Shown here piece by piece: positions 1-57,729 of a DNA stretch of 57,729 nucleotides. Source of the stretch: Methanococcoides sp. (lineage in GTDB: Archaea > Halobacteriota > Methanosarcinia > Methanosarcinales > Methanosarcinaceae); assembly GCA_021108275.1 (NCBI GenBank), contig JAIORD010000026.1:1-57729 (forward strand). The letters are read 5' to 3'. The notes under the pieces were generated by a model. The model saw only the letters and a program-made list of their open reading frames with translations. It was not told the DNA's origin and did no database searches. How positions within the stretch are numbered: position 1 is the first letter of the stretch; each line of letters begins with the position of its first letter. The position numbers and the translations under genes are program-made.

Positions 1-272
1 GCGATTATAAGCAATGCCAGAATGTTAGGAGCTACAAAACCCCAAATGGAGCCCATTCCAAGTAGCATAAAGAAACCAATAACTGCTAATATCCCACCAG
101 CGGTCAGCCATGATGCGGCAGAGGAAAATCCGATTCCTATTGTGCCGATCTTACGTCCTGCCAGCCAGAAATCAGTTACTGTTTTCTGTCTTTTTGTAAA
201 GTACCAACCAATGCCTATGAGTCCACATATGTAGACTGAAAGCATTGCCATAAACAATTGATATCCATCCAT
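1..272 (-). CDS. Sodium:solute symporter (SSS family), N-terminal part only
   Basis: The minus strand reads from an ATG at 272 to the window edge without a stop, giving about 90 residues. The product starts MDGYQLFMAML, has a first hydrophobic segment, then the loop DFWLAGRKIGTIGIGFSS typical of the first helices of SSS symporters, then a second hydrophobic stretch. A Shine-Dalgarno-like AGAGGT lies about eight bases before the ATG, which supports this start. SSS proteins co-transport Na+ with amino acids, betaines or other small solutes across the cytoplasmic membrane; the substrate cannot be told from this fragment. The gene is truncated only by the end of the window. Confidence 0.85.
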   Translation of the reverse strand, partial: MDGYQLFMAMLSVYICGLIGIGWYFTKRQKTVTDFWLAGRKIGTIGIGFSSAASWLTAGGILAVIGFFMLLGMGSIWGFVAPNILALLII

Positions 273-453
273 AATTGAAACCTCTGATAATTAAATTAAA
301 GCCCACATGAATGCAGTACCTTGAACCATTAATATATTTTTAATACCCAATACAGGGCACAAGGAACATACCTTATTTAATATATAAGTCCTTTCGAAAA
401 GAAGAAGAGATGTACTTTGTCAAATTTGGCAGATACGGTCACTGAAAGAACAT

Positions 454-1434
454 TTACATCCATTCATAGTGACGCATTACCTCAAGGTTCATGTCATACA
501 TCATACTGTTCTCAACATAACCGAAGAAGAAACAGCCTTCACAATTTTTGGTCACTTCATCCTGCTGTGAACGTGAACGTTTCCAAACAGTTTCAATCCC
601 TTCATTGATATTTCCCAGAGGTTCCCTGTGGACCCGACAATTCTCAATGGAGCCATTGAGGGTCACATCAAGAATGAAATTATTGACATGGCAATTGAAT
701 CCTTTTTTCAGGTCCTTTATCATTGAAAGATAACTGATGGAATTGATTATTGGATAGCCCTGTCTTTTCATATCGATCACACGATCGATAGTGCGCCGAT
801 ATTTATCCATGTCGCGAATACCCATCGATGACCAGACATCATCATCGATCCCTTTGAACTCATACATTGGCTCAAAGGATATCTTTACCCCAATGTCCTG
901 TGCAAGTTGTACAAGCTCTTCAATATCATCGAGGTTTTTCCCACTTATAACGCAGTTCATAAGAAGCGGATTCTTAAGTTTATCCTTCACATTCATTATA
1001 GTGTTAAGGAGAACATCAAGATCGACCCCTCGGATCTCTTTGTAACTTTTGGTGCCATCCACGGATACCGAGAGATAATCAAGGTCTTTAAGATCGTCTA
1101 TCCTTTTCTCGAGAAGTTTGCCGTTAGTAATAAGAGAGGTGATCATGCCAAGCTCTTTGGCAAACCTGAGTATCTGGGGAAGGTCATCGCGAAGAAGAGG
1201 TTCTACAGTCCATGCATTATAGACACCGATACCAAACGACCGGGCATCCTCAAGCATTTTGAATATCGAATCAAGGCTCATCTCTTGCCCGGGAGTCTTC
1301 CAATAATCACAGAATTTACAACTCATGTTGCATCTGGAATTGATCGCATGCGAAAGAACAAAGGGTCGTTTGCGAACCCTCATCTGCCAGACAGCACGTG
1401 CAGCTATAGTTGGTGAAAACTTGGACATGATCAT
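454..1434 (-). CDS. Radical SAM protein with partial SPASM-like C-terminus
   Basis: 326 residues. The 4Fe-4S motif CxxxCxxC (CNMSCKFC) sits at about residues 35-42, followed by a TIM-barrel-like stretch with the SAM-binding region YNAWTVEPLL and TSLITNGKLL. Four further cysteines near the C-terminus (around FNCHVN, ENCRVH and NCEGC) suggest an auxiliary FeS cluster as in SPASM/twitch proteins. The family (COG0535 type) carries out radical chemistry on peptides, cofactors or lipids; the substrate is not recognisable. Start is ATG at 1434 or ATG at 1428, with no clear ribosome binding site to decide. It stands alone between the symporter and the helicase and shows no obvious partner peptide. 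Confidence 0.85.
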   Translation of the reverse strand: MIMSKFSPTIAARAVWQMRVRKRPFVLSHAINSRCNMSCKFCDYWKTPGQEMSLDSIFKMLEDARSFGIGVYNAWTVEPLLRDDLPQILRFAKELGMITSLITNGKLLEKRIDDLKDLDYLSVSVDGTKSYKEIRGVDLDVLLNTIMNVKDKLKNPLLMNCVISGKNLDDIEELVQLAQDIGVKISFEPMYEFKGIDDDVWSSMGIRDMDKYRRTIDRVIDMKRQGYPIINSISYLSMIKDLKKGFNCHVNNFILDVTLNGSIENCRVHREPLGNINEGIETVWKRSRSQQDEVTKNCEGCFFFGYVENSMMYDMNLEVMRHYEWM

Positions 1435-2021
1435 CAGTGCTCAATTTTGGTGCTCTATATCTTGTAAAGGAGTTGATAAAACTTGGCATACCGATCAACA
1501 ATTTTGCAAAGAAAATAAGATGGAGAAAAATTTAAGGAGAGATTGCATGTTGGGTCAAGCAGCATAATAAAAAGTATTTCACTTGCAAACATGAGCTAGG
1601 AACATAGAGAATCCCTCAATACGTCCATAGGCTTTCCTTATATGGTCCAGACTAATGTTTTTAGTGAACTCAATGAAGAAACAGGACCGATATGCAAGCA
1701 ATATATTAGTAGCAGAAACACTTGCCTTGGACAGGTTTTTGTTGAGATGCATAGCGCAATGACTTGATAGAGTTTGAAGATGAGAAGGGCAATACGTTCA
1801 TTTTCAGCATTTCGGGAAAATCTTCGTATCAATGATTAAAATATTCGAATTTTAGGACAATGTTTATAAGTAGAAAGATGTATGAGAAGTCTACTTAAAA
1901 ACGTCAGAATATAGCCCATCATTATCAACATCCCAATAATTTTTTGAACTGGTTTGTGATGGGAAATAGTAAAATAAAGGCATTCCGTCTTTTTTTAAGC
2001 ATTAATTAACAGGTAATCATC
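1435..2021. other. 587-base gap between radical SAM gene and deaD
   Basis: The right half (about 1862-2021) is the promoter and leader of the helicase gene. The left half has no convincing gene. A 41-codon frame at 1642-1767 (starting MVQTNVFSEL, ending in TGA) has protein-like composition but no ribosome binding site; it could be the remnant of a lost gene or chance. I see no RNA gene or long repeat here. Confidence 0.4.
1862..2021 (+). promoter_or_regulatory. TATA box and long 5' leader of the DEAD-box helicase gene
   Basis: TTTATAAG at 1862-1869 is a good archaeal TATA box. Transcription should start about 25 bases downstream near 1890, leaving an untranslated leader of roughly 130 bases, unusual among these mostly short-leader genes. 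An AGGT seven bases before the ATG at 2022 serves as ribosome binding site. From memory, the cold-induced deaD of Methanococcoides burtonii also has an unusually long leader of just over 100 bases, so cold regulation through this leader is a reasonable inference. Confidence 0.6.
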
Positions 2022-3626
2022 ATGGAATCATTCAAAAAATTAGGTATCGAGGATGCGATTTTAAGATCGATAGAGGACAAGAAATTTGAAGAGCCTACTG
2101 AAATTCAGAAAATGGCCATTCCTCTAATCCTTGAAGGAAAAGACATAATAGGTGGAGCTGCTACCGGATCAGGTAAGACGCTCGCTTTTGGGTGTGGAAT
2201 CATCCAGAAGATAGAAAAAGGAAATGGAATCAGAGCACTGGTCCTTACACCAACAAGAGAGTTGGCAGAGCAGGTTCAGAACTCATTGAAGGAATTTTCC
2301 AGACATAAACAATTGAGAGTAGCACCAATATACGGCGGTGTAGCTATCAATCCACAGATACGCCAGCTGGAAAGAGCGGATGTTGTTGTTGCAACCCCAG
2401 GAAGATTATTAGACCATATCGAAAGGGGAACTATCGACCTCAGAGATGTTGAGATGCTTGTCCTTGATGAAGCGGACAGAATGCTTGACATGGGATTCAT
2501 TGATGATGTTGAAGAGATCATCGACGAATGTCCATCTGACAGACAGACAATGCTGTTCTCAGCAACTGTTTCCAAAGATATCCAGTACCTCTCAAGCAAA
2601 TACATGAACAACCCTTCAAAGGTATTTGCGAAGGCATATGTTGATTCAGATAAACTGAAGCAGGTATATATTGACGTTCCTAAGAAGATGAAGTTCTCAC
2701 TTCTTGTACATCTCCTGAAGAGCGAAAAATCAGGACTTGTAATGGTATTCTGTAATACGAGAAGCAATGTTGATTTCGTACAGAAGAACCTGAGAAAGAA
2801 CGACATTGATGCAATAGCTATCCATGGTGGGCACACGCAGGCAAAGAGAAAGAGCACCCTGAGCAAGTTCCATTCCAGCAATGCACATGCACTTGTGTGC
2901 ACCGATGTAGCTGCCAGAGGACTGGATATTCCTCATGTGTCCCATGTTTACAATTTCGACATTCCTGACGACCCCAGTGAGTATGTTCACAGGATAGGAA
3001 GGACAGCAAGGGCTGGAAGAGAAGGAAAGGTCATCAATGTGGTCGCTGATGTGGATAAGGGCGGCTTTACCAGGCTCGCTAAACAGAACCGCAATTTCAA
3101 GATCGATAGGGAAGATTTACCGGAATTCGAACGGGTACTCATAAAAGATGATGACAAGGGGCCAAGGAACCATCGCGAGACCCGAGGCAGAAGAGAAGAC
3201 CGTGGAAGAGGCGGCGGTCGTAGCAGTGGCGGCTATGGCGGCGGAGGCGGTCGTAGCAGTGGCAGTGGCGGCGGTGACCGACGTAGCAGCGGCGGTAGCA
3301 GTGGTGGCAGAAGTGGCGGCTATGGCGGTCGTAGCAGTGGCAGCAGCGAAGGCGGTAGCAGCGGCGGTAGCAGTGGTGGCAGAAGTGGCGGTAGCAGTGG
3401 TGGCAGAAGTGGCGGTAGCAGTGGCGGCTATGGCGGTCGTAGCAGTGGCGGCAGCAGCGGTGGCAGAAGTAGTGACCGTGGTAGCGGTGGCGGTCGTAGC
3501 AGCGGCAGTAGCAGTGGCGGTAGCAGCGGTGGCAGAAGTGGTGACCGTGGTAGCGGCGGCGGCAGCGGAGACAAAGCACGCACCGGTTTTAAGAAAAGGA
3601 CAGGCGTTCAAAAGAAAAGAGAATAA
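2022..3626 (+). CDS. deaD: DEAD-box ATP-dependent RNA helicase with Gly/Ser/Arg-rich tail
   Basis: 534 residues. Helicase motifs are all present: Walker A AATGSGKT (46-53), PTRELA (77-82), DEAD (149-152), SAT (180-182), and HRIGRTARAG near 323-332 in the second RecA domain. Residues about 381-534 form a low-complexity tail rich in Gly, Ser and Arg (GRSSGG, RGRGGG types), which in related helicases binds RNA non-specifically. The family unwinds RNA duplexes in ribosome assembly and mRNA turnover, and archaeal members of this form are induced by cold. The gene stands alone, with its own promoter and a hairpin terminator directly at the stop codon. Confidence 0.95.
   Translation: MESFKKLGIEDAILRSIEDKKFEEPTEIQKMAIPLILEGKDIIGGAATGSGKTLAFGCGIIQKIEKGNGIRALVLTPTRELAEQVQNSLKEFSRHKQLRVAPIYGGVAINPQIRQLERADVVVATPGRLLDHIERGTIDLRDVEMLVLDEADRMLDMGFIDDVEEIIDECPSDRQTMLFSATVSKDIQYLSSKYMNNPSKVFAKAYVDSDKLKQVYIDVPKKMKFSLLVHLLKSEKSGLVMVFCNTRSNVDFVQKNLRKNDIDAIAIHGGHTQAKRKSTLSKFHSSNAHALVCTDVAARGLDIPHVSHVYNFDIPDDPSEYVHRIGRTARAGREGKVINVVADVDKGGFTRLAKQNRNFKIDREDLPEFERVLIKDDDKGPRNHRETRGRREDRGRGGGRSSGGYGGGGGRSSGSGGGDRRSSGGSSGGRSGGYGGRSSGSSEGGSSGGSSGGRSGGSSGGRSGGSSGGYGGRSSGGSSGGRSSDRGSGGGRSSGSSSGGSSGGRSGDRGSGGGSGDKARTGFKKRTGVQKKRE
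3205..3570 (+). repeat. Degenerate tandem repeat encoding the Gly/Ser/Arg tail of DeaD
   Basis: Short units built from GGCGGT, AGCAGTGGC and GGTGGCAGAAGT are reiterated through the 3' end of deaD. The region is far more GC-rich than its surroundings and creates long antisense frames of Ala, Cys/His and Thr repeats that are artefacts. The repeated DNA should be prone to expansion and contraction in steps of three. Confidence 0.85.
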
Positions 3627-3644
3627 CCTAACCGGTTATTTTTT
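3622..3644 (+). terminator. Intrinsic-type terminator after deaD
   Basis: Stem AATAACC/GGTTATT (7 bp, 5-base loop) overlaps the TAA stop of deaD and is followed at once by a T run. Confidence 0.65.
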
Positions 3645-3668
3645 ATAACACCGTAGAGTATTATTTGC

Positions 3669-4697
3669 ATGAGCTGGTTTGTAGTAGATGCGGTCGACGT
3701 GGCCTTTAAAAGAACACGGGTCGCACTACTTGAGCCATTTGACATCTGGAAATGGATAAAACTTGCCATTATTATAGCTCTGGCAAGTGGAGGAGGAGGG
3801 CAAGGTTACAACGGACCTTCTTCAAATTCAGATTTCCAAGATAAAACCTCATCACCTTTTTCTGAAATCCCTACATTGAGCTCATTTATAGATCAGATAT
3901 CGATGCCAGATCTGTCATGGGTGATCGCAGCATTCATAATAATTGTTGTATTGGTATTGCTATTTGGATACTTTGCATCAGTTATGGACCTTGTTCTTGT
4001 GGAATCCGTCACAAAGAATGACGTTCGATTCTGGGAATATTCAGCTAAGTTCCTACGCATGGGACTGAACCTATTCATATTAAGGCTGGCACTGAGAAGT
4101 GTATACCTGGGAATATTTCTGATGGCGGCTTTGCCCATCATAATGCAGATCTTACATTATCCTTCAACAAACCTACTACCCCTTTTGATAACTTCCAGCC
4201 CCAGCCTCATTGCGGTAGTAATAATTCTCTCCATAATAAGCAGTATAATTAATTCGTTCATCGTTCTTTGTATCCCTGTTGCAATGTACAGTTCCACAGG
4301 ATTTATTGAATCCCTGGAAAGAGTTATCGCAAATTTCAGGCGCGATTGGAAACAAATGTTTGCATACTGGATAGGAAGGATGTTCCTGTGGGCATTCGGT
4401 AGTATAGCTGTCATAATTCTTGTTTTTTTATTGATATTGATACCGATCTTGCTATTTCTTATCATCGATGCAGTTATCTATTTCGTTCTTTTGATGATGG
4501 TAGGGGAAGCATCATGGATAATTATTGCACCGATCGCTTTTATAGAGATCATACTGTTAATACTGGTCTCAATGATGGGAGCAGTTCCTTTACGGGTCTT
4601 TATGAAATACCATGTGCTTACATTCATTGAGAAATGGGACCCCGGAATGAACATCCCATTATTTGATGTTTTAAAAAATAGCGAAGAACGAGCTTAA
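3669..4697 (+). CDS. Polytopic membrane protein (DUF7544-like)
   Basis: 342 residues. The N-terminus (MSWFVVDAVDVAFKRTRVAL) with a nearby WIKLAIIIAL helix resembles a family of archaeal multi-pass membrane proteins (DUF7544-like, from memory). After a Ser/Gly/Asn-rich loop at about 40-75 there are some six hydrophobic segments. No catalytic motif or metal site is visible. It starts 42 bases after deaD but beyond that gene's terminator, so it may have its own promoter. Function unknown. Confidence 0.7.
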   Translation: MSWFVVDAVDVAFKRTRVALLEPFDIWKWIKLAIIIALASGGGGQGYNGPSSNSDFQDKTSSPFSEIPTLSSFIDQISMPDLSWVIAAFIIIVVLVLLFGYFASVMDLVLVESVTKNDVRFWEYSAKFLRMGLNLFILRLALRSVYLGIFLMAALPIIMQILHYPSTNLLPLLITSSPSLIAVVIILSIISSIINSFIVLCIPVAMYSSTGFIESLERVIANFRRDWKQMFAYWIGRMFLWAFGSIAVIILVFLLILIPILLFLIIDAVIYFVLLMMVGEASWIIIAPIAFIEIILLILVSMMGAVPLRVFMKYHVLTFIEKWDPGMNIPLFDVLKNSEERA

Positions 4698-4787
4698 CGA
4701 ATATAAGTTGAGCTTTCAAATTGTCAGAGATAAATCTCAGACACTTTTTTAGAACCGAATGAAAGGATCACAGAATTGAAATTATAT

Positions 4788-4824
4788 TAAAAAAAAGAAT
4801 TGATACTCGCATAATGCGAGTATC
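4788..4824 (-). terminator. Terminator of the rpl1-rplP0-rpl12 operon
   Basis: On the minus strand the perfect 10-bp stem GATACTCGCA/TGCGAGTATC (3-base loop, 4802-4824) is followed by ATTCTTTTTTTT, 15-50 bases past the rpl12 stop. It marks the end of the ribosomal operon. Confidence 0.85.
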
Positions 4825-4838
4825 GGTTTGAAAATAGC

Positions 4839-5138
4839 TTAGCCAAAGAGTGCGCCGAGACCAGCCATGCCGCTCTCTTCTTCTTCTTCTTTTTCTTCTT
4901 CTGCAGGTGCTTCCTCAGCTGCTGCTGCTACTGGAGCTGCTGCTGCTGCTGCTGCTGGTGCGAATGCTGCGGTTGCCATTGCTTCCTCGATATCTACATC
5001 TTCGAGTGCTGCAACAAGTGCCCTTGCGCGTGATTCGTTAACTTCTGTGCCTGCTGCAGAGAGTACTGCGGAGACTGATTCTTCTGTGATGTCTTTACCT
5101 GCGTTGTGCAATAATAGTGCTGCGTATATGTATTCCAT
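4839..5138 (-). CDS. rpl12: Ribosomal protein P1 (archaeal L12)
   Basis: 99 residues. The N-terminal helical dimerisation domain ([20 protein letters not shown]) is followed by an Ala-rich hinge at about 59-75, an acidic Glu/Lys stretch, and the conserved end GLGALFG. Several dimers bind the C-terminus of P0 and form the ribosomal stalk that recruits translation GTPases. An AAGGTGA precedes the ATG. It is the last gene of the L1-P0-P1 operon. The C-terminal tail is almost the same as that of P0 next door, as expected for the factor-binding tail. Confidence 0.97.
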
Positions 5139-5182
5139 TGTAATTCACCTTTTAGTTATTAATATTATATTTAATAGTTAGT

Positions 5183-6202
5183 TTATCCAAAGAGTGCTCC
5201 AAGACCGGACGCCATGTCGCTTTCTTCTTCTTCTTCTTTGACTTCTTCCTGCTCTTCAACAACTTCCTCGACTGCTGCTCCAGCAGCTGCAGCAGAACTT
5301 GCTGCACCGAGTGCTTCCTTTAGCTCATCGTCAAGAGCATCATCATTGGAGGATGCTGCTGAAGCGATCGCCATCATCTTGCTGTATGCCTTACCAAGCA
5401 GAATATCCATGATTCCTGGCTCGTAAACTGTAGCATTGACTGCAACGTTCCTTGAATCGGATGCCGCCTTAGCAAGCAATGTGTTGATGTTCATAGCAGT
5501 TGGATATGCTGCATTGACAGACATATTGAATGCCTGCTGAGCTGCTTGTACGAAGTTGGAGAATACCTGTTCCTCATCGATAGCAAGTACATCAGGAGTG
5601 AAGATAGAACCTTCTTCCAGAACTGCCCTAAGATCAAGACCGACTTCAAGTGGATAAATCTCCAACCTTGTCAGCATAGATGCAAGTTTCTGAGATACAA
5701 CCTCGCCGGCCTTTGCAACAGCCTTTGTTTCCTTGATGACAACCTTTCCGCCATCAATAGCTGCAGGAATACCTGCACCCTGCATGTCACCAAGTATAGG
5801 ACCTGGTGGGAAGCTTGTTGGGCCTGCCTCTACAATAATGTCGCTAGTAGCTACCATTCCCGCTTTAATAGGGGAAGGAGTCTTACTTTTCTCAAGCAAC
5901 TTGTAGAGTTTGAAAGGGTTCTGTTTTGTGAATATGAGTGCAGTCTGCACATCAACATAATCATCCATCTTCTTGACATCATCAGATGACTGGTCAAGTG
6001 CCCTTCTTGTTAGAGTGTTTCTGCAAACTTTAAGGACTGCAAAGTCCTTTAGGTCCCTTCTCATTGACTGAAGTTGCTTTGCAGGAATTCCTTCAATACC
6101 AATAACACCAAATAATGGATATGATTCAATGAGGCTCTTAATTTCCTCGATCTCATCTTTCTTCCATTGAGGAATGTGTTCACTGTGGTGAAGTTCTCCC
6201 AT
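5183..6202 (-). CDS. rplP0: Ribosomal protein P0 (archaeal L10)
   Basis: 339 residues, normal for the archaeal protein. The N-terminal rRNA-binding L10 domain (HSEHIPQWKKDEIEEIKSLI onward) is followed by the archaeal/eukaryotic insertion, P1-binding spine helices, and an Ala hinge with an acidic tail ending MASGLGALFG. It anchors the P1 dimers on 23S rRNA next to L11. Its ATG overlaps the TAA of rpl1 by one base (TAATG), so translation is coupled. Confidence 0.97.
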   Translation of the reverse strand: MGELHHSEHIPQWKKDEIEEIKSLIESYPLFGVIGIEGIPAKQLQSMRRDLKDFAVLKVCRNTLTRRALDQSSDDVKKMDDYVDVQTALIFTKQNPFKLYKLLEKSKTPSPIKAGMVATSDIIVEAGPTSFPPGPILGDMQGAGIPAAIDGGKVVIKETKAVAKAGEVVSQKLASMLTRLEIYPLEVGLDLRAVLEEGSIFTPDVLAIDEEQVFSNFVQAAQQAFNMSVNAAYPTAMNINTLLAKAASDSRNVAVNATVYEPGIMDILLGKAYSKMMAIASAASSNDDALDDELKEALGAASSAAAAGAAVEEVVEEQEEVKEEEEESDMASGLGALFG

Positions 6203-6843
6203 TATACCAACCTCACAGAATTACCCATAGTAGTTGTAACATAGACTGATTTAAGGTTGTGTTTACCTTTCTCAAGAGAATGTTCAACTCTAACAAGAAC
6301 TGTTTCGATGTTCTCTGCAAGTTTCTCGACAGCCATGTCCCTGCGACCAACTGACACGTGGAAGGTCAATTTATCCTTTGATCGGATACGTATTGAGTTC
6401 TTTGTGCTGTTTATAAGATCAGCAACGTTCCTGTCAGGGGTCAATGGCACAGGCATCTTTCCGCGAGGACCAAGAATAGCACCAAGGGCTTTACCGATCT
6501 GAGCCATATACTGGACTTCTGCGATAAAGAAATCACACTCGTTTGCGAGACTTCTTGCCTTTGATTTATCCTCGCCGAGCTCCTTGATGTCCTCTTCTGT
6601 AAGGACATAGTCACAGCCAGCGTCCTTTGCGTTGAGTCCAACCTCACCCTTTGCAAAAACAGCGATCTTCATGGTCTTACCAAGGCCGTTAGGAAGGATT
6701 ATCTCCTCATCCACACGATTCTTAGGCTGACTCATATCGAGATTCTTTAAGTTAATTGCGAGATCCAAGCTCTCGGAGAACTTACGTTCCGGGGAACCTT
6801 CAATTAACTGTTTTACTAGATCTAAAGTAGTTTCTTCTACCAT
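6202..6843 (-). CDS. rpl1: Ribosomal protein L1
   Basis: 213 residues from ATG 6843. This start gives the usual archaeal length (MVEETTLDLVKQLIEG) and is preceded by a strong GGGAGGA; an upstream in-frame start would add 26 residues unlike the family. The two-domain L1 fold is indicated by GPRGKMPVPLTPD and by SIRIRSKDKLTFHVSVG. L1 binds the mobile stalk of 23S rRNA; in methanococci it also represses its own operon by binding its mRNA. First gene of L1-P0-P1, preceded by a long hairpin-rich leader. Confidence 0.96.
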   Translation of the reverse strand: MVEETTLDLVKQLIEGSPERKFSESLDLAINLKNLDMSQPKNRVDEEIILPNGLGKTMKIAVFAKGEVGLNAKDAGCDYVLTEEDIKELGEDKSKARSLANECDFFIAEVQYMAQIGKALGAILGPRGKMPVPLTPDRNVADLINSTKNSIRIRSKDKLTFHVSVGRRDMAVEKLAENIETVLVRVEHSLEKGKHNLKSVYVTTTMGNSVRLV

Positions 6844-7016
6844 TCTATTCCTCCCGTAGTTTTTGAACATGTGTTCTGATACAGATATTATCTGCATCCG
6901 GTAGGCACGCAATAATTGCATACCAGCCCATACGGCCGCTCCGGCCTACTACGGTAAAGTAAGGAGATTTTCATCTCAATTACGAAGCTTCAATATTGAA
7001 GCATATGTTTAAAACT
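6844..7016 (-). promoter_or_regulatory. Promoter and structured leader of the L1-P0-P1 operon
   Basis: On the minus strand TTTTAAACATATG (about 7003-7016) is a likely TATA box. The perfect 16-base palindrome GCTTCAATATTGAAGC (6987-7002) lies just downstream, near the expected transcription start. About 140 untranslated bases follow with several possible hairpins: GAGAT-GAAA-ATCTC, GGCCG-GAG-CGGCC, GCAAT-T-ATTGC and a longer-range TAGGC/GCCTA pairing. L1 is a known autoregulator in methanogens, so a binding site here or in the early coding region is plausible; I did not identify the exact L1 motif. Confidence 0.55.
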
Positions 7017-7017
7017 T

Positions 7018-7089
7018 GTCGGTCAGCCAAAAGACTGACCAACTTGTTTGAATTTGATATAGATATCAAAGAGATACTAGTATCTCTTT
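7018..7089 (-). terminator. Three consecutive inverted repeats after rpl11
   Basis: Directly after the rpl11 stop come a perfect 22-base palindrome (7068-7089), the 8-bp stem TTTGATAT/ATATCAAA with a two-base loop (7053-7070, sharing three bases), and a 9-bp stem around GGTCAG/CTGACC (7018-7043). Together they probably form the end of the rpl11 transcript. None is followed by a long T run, so an RNA-processing or attenuation role is also possible. Confidence 0.5.
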
Positions 7090-7091
7090 AA

Positions 7092-7577
7092 TTACCATGC
7101 TTCTGCTGCGAGAGACTCGTCGAACTTGCCCTCATCAACAGCTTTCTGGCATTCCCTTGGATCAAGGTCTTCAATCGTTACACCCATAGGAACACAGGTT
7201 CCCATGACTTCCTTGATTGCAGCCTTAAGCGAATAGGAAAGAATATCGTCTTTCTTCATGCGTGCGATCTTTGCGACCTGTGCGATCACAAGATTGCCGA
7301 CAACAACGGTACCGGATTCTCCGGAACCCTTCTCGATGTTAAGTTCCTTAAGGATCAATGCGGATGTTGGTGGAGTACCCACTTCGATCTCAACACTCTT
7401 ATCGTCATTAACGATAACCTTAACAGGAACCTGCATCCCATTGTAATCTTTTGTCTTTTCATTGATCTTTTCGATCACGTCTTTAATATTAACACCAAGA
7501 GGTCCTAACGCAGGGCCCAGTGGAGGACCAGGATTTGCTTTACCGCCAGGAACCAATGCTTCTACTACACTTGCCAT
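7092..7577 (-). CDS. rpl11: Ribosomal protein L11
   Basis: 161 residues. The motif [14 protein letters not shown] at about 16-29 and [13 protein letters not shown] are hallmarks of L11, which binds the GTPase-associated centre of 23S rRNA beside the P0/P1 stalk. An AGGTG precedes the ATG. The gap of 77 bases from spt5 contains TTTATAAA and a 17-base near-palindrome (TGAATAGA/TCTATTCA), so rpl11 may have its own promoter besides read-through from spt5. It is separated from rpl1 by 248 bases. Confidence 0.96.
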
Positions 7578-7654
7578 TCGAGCAACACCTTTTTAAATTT
7601 TATAAATTAATTAAATAAGTTTATAGATTAGATCTATGAATAGAATCTATTCAC

Positions 7655-8119
7655 TCAGGAATTTGTTTCCTCTTTCCTAAGTATCCGTACAGTATCACCA
7701 CGAATAGTTATAGGTATTGGTACGACTGCATCGAACAGTTCCACAGTGATCTCTTCATGGCCTTCATCAACACGCTTCACACGTGCCTTTTCGCCCTTGA
7801 AAGGACCAGAGGTCACTTCGATGATAGCACCTTCCACAATACCTGTAACGGTTGGCTTTGGCGTAAGGAAATGTTCGATCTCCGCTATACTGGACTGACC
7901 TTTTACAACAGTCCTTGCATGAGGAACTGTCTGGATCGCCTGTTCAACGGCTCCGGAATCGGAAGATTCCAGAAGTACATAACCTTTGAGCTCATCAGGA
8001 GCAATTATTGACCTGATATCAAGATTATCCTTCTTTGCAACCTGAGCCAGCATAGCAGCAACCGAACGTTCCTGATTTGCAGTTGTCTTTACAACAAATA
8101 TAGCGGCATCTTCACCCAT
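7655..8119 (-). CDS. spt5: Transcription elongation factor Spt5 (NusG homologue)
   Basis: 154 residues: NGN domain (IFVVKTTANQERSVAAML) over roughly the first 90 residues, then a KOW motif (VEGAIIEVTSGPFKGEKARVKRV). With Spt4 it clamps RNA polymerase onto DNA and increases processivity; the KOW can contact the ribosome. It starts 4 bases after the secE stop and lies upstream of rpl11, the order seen in many euryarchaea. Confidence 0.95.
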   Translation of the reverse strand: MGEDAAIFVVKTTANQERSVAAMLAQVAKKDNLDIRSIIAPDELKGYVLLESSDSGAVEQAIQTVPHARTVVKGQSSIAEIEHFLTPKPTVTGIVEGAIIEVTSGPFKGEKARVKRVDEGHEEITVELFDAVVPIPITIRGDTVRILRKEETNS

Positions 8120-8123
8120 AAAA

Positions 8124-8321
8124 TTACACCCACTGTGGAACTACGGTCAACAGCACATAAATAAGGAAACCAACAAGGCCTATCACAAGAATTCCGGCAC
8201 CAGCGACCTTAGCGATCATGAGGAATTCCTCTCTGGAAGGCTTCTTGGATAATTTCAGTACCCTAAGATATGACTTAAGGACCTGAACGACATTGCGGTT
8301 TATCTTAGCCGATTTTAACAT
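8124..8321 (-). CDS. secE: Preprotein translocase subunit SecE/Sss1
   Basis: 65 residues from ATG 8321, the usual archaeal SecE size. An amphipathic helix (RVLKLSKKPSREEFLMIAKVAG) leads into one transmembrane helix (GILVIGLVGFLIYVLLTVV). SecE clamps the SecY channel in the cytoplasmic membrane. A longer frame opens upstream, but it adds 22 hydrophobic residues foreign to the family. The ribosome binding site (GCAGAG) is weak. It lies between ftsZ and spt5. Confidence 0.88.
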   Translation of the reverse strand: MLKSAKINRNVVQVLKSYLRVLKLSKKPSREEFLMIAKVAGAGILVIGLVGFLIYVLLTVVPQWV

Positions 8322-8515
8322 ATTCTCTGCCAAACTTTTCACAACCAGTTTTAGTATTATTGATATGTACGAGTTGATACGATACAATTCATCAACGATC
8401 GATCCGACTAAAAATTTAGTGGCTTTAAAACACCGTACTAAATAAAATACCTTTCGATTGAACAGCGTCGTATCATACAGAACAAATTAAAAAGATAAGG
8501 AGATAGATCCCCTGA

Positions 8516-9622
8516 TCATTTTACGAAATCGATCCCGTATTTCCGCGTAACGTTCTTGGAGTTCCCACTTCCATAGATCTGTGGGGACCTCACACCAGTA
8601 ACGACAAGCATAGTACGCACTGCATTTTCAAGATCAGGGTCCACCTGGGCACCCCAAATCAACCTTGCATTCGGATCGATCCTGCTATATACTTCCTGAA
8701 CAACGCTCTCAGCCTCTGCGATAGTCATATCCGGACCACCGACCACATTCACAAGAGCAGATGTCGCACCGGAGATGTCCACATCAAGAAGTGGACTCCT
8801 TAATGCTTTCTGAACAGACTCAACGGCCTTGTTCTCACCATCAGCCTCACCAAGACCTATCATTGCAACGCCACCGTTTTGCATAACGGTCCGTACATCA
8901 GCAAAATCAAGGTTCACAAGACCCGGTTTTGTAATAAGCTCTGTAATGCCTTTCACAGCCCTCATCAGAACCTCATCGGAAACCTTGAACGCTGCCTGCA
9001 ATGGCAACCTTGGAACAACCTCAAGAAGTTTATCGTTCGGAACGACAATGACAGTATCAGCGACATCCCTGAGCCTTTCAAGACCTGCTTCTGCGTTCTC
9101 ACGCCTTACATGCCCCTCTACGGAGAATGGAAGAGTGACCACAGCGATCGTCAAAGCACCAGCATCCCTTGCAGCCTCTGCGACAACTGGAGCGGAACCT
9201 GTTCCGGTACCGCCACCAAGGCCTGCAGTAATGAACACCATATCGGAGCCATCCACTATCGAACGCACCTCATCGATGCTCTCAAGTGCAGCATCCTCAC
9301 CGATCTGAGGCAGACTACCTGCACCAAGACCCCTTGTCTTCTTCTTACCAATAAGGATCTTCCTTTCGGTAGTAACATTCAGGAGATGCTGAGCATCCGT
9401 GTTCACAGCAACGACTTCAGCACCTTTGATGCCTTCCTGTTGCATACGCTGAGCGCTGTTCGAACCCCCTCCGCCACATCCTACAACCTTGATGTTAGTC
9501 TGCAGATCTTTCAGCATTGCCTCAAGTTCCGCATTAACATTATCAGATTGTGAAACGTCGCTGGAATGGATTTGCGTCTCTTCTACAGATCGAGCTAATG
9601 CCTCTTCTACTATGGATTTCAT
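8516..9622 (-). CDS. ftsZ: Cell division protein FtsZ (tubulin-like GTPase)
   Basis: 368 residues. GTP-binding signature [11 protein letters not shown]-terminal loop [10 protein letters not shown] and T7-loop region [11 protein letters not shown] are present, so polymerisation-coupled GTP hydrolysis should be intact. About 35 variable N-terminal residues precede the core. The position in front of secE-spt5-rpl11 matches archaeal FtsZ1. A strong GGAGG sits seven bases before ATG 9622, and CTATATAT about 60 bases upstream can act as TATA box. A gap of about 190 bases before secE has no gene. Confidence 0.95.
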
Positions 9623-9713
9623 AATATATCCTCCACTATAGCAACATGATCAAATGTATGGAATATTGATATTCGTAATATATAGAGATTAGTATTATAT
9701 TTATCTACATCGT

Positions 9714-11153
9714 TTAAAGGATGTCATTCCTTAAAACAAGACTCTTCCGTGTCCCCTCATAGACCATTTCTGGCCGGATAGTATTTCCTTCGACCATAAC
9801 TGACTGACCTTTTGCCAGTTTCCCAAACATAGGACCGGAAGGAACTCCACACTTTCGCGCAAGTTCAGGACTGAATCTCTCAATTGTAATATGCAACACA
9901 TTTTCTTCGAAAACATATTCAGTATCATAACGCCCTTTTAGTATTTTAATGCATTCATCTACAATAAAGGAAAGGAAGTCCTCTGCATCACGATTCCAGA
10001 AAGTATAGAAATGATTTGATATTGTTGCATCATCGCGTTCCGAATAGACAACATTCGACGTATTAAGCAACCTTTTCACACCACCTACATCAACAGACCG
10101 TACCAATTTGAGAAGTTCATTGTCAACTACAACAGTAACAACATTAGACACATCGAACTCAAAAATATCGCAAGCATTCTCACTCAACTTATCTTTCATC
10201 CCAGCAGGGACCTTAACCCGCCCGGAAAGACCCTCATCCCGAACCTTATGCCAAAATATCCTGAAAACATCCCAGCAGACCCCATCCATCTCTTTGATGT
10301 CACTTTCCCTCAATACCTCAAGCCCACATTCATCTGCAAGCACATTGATCCGATTCTTCTCCTCAGATGACATCGCCTTCCTGTCACAATACACAAGATC
10401 TGTACCCGACCTCTCAACTGCCTTCCTGAACATATCCCCATCAACAAATTGAAGCTGATAGTTCGGGAAATTATGACCGAACGAAACATCCGAGCCCAGA
10501 ACGATCCCGGATTGTCTTGCAGCGTAGTGCCCACCCCCAAATCCAAGAGCCACAGGACAACTTCCAGGCCTCACGGAAAGGATAGAACGTGCAACGACCT
10601 CCCCTGCATCCCGATCGACCCACTCGACCCCAGAACTACCTATCTCCGCATAGACCGAAGGAACATCAAGGTCAGAAGGTCCATGATGAGTGGACTCCAT
10701 TGAAACATCGAAACCGATGCCATCCGACAGCTCGGCCATATTCCTAAGCAAGCAGCGGAGCGCGAACGGAGCAGCCTTAGAAAGCTCACCAGGATACCCA
10801 CCAAAATCAGCAGAACCTGGATTCCCCGTAAAGTGTGCGGTCAAAAGCCGCCTGCCATCAGCACTTTTATGTTTGGAAGCGAAAATGAGAAGATCGCATG
10901 GCAAACCTGCCTCTTTGATCTTCCTGTCGATCCCATCCTGATAGACATGATGTTCAGTAACCTCGACAATATGAAAATTCCCACTCCGATACACCGCAGA
11001 AAGATCATCAAAGATACCATCTGGAACACTCATTTCGACCCAATCTCTGAGCTTTAGCAAATGCTCTTTTATATTCTGACTTGCCGGGTCCACAGTAGAA
11101 CAAACTATAACAATACTCATACCAGCGATCTGAACCTCATTATCTTCTGTCAT
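9714..11153 (-). CDS. dtdA: D-aminoacyl-tRNA deacylase, archaeal type
   Basis: 479 residues. The sequence MSIVIVCSTVDPASQNI, FASKHKSADGRRLLTAHFTGNPG and ALGFGGGHYAARQS are typical of archaeal/plant DtdA (former DUF516), a zinc enzyme that removes D-amino acids from mischarged tRNA. The deacylase core fills roughly the first 270 residues; the rest is a less conserved extension that ends in a segment probably engaging tRNA. Start ATG 11153 is chosen because GGAG stands eight bases upstream; a later ATG at 11120 (MSIVIV) is possible. Confidence 0.88.
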   Translation of the reverse strand: MTEDNEVQIAGMSIVIVCSTVDPASQNIKEHLLKLRDWVEMSVPDGIFDDLSAVYRSGNFHIVEVTEHHVYQDGIDRKIKEAGLPCDLLIFASKHKSADGRRLLTAHFTGNPGSADFGGYPGELSKAAPFALRCLLRNMAELSDGIGFDVSMESTHHGPSDLDVPSVYAEIGSSGVEWVDRDAGEVVARSILSVRPGSCPVALGFGGGHYAARQSGIVLGSDVSFGHNFPNYQLQFVDGDMFRKAVERSGTDLVYCDRKAMSSEEKNRINVLADECGLEVLRESDIKEMDGVCWDVFRIFWHKVRDEGLSGRVKVPAGMKDKLSENACDIFEFDVSNVVTVVVDNELLKLVRSVDVGGVKRLLNTSNVVYSERDDATISNHFYTFWNRDAEDFLSFIVDECIKILKGRYDTEYVFEENVLHITIERFSPELARKCGVPSGPMFGKLAKGQSVMVEGNTIRPEMVYEGTRKSLVLRNDIL

Positions 11154-11276
11154 AAAAATAACTCCAATACACAATATTTTATTAACTCTTTTTCACTTCA
11201 TAGGTCTTCACGAACGAACACCCATCCCATTAAGAAATGATAATTAATGGACTCTCACAATATTTCTGAAACATTA

Positions 11277-12071
11277 TCACTCTTTGACCATGTCGAACGC
11301 CCAACGGCTAATACTCGGCGCAATATTTCCACACCTTCGATGTTCAACAACATCAAGCCCCATATCAGAATACCCTTCCACCAATCCCTCTATTTGAGAT
11401 CGTTTCTTAAAAGTATAAAAATGAACATTCCCACCCTTTCTCACAAAAGGTAACAACTTCTCAAGAAAACCATCCATTCCATAAGGAGTGGGAATAATCG
11501 CACGGTCGAGCCGAGCCTTAAGAAAACTGCCAATGTCCGATGCATCCCCCAGAATGGGATGAATGTTCTCACCAACTTGGTTCAACCGCACATTCTCAAA
11601 AAGCCACCTACATGCATGAGGGTTCTTTTCAATTGCAACCACTTTTGCACCCTTTGCTGCAGCAGGTATAGCAAAAGGACCAATGCCACAGAACGGAACA
11701 ATGACATCTTCACCTGCTCTCACTTTTGAGGACACCCTCTGCCTTTCGAACGCAAGCCTCCCGTTAAAGAAAACGTCACGCAGGTCCATCCTATAACTGA
11801 AACCAAACTCTTCATGAGTGGTGACCGGAGCGTCCCCCAACAAGACCTCGAACCCGGCAACCCGATGCTCACCTTCAAGTCTGGTGATCTTATTGAGCAC
11901 TCCCCGAATATTCCCCCTCATTGAAGCGATATGTTCTGCCACAGGTAATTTGTAAAGCTCCAGCTCAGCAGGAACCGAAACGACCGCAATATCTCCGACA
12001 ATATCGAATCGCTTGGGAACCTGACCAAGAAGCTCTTCAGGAATGCCAGCTATTTTTTGGACCATGCTCAT
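11277..12071 (-). CDS. Trm5/TYW2-family SAM-dependent tRNA methyltransferase-like protein
   Basis: 264 residues from ATG 12071, which has GGTGG eleven bases upstream; a GTG at 12086 overlaps that site and is less likely. The N-terminal part resembles the D2 region of Trm5 (PKRFDIVGDIAVVSVP), followed by a Rossmann fold with SAM loop PFCGIGPFAIPAAAKGAKVVAIEKNP. Trm5 and TYW2 act on G37 of tRNA-Phe. The usual Asn-Leu-Pro motif after strand 4 is replaced by IIPTPYG, so this is a divergent member whose substrate cannot be fixed. It follows the ALDH gene on the same strand by 25 bases. Confidence 0.75.
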   Translation of the reverse strand: MSMVQKIAGIPEELLGQVPKRFDIVGDIAVVSVPAELELYKLPVAEHIASMRGNIRGVLNKITRLEGEHRVAGFEVLLGDAPVTTHEEFGFSYRMDLRDVFFNGRLAFERQRVSSKVRAGEDVIVPFCGIGPFAIPAAAKGAKVVAIEKNPHACRWLFENVRLNQVGENIHPILGDASDIGSFLKARLDRAIIPTPYGMDGFLEKLLPFVRKGGNVHFYTFKKRSQIEGLVEGYSDMGLDVVEHRRCGNIAPSISRWAFDMVKE

Positions 12072-12096
12072 TGAATGAATATCCACCTGCAGTTTA

Positions 12097-13461
12097 TTAA
12101 AACAACACAGTAGACCTGACGTTCATGAATTCATAGAACCCGAATCGAGAGAGTTCCCTCCCAATGCCACTTTTCTTGACCCCGCCAAACGGCAGGTCAG
12201 CTTCCGGTTTGAAAAAACCATTCACCCCAACTACCCCGGACTCTACCTTAGACGCAAGGAATGACGCATTCTCCTTATCGCTGCACCAGATACTTGCGCC
12301 CAGACCAAACTCTGTGGCGTTGGCAACCTTCAGAGCTTCCAGCCCATCCTCCACTGAGATTATCGGGGCCACCGGACCAAACGTTTCCTCCTTCATGACC
12401 TGCATATCAAGAGAAACGTTAGAAAGCACCACAGGAGAGAAATAATACCCATCGCCCTCCATCCTACCGCCTTCAAGTTCCACTTTTGCACCCATCGAAA
12501 CGGCATTCTTTATCTGGCCTTCGAGCAATGAGACCTGCCCCTCACGTACAAGAGGACCAATATCTGTTTCCTTGTCTAGAGGGTCGCCTATTTTGAGCTT
12601 ACGTGTGTATCCCACAAATGCAGAAGTGAACTCATCGACCACGGAACTTTCAATGATGAAACGTTTGGAAGAGATACATGTCTGTCCGGAATTGAGGAAC
12701 CTCCCGGCAACCCCTGCCTTCGCAGCCTTTTCAATGTCTGCGTCCTCCAGCACAATGAAAGGGTCGCTTCCTCCGAGTTCCAGCACACATTTCTTAATGT
12801 TGCGACCGGCGACCTCAGCAACCTTCTGGCCGGCAGGCAAACCCCCTGTAAAGGATACCGCTGCGACCTCCGGCCTTGAGATCAATGAAGAAGCAGTGGG
12901 TCCATCCACAAGAAGGGTCTGGAAAACACCTTCAGGAAATCCGGCCTTCTCAAAAACTGATTCGATCTTAAGCGCACACATGGGAACATAACCGGAGTGT
13001 TTTAGCACCATGGTGTTCCCGCCTGCAAGAATATGGGAAGCAGCACTCAATACCTGCCAGAGAGGGAAGTTCCAGGGTTTGATGGCAAGCACTACCCCCA
13101 TTGGCTCGTAGGAGATAAAGGAGGAAGGACTCTCCTTCACAATATCAGGCTCAAGGAAAGAACAGATATTAGCAGCAAAGTGGTCGAACATGCTGGCACA
13201 TTTCTCAACCTCTGCAAGTGCCTGCCTTATAGGCTTCCCCATCTCCATGGTAATGGTCTCTGCCAGATCCTGTTTATCGTTTCGAAGCACCTTTACAACA
13301 TTTTCAAGATACACAGCCCTTTCAGCACCCTCCAGAGATCTCCAGTACTGGAATGCTTCGCTCGATCTTTTAAGAATAAGGTCTACCTTATCAGGAGAAT
13401 GAAATTCGAATTCACCATTAACAGTCCCATTTGCAGGATTGATCGATGTTATTTTTTTCAT
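12097..13461 (-). CDS. NAD(P)-dependent aldehyde dehydrogenase (succinate-semialdehyde type)
   Basis: 454 residues, slightly short for the superfamily. Visible are the Pro-Trp-Asn oxyanion region (AIKPWNFPLWQ), the nucleotide site SFTGGLPAG, the general base in LELGGSDPFIV and the nucleophile in NSGQTCISSKR. It oxidises an aldehyde to an acid; best general resemblance is to the GabD group, but the substrate is uncertain. Its stop lies 25 bases before the Trm5-like gene, so the two are probably co-transcribed. Confidence 0.88.
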   Translation of the reverse strand: MKKITSINPANGTVNGEFEFHSPDKVDLILKRSSEAFQYWRSLEGAERAVYLENVVKVLRNDKQDLAETITMEMGKPIRQALAEVEKCASMFDHFAANICSFLEPDIVKESPSSFISYEPMGVVLAIKPWNFPLWQVLSAASHILAGGNTMVLKHSGYVPMCALKIESVFEKAGFPEGVFQTLLVDGPTASSLISRPEVAAVSFTGGLPAGQKVAEVAGRNIKKCVLELGGSDPFIVLEDADIEKAAKAGVAGRFLNSGQTCISSKRFIIESSVVDEFTSAFVGYTRKLKIGDPLDKETDIGPLVREGQVSLLEGQIKNAVSMGAKVELEGGRMEGDGYYFSPVVLSNVSLDMQVMKEETFGPVAPIISVEDGLEALKVANATEFGLGASIWCSDKENASFLASKVESGVVGVNGFFKPEADLPFGGVKKSGIGRELSRFGFYEFMNVRSTVLF

Positions 13462-13553
13462 GGAGGATAGTTAATTCTGATTTGATTTAAATAAGTGGGA
13501 TGGAAGCTAACATTTAAATATGAGATTACTGATTAGAGGGCGGAGGTACTTAG

Positions 13554-13967
13554 TTGATCAATATCCCATATAGGCCACTTTCCGCAGCTAGATAGGCATT
13601 AGCGATCTGGATGGTCGGTTTTATCTGGGAGAGCATAGTGCACATTACACCTGCGCTTTCAGCGATCCCATCAATAGAATATATCTCAAAAACACCTGCT
13701 ATAGCTTTACCTCTACTCGTAATCCTGCCGATCCTTACAATATATCTCACAAAGACATATCTCAAGGATACAAAGGACAAAGTCGAAGAAGCAAAATTGC
13801 TTGGCATCACATTTCTTAGTGTGAATCTGGCACTTGACCTTGCGATGTACCTGATGATATACGACAAAAGTTACCTCCCATATCTCTTGATATGGATACA
13901 CTACGCATTGTTACTGGCAATTCCTTACTATATAGGAAAACGCATTCAGGCATCGGAAATGGCATAA
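13554..13967 (+). CDS. Small membrane protein with in-frame TAG, candidate pyrrolysine protein
   Basis: A perfect GGAGGT stands six bases before a TTG at 13554. This frame runs 13 codons (MINIPYRPLSAAR), meets TAG at 13593-13595, and continues in the same frame for 123 codons to TAA. Reading TAG as pyrrolysine gives 137 residues with about four transmembrane segments, the first being ALAIWMVGFIWESIVHI right after the TAG. A TATA-like TTTAAATA lies about 40 bases before the TTG. Without read-through, translation would have to begin at ATG 13611, which has no good ribosome binding site and cuts into the first helix. The family is not recognised. A nonsense mutation in a decaying gene is the main alternative. 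Confidence 0.55.
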
Positions 13968-14007
13968 AGCGAATACATATAAATGCCTTCACTTCAAATA
14001 TATTGAT

Positions 14008-14934
14008 ATGCAGCAATTACTTGATACTGCGGAAAAGATTCGCACGATGGAAATAAGGGGAGCCGGAAGGATAGCTGAAGCAGCATCTGCAGCCCTTCGT
14101 GATTATGTGCTCGGGATTAAAGTGACGAACATCAAGGACTTTAATAAAAAGGTAGATGAAGCTGCCAGCATACTTATCCAGACCAGGCCCACAGCAGTAT
14201 CCCTCCCGAATGCAGTCCAGCTTACAAAGCGCCACACTGCGACCGAAGTATCAGAAGCAAGGGAAGAGATTCTCCGTAACGCTGACAAGTTCCTGGAACA
14301 GGCAGGCAAGGCCCTTGAGAAGATGGGGGAGATCGGTGCAAAGAGGATACGCGACGGCGATGTCATAATGACACACTGCAATTCCCATGCTGCCCTTTCG
14401 GTAATAACAACCGCTTTTGAACAGGGTAAGGACATATCCGTCATTGCCACAGAATCAAGACCAAGAAGGCAGGGCCTCATTACCATAAAGGAACTTAACG
14501 ATCATGGCATCCCAACCACGCTGATCGTGGATTCCGCAGTAAGATATTGTATGAAGGATGTTGACACCGTAATAGTAGGCGCTGATGCAATAACCATCAA
14601 CGGTGCACTCGTGAACAAAGTGGGTACATCCCAGCTTGCACTTGCTGCAAATGAGGCAAGGAAGAACCTCTTGTGTGTGGCAGAGACTTTCAAGTTCAGC
14701 CCGAAGACCATCTATGGAGATCTTATCGATATTGAGGAAAGGTCACCGGAAGAGGTTATCGACACCGAGGTTCTTGCAGGAATGCCAAATGTGAAGGTCA
14801 AAAATCCCGCATTCGACATAACCCCTGCAGAGTATATTGACATGATAATAACAGAGGTAGGTGCATTCCCGCCACAGATGGCCTACACCATCATCAAAGA
14901 GCACCTCGGATGGGAATTTACAAAAATGGGATGA
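14008..14934 (+). CDS. Ribose-1,5-bisphosphate isomerase (eIF2B-related)
   Basis: 308 residues. The eIF2B alpha/MtnA fold is seen throughout; the active-site Cys (THCNSH, C124) and Asp (VGADAITING, D193) are 69 residues apart, as I recall for the Thermococcus R15P isomerase. The enzyme converts ribose 1,5-bisphosphate to ribulose 1,5-bisphosphate in the archaeal AMP pathway, feeding type III Rubisco. The ATG follows CATATAAATG (a TATA box) by only about 30 bases, so the mRNA is probably leaderless. It shares no operon with its neighbours. Confidence 0.92.
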   Translation: MQQLLDTAEKIRTMEIRGAGRIAEAASAALRDYVLGIKVTNIKDFNKKVDEAASILIQTRPTAVSLPNAVQLTKRHTATEVSEAREEILRNADKFLEQAGKALEKMGEIGAKRIRDGDVIMTHCNSHAALSVITTAFEQGKDISVIATESRPRRQGLITIKELNDHGIPTTLIVDSAVRYCMKDVDTVIVGADAITINGALVNKVGTSQLALAANEARKNLLCVAETFKFSPKTIYGDLIDIEERSPEEVIDTEVLAGMPNVKVKNPAFDITPAEYIDMIITEVGAFPPQMAYTIIKEHLGWEFTKMG

Positions 14935-14941
14935 AAAGGTG

Positions 14942-14964
14942 AAAGGTCTCAAAGGAGACCTTTT
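14942..14964 (+). terminator. Hairpin terminator between converging genes
   Basis: AAAGGTCTC-AAAG-GAGACCTTT (9-bp stem) followed by a T, just after the isomerase stop. It overlaps the last codons of the converging membrane-protein gene. Confidence 0.7.
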
Positions 14965-15710
14965 ACATCATTATCGATTGACTGTTTAGCCTCATCCAGT
15001 TCATCAACGAACTTAAGCCCGGTATCATCAAGCTTTTCTGAAACTGCAGACCAGAGGAGCTCATAGCTCGAGCCTTCTTCCACACCCAAATCAGCATTCT
15101 TCCTGTTAGCTGTTTCAAATATCTGTTCCTTAAGGTCTTTCCTATATCGTTCTATATCACGTGAGAACTCATCCCTTAGCTTGTCCACCTGCCCAACTAC
15201 CCTCCTTTGAGTAGAACGGATACCTATAGAAGAAAGATAACTTGTCCAGGTAGCTCCAATAACAAATGACTCTAAAAAATTGGACACGCCTTCAGAAATG
15301 AACGTGATATTTACCTGACCGGAAAGAAGGGTTCCAAATACGCCGCCCAGAACAATATAAAAAAAGAATCCGAGCCCGCGAGAGAGGAGCTGACCATTCT
15401 TTATCTCCTTTTCCAGAACATGCAAACGGACCCTTTCAGCTTCTACTTCCGTCAGATAGCTTTCCAATACCCCGGACAGGACCTGTGCATCATCGGATAA
15501 CGAAGCAGAACTCAATCGATCCTGCAAAGAATCTATGTCCGACTCGGTTTTCTCTATATGCTTGCGATGTCTGCGAGCTTCTCTTTGCATATCAGAAATA
15601 TCATAAAGAGGACGGAATTCAGGAATGGCCACATCCTTGGATATATAAACCAGCAATAGAGCACCAAACGCACCAAAAAGGAACGTTCCGAACTGAGCAC
15701 CTTCCAACAT
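14949..15710 (-). CDS. Membrane protein with coiled coils, unknown function
   Basis: 253 residues. One helix at the N-terminus (FGTFLFGAFGALLLVYI), a long heptad-rich stretch at about 40-120 (QREARRHRKHIEKTESDIDSL), two more hydrophobic helices around 125-165, then a second charged helical region. No catalytic motif. It lies 26 bases downstream of sppA on the same strand, so a shared transcript and an envelope role with SppA are plausible but not shown. Confidence 0.65.
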   Translation of the reverse strand: MLEGAQFGTFLFGAFGALLLVYISKDVAIPEFRPLYDISDMQREARRHRKHIEKTESDIDSLQDRLSSASLSDDAQVLSGVLESYLTEVEAERVRLHVLEKEIKNGQLLSRGLGFFFYIVLGGVFGTLLSGQVNITFISEGVSNFLESFVIGATWTSYLSSIGIRSTQRRVVGQVDKLRDEFSRDIERYRKDLKEQIFETANRKNADLGVEEGSSYELLWSAVSEKLDDTGLKFVDELDEAKQSIDNDVKGLL

Positions 15711-15736
15711 CCATATCCCCCAGAGATGAACTTACA

Positions 15737-16969
15737 TCATTCGATCAAATATCCCACCGGACTTTCAGTATAATAACTCGCTAGCTGCTCTGCAGCCTGT
15801 GAGGACATCGTTTCTTCCGAACCGAACAGTATGCTTGAAAGAGATGGTTTGTTAATATAATAGACCACAGGTTCACCCTCGATACCACCAAGTTCAGCCG
15901 CTGCATCAATGGCATCATAGAAATTACCAAGCTCATCCACAAGCCCGAGCTTCTGTGCTTCCTTACCAATGTAGATACGACCATCTGCAATATCTTTCAC
16001 TTCACCCTTTGTCATATTACGGTTTTCAGCAACACTGGTAACGAACAGATCATAGACATCAAGCACAACATTATCCACATATTCTTTCTCCTCAGGAGTA
16101 AGTCCCCTCCAATCGCCACCCACGTCCTTGAATGAACCCGATTTGGAGACATAGAACTCAATACCTTCTTCATCGTAGTACGCAGACCTATTTGTGTAGA
16201 CACTGATGACACCGATACTTCCAGTGGTCGTGGAAGGATTTGCAACAATGAGATCCGCAGGTGCAGAGATATAATATGCAGCACTCGCCGCCACGTCACC
16301 CATGGAGATGACCACAGGGATACCCATATCCTGCACTCTCTTGATCTCAGTGACTATCTCTTCTGCGGCCACAGGGGATCCACCACCGCTATTTACTCTA
16401 AGTACAATGGCTTTTACACTATCGTCCTCGGTTGCTTTACGCAGACTGTTACAGACATCTTCAGAAGTAGCATAACCAAAGCCAGAGGGGAGGTTTCCTG
16501 TCAGCATGAAACCCTGCACATAGATAACTGCGACCCTCTCATCGGTAGTATAGAGGTCCCCGCCGAATGACAGATAGATAACTGCGAAACTGCCGCCTAT
16601 AATTAACATCAGTACTGAGATGACCGCAATATATTGCCATTTGCGGTCCTTCTTTTCAGGAGTTGCGTGCTGGGGCGGTTCCCTGGATGACATCGGTTCA
16701 TTTCCATATGGAACCCTTTTATCCCCCATATCTACGTAAGGGACCTTCTTCAAAGTACCAGCATCCGAGGGTTCGGAAGTATCCACAACAACATTATCCA
16801 CTGAGCCCCCTTGCTCATGAACATTGTCCAGTATCTCCGTATATTCAGGCTCCGGCGAATATTCCAATGCACCAAGATCGGGAGTTCCCAATACGGATTC
16901 TTCAAGGAGCTCTTCCATAAGCTCATTTTTATCCTCATTCTCATTTTTTGGATCTGTGTTATAGCTCAT
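15737..16969 (-). CDS. sppA: Signal peptide peptidase SppA (family S49)
   Basis: 410 residues. A long acidic cytoplasmic region (about 1-125) precedes one transmembrane helix (WQYIAVISVLMLIIGGSFAVI) and an S49 domain. The nucleophile is in ISMGDVAASAAYYIS and the catalytic Lys is probably in VSKSGSFKDVG. The enzyme degrades leftover signal peptides in the membrane with the active site outside. The acidic N-terminal extension is longer than in bacterial short forms. Divergent from metG, sharing the 16970-17101 promoter region. Confidence 0.92.
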   Translation of the reverse strand: MSYNTDPKNENEDKNELMEELLEESVLGTPDLGALEYSPEPEYTEILDNVHEQGGSVDNVVVDTSEPSDAGTLKKVPYVDMGDKRVPYGNEPMSSREPPQHATPEKKDRKWQYIAVISVLMLIIGGSFAVIYLSFGGDLYTTDERVAVIYVQGFMLTGNLPSGFGYATSEDVCNSLRKATEDDSVKAIVLRVNSGGGSPVAAEEIVTEIKRVQDMGIPVVISMGDVAASAAYYISAPADLIVANPSTTTGSIGVISVYTNRSAYYDEEGIEFYVSKSGSFKDVGGDWRGLTPEEKEYVDNVVLDVYDLFVTSVAENRNMTKGEVKDIADGRIYIGKEAQKLGLVDELGNFYDAIDAAAELGGIEGEPVVYYINKPSLSSILFGSEETMSSQAAEQLASYYTESPVGYLIE

Positions 16970-17101
16970 CCAACACCTCTAATATATATTGTAAATTGTA
17001 CCTGACCATTCAAAAAGCTTCTCTTATGGACACATATAAGCGAAATATATTTTATGATTGCACACTATGCAAAAGAAAACTAATGATCATGGAGACCAAT
17101 A

Positions 17102-19156
17102 ATGTCCAAATTCCCATCAGAGAAACCAGTTCTTGTCACATGCGGACTGCCTTATGCCAATGGAAAAGCGCATGTAGGTCATTTGCGCACATATGTTCCC
17201 GCAGACATATTCACAAGGTCCTTAAAAAAGACAGGACAGGAAGTCACATTCGTTTGTGGTTCCGATACACACGGAACTCCCATAGTGTTCAATGCAGAGG
17301 AACTTAAAACGACGCCTACCGAGATCATAAAGGTATATCACAAACACTTCGATGAGACCTTCAAGAAAATGGGGGTCATGTTCGATGCATTCGGCACCAC
17401 AGATGATCCCACCAACCATAACCGTACAACCGAAATAGTGAGCAAACTCATAGAGAACGGTTATGTTTACCCAAAGACCATCGAGATAGCATACTGCCCT
17501 TCCTGCGACCGTTCCCTTCCGGACAGGTACGTAAAGGGAACATGCCCTCACTGCAAAAAAGAAGCAAGAGGAGACGAATGCGACCAGGGGTGTGGAAAAC
17601 ATCTTGAACCGGGAGAACTTGAACATCCCGCCTGTACCACATGCAACGGACCTGCTGAATATAAACAACAAGAGCATTTCTTCTTCAAGCTTTCACAGTT
17701 CAAGGATTTCCTTTTGGAACATCTTGAAGGGCTTGGCGGAACCCTCAATGCAAGAAATTATGCCCTCGGCTGGGTAAAGCAGGAACTTACAGACTGGTGC
17801 ATCACAAGGAGTCTCGACTGGGGCATCAAATTCCCGGGACATGATGACCTTGTGGTTTACGTATGGGTGGATGCACCTATCGGATACATCGCATTCACAG
17901 AAGAATGGGCAGAAGCAAATAATGAGAGCTGGGAGAAGTTCTGGAAAGATGATGGAAGTATCATCCACTTCATCGGCGGGGATATCATCTATCACCACTG
18001 CATCTTCTGGCCTGCAATGCTCAAAGGTGCCGGATATAATCAGCCGGATGCGGTCGTCGCTTCAGGAATGGTAAAGATCGAGGACAGGACATTCTCCAAG
18101 AGCCGCGGATATGTTGTCTGGGTGGACGAGGATTACCTTGACCACGGATTCCATCAGGACCTGCTACGTTACTATCTTGCAAGCTATACCTCACATACAA
18201 AGGAGCTCAATTTCTCATGGAAAGTGTTCCAGGACAAGGTCAACACCGAACTTGTAGGTGTTTTCGGGAATTTCCTGTACAGGACACTGCTTTTCACACA
18301 CAAGAACTTCGGAGAGATACCTGAAGGAGAAGTAAAACAGGAGATCCTTGACGAGATCAACACGACCATTGAGAATGCAAAGGATGCCATGGAGAACTAC
18401 GAGTTCAAGAAATATGCTGACACTGTAATGGCACTCGCTTCATACGGAAACACATATTTCCAATCTAATGAACCCTGGAAGCTCATAAAAGAGAGCAAGG
18501 AAGCATGCGGAGAAGTTGTCAAGAACTGTGCCCAGATCACAAAAGCGCTCTGTCTGCTCTTTGAGCCCATACTTCCTGAAAAGATGGAAGAGGCATGGAA
18601 ACAGATAGGCATGACAACAGACGTCCATGAAACAAATTATACCGAAGCCACTGAACTCGTAAAGAGTGGAACCACACTTGAAAAACCATCCATCCTCTTT
18701 GAGAAGATAGAAGATGAGAAGACCGAAGAGATGGAAGCCATATCTGCTGCAAGGGTAAAGGAAGCAATTGCAAAGGAAAGTGGCACAGAAGAAGTAGAAG
18801 AAGTTAAGAAAATAGAGGAGATGAAAGATTTGATCACATTCGACGATTTCTCAAAAATGGACATACGCATTGGAACCATAGTATCCGCTGAAGCTATCAA
18901 AAAATCAAAGAAATTACTAAAACTCCAGGTGGACCTTGGAGAAGAGGAAACTCGCCAGATAGTTGCAGGCTTAAAAGAATCACATGAGTCTGAACAGCTT
19001 ATAGGAAAACAGGTCGCAGTCCTCACAAATCTTGCACCTGCAAAACTTTGCGGTGTCGAGTCCAATGGAATGGTACTTGCGGGAGTGGATGCTGCGGATA
19101 ACGCAATCCTCCTGCAGCCGGAAAAGGAAACTAACCCGGGCACCTGCATACACTGA
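17102..19156 (+). CDS. metG: Methionyl-tRNA synthetase with C-terminal tRNA-binding domain
   Basis: 684 residues. HIGH-type motif ([13 protein letters not shown]), zinc knuckles (CPSCDRSLP and [17 protein letters not shown]), a KMSKS variant (TFSKSRG) and an anticodon-binding helical domain are present. After a charged linker at about 540-570 comes an EMAPII-like tRNA-binding domain ([18 protein letters not shown] to the end), often a separate protein in other archaea. It charges tRNA-Met for initiation and elongation. GGAG is nine bases before the ATG. Confidence 0.97.
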
Positions 19157-19163
19157 GAAAATG

Positions 19164-19179
19164 AGGGGGACTTCCCCCT
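19164..19179 (+). terminator. GC-rich hairpin after metG
   Basis: AGGGGG-ACTT-CCCCCT, 6-bp stem eight bases past the metG stop, between converging genes; no long T run follows. Confidence 0.5.
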
Positions 19180-19196
19180 TAACGAATAATAATTAA

Positions 19197-19712
19197 TTAG
19201 TCCATCAGCATCTCAAGATAAGAAGTCCTGATGGAATCCTCTTTTTTTGACCCGATCATCTCAAGGAAGGCGAAGAGCTTTTCCCTGTGAGCCTCGATGT
19301 CTGAATCCGCAACAAGTTCAACTTCCACGAACTCTCCGAGACCTTCGACATTATCAAAACAGATAGTTATGTCGTCGTATTTGTAGATATCACGCGTCTT
19401 CTTCACGACACCTGACTCAAAAAAACCAAGTGCATTGAGGATACCCCGGGCGGCCACTCCATCCACAGGGGTCTCAAATTCCTCCCGCGTCTTGGAAATC
19501 TCGTCCAGTTTCTTACCCTTATAGGTCATGCGTGTGCCACCATCGACACTACGCAGCCTCAATGCTTCGTCCGTTTTGGCAAAATCACGATGAGGTGAAT
19601 TGTAGTACACATCAACGTGATCTTCCGTACGAACTTTTTGCGCACCGAGCTTTACGGCCCTGTCCTTTAAAGGGGCATGTTCGGCGCGCACTTTTATTTC
19701 AATTTCGATCAT
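19197..19712 (-). CDS. CYTH-domain protein (class IV adenylate cyclase/triphosphatase family)
   Basis: 171 residues. The N-terminal ExExK motif (IEIEIKVRA) and the following Arg/Lys/Glu strands (EALRLRSV, RMTYKGKK, VEVELVAD) form the triphosphate tunnel of CYTH enzymes. Such proteins hydrolyse or cyclise triphosphorylated substrates with divalent metal; the archaeal group is often labelled CyaB, but cAMP synthesis is not established. Its start lies inside the last codons of the DUF35 gene (14-base overlap), so it is the last gene of the thiolase/HMG-CoA synthase operon. Confidence 0.88.
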   Translation of the reverse strand: MIEIEIKVRAEHAPLKDRAVKLGAQKVRTEDHVDVYYNSPHRDFAKTDEALRLRSVDGGTRMTYKGKKLDEISKTREEFETPVDGVAARGILNALGFFESGVVKKTRDIYKYDDITICFDNVEGLGEFVEVELVADSDIEAHREKLFAFLEMIGSKKEDSIRTSYLEMLMD

Positions 19713-20100
19713 TATCCGGGACGTACTTCGTTCCGTAATAGATCATACCCTTGTCACCGCTCTCGCCGAGCTTTCTGAACACAGGCTTGACCCTCATACC
19801 AATGGAAACTTCCTTAGGATCACAAACCACCTGACTGGTGAACCTTGGACCTTCATCCAGTTCGATAATTGCAAGCGCATATGGTGCCTGCATTTCAAAT
19901 CCTTCTGCTGCGGTGTGGATTATAGTATAGGTCACTACATTGCCCGGACCAGCGAACTTGTAAGCCTCGATATCACCATCACGCCTGCATTTCGGACAAA
20001 CGTTTCGTGGTGGATAGTAGTGTGTATCACAGGTCTTGCAGTGAGTTCCCACAATATTGTACCTGTTGATCTGCTTTCTCCAGAATCTTGCTACAGACAT
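19699..20100 (-). CDS. DUF35 zinc-ribbon/OB-fold protein of the thiolase-HMGCS complex
   Basis: 133 residues. N-terminal helix (MSVARFWRKQINRYNIVG), rubredoxin-like zinc ribbon with CKTC and CPKC, then an OB fold (GNVVTYTIIHTAAEG). In methanogens this protein bridges acetoacetyl-CoA thiolase and HMG-CoA synthase and lets the intermediate pass directly between them. Gene order HMGCS-thiolase-DUF35 with tiny gaps (6 bases to the thiolase) fits that complex. The four zinc cysteines look intact. Confidence 0.92.
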   Translation of the reverse strand: MSVARFWRKQINRYNIVGTHCKTCDTHYYPPRNVCPKCRRDGDIEAYKFAGPGNVVTYTIIHTAAEGFEMQAPYALAIIELDEGPRFTSQVVCDPKEVSIGMRVKPVFRKLGESGDKGMIYYGTKYVPDNDRN

Positions 20101-20106
20101 TCTTAA

Positions 20107-21279
20107 TCACCTCTTCCTCGATAAGATGTTTACAACTGCTGTCGCGCCGGATCCTCCGACATTATGGGTCATTCCGACCTCTGCGCCATCGACCTGACGA
20201 GGACCTGAATCTCCACGAAGTTGCTGTGTGACCTCTACGAGCTGTTTGATACCAGTAGCACCGACCGGATGACCACATGATTTCAGGCCACCGGAAGTGT
20301 TCACAGGGATCTTTCCGCCAATAGCAGTCTCACCATCTTCGGTCATCTTACCGCCCAGACCTTTCTTCACAAAGCCAAGGTCTTCGATAGCACATATCTC
20401 TGCAATCGTGAAACAGTCGTGAACCTCCACAAGATCGATGTCTGCAGGGGTCATCTTCGCCATCTCATAAGCACGCTTTCCTGCAGATACGGATGCATCC
20501 AGTGTTGTGATGTCACGGCGGTCATGCAAAGCAATTGTATCGCTTGCCTGTGCTGTCGCCTTCACATAGATAGGAGTGTCAGTGTACTCGTGTGCAATAT
20601 CCGCAGGAGCAAGTACCAATGCTGATGCACCGTCTGTAATAGGTGAACAATCGAATATGTGCAATGGGTCAGCCACCATGATGGAATTAAGGACATTGTC
20701 TATGGTGATACGATTCTTGTACTGTGCGATCGGGTTCATTGATCCATTCTGGTGGTTCTTCACAGCAACTGCCGCAAGCTGTTCGCTTGTGGTCCCATAC
20801 TGATGCATGTGCATCTTTGCTATCATTGCATAAAGACCCGGGAATGTCGCACCCATGATGCCTTCCCATTCACGGTCTGCTGCTGCTGCCAGTGCTGCTG
20901 AAGCTGCCGTTGATGAAACATCGGTCATCTTCTCCACACCTGCTGCCATCACAAGGTCCTCGTGACCAGAAGCTACTGCCATTACAGCCTGCCTGAACGC
21001 AAGACCGCCTGAAGCACATGCTGCCTCGACACGTGTGGATGGAATGTGAAGGTCCAGGGAAAGACCGGAATAATCAGCTATCAGGGCACCAATGTGCTCC
21101 TGTTCTACAAACTGTCCTCCGCTCATGTTACCAACGTACATGCCGTCCAGTTTTTCACCGGATATGCCGGAATCCTCAATAGCTCCGACACCTGCTTCGA
21201 CAACGATGTCCCTGAAGGATCTATCCCACATCTCACCGAAATTTGTGTTCTTAACACCAATAATTGCTACGTCTCTCAT
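20107..21279 (-). CDS. Acetoacetyl-CoA thiolase (archaeal, SCP-x-like)
   Basis: 390 residues from ATG 21279, chosen because GAGGGTG stands just upstream; an ATG at 21297 would overlap the HMGCS gene further. The nucleophilic Cys is in [14 protein letters not shown], and the C-terminal catalytic His is in [11 protein letters not shown] with VHDCF before it. It condenses two acetyl-CoA to acetoacetyl-CoA, an unfavourable step pulled forward by coupling to HMG-CoA synthase. First step toward mevalonate for archaeal membrane lipids. Confidence 0.93.
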
Positions 21280-21289
21280 ATCAACACCC

Positions 21290-22339
21290 TCATGCAAGCC
21301 TTATCTTACCTTTGTGTTTGGCATACATTGCATAATCCATGTACACCGGATCTTTCAAAAGTTCTTGAACCTTTGGCGCAGCATCACGGACCTCATCGAT
21401 CTTGTCGGTCACTCTGAAACTGAACGCATCTCCGCCTGCACCGGAACCGAATGCCGTTGCAAATATCCTGTCACCCGGTTTTGCCTGGTCGAGTGTTGCG
21501 GCAATACCCATCATACATGAACCGGAATATGTGTTCCCAAGCCATGGAACTACCAGACCGGGCTTGATCTGTTCTTTAGTGAATCCCAGCATCTTTGCCA
21601 CCCTTGAAGGGAATTTCCCATTTGGCTGGTGGAAAACAGCATAGTCATAATCAGAAGGTTTTGTACCCATCTTTTCCATCAGACCGTTTGCAGCTCCGGT
21701 CACATGCTTGAAATAACCAGGCTCACCTGTGAACCTGCCGCCGTGTTCCGGATATGGCATACCTTCACGTCTCCAGAAATCAGGAGTGTCGGTGGTAAAG
21801 GAGAATGTGTCTTCGATAACTGCGATCATCTCAGATTCCTTGTTACCGATAATAAAGGATACACCACCTGCTGCTGCAGTATATTCCAGTGCATCTCCCG
21901 GAGCGCCCTGAGATACATCGGCACCTATGGCCATCCCAAGGTCAACCATTCCGCTACCGACCAGTCCCATACATGCCTGCATAGCTGCAGTGCCTGCCTT
22001 ACATGCGAACTCGAAATCCGCAGCGGTCAGCGCAGGAGTTGCTTCAATAGCTTCGGCAACGATCGTACTGGTAGGTTTTACAGCATAAGGGTGACTTTCA
22101 GAACCCGTATAAACGGCCCCTATACGCTTAGCATCTATATTGTGACGTGAAACCGCAGATCTTGCAGCTTCCACTGCAATGGTCGCAGTATCCTCATCAA
22201 GGTCAGGAACTGATTTTTCATATACCATCAGACCTGCACTGAGAATATCCGCATCATCTCCCCATACGCGGGCAATATCTTCTACTTTTATCCTGAATTT
22301 GGGGATATAAGCACCGTAAGAAACAATTCCTACACTCAT
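21290..22339 (-). CDS. mvaS: Hydroxymethylglutaryl-CoA synthase
   Basis: 349 residues. Active-site Glu ([14 protein letters not shown], about E81), Cys ([13 protein letters not shown]113) and His ([12 protein letters not shown]) are in place. It adds acetyl-CoA to acetoacetyl-CoA giving HMG-CoA, the precursor of mevalonate. It is the first enzyme gene of the minus-strand operon; the thiolase starts 10 bases after its stop, and the regulator gene lies 56 bases upstream. Confidence 0.95.
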
Positions 22340-22395
22340 TAATCATTCACCTGTTTATATGTTCAAGTTTTTCAAAATCGATCACAAAGCGATCA

Positions 22396-23136
22396 TTATT
22401 CTATCACATGATACTGGCTGTACTTTTTCAGCACTTCGACCAGTTCATCAATGTCCATCGTTGTTGCGAGAAGTGGTATCCTGTCAATCTCTGCCATCTT
22501 CTTTGCCATCGGATCGACCTGGTTGCCACGAATCCCATGGATGACAACCGCTCCCGGTTTCAGATTGGTCACGCGAATAGCCACCATTGGTGATTTTCCT
22601 GTGGATACCTTGGTGAATATCAATGCACGTTCGGTACTCCACCCATAGAGTTTTTGGAACTCATGGGAAGAAAGCTCAAGAATGGCCTTCTTACTATCCA
22701 CAACCGTAAAACCGTAAAGGGGTTTTTCCACACCTTTGTTCACAACATCCGCTTCGATCAGGGTAGCAAGTTTGGCGAGCTGTATAGGATATGTATATTC
22801 ATAGGTCGCATACACCGCCTTAGCTCCCGGATCGGCATAAAGCATACCTTCATAGCTGTGTATTTTCTGTCCGCCCTTTGAAGTATCGATCTCCAAAAGA
22901 GCAGCGACTATCTTGCTGACAATGAGAGTTCCTGGAGACTTTCGCCTTCCACTTTCATAATCACTGATCACAGAAGGAGATACTTTTAGATAGCCAGAAA
23001 GATCAGTCTGGGCAATTTCGAAGTTAAGTCTCCATTTTTTCAGCGCCTCTCCGGGTTTCTCGGATAAGGTGATCTCGCCTGCCATTTTTTCAGCGAGACG
23101 CTGACGAATATTTTCATTGGCCATATCTTTGGTCAT
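22396..23136 (-). CDS. HTH transcriptional regulator adjoining the mevalonate genes (COG1395 type)
   Basis: 246 residues. A Cro/C1-type helix-turn-helix (LNFEIAQTDLSGYLKVSPSVISDYESGRR) at about 37-65 is followed by a C-terminal domain of unknown ligand. This regulator type is commonly found beside archaeal HMG-CoA synthase, so control of isoprenoid precursor supply is a reasonable inference. Its own promoter carries three adjoining palindromes (23163-23202), which suggests autoregulation. Start is ATG 23136 or 23124; neither has a good ribosome binding site. Confidence 0.85.
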   Translation of the reverse strand: MTKDMANENIRQRLAEKMAGEITLSEKPGEALKKWRLNFEIAQTDLSGYLKVSPSVISDYESGRRKSPGTLIVSKIVAALLEIDTSKGGQKIHSYEGMLYADPGAKAVYATYEYTYPIQLAKLATLIEADVVNKGVEKPLYGFTVVDSKKAILELSSHEFQKLYGWSTERALIFTKVSTGKSPMVAIRVTNLKPGAVVIHGIRGNQVDPMAKKMAEIDRIPLLATTMDIDELVEVLKKYSQYHVIE

Positions 23137-23162
23137 GCTTCAATAAACTGTATGAGTGTCAC

Positions 23163-23202
23163 ACATATATATGTACCGAACGTTCGTTCGACAATTGTCG
23201 AA
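23163..23202. promoter_or_regulatory. Palindrome cluster in the regulator/Cas4-like divergent promoter
   Basis: Three adjoining perfect palindromes: ACATATATATGT (23163-23174), CGAACGTTCG (23177-23186) and TTCGACAATTGTCGAA (23187-23202). The first overlaps the probable TATA region of the minus-strand regulator; the other two share the half-site TTCG(A/T) and look like operator sites. A plus-strand TATA (TTTATAAAATG, near 23229) for the Cas4-like gene lies just to the right. Confidence 0.6.
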
Positions 23203-23258
23203 TAAAACCAATTATATGGTTCAAGTATTTATAAAATGCCGATAATCTGTTATAAACC

Positions 23259-24077
23259 ATGTCCCTGGCAGATCTGAAATTGCATGCTAATGTATCAGAA
23301 CTCCTTCTGTACTTAAAATGCCCCAGACAAGTATATTATACATACCGAGAGCAAGAGCTTCTGCCAACCATCAGTTCAGGATATATTGAACATATGATGA
23401 TAAAGGAGCTAGCCATGGGTTATGCAGACATTATCAAAAAAGTAAAGCCCACAAAAGAAAGCATTTTGGAAGAACTTAGTGCGGAATTCGAACGTGTAAA
23501 GAGCGAACTTGACATAATCTACTCCACTGAGCTAAAAAATGTCCCTTTTGATGTGATAGAGACTGCCGAAAAGAACGTCTTTGAACTGCTTGATAATATT
23601 GCAACAAACCTTTCCGACGCGATCTTCAAGAGAAGCGAAATTGACGTCATACAAAGTATAATGCCCCATAGAACAGAACCTGTACTTCATTCAGACAGAT
23701 TGAAACTGACAGGCATCCCTTCTGCCATAGTGCAATATGGAGAAAAAATGGCACCCCTTTCCATAAGAACCGGAAGATGCCCGGAAAACGGAGTTTGGGG
23801 GAACGATAGGATACATATGGCAGCTCTTTCAATGCTGGTAGAGGAGAACAGCGGGGAAACTGTAGAGCTAGGTTTTGTGGAATATGCAAAGGAAGGAAAG
23901 ATACGAAAAGTGAAGGTCAGACCAGAGGACAGAAGACAGGTGCTTAAGATACGCAACCGCGTTGACAGAATAAAGGACGGAAACCTGCCTGAACGTAAAG
24001 AAGGAAAGATCTGTGAACATTGTAATTTCACACATTTCTGTACAAACAAGTCCACCCTTGCCTCTAAATTCTTCTAA
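23259..24077 (+). CDS. Cas4/RecB-like FeS protein, nuclease motifs degenerate
   Basis: 272 residues. Cas4-type FeS cysteines are kept: one at about 21 (LLYLKCPRQVYYTY) and three near the end (ICEHCNFTHFC). The central PD-(D/E)xK site is altered: LTGIPSAIV stands where an active-site Asp is expected and APLSIRTGR where ExK is expected. So this is probably a FeS-binding, DNA-interacting but nuclease-inactive relative. No cas genes or CRISPR repeats are nearby. It starts almost at the predicted transcript start and is followed after 52 bases by the PAPS-reductase-like gene. Confidence 0.75.
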   Translation: MSLADLKLHANVSELLLYLKCPRQVYYTYREQELLPTISSGYIEHMMIKELAMGYADIIKKVKPTKESILEELSAEFERVKSELDIIYSTELKNVPFDVIETAEKNVFELLDNIATNLSDAIFKRSEIDVIQSIMPHRTEPVLHSDRLKLTGIPSAIVQYGEKMAPLSIRTGRCPENGVWGNDRIHMAALSMLVEENSGETVELGFVEYAKEGKIRKVKVRPEDRRQVLKIRNRVDRIKDGNLPERKEGKICEHCNFTHFCTNKSTLASKFF

Positions 24078-24129
24078 GAAATCCGAACACCCAACACCTA
24101 TTTATGTATTCTTCCAGTGTCCATCTACA

Positions 24130-26031
24130 ATGTCAAAACCTGTATATCTGGGAAAACTGCTTCTGCACTGGTGTAAAGACTGTAATGTACCCGTACTCGG
24201 GAAAAAATGCAGCTGCGGCAAGACAACTACGAAAGTAGGTGTTACCCCGCCTGGCGACATCAGACCAGCATTCCAGTATGATATAGACAATATAAATGCG
24301 GTCTCACTGGAACAGTTCAATGCAACCCTGATACCTGAAGGACACTTAGCGGTGCTCAATAAAGCACCCTACGATGACAGGATGGAAGAAGTTATCGTTG
24401 ATGGTGAAGTCCTTGCAAGTTTCCGTTTTGAGATGGATAGTCTGAAGTGGGTACTCCTGCCTAGACTGGCCGGTGCAAGACGCCTTTTTGAAGGCAAGGA
24501 CCTGAAAGAGATGAAAGGCTGGGTGGTGCTTGATAGCGGTGCGGTCAGTTTTATCTTGAAAGGAGCAAGCGTACTGGCTCCGGGGATAGTAGATGCCGAC
24601 CCACAGATACAGGTGTCTGACGAGACTGTTGTGCTTACACCTGAAGGTGAGATAGTTGCGGTCGGAAGGGCACGCATGAGTGGTGCGGACATGGTCGAAC
24701 ACAAAAAGGGTGTTGGTGTCAAGAACAGATGGAAAGGCAAACCTGAAAAGATAGATGTGCCTGAAGGCGGACAGACATGGGATGATGCGGTCAAAGCGAA
24801 TTCCGAGATACTTGCGCTCTTTGAGGATAAAGCACACCAGTTCATCAAACACACTAATGAAACTGTGAACCGACCGGTCAGCGTGTCATATTCTGGAGGT
24901 AAGGACAGTCTTGCAGTATTACAACTTGTAAGTGAATGCCTTGATGATTACGAACTCCTTTTCGCAGACACCGGACTTGAATTCCCTGAGACCATAGAGA
25001 ATGTGAAGGACATAGTGGAACATTATCAACGCCCTCTTAGGACAAAGGATGCAGGAGAAGCTTTCTGGGAATCTGTCGGGGACTTCGGACCTCCGTCAGT
25101 GGAAGCACGCTGGTGTTGCAAGGTCTGTAAACTTGGACCTATCTCACAGATAATCAATGACAATTATGAGAACGGATGTCTCACTTTTATCGGGCAGAGA
25201 AAGTACGAGTCCGCTGCAAGGGCGAACAGTGAACGTGTCTGGAAGAACCCGTGGGTAGGCAACCAGATCGGAGCGTCACCCATACAGGACTGGACAGCAA
25301 TGCACGTCTGGCTCTATATTTTCAAGACCGGTGTACCCTATAATATAATGTACGAGAGGGGATTCGATCGTATAGGATGCTGGTTATGCCCATCATCTTC
25401 ATTGTCAGACCTTTACAGGCTGAAAGAAACACATCCTGAACTAGAACAGCGTCTTACTGACCATCTACTTGAATATGCGGAGAAGATGGGACTCTCGAAA
25501 GAGTGGGTAGAGCACGGACTATGGAGATGGCAGACCCTGCCACCGGCTATTGCAAAAGTAGCAGAGGAAAAGGGAATCAATATCATACCAAAGAGTGATG
25601 TTAAAGGTGAGCTGAAATTCAGTGTAACCTCAGGATACAGACCATGCCGCGAAGGTGGAATGTCAGCTGAAGGCAGTTTTGGTATTGCACTGGACATGGA
25701 ACTTCTGGAAACCACCGGAATGCTCCGTTCAGCAGGTAAAGTTGCCTATATCGAAGGTGTTGCTTCTGTGCATCACGAAGATGACCGTGCACAGATATTC
25801 GCATCAGGGACAGTAACTGCAAGAGGCAATAACGAAACAAACGCAAGAGAGTTCATGACCCAGATCGAAAGAGCTGTAAGACGGTCTTTGAAATGTATGG
25901 GTTGTGGGGTCTGCGTAGGAAAGTGTCCTAAAGACTGTATCACTATAGAGGATGGAAAGGCGATCATAAGCAGTAAATGCACTCATTGTGGTGCTTGTGT
26001 TACAATTTGCCCGGTTGTGAAATTTGGGTGA
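24130..26031 (+). CDS. Zinc-ribbon/PUA/PAPS-reductase-like/ferredoxin fusion protein
   Basis: 633 residues from ATG 24130 (MSKPVYLGKLLLHWCKDC). In order: a zinc ribbon with CxxC and CSCG (about 14-32), a PUA-like domain (about 160-220), an ATP-pyrophosphatase PAPS-reductase domain with P-loop SYSGGKDSLAV and cysteine pairs WCCKVC and GCWLCPSS, an unidentified domain (about 490-590), and a two-cluster ferredoxin (CMGCGVCVGKCPKDC and CTHCGACVTICP). PUA suggests RNA binding, so tRNA or RNA sulfur chemistry is as likely as sulfate assimilation. Function not established. Confidence 0.82.
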   Translation: MSKPVYLGKLLLHWCKDCNVPVLGKKCSCGKTTTKVGVTPPGDIRPAFQYDIDNINAVSLEQFNATLIPEGHLAVLNKAPYDDRMEEVIVDGEVLASFRFEMDSLKWVLLPRLAGARRLFEGKDLKEMKGWVVLDSGAVSFILKGASVLAPGIVDADPQIQVSDETVVLTPEGEIVAVGRARMSGADMVEHKKGVGVKNRWKGKPEKIDVPEGGQTWDDAVKANSEILALFEDKAHQFIKHTNETVNRPVSVSYSGGKDSLAVLQLVSECLDDYELLFADTGLEFPETIENVKDIVEHYQRPLRTKDAGEAFWESVGDFGPPSVEARWCCKVCKLGPISQIINDNYENGCLTFIGQRKYESAARANSERVWKNPWVGNQIGASPIQDWTAMHVWLYIFKTGVPYNIMYERGFDRIGCWLCPSSSLSDLYRLKETHPELEQRLTDHLLEYAEKMGLSKEWVEHGLWRWQTLPPAIAKVAEEKGINIIPKSDVKGELKFSVTSGYRPCREGGMSAEGSFGIALDMELLETTGMLRSAGKVAYIEGVASVHHEDDRAQIFASGTVTARGNNETNAREFMTQIERAVRRSLKCMGCGVCVGKCPKDCITIEDGKAIISSKCTHCGACVTICPVVKFG

Positions 26032-26045
26032 ACTTTGGAATTGAC

Positions 26046-26058
26046 GGTCATAATGACC
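26046..26058. promoter_or_regulatory. Palindrome upstream of purH
   Basis: GGTCATAATGACC is a 13-base palindrome about 15 bases before a likely TATA box (ATTTATAC near 26069) of purH, a usual place for an archaeal activator or repressor site. No protein is assigned. Confidence 0.35.
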
Positions 26059-26106
26059 AACCAGAACATTTATACAACATATATAACAATCTAACTTGGT
26101 GATTTT

Positions 26107-27723
26107 TTGGTAAAAAGGGCACTGCTAAGCGTCTCTGACAAAACTGGAATCGTGGATTTCGCACGGGGACTAGAGCAACTGAACATAGAGATTATATCGA
26201 CTGGCGGAACTGCGAAGATACTTCGCGATGCGGGTATTGAGACGATCGACGTCTCAGAAGTTACCGGATTTCCTGAAATGATGGGAGGACGTGTAAAGAC
26301 ACTCCACCCAAGAATACACGGCGGATTGCTGTGTATGAGAGGAAATCTTGAACACATGGGAGAAGCTGAGAAGGAATCCATCGAGCTTATCGACATGGTA
26401 GCTGTCAATCTTTACCCCTTCGAGATAACAGTCTCGAAAGAGGGTGTGAACCTTGACGAAGCTATCGAGAACATCGATATCGGAGGACCAACCTTACTTC
26501 GTTCTGCCGCTAAGAACTACAAATCTGTAACAGTAATATCAGACCCTGAAGACTATGGAGAGGTCCTCAAGGAATTGAGATCTGCCGGCATGGTCTCTGA
26601 CACAACCCGCGAGAAACTTGCGGTCAAGGTATTCAGGCACACTGCAAATTATGACAGCAATATTGATACGTACCTGAGCAAGACCCTCCTCGATGAAGAT
26701 GTCCTGCGTATGAACTTCACCGAGGGTACAAAGCTCAGATATGGAGAGAACTGGCACCAGGAAGCTACATTCTACAAGGATGAAGCGATCATTGGTCCTG
26801 CACTCTCAAATGCAAAGCAATTGCATGGAAAGGAACTTTCATACAACAACTATGTAGATGCGGACAATGCCCTCCAGACAATCAAAGAGGTAGGCAACGA
26901 AAATCCCGCAGTTGCCATTGTCAAACACAATAACCCATGCGGACTGGCAACTGGTAACACTCTTTGCGAAGCTTTGGAGCATGCATGGGATGGTGACCCT
27001 GTATCAGCATTTGGTAGTATAATCTGCACCAATACCACATTCGATCTTGAATCCGCAGAGTTCCTTAAGGGTAAGTTCGTGGAGATCATACTCGCACCAG
27101 GATTCGAGCATGATGCCCTTGAATATCTGAAAGATAAGAGCTCAAATCTGCGCCTTCTTGAATTGCCACAGTTCAACGAAGCATTTGATACCGAGACCAC
27201 ATACAAATATGTGATTGGAGGAATGCTGAAACAGACAAGGAACATCGGGCTTTACGAGAAGTGGGACTGTGTTACTGAAACTGCGTACCCTGAAGAGAAA
27301 CGTGGACTGTCCGAATTCTGTATTTGCGCCTGCAAGAGCACAAAATCCAATTCTGTGACACTTGCATACGAATACAAGGACGGATGCTACGTTATGATAG
27401 CAATGGGAGCAGGACAGCCAAACCGTGTTGATTCCATACGCAAACTTGCAGCAACAAAAGCAAAAGAGAACCTTGAGATCATCTATGAAAGGGAAAAGCC
27501 GGATATGAGCTTTGAAGAATACTGGCAATCTATACTTTCAGATTCTGTCATGGCTTCTGATGCTTTCTTCCCATTCGATGACAGTATAATTTATTCTGAT
27601 GAAAGCAATATAAGATACATAATTTCACCAGGCGGATCCATAAGGGACGATGAGGTCATAGCTACTGCAAATCGTCTGAACATCTCAATGGTGTTCACTG
27701 GAATGAGACACTTCCTGCACTGA
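26107..27723 (+). CDS. purH: Bifunctional AICAR formyltransferase/IMP cyclohydrolase
   Basis: 538 residues starting at a TTG (MVKRALLSVSDKTGI). N-terminal IMP cyclohydrolase/MGS-like domain (STGGTAKIL, GGRVKTLHPRIHGG) and C-terminal AICAR transformylase domain (VKHNNPCGLA, MGAGQPNRVDS) are both complete. It performs the last two steps of IMP synthesis. Many archaea use separate PurP and PurO; the bacterial-type fusion is found in Methanosarcinales. A single-gene unit with its own promoter and terminator. Confidence 0.95.
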   Translation: MVKRALLSVSDKTGIVDFARGLEQLNIEIISTGGTAKILRDAGIETIDVSEVTGFPEMMGGRVKTLHPRIHGGLLCMRGNLEHMGEAEKESIELIDMVAVNLYPFEITVSKEGVNLDEAIENIDIGGPTLLRSAAKNYKSVTVISDPEDYGEVLKELRSAGMVSDTTREKLAVKVFRHTANYDSNIDTYLSKTLLDEDVLRMNFTEGTKLRYGENWHQEATFYKDEAIIGPALSNAKQLHGKELSYNNYVDADNALQTIKEVGNENPAVAIVKHNNPCGLATGNTLCEALEHAWDGDPVSAFGSIICTNTTFDLESAEFLKGKFVEIILAPGFEHDALEYLKDKSSNLRLLELPQFNEAFDTETTYKYVIGGMLKQTRNIGLYEKWDCVTETAYPEEKRGLSEFCICACKSTKSNSVTLAYEYKDGCYVMIAMGAGQPNRVDSIRKLAATKAKENLEIIYEREKPDMSFEEYWQSILSDSVMASDAFFPFDDSIIYSDESNIRYIISPGGSIRDDEVIATANRLNISMVFTGMRHFLH

Positions 27724-27734
27724 TAACATATTGG

Positions 27735-27767
27735 ATGTGTGTTTTTGCACACATTCGCTTCTTTTTT
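27735..27767 (+). terminator. Terminator after purH
   Basis: ATGTGTG/CACACAT stem (7 bp, 6-base loop) followed by a T-rich tract CTTCTTTTTT. The remaining bases to 28000 hold the promoter of the next gene (AATATTTAAAAGG) and no supported gene. Confidence 0.75.
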
Positions 27768-28000
27768 ATGACCGATTTTTCCTTTAGAGCTATCGCTACA
27801 TATTTACAGTAGAAGTAAGATAATTTTCAATTGTATATGTGGTGAAACGGGGAGTACGAACCATTGATACGAACTTATCGAGTGGATACTATCAAAACTT
27901 AAAGAAAAAGGGTAGCAGGGTTTTAAAAAATCCAAGTATGTAATACTAAATATTTAAAAGGTGTCCATTAATTATATATGTAATCGGCACACCCAACAAC

Positions 28001-28801
28001 ATGGAGCTGAGGGAAATGAAATCAAGTGGATTGCTAAGCGTTCTCACATTTTCAGAAAAAAGAAAAGACCTTCTTTTCTTTATAGAAGAAGAACCTCGTA
28101 CATTATCACAAATAAGAGAATATTTCAAGGTGAGTTCACCAGAGATATCCCCCCGAATAAAAGAGATGGTAGCTTCAAACCTTATAGTTAAAGATGAAAA
28201 AAAGTACCACATTACACCGATCGGAAAGGTAGCATCCAAGTATCTAAAACCACTGATAAAAACCCTTGATTCAATAGAAAGGAACGATGATTTCTGGAAA
28301 GAACACTTACTTGATGGAATACCACAAAAGCTTCTTGATAGGATCGGTGACCTTGGCGAATGCTCTGTCCACCAGGAAGGTCTGGAAAACATATATGATT
28401 CCCATAAGAATTTCCTTGGAAACATAAATAGATCAAGTGAAATTGATGGGGTTTCCACTATATTTATCCCGGTATATCCGGAATTCTTTGTCAGTCTAGC
28501 CAAAAATGATGTTCCTACAAAGCTTGTTCTAACAACAAATGTTTTCGAAAAGGTGAAGAACGAATACAGAGATTCACTGGAGACGTATCTGAACTCTGAC
28601 AATACAAAGCTCTACCTGATAGATGAAGCAAAGGTCGCATTTATTGTAACCGACAATTTCTTTTCCATGTCATTGTTTTTCAAGAATGGAACATATGACC
28701 CACAAAACGATCTAATAGGACACGATGAAGCTGCTGTGCAATGGGGAAAAGAGTTATTTGAGCATTATAAAGAGAAAGCAAGGGAGATCAAATCCCTTTG
28801 A
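28001..28801 (+). CDS. Winged-helix regulator with FilR1 (DUF1724) domain
   Basis: 266 residues. N-terminal winged helix-turn-helix (RKDLLFFIEEEPRTLSQIREYFKVSSPEISPRIKEM) and C-terminal DUF1724/FilR1-like domain (about 140-250; VPTKLVLTTNVFEKV, VTDNFFSMSLFFKNG). Methanogens of this family have many paralogues, some linked to methylotrophic gene control and, in Methanosaeta, to filament integrity by acyl-homoserine lactones. The target here is unknown; it stands alone and converges on the UbiA gene. Confidence 0.85.
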   Translation: MELREMKSSGLLSVLTFSEKRKDLLFFIEEEPRTLSQIREYFKVSSPEISPRIKEMVASNLIVKDEKKYHITPIGKVASKYLKPLIKTLDSIERNDDFWKEHLLDGIPQKLLDRIGDLGECSVHQEGLENIYDSHKNFLGNINRSSEIDGVSTIFIPVYPEFFVSLAKNDVPTKLVLTTNVFEKVKNEYRDSLETYLNSDNTKLYLIDEAKVAFIVTDNFFSMSLFFKNGTYDPQNDLIGHDEAAVQWGKELFEHYKEKAREIKSL

Positions 28802-28816
28802 TCTTCCATACAAATA

Positions 28817-29740
28817 TCAAACTCCCATGATCGCCCTTAGCCCTACGATCATACTCGATTCGCCATCCACAACGAACAGTCGTTTGTACAACCTGTTCTT
28901 TGACTCTTTTTCAACCGGGGCTGCAAAACGATTGATACAGACAAGACCTGCAATGAAGCTGTAGACCAGTAACATCGGTTCATAGGCAAGAAGCTCTGAC
29001 ATTATCAGGATCGATAAAAGGGAATGAGAGAACAGGTGGATGCCCAGAAGGATAGCACGTGTCTTTTTTTCGCCAAGACTTACAGGAAGTGTTTTTATTC
29101 CTGCCAGGGCATCGCCTTTGAGATCTTTGAAATCATACACTGAAGAGTTTACGAAAAGTTTGCACCCAAAATAAAGGAATACAGCAAACACCGGCAATAT
29201 GCTTTCTGCATACCAACCTGCAATACCGGCAATGAATGCACCCCAGGTTATGCCGACAACGAGATTCTTCACACCGAGGCCGCCTTTAAGCTTGAGATGA
29301 TGTTTTCCGACCTTGATCCCTTTACTGTAAAGGAAACCGGTCACCAAAGGCAAAAAAGCAAGAAGCAATAAACCGTCAAGGAACAGTAAATAAGCACCAA
29401 TAAGGAATGTCAACAATGACACAAATAGTGCAATATCCCGTCTCGCTCCGATAAGCTCAGACCTGTTAACTGCGTCTTCCTCAGAATCAAGGGCGCGATC
29501 GAGAGTATACACAGAATATACCACCAGGCCGCCACCTATACAGGAAAGTACATTGAATTGCAATTGTAGTAAAAGGAAAGCAAGGTATATCCTTAAAGCG
29601 CCGGATACCGACACAAGTGTAGAACTATTTAAAAGATGTAGCGTTGGCCACAGACTTGAAATGTCCGGGAAATGGTAGGAATTTTGGTTGTTTTTCGGAA
29701 ATCTGACATTATCTAATGATAAAGATGTTTTTTCACCCAT
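28817..29740 (-). CDS. UbiA-family prenyltransferase
   Basis: 307 residues from ATG 29740. About eight transmembrane helices with two Asp-rich Mg-binding motifs, DRALDSEED in the first half and DFKDLKGD in the second, which bind the prenyl diphosphate. The first motif lacks the usual Asn-Asp start, so this is not a canonical member. Possible products are a prenylated quinone-like (methanophenazine) or lipid precursor; the sequence does not decide. No ribosome binding site precedes the ATG, so a leaderless mRNA is likely. Confidence 0.8.
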   Translation of the reverse strand: MGEKTSLSLDNVRFPKNNQNSYHFPDISSLWPTLHLLNSSTLVSVSGALRIYLAFLLLQLQFNVLSCIGGGLVVYSVYTLDRALDSEEDAVNRSELIGARRDIALFVSLLTFLIGAYLLFLDGLLLLAFLPLVTGFLYSKGIKVGKHHLKLKGGLGVKNLVVGITWGAFIAGIAGWYAESILPVFAVFLYFGCKLFVNSSVYDFKDLKGDALAGIKTLPVSLGEKKTRAILLGIHLFSHSLLSILIMSELLAYEPMLLVYSFIAGLVCINRFAAPVEKESKNRLYKRLFVVDGESSMIVGLRAIMGV

Positions 29741-29919
29741 AGGTATAAAATTGCACAACTAACTGATATTATTAATTTAATATATTATTATACCATTGAA
29801 CTACTTTTGTAATGCCGACCGGTTAGGTCATAATCCTAAAAGTCACACTAAAAGAGATAAATACGGAACTGTTTTATAAGGTGTTTTCTTTTCATCCCCA
29901 GACTTCTGAGGAAATACCT

Positions 29920-31287
29920 ATGAACGAAAGATCCAGAATGCTTTCAGAAGATAGCATTAAAAAGGTCCTTTTTAAGCTTTCATTGCCTGCGACCGTTGGA
30001 ATGATAGTTCAGGCCCTCTATAGTCTTGTAGATACTATTTTCGTAGGACGGGCACTTGGAGCGGAAAGTGTACAGGGTATTGCAGGGATAACCATTGCAT
30101 TCCCGATCCAGATGATAATCATGGGAATAGCACTCACAATAGGCATAGGGAGTGCGTCCATTATCTCCAGAAGCTTAGGTGCAAGGATACACGAACGTGC
30201 AGATATCGCACTCGGAAACGCCATAACTGCCATACTTGCACTTAGCATTATTATGACGATATTAGGTGTTGTTTACATTGAACCCCTGCTGAGAATGTTC
30301 GGTGCCACAGAAACCATCATGCCTTTTGCATACGATTATACAAAGATAATCCTCTACGGAACTATATTCTTTGCATTTTCCATGACACTCAATAACATCG
30401 TTCGTGCAGAAGGAAATGCAAGGGTGGCCATGTTCACAATGGTAATATCAGCAGGGCTTAACATAATCCTTGACCCCATATTCATCTTTGGACTGAATAT
30501 GGGCATAAAAGGTGCAGCTATTGCAACCGTTATTTCACAGGTGGTAAGTGCCCTCTACCTACTATATTATTTCACAAAGGGAATGAGCAGTTTTCATTTC
30601 CACATAAGGTATTTCGTACCCCACCCCGAGATACTGAAAAAGATGGTCACCATCGGAACGTCCTCATTTGCAAGAAGTGCATCGGGCAGCCTGATGGTTA
30701 TCGTGATAAATAATGTGCTTGCTATTTACGGAGGAGATATTCCCATAGCAGTATTTGGCATAGTAAATAGATTGTTCATGTTCACTTTCATGCCAATGAT
30801 AGGCATTGTACAGGGCCTGCAACCCATCGTAGGGTTCAATTATGGTGCAAAGAACTACGAAAGGGTCATCAGTTCTACAGCACTGGCCATGAAAATAACT
30901 ACATTGGTATCAATTGCAGGGTTCTTACTGCTCTTCATATTCCCAACTCAGTTGTTCAGCATATTCACCACTGACCAACAGTTGATAGAGGCAGGAAAAA
31001 CAGCAATGAGGATAATGGCACTTGCACTGCCCCTGGTCGGATTCCAGATAATAGGAGCATCCATATATCAGACACTGGGAAAAGCGAAGCCAGCATTTTT
31101 CCTATCGATCAGCAGACAGGTACTTTTCCTGATACCACTTGTCCTGATACTTCCTCGTTTCTTTGAACTTCAGGGAGTATGGATGGCATTCCCATTATCT
31201 GACGGACTCTCTTTTCTGGTGACCTTTGTCATGCTGGCAAAGGAATACAGTCTTTTCAAAAAGGACATCCATCCGGACCTTTCCTGA
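29920..31287 (+). CDS. MATE family efflux transporter
   Basis: 455 residues from ATG 29920, preceded by TGAGG at eight bases. Twelve hydrophobic segments in two related halves; typical MATE strings include LPATVGMIVQALYSLVDTIFVG and GIVQGLQPIVGFNYGAKNY. MATE proteins export cationic drugs or metabolites with H+ or Na+. The promoter TTTTATAAGG lies near 29872. Divergent from the UbiA gene and convergent with the methyltransferase gene 8 bases away. Confidence 0.92.
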   Translation: MNERSRMLSEDSIKKVLFKLSLPATVGMIVQALYSLVDTIFVGRALGAESVQGIAGITIAFPIQMIIMGIALTIGIGSASIISRSLGARIHERADIALGNAITAILALSIIMTILGVVYIEPLLRMFGATETIMPFAYDYTKIILYGTIFFAFSMTLNNIVRAEGNARVAMFTMVISAGLNIILDPIFIFGLNMGIKGAAIATVISQVVSALYLLYYFTKGMSSFHFHIRYFVPHPEILKKMVTIGTSSFARSASGSLMVIVINNVLAIYGGDIPIAVFGIVNRLFMFTFMPMIGIVQGLQPIVGFNYGAKNYERVISSTALAMKITTLVSIAGFLLLFIFPTQLFSIFTTDQQLIEAGKTAMRIMALALPLVGFQIIGASIYQTLGKAKPAFFLSISRQVLFLIPLVLILPRFFELQGVWMAFPLSDGLSFLVTFVMLAKEYSLFKKDIHPDLS

Positions 31288-31294
31288 GCCTTTT

Positions 31295-32164
31295 TCAATT
31301 ATCAGAATCGTTGTCCCACCACATACGGACCCGAGTAGTATCCCCAAGGTGCAGTATGGAACCATCTTCATTGACCGGCAGGATCTCTTTCAAATATTCC
31401 CGGAGTATTGAGACCTGTTCATCAGTGTATGCCCTATAATGCGGAACATAGTGTTTGACAGCTTCATCCATGGAAGAAAAGGTCATACTTCTCTGCATTG
31501 GGAACACCTCCATATTGGGAAATAGACCCATGTCATAAAGGACATTGTACATGACATTACATTTAGGAGAACTGTGGTATTCCTCATTATGCAGAGCAGG
31601 CCATATGGCACGGTATTGATCATCCCAGGAGGTCTCCCCTGCAAACCAGTAAACGTAAACAGAGCCACTAGAAACATCCTGTATCTTTTCGAACGTTTGT
31701 CTTATATCGGGCACATTCAGCGAATAGGAAGCAATAATTATGTCAAATTTCCCGCCAAGTTCATCAATATCAATATCTTCCCACCCTTTGTGAATGCAAT
31801 TGATGTTGCTGATGTCCAGTTTTTCGATATTTTCCTGCAATACGGAGATCATCCCGTCCGAGGGTTCAACTGCAACCACTTCCCGAACAAGTTTTGAGAT
31901 CGGGATTGCAAGAGCACCTGGTCCGGAACCAATATCAAGAACGCGCAAATCAGCTCTAAGATCGAGCTCACTCAAAGTCTGCTCAATGCGGTCAGCACCC
32001 TTGTTCTGGGACATTTCCCAGTATCTTCTAGCATTTTCCTTGCTTTCCCAGATATCAACTTTTTCCAGAGTTCCCTCCACCTCATTATAAAGCCTCATCT
32101 GTTCTTTCCAGACATCGTTCCAGTCAATTTTATTCAGGTCCATAAGAAATTGAATTGAACTCAT
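31295..32164 (-). CDS. Class I SAM-dependent methyltransferase
   Basis: 289 residues. Rossmann core with SAM loop VLDIGSGPGALAIPISKLV at about 95-115 and acidic EPSDGM after strand 2. The N-terminal helical part (MDLNKIDWNDVWKEQM) occurs in a methanogen group of small-molecule or corrinoid-linked methyltransferases, but the acceptor is unknown. Start may be ATG 32164 or ATG 32143; no ribosome binding site helps. Stands alone between converging and co-directional genes. Confidence 0.85.
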   Translation of the reverse strand: MSSIQFLMDLNKIDWNDVWKEQMRLYNEVEGTLEKVDIWESKENARRYWEMSQNKGADRIEQTLSELDLRADLRVLDIGSGPGALAIPISKLVREVVAVEPSDGMISVLQENIEKLDISNINCIHKGWEDIDIDELGGKFDIIIASYSLNVPDIRQTFEKIQDVSSGSVYVYWFAGETSWDDQYRAIWPALHNEEYHSSPKCNVMYNVLYDMGLFPNMEVFPMQRSMTFSSMDEAVKHYVPHYRAYTDEQVSILREYLKEILPVNEDGSILHLGDTTRVRMWWDNDSDN

Positions 32165-32199
32165 ATTGCATAAATGTTCTTAAATCGAAAAAATGTAAG

Positions 32200-32802
32200 T
32201 TAGAAGAAAGACATTATTTTATTCACAAAGCTGGTTAAGAAATTATAATGGGAACTTGAAGCTCTATTTTTATTTCCATTAACTATTGTAGATCTTGAGG
32301 AAACGTTCTTAATAGGATTCTGTCTTTCGGCCTTCAGAATTGAAGACTTCCTATCGCCACTTGCATTATTCATTTGTACACTTTTATTTCTTACATCATT
32401 CATTGACACACTTACATTCCTTAAAGCAGCAATTCGAGCAACAGACGTTTCTTGGTTGCTCATAAAAATTTGTTCGAGATCTTCGGAAGAGTTTTCCATT
32501 AGAGAATTGAACTTATTAAGGGAAGATGCAAACTCGCGCTCATTAGAAGCTTCCCGAATTTCATCCCTGACATTTTCCAGCTCAAATATCATGATCCCAG
32601 TTTCTTCAATGAACGATAGATCATCGCTGTTTTCGAGCTCGTTCTCAAGGAGCTCTATTTTTGAATCTATAAGGTTTGTAAATCCATTGACTCTGGGGCC
32701 AAATCCGGCTTTATCAGACATATTCCCCCTTGCATAAGCAGTCCCCGATATTGAACATAATAAAATTAGCAGTATGGAGAAAGTTGCCAGACCTTTTTTC
32801 AT
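32200..32802 (-). CDS. Secreted helical protein A
   Basis: 200 residues from ATG 32802, which gives a clean signal peptide (MKKGLATFSILLILLCSISGTAYA). The mature part contains a helical stretch at about 45-130 (DSKIELLENELENSDDLSF, then ELENVRDEIREASNEREFA) followed by a basic Ser/Asn-rich tail with several Asn-X-Ser/Thr sites. No enzyme motif. The helical stretch resembles those of the two following secreted proteins. An alternative ATG at 32814 adds four residues. Confidence 0.65.
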   Translation of the reverse strand: MKKGLATFSILLILLCSISGTAYARGNMSDKAGFGPRVNGFTNLIDSKIELLENELENSDDLSFIEETGIMIFELENVRDEIREASNEREFASSLNKFNSLMENSSEDLEQIFMSNQETSVARIAALRNVSVSMNDVRNKSVQMNNASGDRKSSILKAERQNPIKNVSSRSTIVNGNKNRASSSHYNFLTSFVNKIMSFF

Positions 32803-32926
32803 ATTAAACAACATTGTATCAATTCTTTATTGTATCATAGAACAAACATCAAACACACGAAAATAAAGATGGAGCTGTTTGCTCCATTTTTGACTGAAAG
32901 ATGTTTCATAATTCAATGACCGATAC

Positions 32927-33472
32927 TCATTCTTCAACTGAAACCATGCCCCTTGAATGCATGCCGTTCATAGATCCACGAAAATGCATTTTGGAATTTG
33001 ATCTTCTAAGTTCTTCAGGCATATCTTCAAATATGGAAGACAATGATCCCATCACTTCATTAATTTCTTCTTTGTCCTCAGCAGAAGATATGAGCTCCTT
33101 TGCGTCTTCAAGCCGAACTATGTGCTCATCTATAAGTTCCTCAGTGATCTCGTCATTACCAATATCATCGAGGTTCTCTTTTAGAGTCTCCAACCTTTCG
33201 ATCCTTTTATCAAAGGAAGTGATCAAACGCTCTTTGTGAAACTCAAATGCATCTTCTTCACTTTCGAACTCCACTGGACATACAGGGCGGTCATCAGAAA
33301 GGAAAGAGCCTCCACCGATCCCATATCCCATCCTATTATTTTCGCCGAACTTCATCATTGGGAGATCTTTTGTCGTACTGTCTTCTGCCGCGAGCGCACC
33401 TGTTGGAAACAAACTGAATACCATCAGGATAGCTGCAAAGCAACCAATTGTTTTCAATGTTTTATTGTTCAT
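32927..33472 (-). CDS. Secreted helical protein B
   Basis: 181 residues from ATG 33472. This start gives a typical signal peptide (MNNKTLKTIGCFAAILMVFS, cleaved after ALA) and has an AGAG upstream; a longer frame upstream is hydrophobic junk. The mature protein has a Gly/Met-rich segment, then a helical hairpin (FDKRIERLETLKENLDDIG, LIDEHIVRLEDAKELISSAED), then a Met/His/Arg-rich end (MHFRGSMNGMHSRGM) that might bind metal. Function unknown; overall it recalls small extracytoplasmic helical chaperones, as an analogy only. Confidence 0.65.
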   Translation of the reverse strand: MNNKTLKTIGCFAAILMVFSLFPTGALAAEDSTTKDLPMMKFGENNRMGYGIGGGSFLSDDRPVCPVEFESEEDAFEFHKERLITSFDKRIERLETLKENLDDIGNDEITEELIDEHIVRLEDAKELISSAEDKEEINEVMGSLSSIFEDMPEELRRSNSKMHFRGSMNGMHSRGMVSVEE

Positions 33473-33968
33473 ATTATCATCTCTGTGTCCCGGCAATACC
33501 CGAGTATTCACAATGCATCCACTGACAGTCGAGAATATAAGCATACTTTCAGATAAAAGAGAAATAAAGCTTTTAATTGTAAAAAGGAAGCTTATTAAAT
33601 CTCTAAAACCGATATTTGGAATCAATAAGCCTTTAAATTGAAAAAATAATACAATAAATCGATACTTTTGTATGTAGAATAATTTGAATAAGATCATATT
33701 GATCGATCATCAAAGAAACTTAATAATACGAATAAAAGAGATATAAATGAATAATACAGATATAAAAATGAATTTTATACATATTTAAGCTCTCTTTTTA
33801 TCAATGAAGGATAAAAAAAGTATATTGAAGTTAAAAAGGCTCACAAAACACATATTTCAATATACGAAAAAACAAAATACGGTCCCTTCATAAAGTATGT
33901 TTATATCTTCAATAGCAGAACTGGAAGTAGTCATTGATCACATTGATCTGGGAAAGAGGATTATCAAA

Positions 33969-34892
33969 ATGAAAAAGGTATTAGGCATTACATTGGCTTT
34001 ACTGACATTCATACTACTGACTTCCGGTTGTGCTGATAGACAGGATAATTTACAACACGAGGTCGTAAAACCCATCTGGTTCACATCGGACATAGGGCAT
34101 GACAACAGTTACTGGCCATTTGATAGCGAACATAAACCACCATATAAACATAAAAAACTATTTTTTGTAGATGATCAGGATATTGTCAATATCATAGACA
34201 GGGATATAGAAAGATCCGAAGGTGCACTTTACTATTTCGAGAAAGAAGTGGAGAGGCTGGAAAATGAAGGAAAGGATGTTAACTTACTGACCAATAGAAT
34301 AGGAGAATTTCGCCAGCATCTCGAAAATGCTAAGATGAACAAGACCCTTTCGGATGAACTTTCGCAAAACAATGAAAGCTACACGACCATTAGCGTAGAA
34401 CAGAAAGAGTACCTTTTCAATGCACTTGAAGAACTCCGAATTGTTCATGAGATAGTGCCACAGATATTCAATGACGAACGAATAATGAAACCTGGACAGG
34501 TCAAACTAAAGGATAAAGTATACCTGAATGCAAGTGGAAATGGAACTGCGGTTCTTTCAGGAAACATCGAAATAGCCCTTTCGGTCCAAAACGCTGTGGT
34601 CACAATCAGGGATGAAAATAATGACAAGAACGTTTTCATCGATGGAGAATATACAACAGAAGGTAACATCGATCCTAAAATTGTGTCTTATCGCAATGTG
34701 AACGGCACAATGGACATCAATGGAACATCCACCATAGTTATGGTACGCGGACAGAGTATTAATTTCAAGGCCATAGGAGATGGCTTTGCAGCACTATCCG
34801 GAAACGGGACCTACAGTTACGAAGAAGGGAATGGAACAATTCCAATGGAATGGATGTCCCATGTATTTATCAATAAACGTCAAAATAATTAA
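33969..34892 (+). CDS. Lipoprotein with helical module and beta-rich C-terminus
   Basis: 307 residues from ATG 33969 (GAGG nine bases upstream). Signal peptide with lipobox LTSGC, so the protein is probably lipid-anchored outside the cell. A helical stretch at about 65-150 (DRDIERSEGALYYFEKEVERLE, LTNRIGEFRQHLENAKMN) resembles secreted proteins A and B. The C-terminal 120 residues are beta-rich with repeated GNGTAVLSGN/GFAALSGNGTY motifs and many N-glycosylation sites. Followed after 7 bases by the membrane-anchored regulator, so the two form an operon. Function unknown. Confidence 0.7.
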   Translation: MKKVLGITLALLTFILLTSGCADRQDNLQHEVVKPIWFTSDIGHDNSYWPFDSEHKPPYKHKKLFFVDDQDIVNIIDRDIERSEGALYYFEKEVERLENEGKDVNLLTNRIGEFRQHLENAKMNKTLSDELSQNNESYTTISVEQKEYLFNALEELRIVHEIVPQIFNDERIMKPGQVKLKDKVYLNASGNGTAVLSGNIEIALSVQNAVVTIRDENNDKNVFIDGEYTTEGNIDPKIVSYRNVNGTMDINGTSTIVMVRGQSINFKAIGDGFAALSGNGTYSYEEGNGTIPMEWMSHVFINKRQNN

Positions 34893-34899
34893 ATAAAAA

Positions 34900-35691
34900 A
34901 TGAAGCCCATCACAATTATATTCTGGATAGCCATCATCCTGGCATCAATGCCATTAGCAAGTGCAGATAGCACTGCTACCATACATGGAGTGGTTTATGA
35001 GTGGGACACTTTCGAACCGACTGACAATGCATATATAGAGATAAACACCACGCCAATCCAGTCCATAGTTCCACAATACGGCATCTACTCATTAGAATTA
35101 CCTCCGGGAAATTATCTGATCACAGCTACTTCATATAAAGAGAACAAACTCGAATATTCCACAGAAGTTCCACTGACCATCACTGACAATGGCACCTATG
35201 TGATCGATCTTTTGCTTATGCCTGTTTATTCAGACATTGTGGAGAGTGAAGAAAATGAGAATCAGCCAACTACACAGGCAGGTACCATTTCAATAGTCTT
35301 CTACCTTTTACTTGCGATCATACTGATGGTAACAATTGAGAGAACAACATCAAAGACTAAAAAAGATAAAAAAAGGCACCACTTTGAACCGGAAATAGAA
35401 ATTACAGAATATTCAGCACCTGAATATGCTGAAGAAGTTCTATCGGAAGACGAGAATATGACATATCCTGAATATATGAAGGACCTACCTTCAGACCTGC
35501 AGGAAATTGTGAAAATACTCCTGTCCAATGATGGCCGCATGACACAAAAGGACATTCGAAGCAAGATCGATTATTCAGAAGGAAAGGTTAGTATGATGCT
35601 AAACGATCTTGAGAAAAAGGACTGGGTTGAAAAAATGAAGGAAGGAAGAGGTAATGTCATATTCCTGAAAGATGAGCATAAACGCAAATAA
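34900..35691 (+). CDS. Membrane-anchored winged-helix regulator with extracytoplasmic beta domain
   Basis: 263 residues. Signal-like N-terminal helix (IIFWIAIILASMPLASA), a carboxypeptidase-regulatory-like beta domain outside (about 25-105; GVVYEWDTFEPTDNAYIEI), one transmembrane helix (SIVFYLLLAIILMVTI, about 130-146), a basic stop-transfer stretch, and a cytoplasmic winged helix at about 195-262 (LPSDLQEIVKILLSNDGRMTQKDIRSKIDYSEGKVSMML). The design implies direct signalling from the surface to DNA. Its operon partner is the lipoprotein upstream; the ABC unit downstream is a possible target. Confidence 0.8.
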   Translation: MKPITIIFWIAIILASMPLASADSTATIHGVVYEWDTFEPTDNAYIEINTTPIQSIVPQYGIYSLELPPGNYLITATSYKENKLEYSTEVPLTITDNGTYVIDLLLMPVYSDIVESEENENQPTTQAGTISIVFYLLLAIILMVTIERTTSKTKKDKKRHHFEPEIEITEYSAPEYAEEVLSEDENMTYPEYMKDLPSDLQEIVKILLSNDGRMTQKDIRSKIDYSEGKVSMMLNDLEKKDWVEKMKEGRGNVIFLKDEHKRK

Positions 35692-36085
35692 TTAATTGTC
35701 CTACATACTCCTGCTTTTGAACGGATCTGCACTTTATTATGACCATCTATTATCAGCACTTTTTTATGATCTGCAGTATACCACAAATAGCATATTTTTT
35801 GAATTAAATACACTAAAACAATCCTAATTCAATTATAATGCAATTAAATAGTTTTTTTAAGAATAAGAAGTCTTTAAGAAGCTTCATCATCAATTTAAAT
35901 CTTATTTTTTACTTAAATTATAAAGTATGCTTATATTCAAGACCACTAATGCAGGGTTGTACAAAGTGGTACTGGAACAGTGCCATTAGTACCACACCAC
36001 CCCATGAATGGCACCTGTACCCCCTCCAGATTTACCTTACAGGTGCTTCCATGAAAACAAAAAAATAGACGAGACGATTGAAAAT
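35692..36085 (+). promoter_or_regulatory. Promoter and hairpin-rich leader of the ABC operon
   Basis: AATTATAAAG near 35917-35926 is a TATA box; transcription should start near 35945 and leave about 140 untranslated bases. Two hairpins follow: GTGGTACT/AGTACCAC (35966-35973 with 35988-35995) and GCACCTGTA/TACAGGTGC (36011-36019 with 36038-36046, extended by ATGG/CCAT), whose loop carries CCCCCTCC. The pyrimidine-rich loop could pair with a ribosome binding sequence. Left of 35900 I see only AT-rich DNA with no gene. Confidence 0.5.
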
Positions 36086-36823
36086 ATGAATGGAACAGAA
36101 CGTGTTGAAATGCAAGAGGACAATACCCCACTGATAAAGCTCAGTGATGTCTGGAAAACATACCAGATGGGAGAAATTGAATTTGATGCATTGAAAAATG
36201 TGGATCTGGACATATACAGTGGAGAATTTGTTGTGATCCTTGGACCCAGCGGAAGCGGGAAAAGTACAATGATGAACCTGATAGGTTGCCTTGATGTTCC
36301 AAGTAAAGGTATCATACGGCTTGAAGATCAGGACATATCAAAGTTAAAGGAGTCAGATCTTGCACAGATCAGGGGGCAAAGCATAGGATTCATTTTTCAG
36401 CAGTTCAACCTGATCCCCACACTCAATTCTTTAGAAAATGTAATGCTACCCCTCGAGTTTCAGGAAGTAGCCCCCGATATTGCTAAAAAGAGAGGGCAGG
36501 AACTTCTGGAGATCGTGGGTCTCGGAGATAAACTTACAAACCTGCCGTCCCAGCTTTCCGGAGGACAACGCCAAAGAGTGGCCATTGCGCGATCACTGGC
36601 CATTGATCCACCGATAATCCTGGCCGATGAACCAACCGGCAACCTCGACAGTAAAACCGGAACATACATACTGGAATTCCTGAACGAGATGCACCAGAAA
36701 GAGAAGAAAACAATCATTATTGTCACACATGATACCGAACCGGTACAGTATGCAGACAAGATAGTCTACATCAGGGACGGACAGGTCGAGAAAATAGAAT
36801 ACAGAAATAAGATGGAGAATTGA
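36086..36823 (+). CDS. ABC transporter ATPase, MacB/LolD type
   Basis: 245 residues from ATG 36086 ([20 protein letters not shown]); an in-frame start further up would read through the leader hairpins and is unlikely. Walker [11 protein letters not shown]-loop [15 protein letters not shown], signature [15 protein letters not shown] and Walker [11 protein letters not shown] are complete. This class drives extracytoplasmic lipoprotein or peptide handling rather than solute import. It is followed after one base by the CARDB-like protein and then the FtsX permease. Confidence 0.93.
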
Positions 36824-36824
36824 T

Positions 36825-38126
36825 ATGAAAAAAATGATACTATTACTACTACTTGTCTGCATGAGCACTGGAAGTGCTTCTGCAGCAATTTATGTGGATT
36901 CCTCAATGATAACGGTTGATATGTTAAATCAAAACCCAGATCCTGCAAGGCCGGGAGAGACCATGGAAATCACCCTTAGTGTGATGAACGATGGAAATTC
37001 AGACCTTGAAGACGTTACAGTTACCATCGAACCGGAGTATCCATTCTCAAAAGTGACCGGTGAATCCCTGACCCAGACAATACCATATCTGAACTCACGG
37101 CAGGACGAAGATGATGCTGCCATACTCAAATATAAACTTTTTATAGATAATGACGCGCCAGAAGACCTGTATGAACTGGATATAGTTGTAACTGATAGTG
37201 AGAACGGCGGTACGATCACAACGACCGTCAATATTGACGTCCGTGGAAAGGAATACGCACAGATCGTCACCATAACTAAATCAAACATCGACATAGCAAC
37301 CGAAGAACCGCTTGAGTTCATTGTGACCAACACCGGAAATTCACCCCTGAAGAACATGGTAATATCATGGGATGAAGAAAGCGGAGTTGTTCTGCCGGTA
37401 TATTCTGATAACACCAAATATATCGCATACCTCGATGCCGGTGAATCTGCAACTGTAAGCTACACCGTTATGGCTGATGTGAATGCGATTCCCGGGCTTT
37501 ATCAGCTGGACATCTGCCTGAGTTTTGAGGATTATGACTCAAATACAAATGAGATCACTACGAAAGCCGGACTTTTTGTGGGAGGAGAAACCGATTTTGA
37601 TGTTTCGTTCTCCGAGAGTGCAAGTGGGGAAGTCTCACTTTCTGTTGCCAATGTGGGCAACAATGAAGCATATTCTGTGAAAGTATCAATTCCTGAGCAG
37701 GATGGGTACACAGTTACAGGAAGTTCCTCGACCATTGTAGGAAACCTGGAAAAAGGAGATTACACAATCACTTCTTTCAACATTGTTCAATCTGCAAATG
37801 TTGCAATGAACGAAAATAGTGATGATGAAAAAACTGGTACTGGAGAAAATATACCTGCAGGCCGATCTGCCAGCAGAAGTTCAGGAAATGAACTGACAGC
37901 TATTATCGAATATACTGATTCAACTGGTCAGAGGCTTTCAGTTGAGAAAAACGTTGATATTTCATTTACCTCGGGTGCAAGTGGAGAAAGTGATGTGGCA
38001 TACGCCAAGAACAGGGATACAAGTAGCGGGACCAGCACTACCACATACCTTCTGATCCTCGGCGTAATCGTTGCAGGAGCTGCTGTAGTATATAAAAAGA
38101 GAAAGGACAGGGAAAGGGAACAATGA
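36825..38126 (+). CDS. Secreted CARDB/COG1361-type protein with C-terminal membrane anchor
   Basis: 433 residues. Signal peptide (ILLLLLVCMSTGSASA), then three or more Ig-like beta domains (NQNPDPARPGETMEITLSVMN; EEPLEFIVTNTGNSPLKN; GEVSLSVANVGNNEAYSV) of the kind called S-layer-related COG1361, and a C-terminal transmembrane helix with a basic end (LLILGVIVAGAAVVYKKRK). Lying between ATPase and permease, it takes the place that MacA-like adaptors have in bacteria; an adaptor role is an inference. The permease ATG overlaps its stop by four bases. Confidence 0.8.
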   Translation: MKKMILLLLLVCMSTGSASAAIYVDSSMITVDMLNQNPDPARPGETMEITLSVMNDGNSDLEDVTVTIEPEYPFSKVTGESLTQTIPYLNSRQDEDDAAILKYKLFIDNDAPEDLYELDIVVTDSENGGTITTTVNIDVRGKEYAQIVTITKSNIDIATEEPLEFIVTNTGNSPLKNMVISWDEESGVVLPVYSDNTKYIAYLDAGESATVSYTVMADVNAIPGLYQLDICLSFEDYDSNTNEITTKAGLFVGGETDFDVSFSESASGEVSLSVANVGNNEAYSVKVSIPEQDGYTVTGSSSTIVGNLEKGDYTITSFNIVQSANVAMNENSDDEKTGTGENIPAGRSASRSSGNELTAIIEYTDSTGQRLSVEKNVDISFTSGASGESDVAYAKNRDTSSGTSTTTYLLILGVIVAGAAVVYKKRKDREREQ

Positions 38127-39370
38127 GGTTCAAAACATCTCTTAAACTTGCAACCAACATCCTTCTGCACAGTAAGATCAGAAGCTGGCTGACCATCATT
38201 GGCATCGTCATAGGTGTCGCATCAGTAGTTAGTATAGTTGCTCTTGGAGATGCAATGACGGAAAGTGTTGAGAGCAGCTTTGAGGATATGGACCTTACGA
38301 TAATAACCATCACACCAGGATATTCCGGCGCTCAGTCATCAATGGGACCAGGTAGAGGCGAAGGCGGAGGAGGTGCTACCACCACCACTGATGAAGATGA
38401 GCTTACGGATAAGGATATAATAGCACTCCGATCGATCGAAGAGATCGAGTACATGTACGGCCAGATCAGTGGGAAAGCCGACGTGGAATTCACAGGGGAG
38501 ACCGCATCCCTATCAGTTACCGGCGTGGATACACAGGTATGGAAGTACACATCGGAGATGGACTATGATTCAGGTCGTGCCCTTGAGCCATCGGACAATT
38601 ATGTAGCGGTGATCGGATACAATGTCGCAAATGAGCTCTTCGACCAGCCAATTGGAGTGAACCGAGTTATCACCATAGAAGATAGATCTGTAAGGGTGGT
38701 AGGAATACTGGAAGACGGCGAGAGCAATAATGCAGTAATAATGCCCATAGATGCTGCAATAAATGTTATCGATGATGCAGAAAAGGACGTGTACGGATCA
38801 ATTGTGATAAAGGTTGAAGATGAAGATGTCGTGGAATCGGCTGTTGAAGATATAGAGAGTAACCTTCTGATCTCACGTCATGTTGCTGAAAAGGACAGGG
38901 ATTTTTCAGTAACAGATTCAAAATCACAGATGGACGGAGTATCTGACATGGTTTCATCAATGACGTTCTTCCTTGGTGCAATTGCAGGAGTATCTCTTTT
39001 AGTAGGCGCAGTGGGAATTGCAAATACAATGTTCACTTCCGTAATGGAAAAGACAAAAGAGATCGGCACAATGAAAGCCATTGGTGCGAAGAACAGGGAT
39101 ATCATGATGATATTCGTTATGAATTCTGCACTTGTGGGTTTTGTAGGTGGGTTTTTAGGAATCGTTCTTGGAGAGATCGTTTCACGAGTTGTCATACCCA
39201 TGAGCGGATTGCAGATCGGACGTACTGCCACGAGTTCAGCAACCGGCCTGTCCCCAGAACTAATAATCCTTGGAATAGGACTTGCAATGCTGATAGGAGT
39301 TATTTCCGGTGTTATCCCTGCATACAGTGCATCCAAGATGAAGCCGGTAGATGCTTTGAGATATGAATGA
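38123..39370 (+). CDS. ABC transporter permease, MacB/FtsX family
   Basis: 415 residues. One N-terminal transmembrane helix (WLTIIGIVIGVASVVSIVAL), a large extracytoplasmic domain of about 230 residues (MacB_PCD type), then three C-terminal helices with the FtsX core (EIGTMKAIGAKNRDIMMIFV). The external domain has a Gly/Thr-rich loop near 75-90. With the preceding ATPase it forms a mechanotransmission-type ABC complex acting on outer-surface substrates. A strong terminator closes the operon. Confidence 0.92.
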   Translation: MRFKTSLKLATNILLHSKIRSWLTIIGIVIGVASVVSIVALGDAMTESVESSFEDMDLTIITITPGYSGAQSSMGPGRGEGGGGATTTTDEDELTDKDIIALRSIEEIEYMYGQISGKADVEFTGETASLSVTGVDTQVWKYTSEMDYDSGRALEPSDNYVAVIGYNVANELFDQPIGVNRVITIEDRSVRVVGILEDGESNNAVIMPIDAAINVIDDAEKDVYGSIVIKVEDEDVVESAVEDIESNLLISRHVAEKDRDFSVTDSKSQMDGVSDMVSSMTFFLGAIAGVSLLVGAVGIANTMFTSVMEKTKEIGTMKAIGAKNRDIMMIFVMNSALVGFVGGFLGIVLGEIVSRVVIPMSGLQIGRTATSSATGLSPELIILGIGLAMLIGVISGVIPAYSASKMKPVDALRYE

Positions 39371-39391
39371 ACAGACTGTAGACATTACATA

Positions 39392-39430
39392 GTTCCTGCC
39401 AATAAACTGGCAGGAACACTACTCTTTTAT
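39392..39430 (+). terminator. Terminator of the ABC operon
   Basis: GTTCCTGCCA/TGGCAGGAAC, perfect 10-bp stem with a 6-base loop (39392-39417), followed by CTCTTTTATTT. Confidence 0.85.
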
Positions 39431-39496
39431 TTGTCACTATTTTCTTACGACTTGCAAATCAGCGTATTTAATAACCATCAGGATAATCTACTTCGC

Positions 39497-41053
39497 ATGA
39501 ATTTTACCAAAAGACCTTTTCTGTTGACCATACTTGATGGCTGGGGATATTCCCCTGAAGTGGAAGGAAATGCTATCCATACAGCCAACACCCCCAACCT
39601 TGATGATCTGCTAGAGACATATCCGAATACACTCCTCAGCGCTTCAGGTGAAGATGTGGGACTGCCTGAAGGACAGATGGGGAATTCAGAGGTCGGGCAC
39701 TTGAACATAGGTGCAGGACGTGTTGTCTACCAGGACCTTACACGCATCAACCGGGATATCGGGAACGGGGACTTTTTCAAGAACCCTGTATTGAAACAAG
39801 CAATTGAAAATGTAAAAGCACAGGGTTCTGCATTGCACCTTATGGGACTGTTCTCTTACGGTGGTGTCCACAGCCACATGAAGCACCTACGTGCGCTTAT
39901 TGAATTTGCAAAGGCTGAAGGTATTACTGAAATATTCGTCCATGCATTCCTCGATGGAAGGGACGTTCCTCCAAGAGCAGCGCTTGAGGATATGAAGGAA
40001 CATGTGGAATACTGCAACAACCTGGGAGTCGGAAAGATAGCCACAGTTTCAGGGCGTTATTATGCCATGGACCGGGATAACCGCTGGGAACGGATCGAAG
40101 ATGCATACAATGCGATTACCCGGGGCGAGGGAGTGTATTATTCAAAAGGACCCATTGATGCCATTTCGGAAGGTTATGAGAGAGGCGAGAATGATGAATT
40201 TATCAAACCTACGGTGATCGTCGATGAAAATGGTAGACCCATAGGAACTGTGAATGAAAAAGATACGGTCATTTTCTTCAATTTCCGCCCTGATCGTGCA
40301 AGGCAATTGACCTATGCTTTCGTGAATGATGAATTTGACAATTTTGAACGCAAAAGCCATCCAAAAGTGCATTTTGTATGCATGACAGAATACGATGAAA
40401 GGCTGGATGTCCCCATAGCCTTCTCTTCGGAAGAACTGAAGAACACATTGGGAGAGGTGCTCAGCAAAGAGGGAATAAAGCAGTTGCGTATAGCTGAGAC
40501 CGAAAAATATGCACATGTGACATTCTTTTTCAACGGAGGAGTTGAGAAGCAGAACGAAGGAGAGGACAGGTGTCTTATCCCATCCCCAAAGGTGGCAACC
40601 TATGACCTGAAACCGGAAATGAGTGCCTATGAGGTCACCGAAGAGCTGATAGAAAGGATAGGATCTGGAAAGTATGATGTGATCGTACTCAATCTTGCCA
40701 ACATGGACATGGTAGGACATAGCGGCATAATGGAAGCGGCCGTGAAAGCGGTCGAGGTCGTTGACGATTGTGTAGGAAAGATAATTACTGCAATAAAGGA
40801 AGCAGGTGGCGAAGCCATGATAATGGCAGACCATGGCAATGCCGAAAAGATGGTAGAGTTCTGCAACAATACGGACAGGCAATGCCACACGGCCCATACG
40901 CCAAATCCGGTCCGCTGTATCTATGTGACACAGGAAAAGGGAGTTGAACTTCAAAAAGGAAGGCTTTCAGATGTTGCACCCACCATACTGAAGATAATAG
41001 GCATTGAAAAGCCACCGGAAATGACCGGGGTTCCTTTAATAAAGAACACTTAA
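39497..41053 (+). CDS. gpmI: 2,3-bisphosphoglycerate-independent phosphoglycerate mutase
   Basis: 518 residues from ATG 39497 ([20 protein letters not shown]); upstream codons of the frame do not match the family. The metal site Asp (LDGWG), the nucleophilic Ser ([14 protein letters not shown]), [22 protein letters not shown], and the C-terminal [10 protein letters not shown] and HTAHTPNPV metal motifs are all present. It interconverts 3- and 2-phosphoglycerate. This is the full-length GpmI form, not the short archaeal ApgM. No ribosome binding site is visible. Its stop overlaps the converging fen1 stop by a few bases. Confidence 0.95.
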
Positions 41054-42066
41054 AACCACTGATCAAGAGTGCTTTGACTGCCACCCATGTTCGCTTCAAG
41101 GCGGTCAAGTGCTTTATTGACCCGGTCCTCTGAAAAATCGTGTTTTTTGCAGAGAAGATCAATTACCCCGGCACGGTCAGGCTTGATCCATTTAAGCTCA
41201 TAATCATCTGTGACCGGCGGGTTCATGAAGAAATCCCTTTTAGCGTCAAGGTCTTCGATCTCTTTGCCAAGTTCTTCAAGTACAGCTTTTATATCGCCGT
41301 GTTCCTTCACCAGTTTAAGCGCTCTTTTCGGACCGATGTTCTCGAGACCGGTATTATAATCTGTGCCTACACACATGGCAATATCGATCAATTGCTGTCT
41401 TGTAATGCCAAGTTCCCCAAGGGAATCCTCAAGGGATAAGACCTCAGGTTTAACATCCACATAGATGTTCTTTTTCGGAAGCTTTCGCTTACCGGTAATA
41501 GTGAGATTTCGAACCACCCGTGGTGCACCGAAAAGAAAAGAATCATAGTCCTGTGAACCGATATAATCAGCATCCCCTTTTTGGACCATGTATGAGGCCT
41601 GTGCCTCCCCCTCGGATGGTGCTTTCACATAAGGGATACCCATCAATTCCAATAGTCTGACAGAATCATCGATCATCTCACGGGTCACTTTTGAGGAGGC
41701 CTGTGCATACTTGTAGGCTTCTTCCTCAAGCCCCTGTGCTTTTGCATCTTCCCATTTAGCAGTTGCATTTTCCCGAAACTCATGCCGTTTTGCCAGAGTA
41801 TCTGATTTGAAATCAGGAGGTTTACCATCAAAGACAAAAATAGGTTTGACACCTGCTTCGATGAGACTGGTAAGCCTGTAAAGGATACCCGAAAGATGAG
41901 AAGTGATCTGACCGCTGGAATCCTTTAGAGGGGTTCCGTCACGTTGCCTGATTATACTTAAGAACTGATAAAGAGTATTATACGCATCGATAGCCACCAC
42001 TTTATTTGAAAGCCCAGCTAACTCGATGGCATCTTTAAGAAGTAGATCCCCAATATCCGTACCCAT
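41050..42066 (-). CDS. fen: Flap endonuclease 1
   Basis: 338 residues from ATG 42066 ([16 protein letters not shown]); a TTG two codons earlier is unlikely. Nuclease core acidic residues are seen in [34 protein letters not shown] and [14 protein letters not shown], plus a helix-two-turn-helix after that. The C-terminal QSTLDQWF is a PIP box for binding the PCNA clamp. It trims flaps during Okazaki fragment maturation and repair. Confidence 0.95.
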
Positions 42067-42084
42067 GTTCAAATGATGTAAATA

Positions 42085-42399
42085 TTATAGATCTCCAGAG
42101 AGACCATCGGTAATGGAAAGTCTGATATCGATGACAGAATCATCGTTTGCATTCATTTTTCCAACTTTAAGGACATTACCATCTCTTTCAACTACCTCTG
42201 TCCTGGTCACTTCGACCTGGTGTCCATCGCTACTAGTACAGTTCTTATGCACCACTAGAAGCTCCTGACCACCAACAGAGCCTTTTCCCACCATTGAGAC
42301 CAGATTTTTTATGATCTGCTCAAATTCAGAATATATCAATATTTCTGAATACTTTCCAGCCTTTTTAATTATGCCAATTGGTTCTAAATTGATGCGCAT
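42085..42399 (-). CDS. Small TrmO-like protein lacking most of the SAM-binding core
   Basis: 104 residues from ATG 42399, fixed by GGGAG seven bases upstream. It begins LEPIGIIKKAGK and ends RTEVVERDGNVLKVGKMN followed by DDSVIDIRLSI. These resemble the opening (PIGVI) and closing (GTPVLDIKPY) strands of TrmO/UPF0066, the tRNA-Thr m6A37 methyltransferase, but the central part is shorter and the SAM-contact residues are not recognisable. It may have become a binding or dimerisation protein. It lies 18 bases downstream of... no gene on its own strand; fen1 follows it by 18 bases, so the two are likely co-transcribed. Confidence 0.5.
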   Translation of the reverse strand: MRINLEPIGIIKKAGKYSEILIYSEFEQIIKNLVSMVGKGSVGGQELLVVHKNCTSSDGHQVEVTRTEVVERDGNVLKVGKMNANDDSVIDIRLSITDGLSGDL

Positions 42400-42550
42400 A
42401 TACGCACTCCCTTGAATCTTAGCAATATTACAAATCCCATATATACTAGCACACATATATGGGTTTCGACATATGACGACAGGCACAATATAATAGAACA
42501 GTTTGTAATGCAACTGATTCTGCTTAGTTCAAAGAAAAAAAGAGAAGGAA

Positions 42551-42877
42551 TTAACGATATGATTTCCTATTAACTACGTCCATTGCCTCATCCACTACAG
42601 TGATAACTTCGTTCATCTTCTTGTCCATTGAGCCCTCAATGCTCTGTATATTGATACGAAGAGAACGTTCCTTATCATCCAGCGTCTTTTCGATCCTCCG
42701 AAGCCTGATATCCAGAGAAAGGATCATCGCAGCCAATGCACCTACCATTACAATAGCAGAGAGTATTATCAAAGAATTAGCAGAGTTGGGTTTGAACCTG
42801 CCAAGCCATTCATAGGTCAGCACAAAAGAAGATACAACCATCACGATCGAAAATACAATGTCCCGGGAATCCATCAT
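42551..42877 (-). CDS. Small membrane protein with C-terminal coiled coil
   Basis: 108 residues (or 107 from the second ATG, better spaced from GAGG). Two transmembrane helices (IVFSIVMVVSSFVLTY and SLIILSAIVMVGALAAMIL) are followed by a charged helix RLRRIEKTLDDKERSLRINI with heptad pattern. No known function. Divergent from the presenilin-like protease gene. Confidence 0.6.
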   Translation of the reverse strand: MMDSRDIVFSIVMVVSSFVLTYEWLGRFKPNSANSLIILSAIVMVGALAAMILSLDIRLRRIEKTLDDKERSLRINIQSIEGSMDKKMNEVITVVDEAMDVVNRKSYR

Positions 42878-43029
42878 TTTACCTCATTTACTAAAATACA
42901 GCAATCCTATCGATAACAACATCGATGTATAACTGATAACACCTATTATAACAATTACATACTATTAAATACTGTGCCGATATTTCAAATTTGCACTACA
43001 TAGATATTTTGGGTACAGGGAGAATTATA

Positions 43030-43908
43030 TTGAGTTCCGAAAAAGACACATTCAAAGATTATCTGCCAATGTTCGCAATGGCCGGGTTGATCCTAATAGT
43101 ACAGGTTCTCGCATTGATACTGGCATCCCCAATGGATAAATTGGGAATGCAAGCCGTAGAGAATCCCGAATCAACTGCCAATTCGTTCTATTACATAGGA
43201 TTCATCCTCGCATTCACATTCCTGTTACTGCTTGCCATCAAACGTAACATGAAATGGGTAATACAACTGACAATATTGCTTGCAGTAGGAGCCACCATAT
43301 TCTATGGATTTTATCCGATCTTGTATCTGCTTGGAATAAGTGAGACATTGAGCAGTACACTGGGAATTATACTGGCAATTGCACTCACCATCGTCCTTTA
43401 CAAGTTCCCGGAATGGTATGTCATAGATACCATCGGCATAATAATCGGAGCTGCTGCCAGTTCGATATTCGGAATATCCTTTGGCATCCTGCCAGCGATC
43501 GTCCTGTTATCACTTCTTGCAATATACGATGCCATATCGGTCTATAAGACAAAGCACATGATCGATCTTGCGGAAGGTGTGATGGACCTCAGATTGCCAA
43601 TACTTTTCGTCATCCCGAAAAAGCTGAACTATTCATTCATAAAGGACGGCATGAAAAAAGAAGGTGAAAGAGATGCGTTCTTTATGGGACTTGGGGATGC
43701 GGTCATGCCAACCGTTCTGGTGGTATCTGCAAACGTATTCATTGCCCACACAGGGTTCATATCATACCCTGCCCTTGGAGCAATAATAGGAACACTTATC
43801 GGATTCATCGGACTTACAATATTCGTCATGAAAGGAAAGCCACAGGCAGGACTTCCATTCCTGAACGGCGGAGTGATCCTTGGGTACATCGCAGGTGCAC
43901 TTCTTTAG
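43030..43908 (+). CDS. Presenilin/signal-peptide-peptidase-like intramembrane aspartyl protease
   Basis: 292 residues from TTG 43030, fixed by GGGAG seven bases upstream. Nine or so transmembrane helices. Catalytic aspartates are in IYDAISVY (YD motif) and MGLGDAVMP (GLGD motif), and AGLPFLN near the end stands where presenilins have the PAL motif (my alignment by eye). Such PSH proteins cleave transmembrane helices. It is the only complete gene I found here that ends in TAG; six more codons (GGA ATC CCG CTT CTG GGA) follow before TAA. Confidence 0.88.
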   Translation: MSSEKDTFKDYLPMFAMAGLILIVQVLALILASPMDKLGMQAVENPESTANSFYYIGFILAFTFLLLLAIKRNMKWVIQLTILLAVGATIFYGFYPILYLLGISETLSSTLGIILAIALTIVLYKFPEWYVIDTIGIIIGAAASSIFGISFGILPAIVLLSLLAIYDAISVYKTKHMIDLAEGVMDLRLPILFVIPKKLNYSFIKDGMKKEGERDAFFMGLGDAVMPTVLVVSANVFIAHTGFISYPALGAIIGTLIGFIGLTIFVMKGKPQAGLPFLNGGVILGYIAGALL

Positions 43909-43978
43909 GGAATCCCGCTTCTGGGATAAGATAGAATCGATAAGATGAAATTATAAAAAACAAATTGAATTAAATATA

Positions 43979-44013
43979 GATGATGCTTAAAACAGCATCA
44001 TCATGCTTTTTTT
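43979..44013 (+). terminator. Terminator after the presenilin-like gene
   Basis: GATGATGCT/AGCATCATC, 9-bp perfect stem with loop TAAAAC (43979-44002), then a run of seven T at 44007-44013. It overlaps the end of the converging AhpD-like gene. Confidence 0.85.
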
Positions 44014-44461
44014 AATCGTGATTCGCGATCTTGCAAACATCACAATCATCGTTGCCATCACATTTCCTGCCATTGAACTCTGCATCAAGGGCACGTGTGC
44101 CTTCCGCAAGTACGGATGCATTGGAAATGGCACCAGCGATCAGAACAGCATCAAATATCTCTTCCTTGGTAAGCCCGAGCCTGTTTGCCACACGGATGTG
44201 CATATTCATACAATGGTCGCACCGAAGGGCAGATGCAACACCGATACAGATCAGTTCGATCGTTTTCGGATCAAGCCTTTCGAATTCACGCATGATCGAA
44301 TTGTCATACATTACCTTGGGGAGAAGGAGATCCGGCATATCCCGCATGAACTCCAGAATATATGGGATCTCACCGTAACGCTCCTTCACGCCTTCCAGTA
44401 TATCAGAAACTGCCTCATCAGGCTCTTTATCTATGATTTCACGGATCTTCTCAATGTCCAT
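44012..44461 (-). CDS. Carboxymuconolactone decarboxylase/AhpD-like protein
   Basis: 149 residues from ATG 44461, preceded by TGAGGA. The AhpD-type redox motif CDHCMNMH (CxxCxxxH) lies at about 81-88 in a helical domain; a Cys-rich end (KCDGNDDCDVC) adds three more cysteines, unusual for the family and suggestive of metal binding. Family members act as thiol peroxidase partners or decarboxylases. It lies 28 bases after mmp7 on the same strand and may be the last gene of the MCR-activation operon. Confidence 0.85.
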   Translation of the reverse strand: MDIEKIREIIDKEPDEAVSDILEGVKERYGEIPYILEFMRDMPDLLLPKVMYDNSIMREFERLDPKTIELICIGVASALRCDHCMNMHIRVANRLGLTKEEIFDAVLIAGAISNASVLAEGTRALDAEFNGRKCDGNDDCDVCKIANHD

Positions 44462-44489
44462 AATAATCCTCACTTAAACTACAGATATT

Positions 44490-45422
44490 TTAAATATTTG
44501 CTACCTCAGACCTGCGTTTGATCTTTACAAGAATGTAATCCTTCATCTTGGAAGGAAGGATGTTCGCCACATCCGAAAGGAGGAAGCCTTCATCAAATAC
44601 GATATTCCCGACAGCTTCATGGTATCTATCATAAGGCAGTTTTATCCTCATGCCGTCAAGCTGAAGCGTGATCGGGGCAGGTGTCAGCACATTAAGAATA
44701 TCAGGAACCTGCTCCTGAACCTCTTTCATGAGCCTTGCAGGAAGAACTGCAAGCGGGTCCTTTGCAATATTTTCCCTCTTGAGATTCACGATCTCCCCCA
44801 CTTTTTCGTTCATAACGTCCATTGCGTCCAGTTCGTGACCTTTCCTCATCCTATGAGCAACACGCCCGATGCCACCAACATATATGTCAGCTCCGGAAAT
44901 CTCCTCAGTTCTGATGTCAGGGCCACCGGTCACCACGATAGGTATCTCGATGCCTTCGAAGAGCTTTGGCTTCTTGTTAATTATACAATCCTTGAAAGTG
45001 CCGAACGAGAAAACAGCAACATCATGCTCATTAATGAGCCTTCTCTCATAATCAGCAGACAATGCGACCCTTCGGCCCATTCCCCTTGCAAGCCCGATCA
45101 TATTAGTATTCGCTCCTCCGCGACGGATATATTCCGCAATATCACATGCTGAATGTGGAAGATGATGTGATGCGAGTGTAGGAGACACTACCGCTACTTC
45201 AGTACCCGTAAGCGGTGCCGAGGTCAGCTTACCAAGAAGCTTTTTGCAGAGATCCTCGACAAGATGGACATCCTTTTTCGGAATGAGCATAACAAGAGTG
45301 ACCTCTGTTGAAGCAGGGGTCTTCTGAACGAGATAACCGCCAAGGTCTTCCAGAAGCTCAAGGATAAGACTGTGTTTGTGAATACCGCCTTCATAGATAT
45401 ACGGCTCAAGTACTGCTCCCAT
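44490..45422 (-). CDS. mmp7: Methanogenesis marker protein 7
   Basis: 310 residues (start MGAVLEPYIYEGGIHKHSLI). It matches the methanogenesis marker 7 family as I know it, one of the proteins found in the component A3a complex that activates methyl-coenzyme M reductase with AtwA and ATP. No classical cofactor motif is visible. ATG overlaps the TGA of mmp17 by one base. Confidence 0.9.
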   Translation of the reverse strand: MGAVLEPYIYEGGIHKHSLILELLEDLGGYLVQKTPASTEVTLVMLIPKKDVHLVEDLCKKLLGKLTSAPLTGTEVAVVSPTLASHHLPHSACDIAEYIRRGGANTNMIGLARGMGRRVALSADYERRLINEHDVAVFSFGTFKDCIINKKPKLFEGIEIPIVVTGGPDIRTEEISGADIYVGGIGRVAHRMRKGHELDAMDVMNEKVGEIVNLKRENIAKDPLAVLPARLMKEVQEQVPDILNVLTPAPITLQLDGMRIKLPYDRYHEAVGNIVFDEGFLLSDVANILPSKMKDYILVKIKRRSEVANI

Positions 45423-46015
45423 CAGGAATCATCCCCTTCCAGTTCTTTCAACATAACATTAGCCTCATCGATCCAATCCTGTTGCATCGTATCCTCCGAT
45501 GCCACGAAAACGAATTTGCCACTATCAAGGGAATGATAACGTATCCTGAACCCTTCCGGGGTGGCACGTATAGCCATGTCGGCAAGCCTTTCCCGGATCG
45601 TTTTCTCCGGGTCATCCACGATAAGTTCAGCGATGAACTTATCCACGGTCTCAATATCGGAAGCAACCTCAATAATATTTCTCTGTGGCTGCATAACGTT
45701 CTGCCTTCCAAACTCTTCCCAGAGCCTGTCCAGAAACTGAGGAATAGTCTTCTCATCCCTGACAGTAATGACCACCTTTGCGTGTTCCCGATCGAACTCA
45801 GTATCCGAGATCTCACCTGCCTTAATAGGAGGAAGACCTCTGCGAAGAAGGATTACCATCATGAACAACGAATCTTCCGGCCTTATCCTCACTTTTATCC
45901 TGCCTATTGTTCGGGAGAATGCAAGTTCGGAGATGATATCCTTAAGAATGCTCTCATAAGATGCAGCCTCGGAAGGTTCCGTAGTTTCAACAGTGAATAT
46001 CTCAAGAGGTTCCAT
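45422..46015 (-). CDS. mmp17: Methanogenesis marker protein 17
   Basis: 197 residues from ATG 46015, with GGAG eight bases upstream; a GTG three codons earlier is less likely. The sequence (MEPLEIFTVETTEPSEAASYESIL) fits the marker 17 family, another component of the MCR activation complex. Enriched in acidic residues, no metal motif. Tightly packed between mmp15 and mmp7. Confidence 0.88.
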   Translation of the reverse strand: MEPLEIFTVETTEPSEAASYESILKDIISELAFSRTIGRIKVRIRPEDSLFMMVILLRRGLPPIKAGEISDTEFDREHAKVVITVRDEKTIPQFLDRLWEEFGRQNVMQPQRNIIEVASDIETVDKFIAELIVDDPEKTIRERLADMAIRATPEGFRIRYHSLDSGKFVFVASEDTMQQDWIDEANVMLKELEGDDS

Positions 46016-46020
46016 GAGGA

Positions 46021-47265
46021 TCACTCCGAAACATAACCTGATGCCAGAAGGGCTGCGCCCACAGCACCAATGAGCTGTGAATGCGGTGGCACTATGACAT
46101 CTATTTTCAGGAGGTCACCAAGGGCCTTTGGAACCCCTGCAATAAGGGATGACCCACCAACGAGGATAAGAGGCTCCTTTACCTCTACCTCCTGCAGCTG
46201 TTGTTCGAATATCTGCTCGACAACACTATGACAAGCTGCCGCTGCAACATCTTCCGGCGAGGAACCTTTTGCAAGGGAATTGACCAGTGACTGAATACCG
46301 AAAACGATACAGTAACTGTTCATTTCAACGTTCTCACCCATGCCCTTTATGGCAAGATCCCCAAGGTCCGTGATCTCCACACCGAGACGTTTAGCGGTCA
46401 TTTCAAGGAAACGACCTGATGCTCCGGCACAGATACCGCCCATGGTGAACATCCCGGGAATACCGTCCTGTACGGAAATAGCTTTATTGTCCATTCCACC
46501 AATATCAATAACAGTAGCAGGTCCTTTTTGTTGATCTGCAAGATAGACAGCCCCTTTTGAGTTCATTGTGATCTCTTCCTGCACCAGGTCTGCCTTGAAA
46601 TGTTCACCTATCAGGAAACGACCATACCCAGTAGTACCGATCGCCTGGATGTCCTCCGTTTTGAGACCCGACTGATCAAGTGCCTGCTGTAATGCAGTCT
46701 CTGCACTTTCAAGGACCTTTATGGTAGGCACCCAGCCCTCACCAACGATCTCGTTGTCCTTCATAACGACCGCTTTGGTAGTGGTTGAACCGGAATCTAT
46801 ACCTGCAGTGATACCGGTTTGTTTCGTTCTCGCAAGTAGGTGTTTCCTTCTCGCAATGGTAGTCAGAGCTTCCAGACGAGTAAGCAGTGTCGCAGCAGTG
46901 GTACGCTCAGTGAAAGAATAGCTTATCACAGGCAGACCGGATTCCTCGAAGATATACCTCCTCAACTCATTCCTCACGATCGCAGCTTCAGCACAACGGA
47001 AACATGATGTTACGAAAACACCATCCACTTTTGCAACGCCTTCAACGACCGCTTTCGCCCTTGCCATCATAAGTCTAAGGTCAGGACTTGCCACTTCCAA
47101 CCCGAACTCCATACCAATAGTATCGAGGGTCGCAACATCCATTTCAGGATAGACAAGTTTAGCATTCAATGTACTTGCAGCTTTTTCCAGCTCGCTCTGG
47201 ACACCAGCATACTCACTTCCACAGGAAACAAGAGCTATAAGTACCGGATTTCCTTTATCGCTCAT
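46021..47265 (-). CDS. mmp15: Methanogenesis marker protein 15, BadF/HgdC-type ATPase
   Basis: 414 residues. The actin-like ATPase fold shows phosphate loops [13 protein letters not shown] and [12 protein letters not shown], adenosine loop [11 protein letters not shown], and the FeS-ligand segment [13 protein letters not shown] of 2-hydroxyacyl-CoA dehydratase activators. An N-terminal domain of about 130 residues carries CFRC. Activators of this class use ATP to drive low-potential electron transfer, which would suit reductive activation of the F430 nickel. ATG overlaps the mmp5 stop by four bases. Confidence 0.92.
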
Positions 47266-47717
47266 TCTTCATCACTTCCGGATGGCAGGGATTTCAAGAA
47301 TTCTGCTATCTTGTAAACGAAATCCTGCCCTTCTTCCTCTGTACGAGGATACTTGATCTCAAGTATGGGGATGCCCTTTTCCCTGATAAGGAACTTTGTA
47401 AGTTCGTTGGTACGGGCGCAGCCCATACATCCAAAACTGATAGATGAATCGCCAACGATGATGCCAGCTTCTGCAAGCTCGATCATGGGACCGATAAGGG
47501 CCATCCTTCCACGAACCCCTGCAGGCACTTCCACCGCAGCATATTTCAAACCGCGTTTGGGCTCTTCAGGAGTAATGTTCAAAGGAGGAGAATCAACCCC
47601 AACAGTGTTTATTATCTTTTTGATCTTCTCCATCATAGCAAGAGGTTCATGTCCGAACCTTTCCACCATATCTGAAAGGATCAGGCTGTTAGTAGGATAA
47701 ATGATAACTTTTGCCAA
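47262..47717 (-). CDS. mmp5: Methanogenesis marker protein 5
   Basis: 151 residues ([22 protein letters not shown]). A CMGC motif in [15 protein letters not shown] is likely to bind an FeS cluster or metal. Found in almost all methanogens next to mmp6, mmp15 and mmp3. Role unknown beyond presumed MCR maturation. Nine bases after mmp6. Confidence 0.9.
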
Positions 47718-47726
47718 TGTAACACC

Positions 47727-48164
47727 TCATAATTCTGAATCAATTATCTTCTTCAACTTCGATATATCAAGTTTTTCCGGAGCCTCATGCTCTTCAAGGG
47801 GTTCGCCAGCCTCATATTTGTCCAGTGCTCTGCCGATCATGGGGAGCATATTCACTTCTTCCCTCAGGAAATGGAAACCTGGTCTTGGACCGCCTCCTCT
47901 TCCCGCACGGCATCGAACCTCTGCACCCGGCTTAAAGCCCCTTTCCTTTACAAATATATGGTTACGGTCCATTGAACGAAGGGTTTCTACCACCTTGAGC
48001 ACAGCCTCTCTCGGACCATTCACCATCGTACCAAAACAGGTCTCTTTGATGGTGATGGAATCCTCTGATTCGTAAACCTTCATGACTGCGTCCGTGGGCA
48101 GGACGCTTTCCGAACTTATGACAACTATCTTCGTGATGTTATCCTCAGTTTCTTCAGCCATCAA
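47727..48164 (-). CDS. mmp6: Methanogenesis marker protein 6
   Basis: 145 residues (MMAEETEDNITKIVVISSES). Contains CFGTMVNGPREAV and a basic Arg/Gly stretch EVRCRAGRGGGPRPGF typical of the marker 6 family. Four-base overlap with the end of mmp3, so translation is coupled. Presumed part of MCR activation or assembly. Confidence 0.9.
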   Translation of the reverse strand: MMAEETEDNITKIVVISSESVLPTDAVMKVYESEDSITIKETCFGTMVNGPREAVLKVVETLRSMDRNHIFVKERGFKPGAEVRCRAGRGGGPRPGFHFLREEVNMLPMIGRALDKYEAGEPLEEHEAPEKLDISKLKKIIDSEL

Positions 48165-49726
48165 TTTTCACTCCCCTTACTTTCAATAACGTACATAACA
48201 TCCCCATCCTTAAGCCCTTTAAGTTTTTCAGGTTCAAGGATATGACCAATGATATTAGTGCTCAGGAACTTCTCACCCGTAGGACCGAACATATCATCAT
48301 CGTCCAGTTTCACACCAACCATACCATGCCTTTTAGCCGCCTGGTTGGTGACCCCTATATCACCTGCATTTACCTTGCCTTCGGGAACGTTCTCAGGCAT
48401 GATCTCCTTATATTTTTCCGCAGCCTTTTCCGCCTTGAATATATACGTGTTCTCGTAGGTCATCATGACCGGCAATGCTCCAACGGGTTTGAACTGGAGA
48501 TTGATAGCATGTCTGAAGAAATCAAGCGTTTTTGGAGCCAGATCATCATAAAGTTCAATGCTAACAAGCTTTGAATCCGGAACACCGATTACTTCCACTG
48601 AGCCCTGTCGCATAACATCGATACTGTGCGGAGGATCCTGTTTCACAACAACAGCATCTTCTTCCACGTATCCTTTCTTAACAAGATCGATACCAAGTGC
48701 GGAAAGCTTTTCTTCTGCAGCCTTGAAGGACAGACCCAATAACCAGATAGGTTCCGGATCGGTCTTTACCATCAATTTTTGACCGGCTTCCGCCATCTGC
48801 ACAAGTTCGATACCATGCAGCAAATGTCCTACAACGGAATGCATGATACTTGCCGGACGGTCATCGCGGGCAATGAAAACCTTGCCGGAACCATACCCTA
48901 CCGTCCTTACCCATACTGAACCTTTGTCCCGCGGTTCAAAACCTTCATACTTGCACATCTCCCCGCGCAAGGAACTATCCGAAATAAAAGAGCTGGAAAC
49001 AAAGTCCACATCGAAGGTCCCATCCCGGATCAAAGCAAAAAAGTGTTCTGCACCTTCAGGAGTTTCCGGATTAAGCTCCACTTCAACATAAGTGAATATA
49101 CGGTATCCGTCTTCAAGTACTGTGGAGAGATCGGAAGTACAGATATGCTCCCCTGTCTCTTCCCACTCCAGAACAGGTTCGATGGAAAGGATACTATCCC
49201 CGCTTCCAATTTCTTTCAGGACATTGATACCACTAATCACCTTTCCAAAGGAACCGTCTTCAGGTGCACCGTATTCCGAGGAGTGATCATCCAATGCGAT
49301 GATCAAATGAGTATTAACGGGATCAAGACCACCCGCACCGAAGATCACATCATATTTCTCAAGTGATACTGAGCCTTTACCAGGAACAATATCCGCCACG
49401 AAAGGACCAAAAGCTATTGCATCCCTGGAATCCCAGCGTACACTGACATTTTCATAATCTTTAAACCGGTCTGCCCATATCCCTGAGGATACAGACCCAC
49501 CATTGAGTTCTATTTTAAATTCACCTTTAGAGGTCTTAACGACATAATCGATAATAGCACCGCTTCTACCACCCTCATCTTTCTTGAGAATACCTATGGC
49601 AGAACCTTCCATATAAGGAGTTTCAGATGCTTGTATAGCATCCCCCAATGTAGAATTTGGGGGCATTACTATGCGATGATCATTGACCTCTACACTAATC
49701 TCGCCGCTCAGGCCTATCGCCTCCAT
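48161..49726 (-). CDS. mmp3: Methanogenesis marker protein 3 (cyclophilin-like domain)
   Basis: 521 residues (MEAIGLSGEISVEVNDHRIVM). Marker 3 family; the C-terminal region contains strands similar to cyclophilin-type isomerases (KLVSIELYDDLAPKTLDFF, INLQFKPVGALPVMMTYENTY). Marker 3 is among the proteins reported in the A3a activation complex. Starts 29 bases after the atwA stop. Confidence 0.9.
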   Translation of the reverse strand: MEAIGLSGEISVEVNDHRIVMPPNSTLGDAIQASETPYMEGSAIGILKKDEGGRSGAIIDYVVKTSKGEFKIELNGGSVSSGIWADRFKDYENVSVRWDSRDAIAFGPFVADIVPGKGSVSLEKYDVIFGAGGLDPVNTHLIIALDDHSSEYGAPEDGSFGKVISGINVLKEIGSGDSILSIEPVLEWEETGEHICTSDLSTVLEDGYRIFTYVEVELNPETPEGAEHFFALIRDGTFDVDFVSSSFISDSSLRGEMCKYEGFEPRDKGSVWVRTVGYGSGKVFIARDDRPASIMHSVVGHLLHGIELVQMAEAGQKLMVKTDPEPIWLLGLSFKAAEEKLSALGIDLVKKGYVEEDAVVVKQDPPHSIDVMRQGSVEVIGVPDSKLVSIELYDDLAPKTLDFFRHAINLQFKPVGALPVMMTYENTYIFKAEKAAEKYKEIMPENVPEGKVNAGDIGVTNQAAKRHGMVGVKLDDDDMFGPTGEKFLSTNIIGHILEPEKLKGLKDGDVMYVIESKGSEN

Positions 49727-49755
49727 TACATAATATAGGAAGCTAAATGTTAAAC

Positions 49756-51372
49756 TTATGCTTCCTGAGCAACAAGCAAACGTTCTTCTTCAGTAAGCTG
49801 AGAAAGCACATCTGCCGGCTCACCTATAGATACGATCTTAGCATCCCTCATCAATGCAACGCGGTCACATACCTCATGCAGGAAATCCATGTCGTGAGAT
49901 ACTATAACGAAGGTATCACCCATTTCTTCACGTGCTTTGAGTATAGACCTTGTGACCTCTATCTTTGTGATAGGGTCCATGGTACCGGTAGGTTCGTCCA
50001 TGATAATGATGTTAGGTTCCTTCATCAATATCTGAGCAAGAGCAACCCTGTGCCTTTCACCTTCACTGATATCATCTGCCATCTTTGGAAGAATGGATTT
50101 TGCCTTCTCCTCGCTAAAACCAGTAGTTACAAGCGTCTTAATGGCCTTGCGTACTGCAAGCTCATAAGGCAGGTCGATGCCTATTGACTCCGTCAGGTTG
50201 TCAATGATCGTCCTGTGAGTGTAAAGCCCATATTCCTGATGCAGAATACCCATATATTTAGTGGCACGTCCCCTGTTATCAGGACCCGGTTTGGTCATGT
50301 CCACCCATTCATCGCCCACACGGACCTGAATTTCTCCTTTTGTAGGTGCAACGATTCCCATGAGTATCTCGGAGGTAGTTGTCTTTCCTGCACCACTTGT
50401 GCCTGCAAGACCAAATATCTCACCTTCCTTCACATTAAAAGAGATATCATTTACCGCATGTATAACGCCCCTTGTTACAGAGATATATTTCTTGACAAGG
50501 TTCTTGACATCGATTATCGGAGCACCAAGAGGAACTTTGACATTATTCTCAATGCTGGACACCATGCCCATGAACTCTTTAGCAACCTTGCAAGGCTCAC
50601 CTTCACTGACAATCGCGCCATCTTCAAGAATGATAGCCTTATCTGCAAGCTTCTCGATGACCTCAGACCAGTGAGATGTGATGACCATGGTCATATTATA
50701 ATCTTTCACGGCCTTTTCAATAACATCATGGACGATATCGGCAGTCCTTGGATCGAGCGTGCCGGTAGGTTCATCCGCAAGCAAAAGCATTGGATTTCTC
50801 ACAAGTTGCCTTGCAAGAACCACCCTTTGTTTCTCCCCACCACTCAGGTCACGCGCAACGTGCATCAACCTGTGAGACAGACAGACATCTTCAAGAAGTT
50901 CCATAGCCCTTGACATCGCATCAGGACCTGTATATCCGATCTCTTTCAGAGAGTTCATCACATTTGCAACTACCTGATCATCGCCATAAAGGGCGAATGT
51001 ACGCTGCAACATGATGGCAATTCTCTTGGAAACGCTCCTGCGCTCATGATCATGCTGAGACAGAGCTACAAAATCCGCATCAAATGCCTTCATGTCCTCA
51101 TGATTACAGAGACGGCAAGGCTTGCCTACTTTACTTGGCGGGTCGATATGACCACATTTATCGCATCTCGCAAGATGATAAATGATGGAACCGGAAATGT
51201 TCTCGTATTCTTCAGCACCTCGCAGAGCGTGCATCAAAATTGTTTTCCCAGCACCACTGCGCCCCAGAATTCCAATAACCTCACCTTCATTGATGTTAAG
51301 ATTGATATTCTTCAGAACATTAACACCGTCGTAAGTGATAGTTAGATCTTTGACCTCGATGAACAATGACAT
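49756..51372 (-). CDS. atwA: Methyl-coenzyme M reductase activation protein A2 (dual ABC ATPase)
   Basis: 538 residues from ATG 51372 with a strong GGAGG seven bases upstream. Two ABC ATPase halves, Walker A GRSGAGKT and GTSGAGKTT, signatures LSGGEKQRV and [10 protein letters not shown], Walker [11 protein letters not shown] and MDEPTGTMD. The first half carries a zinc-ribbon insertion ([10 protein letters not shown] to CRLCNHE) at about 75-95. Component A2 supplies ATP-driven conformational work for reductive activation of MCR. First gene of a seven-gene minus-strand operon. Confidence 0.95.
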
Positions 51373-51447
51373 TTGCTTTCCTCCGATATGGTTAGCGTAA
51401 GTACCCATTTTTATATATTGATATATTGATTTTCAATATTACTTAAT

Positions 51448-51472
51448 GGTTTTGTATATAAATATCAAAACC
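51448..51472 (-). promoter_or_regulatory. TATA box framed by an inverted repeat, atwA/mmp operon
   Basis: On the minus strand GGTTTTG and CAAAACC form a 7-bp inverted repeat around ATATTTATATA, a TATA box. Transcription should start near 51430, about 58 bases before atwA. A repressor bound here would block TBP directly. The rest of 51373-51637 is AT-rich with no gene. Confidence 0.6.
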
Positions 51473-51637
51473 GAATTAACTTCATTTTGTGCATAACATC
51501 ACCAAGAATTTATCCTCAGTAGATACACAGAGTTACATAATGCAGTACATAAATATAACGTATTGCCGTATCAGTGTTAACATTGAAAAACAGATACCAT
51601 CGACCCAAAAGGAGACCAACCACCAGATGATCAGGAT

Positions 51638-52438
51638 TCAATCCATGTCAATGAGGTCGACTACTTCTTTAATATAATTGATAATAACGTTTGCAGACTT
51701 CATCAACTTTTCCGGGCGTTCATCCCCCTGTTGTATGGTCATCACCCCGACATCAGCTGCCCTGAGAGCAAGAATATCATTCATCCCATCGCCCACCATG
51801 AGAACTTTTTCATACTTCCCTTTCAGCTCAAGGATGATCCGCTCTTTTTCACGGGTGGTGGCAATATCAAATACCCTATCCATAGGAATAGCAAGACATT
51901 TTGCAAGCTGCTCGAGATTGCGCATACTGTCACCTGAAGCAATATAGATATCAGCCCCGCGCTCTTCAAGTTTTTCGATGGTATCTTTTGTATCGTGGAA
52001 CAAACGTCCCCCCGTACTCAATACATAAGGGACCGAATAATCGTTCCTGTCCACTATGATCCCGGCTGCGACATAGAAGATGTTCGGACATCGTGTTTTT
52101 ACCCTGCCAACTACCTGAAGTATATCAGAGATCCTCAGTTCGCTTCCTTTGATGATATCATAAGCTTCATCAACAGAGAACGGATCACTGGCACAACTGA
52201 TAGCAATGCTTATACCATACTCATCGATAAAGTCACTAACACGCATGCTATGATCGGCACCCATTACCACGCTGGGTTCTGTATGAAGAACGATAAGTGC
52301 CCGTCCCTTTCGTTGTGCAACAAGTCCGGTACTATCTATGCCCGTAATGATCTGACCGGACCCCATATCCTTTGCAACGCGATACATATGCAATAGAGTT
52401 CCAGCACTATCAAAGACCACAGCTACGTTCTTTTGCAT
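51638..52438 (-). CDS. HAD-superfamily hydrolase (soluble P-type ATPase-like)
   Basis: 266 residues. HAD motif I VVFDSAGTLL with the nucleophilic Asp and the P-type-ATPase-like DSAGT, motif II IASGDS, motif IV LMVGDGMNDILAL. It has a cap region of about 120 residues between I and II. Proteins of this type resemble the phosphorylation domain of P-type ATPases without membrane helices; substrate unknown. It lies upstream of atwA but 265 bases apart with a separate promoter. Confidence 0.85.
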   Translation of the reverse strand: MQKNVAVVFDSAGTLLHMYRVAKDMGSGQIITGIDSTGLVAQRKGRALIVLHTEPSVVMGADHSMRVSDFIDEYGISIAISCASDPFSVDEAYDIIKGSELRISDILQVVGRVKTRCPNIFYVAAGIIVDRNDYSVPYVLSTGGRLFHDTKDTIEKLEERGADIYIASGDSMRNLEQLAKCLAIPMDRVFDIATTREKERIILELKGKYEKVLMVGDGMNDILALRAADVGVMTIQQGDERPEKLMKSANVIINYIKEVVDLIDMD

Positions 52439-52488
52439 AATGATATGATTCAGCTTACCAGATTATTAAACTTGTGTCTCTAAAAAAA

Positions 52489-52507
52489 GAAGAAGAAGAA
52501 GAAGAAG
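52489..52507. repeat. GAA/TTC triplet repeat
   Basis: Six GAA units after an A7 run; on the minus strand CTTCTT... into T7. It follows the nuclease gene stop, so it can act as a pyrimidine-rich transcription end. Confidence 0.7.
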
Positions 52508-52531
52508 GCTAAAGAACAAAAGGACCCTCAT

Positions 52532-53189
52532 TCATTGAATGATAACGATATGAGAAGGATCTTCAACGATGATCTCAGGACTTCCTTTGTACTCGATCAC
52601 CTTTCCGGTCACTAACACGTGTTTCCCCTCATACAGGATATCAGGGTCCTGTGAAAAAAGATCCCAGTCATCACTCCATATCACCACAGTGAAATATCCC
52701 TCATAAGGATCATGGAAATTAAGGAAGACTATCCCCGAATCATCTTTTTTTGTGGTCCGTACTATCGTGCCTTCAACTGTAACGACCTGGTCGATGTAGC
52801 ATCCTGCTTCCAGATATGAGATAGTGACAGTATCACCGGTCATGGCAGGAACCGACCAGAGCCCGACACCATTCTCTTTTGCCATTATCTCCGCACTGTC
52901 AAAAATGTCCTGATAATAAATATCCGGCCTATAGGCCTTTGAGAAAGCAAGTCCTGAAAGGACAAGTTCTTTGTTCACCATTTCACCCTCCACCCAGACA
53001 TACCTTAAAAGTCTGCCATAATTATCGGTCTCACTAACATCCTTTTCGAGCCCGACGACCTTGCCAAGGACCCTTTGAACCATATATTGCTTTGCTTCAG
53101 AATAATAAGGTTCTCCGACCTCAGGAGTATCAACTCCTATAAGCCTTACTCTTTCACCTGAAGAGATCACGATCGTATCACCATCTATA
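52532..53189 (-). CDS. Thermonuclease-family lipoprotein, exon 2
   Basis: Downstream exon of a staphylococcal-nuclease-like gene split by a group II intron. After splicing, exon 1 (55542-55660) joins here to give 258 residues with the junction VTEV-IDGDTIVI. SNase residues are present: DGDT, RLIGVDTPE (Arg and Asp/Glu), and GRLLRYVW. From about residue 160 an OB-fold domain (EGTIVRTTKKDDSGIVFLNF) is added. Without splicing the exon has no start of its own except internal ones. The mature protein would be a surface-anchored Ca-dependent nuclease; scavenging of external nucleic acid is an inference. Confidence 0.88.
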
Positions 53190-53264
53190 GTCGGCTAAGT
53201 CAGAGGGATTACTCCCTCTTTCTCGCCTAAGAACTGTACGTGAGACTTTCACCTCATACAGCTC
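53190..53264 (-). ncRNA. Group II intron domains V and VI
   Basis: Domain V is the 34-base hairpin at 53231-53264: it has the AGC catalytic triad near the 5' side, a GAAA tetraloop, and the closing ACAGTTC. Domain VI (53190-53230) is a hairpin built on GAGGG/CCCTC and GGC/GCC; the bulged A expected to act as branch nucleotide is probably at 53196, seven bases from the 3' end. Confidence 0.85.
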
Positions 53265-53282
53265 AAGCATCTCTTAACCTTT

Positions 53283-54998
53283 TCAGGCAGCAGTTGTTTT
53301 AGATTTTGGATTAGTAGCATGATATTGTCTGTGACAATGTATGTGTGTATAGGCTAAGTTTGTTATTTTGTTATCATCATGATTTCCATTTTTGTGATGA
53401 AGTGGTCTTTCTTCTCCACCATTGTTAATATCAATCAGTAGATTACAAAATGGACATTTGCCTTTTTGATTTTCCCATACTTTCTTAAACTTTCCTGATA
53501 GCTTTCTGATACCTTGTTTGAGCTTGCGTTTATTAAAGTAATCAGTGTCAAGATAAGGGTTTTTGTTTAAGGTTAGTTTTGTATGTCGAACTATCCTCTT
53601 ATCTGACATATGTTTTAGTTGGTTTTTTTCTGTTGAAAATACCCAATTCTTCGTTCCTTTGGTGTGCCAATATTTATGAGTAATCCAAGTACTTGATTTT
53701 TTGAGGTGTCTTCTCTTAGCCCATATCCAAAGCATATTCCATATCTTAAAGTCAATTAAGGAGAATGTTTCTTTGGCTGACACTCCTTGATGGTAATTAG
53801 ACCATCCAGTAATGATTGGGTTAAGTTTAGAGATTAAAACTTCTTGTGTCAATGTCTTTCCATCTTTGATAGTATTACTGATATTTTCAGTTACTTTCTG
53901 AATGGATTTCTTAGACGGTTTTATAAGAAGTTTTCCTTTGTATTTTCTGAAATTCCAACCTAAAAAGTCAAAACCATCATTGATATGAGTAATTAGGGTT
54001 TTTTCATCCGATAGTTCCAGACCTTTATCCGTTAGGAAACTTTTAATCAATTCTTTGACTTCTTCTGCTATTTCTTTTGTTTTGGCAGTGACAATAAAAT
54101 CATCAGCATATCTTACAAAATTTACTTTTTTTCTTCGATATGTTGAATGGATATTATTATTTTTACCCCCTCGATGATATTTATCAATTAACATGCTTTC
54201 AATTCCATCTAAGGTCATGTTAGCTAATATTGGTGATATGATACCGCCTTGTGGTGTACCTGCTTTTGTTGGAAATAGAGAATTTTCATATACAAATCCT
54301 GCTTTAAGGAATTGTTTCAGAATTGATTTATCCATTGGGATATTGTCTATTAACCATTGGTGACTGATATTGTCAAAACAACCTTTTATGTCGCCTTCCA
54401 GTATCCATTGAGCAGATGATTTATGGGACAGTAATCCGAAGATTTGTTCACATGCATCATGTGTACTTCTGAATTTTCTAAATCCAAAAGACCTATCATC
54501 TGCTGTGACTTCTGCAATGGGGTTAAGAGCTAATGCATATAGTGCTTGCATAGCTCTATCGTACATGGTAGGGATACCTAGTGGTCGTTTTTTATCAGAC
54601 CCATATTTTTCTATAAATACTCTCTTTAATGGTTTTGCTTTGTATTTTTTATCAGATAATTTAAGAGCTGCTTTCATCTTGGATATAGGTGTTGACCACA
54701 ATTCTCCATCGATTCCTGCCGTTCTTTTTCCCTTATTTTGGATAACTTTTCTAACAGCTAACAGTTTAGCATAGTAAGAATGGGTTAGCAAATAACTTAG
54801 TCTTTTAACTAAATTCCAATTTTCTTTAATAACTGCTTTCGTAATCCTGACTTGTATTCTATTAATATGCATTTCAATGGAATTCCAATTAATGAGATTC
54901 CAGTTGGGCATATCTGTAAGCTTCTCGCCATTTAATTTAGCATGACCACTAAGGGCTTCTGCTTCATTGTTTGGTGTATTTGAATATCTTACATTCAT
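53283..54998 (-). CDS. ltrA: Group II intron reverse transcriptase/maturase with HNH endonuclease
   Basis: 571 residues from ATG 54998, which has GAAGG seven bases upstream; upstream codons of the frame belong to ribozyme RNA. RT domains include EGDIKGCFDNISHQW, GTPQGGIISPILAN and the catalytic YADD (VNFVRYADDFIVTAK). A maturase X domain follows (IITGWSNYHQG), and an HNH nuclease closes the protein (CPFC, HHKNGNHDDN, CHRQYH). All motifs are intact, so intron mobility may persist. Bacterial-type intron protein. Confidence 0.95.
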   Translation of the reverse strand: MNVRYSNTPNNEAEALSGHAKLNGEKLTDMPNWNLINWNSIEMHINRIQVRITKAVIKENWNLVKRLSYLLTHSYYAKLLAVRKVIQNKGKRTAGIDGELWSTPISKMKAALKLSDKKYKAKPLKRVFIEKYGSDKKRPLGIPTMYDRAMQALYALALNPIAEVTADDRSFGFRKFRSTHDACEQIFGLLSHKSSAQWILEGDIKGCFDNISHQWLIDNIPMDKSILKQFLKAGFVYENSLFPTKAGTPQGGIISPILANMTLDGIESMLIDKYHRGGKNNNIHSTYRRKKVNFVRYADDFIVTAKTKEIAEEVKELIKSFLTDKGLELSDEKTLITHINDGFDFLGWNFRKYKGKLLIKPSKKSIQKVTENISNTIKDGKTLTQEVLISKLNPIITGWSNYHQGVSAKETFSLIDFKIWNMLWIWAKRRHLKKSSTWITHKYWHTKGTKNWVFSTEKNQLKHMSDKRIVRHTKLTLNKNPYLDTDYFNKRKLKQGIRKLSGKFKKVWENQKGKCPFCNLLIDINNGGEERPLHHKNGNHDDNKITNLAYTHIHCHRQYHATNPKSKTTAA

Positions 54999-55541
54999 AG
55001 TTATACCTTCATTCTTACGTTTTGATACCATAGAGTAAGTCTGCATCCTTTCGGATTAGGGCAAATTTTGAACCCCTATACATACCATTACAGTTTGTCA
55101 TTCGCTTTTTACTCTGTTCCTATACCCTCTATGTCATCGTTATTCCTTGCGGAATTCCTACCCCAAAGGGAACATATAGGGCTTACCAAGTTCTATAACA
55201 TGAATAATTGTGAATACCTTAGAAGCCATCTTTAAACCGAGAATCATATGTCCATTTCCCATTATGTGGTGGAAGCTATAATGGTCTGATTCTGTACTTT
55301 TTAGTTCAAGCGTATCAATCTATTTTCGCTTGTCATGCGTAACGATTCTTACGATGGTTCACTTTACGTTCTTCATAGTATTCTTTATCCTAGCAGATGA
55401 TTCGGTTTAGATTGCCAAACTTCTCCACATTGTCCTATGAGCTTTACACCCCAACGTTGCCATTGACGCATATCATAGTAGGATTATCCCAAATGGAAGG
55501 GATAGCGTTTCCGCAATTCATGTTATAACTTCTTGTCGCAC

Positions 55542-55660
55542 ACCTCCGTCACATTCACGAACTCAAGGGCATGAGATGATGAATCAGTGCCATACCCCAC
55601 ACAACCTGAAGATCCGACAAGGCATACAATGACCAAAAAAAGAGCCATACGTTTGTTCAT
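55542..55660 (-). CDS. Thermonuclease-family lipoprotein, exon 1
   Basis: Upstream exon of the split gene: ATG 55660 followed by a signal peptide with lipobox (MALFLVIVCLVGSSGC) and the segment up to NVTEV. The frame is interrupted after GAGGT by the intron. The exon ends in the second base of a Val codon; joined with TATAGATGG of exon 2 it reads VIDGD, the expected SNase core. Divergent from the histidine kinase gene 143 bases away. Confidence 0.85.
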
Positions 55661-55732
55661 GAAGTGAAGATTATAGAAGGACATTATAACATTTTCTGAA
55701 TAACATCCTATAAATGAATAAAAAGATGGGAC

Positions 55733-55803
55733 ATTTTATATAGAAGTGTATCAAGATGAATGTGATCGATAATATTTGACTCAAACAAGTCAATTCTCAA
55801 TGG
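55733..55803 (+). promoter_or_regulatory. Promoter of the REC-PAS-kinase gene with inverted repeat
   Basis: TTTTATATAG at about 55734-55743 is a TATA box with start expected near 55765. TTGACT-6-AGTCAA (55776-55793) follows it in the transcribed leader just before the ATG at 55804; it could be an operator or a small hairpin. Weak evidence for function. Confidence 0.4.
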
Positions 55804-57204
55804 ATGGGATTCAGATTGCAGGATAATGCTTTACCAAGAATTTTGGTCGTGGATGATGACCGAAAAAATGTAGAATTAATGGAAGCGTACCTCTCGCCCG
55901 ATTATGAGATGATTCCTGCATACCGAGGAAAAGAAGCACTTGAGATCCTTGAAAAAGAGGAGATCGATCTTGTTCTACTTGATGTGATGATGCCGGATAT
56001 GAAAGGTTATGAAGTGTGTGTTAAACTCAAAGAAAATGAGAATACTCAATTCATACCCATCATCATTGTTTCAGCCCTTTCCAGAAGAAAGGACCGCATC
56101 CAAGGACTTGAAGCCGGCGCAGATGAATTCCTGACAAAGCCGATCGATCAGATCGAACTGAAAACAAGGGTCAAATCCCTGTTGAGACTCAAAGAGCTTT
56201 ACGATAAGAACATCGCGGAAAAGGATCTTGCCAAAAAGTATCTTGAAACCGCTGATGTCATGCTCACAGTGATAGACCCCGACCATAAGCTCAAGTTGAT
56301 CAACAAAAAAGGTTGTAAGGTCATAGGTTGCGGGGAAGTGGACCTAATAGGAATTGATTTCTTCAAAACGCTTATACCGGAAAGATCTAGAGAAAAGGAG
56401 ATATCAGACTTTGAAACCTTTATCTCTGGAAAAGTGGACGGCCTTGATAACTTTGAATCCCCACTGCTAAGACCGGATGGAGAAGAAAGGATTGTAAATT
56501 GGCACAACACCCTGTTAAAAGACAAGGATGGAAAAATAACAGGGATGTTATCTTCCGGGGAAGACATTACTGAAAAAAAGAGAGCAGAAGAAGCACTTGC
56601 CAAGGCTGAAGAAACACATGAAAAAGAGATACACCATCGTATAAAGAACAATCTTCAGATAATCGCCAGTCTGCTGGACCTTGAGGCCAGCAATTTCACA
56701 GACCCCCGTGTGATAGATGCATTTGAAGAAAGCAGGAACCGAGTTCATTCAATATCCATTGCACATGAAGAACTGTACCGTTCAAGAGATATGACAAACG
56801 TTGCATTCCGGGATTATGTGAATGACGTTACAAATTACCTGTACCAGATGAATGACCTGCAGGGAAAAGATATTGAAGTAAGTATGGATGTCGAGGATAT
56901 TCTTTTGAACGTTGACAGAGCCATACACCTCGGGCTTATTCTTAATGAACTAATTGTGAACTCTTTCAAATATGCATTCCCGGAAGGAAAAGGGAACATA
57001 TCCATTGCTTTCCACAAAAAGGAAGAGAATTTTACCTTCATTGTTGCCGATGATGGAGTAGGCATCCCGAAAGGGATAGAGATAGGCAAAACAAATACCT
57101 TAGGCATGCAACTGGTGAACGAACTGGTGGACCAGATCGGTGGAAATGTACATATTAACAGAAGTAATGGAACAGAAATAACGATCACATTCAAAGATAG
57201 ATAA
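55804..57204 (+). CDS. Hybrid response regulator-PAS-histidine kinase (HisKA_2 type)
   Basis: 466 residues. REC domain at about 10-130 with phosphoacceptor Asp in DLVLLDVMMPD and Lys in FLTKPID, a PAS domain (about 145-260), HisKA_2 dimerisation/phosphoacceptor with EIHHRIKNNLQIIASLLDL near 277, and HATPase_c with LILNELIVNSFKYAF and DDGVGIP. No membrane helix, so the sensor is cytoplasmic. A receiver in front of a kinase suggests input from another kinase. No dedicated output regulator is nearby. Confidence 0.93.
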   Translation: MGFRLQDNALPRILVVDDDRKNVELMEAYLSPDYEMIPAYRGKEALEILEKEEIDLVLLDVMMPDMKGYEVCVKLKENENTQFIPIIIVSALSRRKDRIQGLEAGADEFLTKPIDQIELKTRVKSLLRLKELYDKNIAEKDLAKKYLETADVMLTVIDPDHKLKLINKKGCKVIGCGEVDLIGIDFFKTLIPERSREKEISDFETFISGKVDGLDNFESPLLRPDGEERIVNWHNTLLKDKDGKITGMLSSGEDITEKKRAEEALAKAEETHEKEIHHRIKNNLQIIASLLDLEASNFTDPRVIDAFEESRNRVHSISIAHEELYRSRDMTNVAFRDYVNDVTNYLYQMNDLQGKDIEVSMDVEDILLNVDRAIHLGLILNELIVNSFKYAFPEGKGNISIAFHKKEENFTFIVADDGVGIPKGIEIGKTNTLGMQLVNELVDQIGGNVHINRSNGTEITITFKDR

Positions 57205-57223
57205 CATTCCCAAGTGAGATGAA

Positions 57224-57729
57224 ATGAAGTTCAAATTTACAATTATCAGCATTCTTCTGATATGCACCCTTGTGTCTCCTGCATTCGGAGCTCTTGGAGA
57301 AAAGGAGTATCCGAGATTCTTTGACGAACCCTGGGACCATTCACCCATAACAGTGTATATAGATGATGTAAATACACCCCTCCACTACAGCCACACATAT
57401 AGAGAAGCGATTGTGGATGCAACTGAGTATTGGGAAAACGGCGGGAACGGTAAACTGTATTATAACCCCGATTTCGAGATAGTTGATGACCCTAATGCAG
57501 ACATTTACGTCATGTGGGTCGAGACCATGGAAGAGGTCACCGGTGCAGCGGATGGTGTTGCAGGATACTGCCGACCGGAAATAGCTGCCGGCAGATTCGT
57601 TCGTACCAGTATAGTTCTGGAAGTTGGTGATAAAAGAGGATTTTCCTGGCAGCAATATGGAGATGCGAACATGGAACAGCTCGCCATACATGAATTCGGA
57701 CATGCCCTTGGGCTTGACCATAGTAATGA
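57224..57729 (+). CDS. Secreted metzincin zinc protease, N-terminal part
   Basis: At least 168 residues, open at the window edge. ATG 57224 with GAG five bases upstream starts a signal peptide (FTIISILLICTLVSPAFG). The zinc motif HEFGHALGLDH (HExxHxxGxxH) lies at about 156-166, as in matrixins, with the preceding beta sheet (ADIYVMWVETM). It starts 19 bases after the kinase stop, so the two are probably co-transcribed. An extracellular protease is likely; substrate unknown. Confidence 0.85.
   Translation, partial: MKFKFTIISILLICTLVSPAFGALGEKEYPRFFDEPWDHSPITVYIDDVNTPLHYSHTYREAIVDATEYWENGGNGKLYYNPDFEIVDDPNADIYVMWVETMEEVTGAADGVAGYCRPEIAAGRFVRTSIVLEVGDKRGFSWQQYGDANMEQLAIHEFGHALGLDHSN

Follow-up and report, generated by a model that had tools for sequence, protein, structure and literature searches.

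The stretch of DNA analysed here, called the window, comprises 57,729 nucleotides and represents contig 18 of the 2.67 Mb genome of a Methanococcoides species (G000). Between an aldehyde dehydrogenase-like gene and an isomerase-like gene it carries a small complete gene (Table 1) whose reading frame is (M)INIPYRPLSAAR, then TAG, then ALAIWMVGF and onward. A preliminary description of this DNA proposed that the gene encodes a pyrrolysine (Pyl)-containing membrane protein. The elements it had listed, namely a GGAGGT motif followed after six bases by TTG 13554, a TAG at 13593-13595 and 123 open codons up to the TAA at 13965-13967, were all confirmed in the sequence. ATG 13611 had been named as the sole alternative start. 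This proved not quite so, as GTG 13638 is also in frame, but that codon lies much too far into the gene to be a plausible start. This small TAG-containing gene is one that standard gene callers would cut short or give a wrong start.

Table 1. Features of the locus, in window coordinates.
Feature	Position	Strand	Remarks
Divergent neighbour, aldehyde dehydrogenase-like (named from sequence)	12097..13461	-	ORF; kept at the same place in congeners
TATA-box-like element (archaeal), TTTAAATA	13513..13520	+	About 33 bases upstream of the start codon; putative promoter, judged by its sequence
Ribosome binding site GGAGGT	13542..13547	+	Six bases before TTG 13554; read from sequence
Complete gene	13554..13967	+	137 codons followed by TAA; codon 14 is TAG; predicted four-helix membrane protein
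Start codon TTG	13554..13556	+	Aligns with the ATG starts of G004, G005, a Methanoperedens MAG (L054) and G245
In-frame TAG, candidate pyrrolysine codon (residue 14, within helix 1)	13593..13595	+	Orthologue alignment
Further in-frame ATG, not accepted as the main start	13611..13613	+	Lacks a ribosome site; would cut half of helix 1
Downstream neighbour, ribose-1,5-bisphosphate isomerase-like (named from sequence)	14008..14934	+	ORF; synteny anchor in all 11 congeners

Hydropathy predicts four membrane segments in the product. A structure model built with three distant homologues added was all-helical (pLDDT 78, pTM 0.75); the first model, made without added homologues, was poor (pLDDT 56). 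In the better model helix 1 spans residues 8-31, so that residue 14 lies within its first turns; the helix does not begin just after the TAG, as had been supposed. A protein begun at ATG 13611 would lack residues 1-19, half of helix 1; as the earlier view had it, this start truncates the helix, and it has no ribosome site. When the model was used for a fold search of the PDB, no similar solved structure was found (best E 0.19). Searches of Pfam and NCBIfam returned sub-threshold matches only and no family name. DUF7318 (PF24002) scored 15.5-16 bits against a curated cut-off of 27 bits, and SxtJ (PF19588), with a best E of 0.0015, matched two of nine members, the target protein not among them.

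Of 11 Methanococcoides genomes, seven have the gene at this locus and the other four lack it. Besides G000, the relatives at the locus include M. alaskense DSM 17273 (G002), M. seepicolus LLY (G009), a Methanococcoides MAG (G003), M. vulcani SLH 33 (G004), G005, and G006, probably M. burtonii. Among these seven orthologues, codon 14 is TAG in G000, G002 and G009, TAC in G003, and TAT in G004, G005 and G006. All seven can be aligned over the start codon (TTG or ATG), the ribosome site and the N-terminal 13 codons. The ribosome site is an identical GGAGGT in G002, G003 and G009 and reads GGAGGT/AGAGGT in G004/G005. A TATA-like box of the TTTAAATA type likewise recurs in the TAG-bearing orthologues and in G003 (locus alignment). 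The G006 copy is broken, with two TAA codons, a frameshift and a ribosome site degraded to TGAGTT; the three TAG-bearing copies are free of other stops or frameshifts. Since the gene is missing in four congeners and broken in another, it must be dispensable. A plasmid search gave no match to it. In G005, a second isomerase copy, 82% identical, is present on another contig (contig 1, L021), and upstream of it lies an apparent remnant of the 3' end of the membrane-protein gene.

More distant homologues, 14 in number, came from a Methanoperedens MAG, an acidobacterial MAG and the genera g4, g8 and g14 of the same family. The TAG column, which falls in the first turns of transmembrane helix 1, holds Tyr in 12 of them and Phe in the remaining two, and in none of these 14 homologues from outside Methanococcoides does it hold TAG. 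Most probably, the TAG arose from a Tyr codon (TAT/TAC) by one base change within Methanococcoides.

Gene trees bear on how often this happened. The tree of the isomerase gene alone unites the three TAG-bearing species, whereas in the trees of the membrane-protein gene and of 14 concatenated neighbours the Tyr-bearing G003 falls among them. Gene trees of the neighbours (window 4000-24000, L069-L074) conflict in their placement of G000, G002, G003, G006 and G009, a sign that these species may have recombined. Given the conflict, the TAG may have been gained once, followed by recombination or reversion, or it may have been gained twice.

The orthologues also bear on where translation starts. Were the TAG to terminate translation, the first 13 codons would make up a leader peptide and the protein would be made by ribosomes that initiate at ATG 13611 (at the codon 17 ATG in G009), whether independently or by reinitiation. 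In G000 and G002 an in-frame ATG does occur 15 bases past the TAG, in G009 one lies 6 bases past it, and stop-proximal reinitiation requires no ribosome site. However, no homologue starts there. None of the orthologues begins at the equivalent of ATG 13611, where TAG-bearing G009 has ATA and G003 has TTT; they share the N-terminal 13 codons, which the preliminary description had named as a sign in favour, with Tyr or Phe as the sense residue at the TAG column, and all homologues have residues upstream of this aromatic column. The reinitiated product would lack half of helix 1, including Leu16, Ile18 and Trp19, which are invariant across the Methanococcoides orthologues. Moreover, the broken copy of G006, which has Tyr at codon 14, also carries the ATG at codon 20, so this ATG does not go with the TAG. 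Within codons 2-13 the TAG-bearing species differ mostly by synonymous changes, though these are few, and the 13 codons upstream of the TAG do not by themselves suffice for a strong test. Taken together, we regard production of the protein from a start beyond the TAG as quite improbable.

Purifying selection on the frame was estimated with a pairwise codon model. Between G000 and G002, both TAG-bearing, the whole frame gave an omega of 0.19 (p=1.3e-5); restricted to codons 15-137, the value was 0.20 (p=3.8e-5). Comparisons with G009 gave omega values of 0.50-0.77, indicating weaker selection that was not significant in every case (G000-G009, 0.50, p=0.019; G002-G009, 0.66, p=0.18). In a simulation that did not count indels, the neutral chance of the 123 codons staying stop-free in three lineages was about 0.001-0.05. 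The TAG at codon 14 is thus more than a chance occurrence, being common to three species in a frame under purifying selection with a low neutral probability of remaining open.

These results weigh against the TAG being a nonsense mutation in a pseudogene that is heading for loss as in G006. Such a fate would agree with the dispensability of the gene and with the weak selection in the G009 comparisons. Nevertheless, an identical TAG stands in three otherwise undamaged copies, two of which, G000 and G002, give an omega of 0.19; neutral survival of the frame would be rare even before indels are considered; and the ribosome site has been retained in intact and TAG-bearing copies while degrading in the broken one. 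Decay is, in our judgement, very unlikely.

Decoding of the TAG calls for the pyrrolysine machinery, and the preliminary description had pointed to the pyl genes as a check. All five, pylT, pylS, pylB, pylC and pylD, were found in G000. The tRNA-Pyl gene, with anticodon CTA (ARAGORN), is located at L030:12854-12925, just upstream of pylS, and ORFs for pylB, pylC and pylD, named from gene order and sequence, follow pylS directly in one cluster. All 11 Methanococcoides genomes contain pylS. Two mtmB genes of G000 each have one classical in-frame TAG, consistent with use of TAG as Pyl in this organism. Two further MtmB homologues in G000 (L058 and L059, contigs 5 and 7) have no TAG; one report ties a non-pyrrolysine MtmB homologue of M. 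methylutens to the use of tetramethylammonium and choline (PMC13044021).

The TAG could also be read by a near-cognate tRNA, e.g. a Tyr-tRNA, that inserts the ancestral residue rather than Pyl. Tyr is only one base away and would restore the consensus of the family, but the dedicated CUA tRNA-Pyl and its synthetase should outcompete misreading of this kind, and we consider near-cognate insertion extremely unlikely. Reinitiation, decay and near-cognate Tyr insertion each fit worse than decoding as Pyl.

To see how TAG is used more widely, we took a census of the window and 20 stretches of the genome, about 457 kb in all. Coding-like genes ended in TAG in 8 cases, in TAA in 135 and in TGA in 189. 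A coding-like in-frame extension past the stop followed 5 of the 8 TAG codons, compared with 27 of the 324 TAA or TGA codons (Fisher p=2.8e-4). The extensions of the five TAG-ended genes amount to 86-141 coding-like codons, and in all five the TAG falls within a Pfam domain that continues past it, namely HATPase_c (three histidine kinases), SLFN_AlbA_2 or SfsA. In the sampled part of G000, TAG thus serves mainly as a sense codon. Within the window itself, the earlier finding of a single complete gene that ends in TAG held, the one convincing case being 42991-43908 (305 aa); an ORF at 4867-5181 also ends in TAG but is not coding-like.

The three histidine kinases, encoded at L044:15288-17543, L038:3246-5183 and L049:3960-5747 (contigs 2, 1 and 4, respectively), contain one in-frame TAG each, at a near-identical place within HATPase_c right after an FTPExG motif, and the domain resumes beyond it. 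A single in-frame TAG within the Pfam domain was likewise seen in SfsA (L047:11273-12058), in a GmrSD/Schlafen-AlbA protein (L039:10327-12579, minus strand) and in an RNA-binding protein with PF01877 (L033:14312-14752). Together, the TAG genes support annotating Methanococcoides with TAG as pyrrolysine genome-wide. The pylB gene (L030:14291-15352) terminates in TAG directly before pylC, and the next 42 in-frame codons are not coding-like, so TAG is still able to stop translation in G000. The same ending of pylB occurs in M. mazei, M. acetivorans and M. burtonii (PMC2933860).

The pyl genes and the comparison of orthologues thus lend support to the original reading of the gene as a candidate for Pyl incorporation. 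Most probably, translation begins at TTG 13554 and passes TAG 13593 by means of pyrrolysyl-tRNA(CUA), yielding a predicted four-helix membrane protein of 137 residues in which residue 14, in the opening turns of helix 1, is pyrrolysine. With TAG being mainly a sense codon in G000, the single-base change of a Tyr codon to TAG would have been tolerated, and it would then have been kept in at least three species. The tRNA-Pyl would need no special signal to decode the TAG. In M. acetivorans, a UAG within a reporter gene was decoded at about 20-30%, and the PYLIS RNA structure after the TAG is not essential (PMC2933860). The 100 bases 3' of the present TAG fold somewhat better than shuffled sequences (z=-2.24), which is no proof of a PYLIS-like structure. 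Decoding at TAG 13593 is presumably incomplete as well: a fraction of ribosomes probably halts there and frees a 13-residue peptide, in which case more charged tRNA-Pyl should mean more product. One might imagine that Pyl, standing in for an almost invariant aromatic where a transmembrane helix begins, has a functional role, either at the membrane interface or as a translational switch tying the level of the protein to pyrrolysine supply, but we think such a role unlikely. By analogy with Thg1 of M. acetivorans, the change from Tyr to Pyl was probably near-neutral.

A genome-wide 'Pyl code', in which all TAG codons are read as Pyl, is reportedly in use in archaea including Methanococcoides burtonii, and the sampled part of G000 resembles it in that TAG is mostly sense across the genome. 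As the G006 copy is broken, the protein described here would not appear in the proteome of that species. The preliminary description overstated the novelty of the gene, since in-gene TAG codons are common in this genome, non-methyltransferase Pyl proteins are already known or predicted, and neutral gain of Pyl outside the methyltransferases has been published (PMC2933860, PMC3639795). Predicted Pyl gene clusters include one of histidine kinases in Methanosarcinaceae and, like the present gene, show interrupted frames with conserved sequence on either side of the TAG; the word 'membrane' does not occur in the main text of that study (PMC3639795). The methylamine methyltransferases MtmB, MtbB and MttB share with our gene an in-frame TAG, theirs being decoded as Pyl. 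In these enzymes, however, Pyl is catalytic and the position of the TAG is conserved among isozymes, whereas relatives of the present gene have Tyr or Phe. The closer parallel is Thg1, the tRNA-His guanylyltransferase of Methanosarcina acetivorans, whose Pyl was a neutral evolutionary gain (Heinemann et al. 2009, described in PMC2933860); relatives have a sense codon at the Pyl position and Pyl is not needed for Thg1 activity. In contrast to Thg1, the gene described here encodes a small predicted membrane protein, is a candidate for Pyl incorporation, and has its TAG in common among three species. It offers a clean natural case in which Tyr and TAG alternate among species of a single genus at an almost invariant site; because TAG-bearing species exist as isolates, the swap of Pyl for Tyr in a membrane helix can be tested. 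Set beside these systems, a small membrane protein with Pyl in place of a near-invariant Tyr makes a good test case rather than a new principle.
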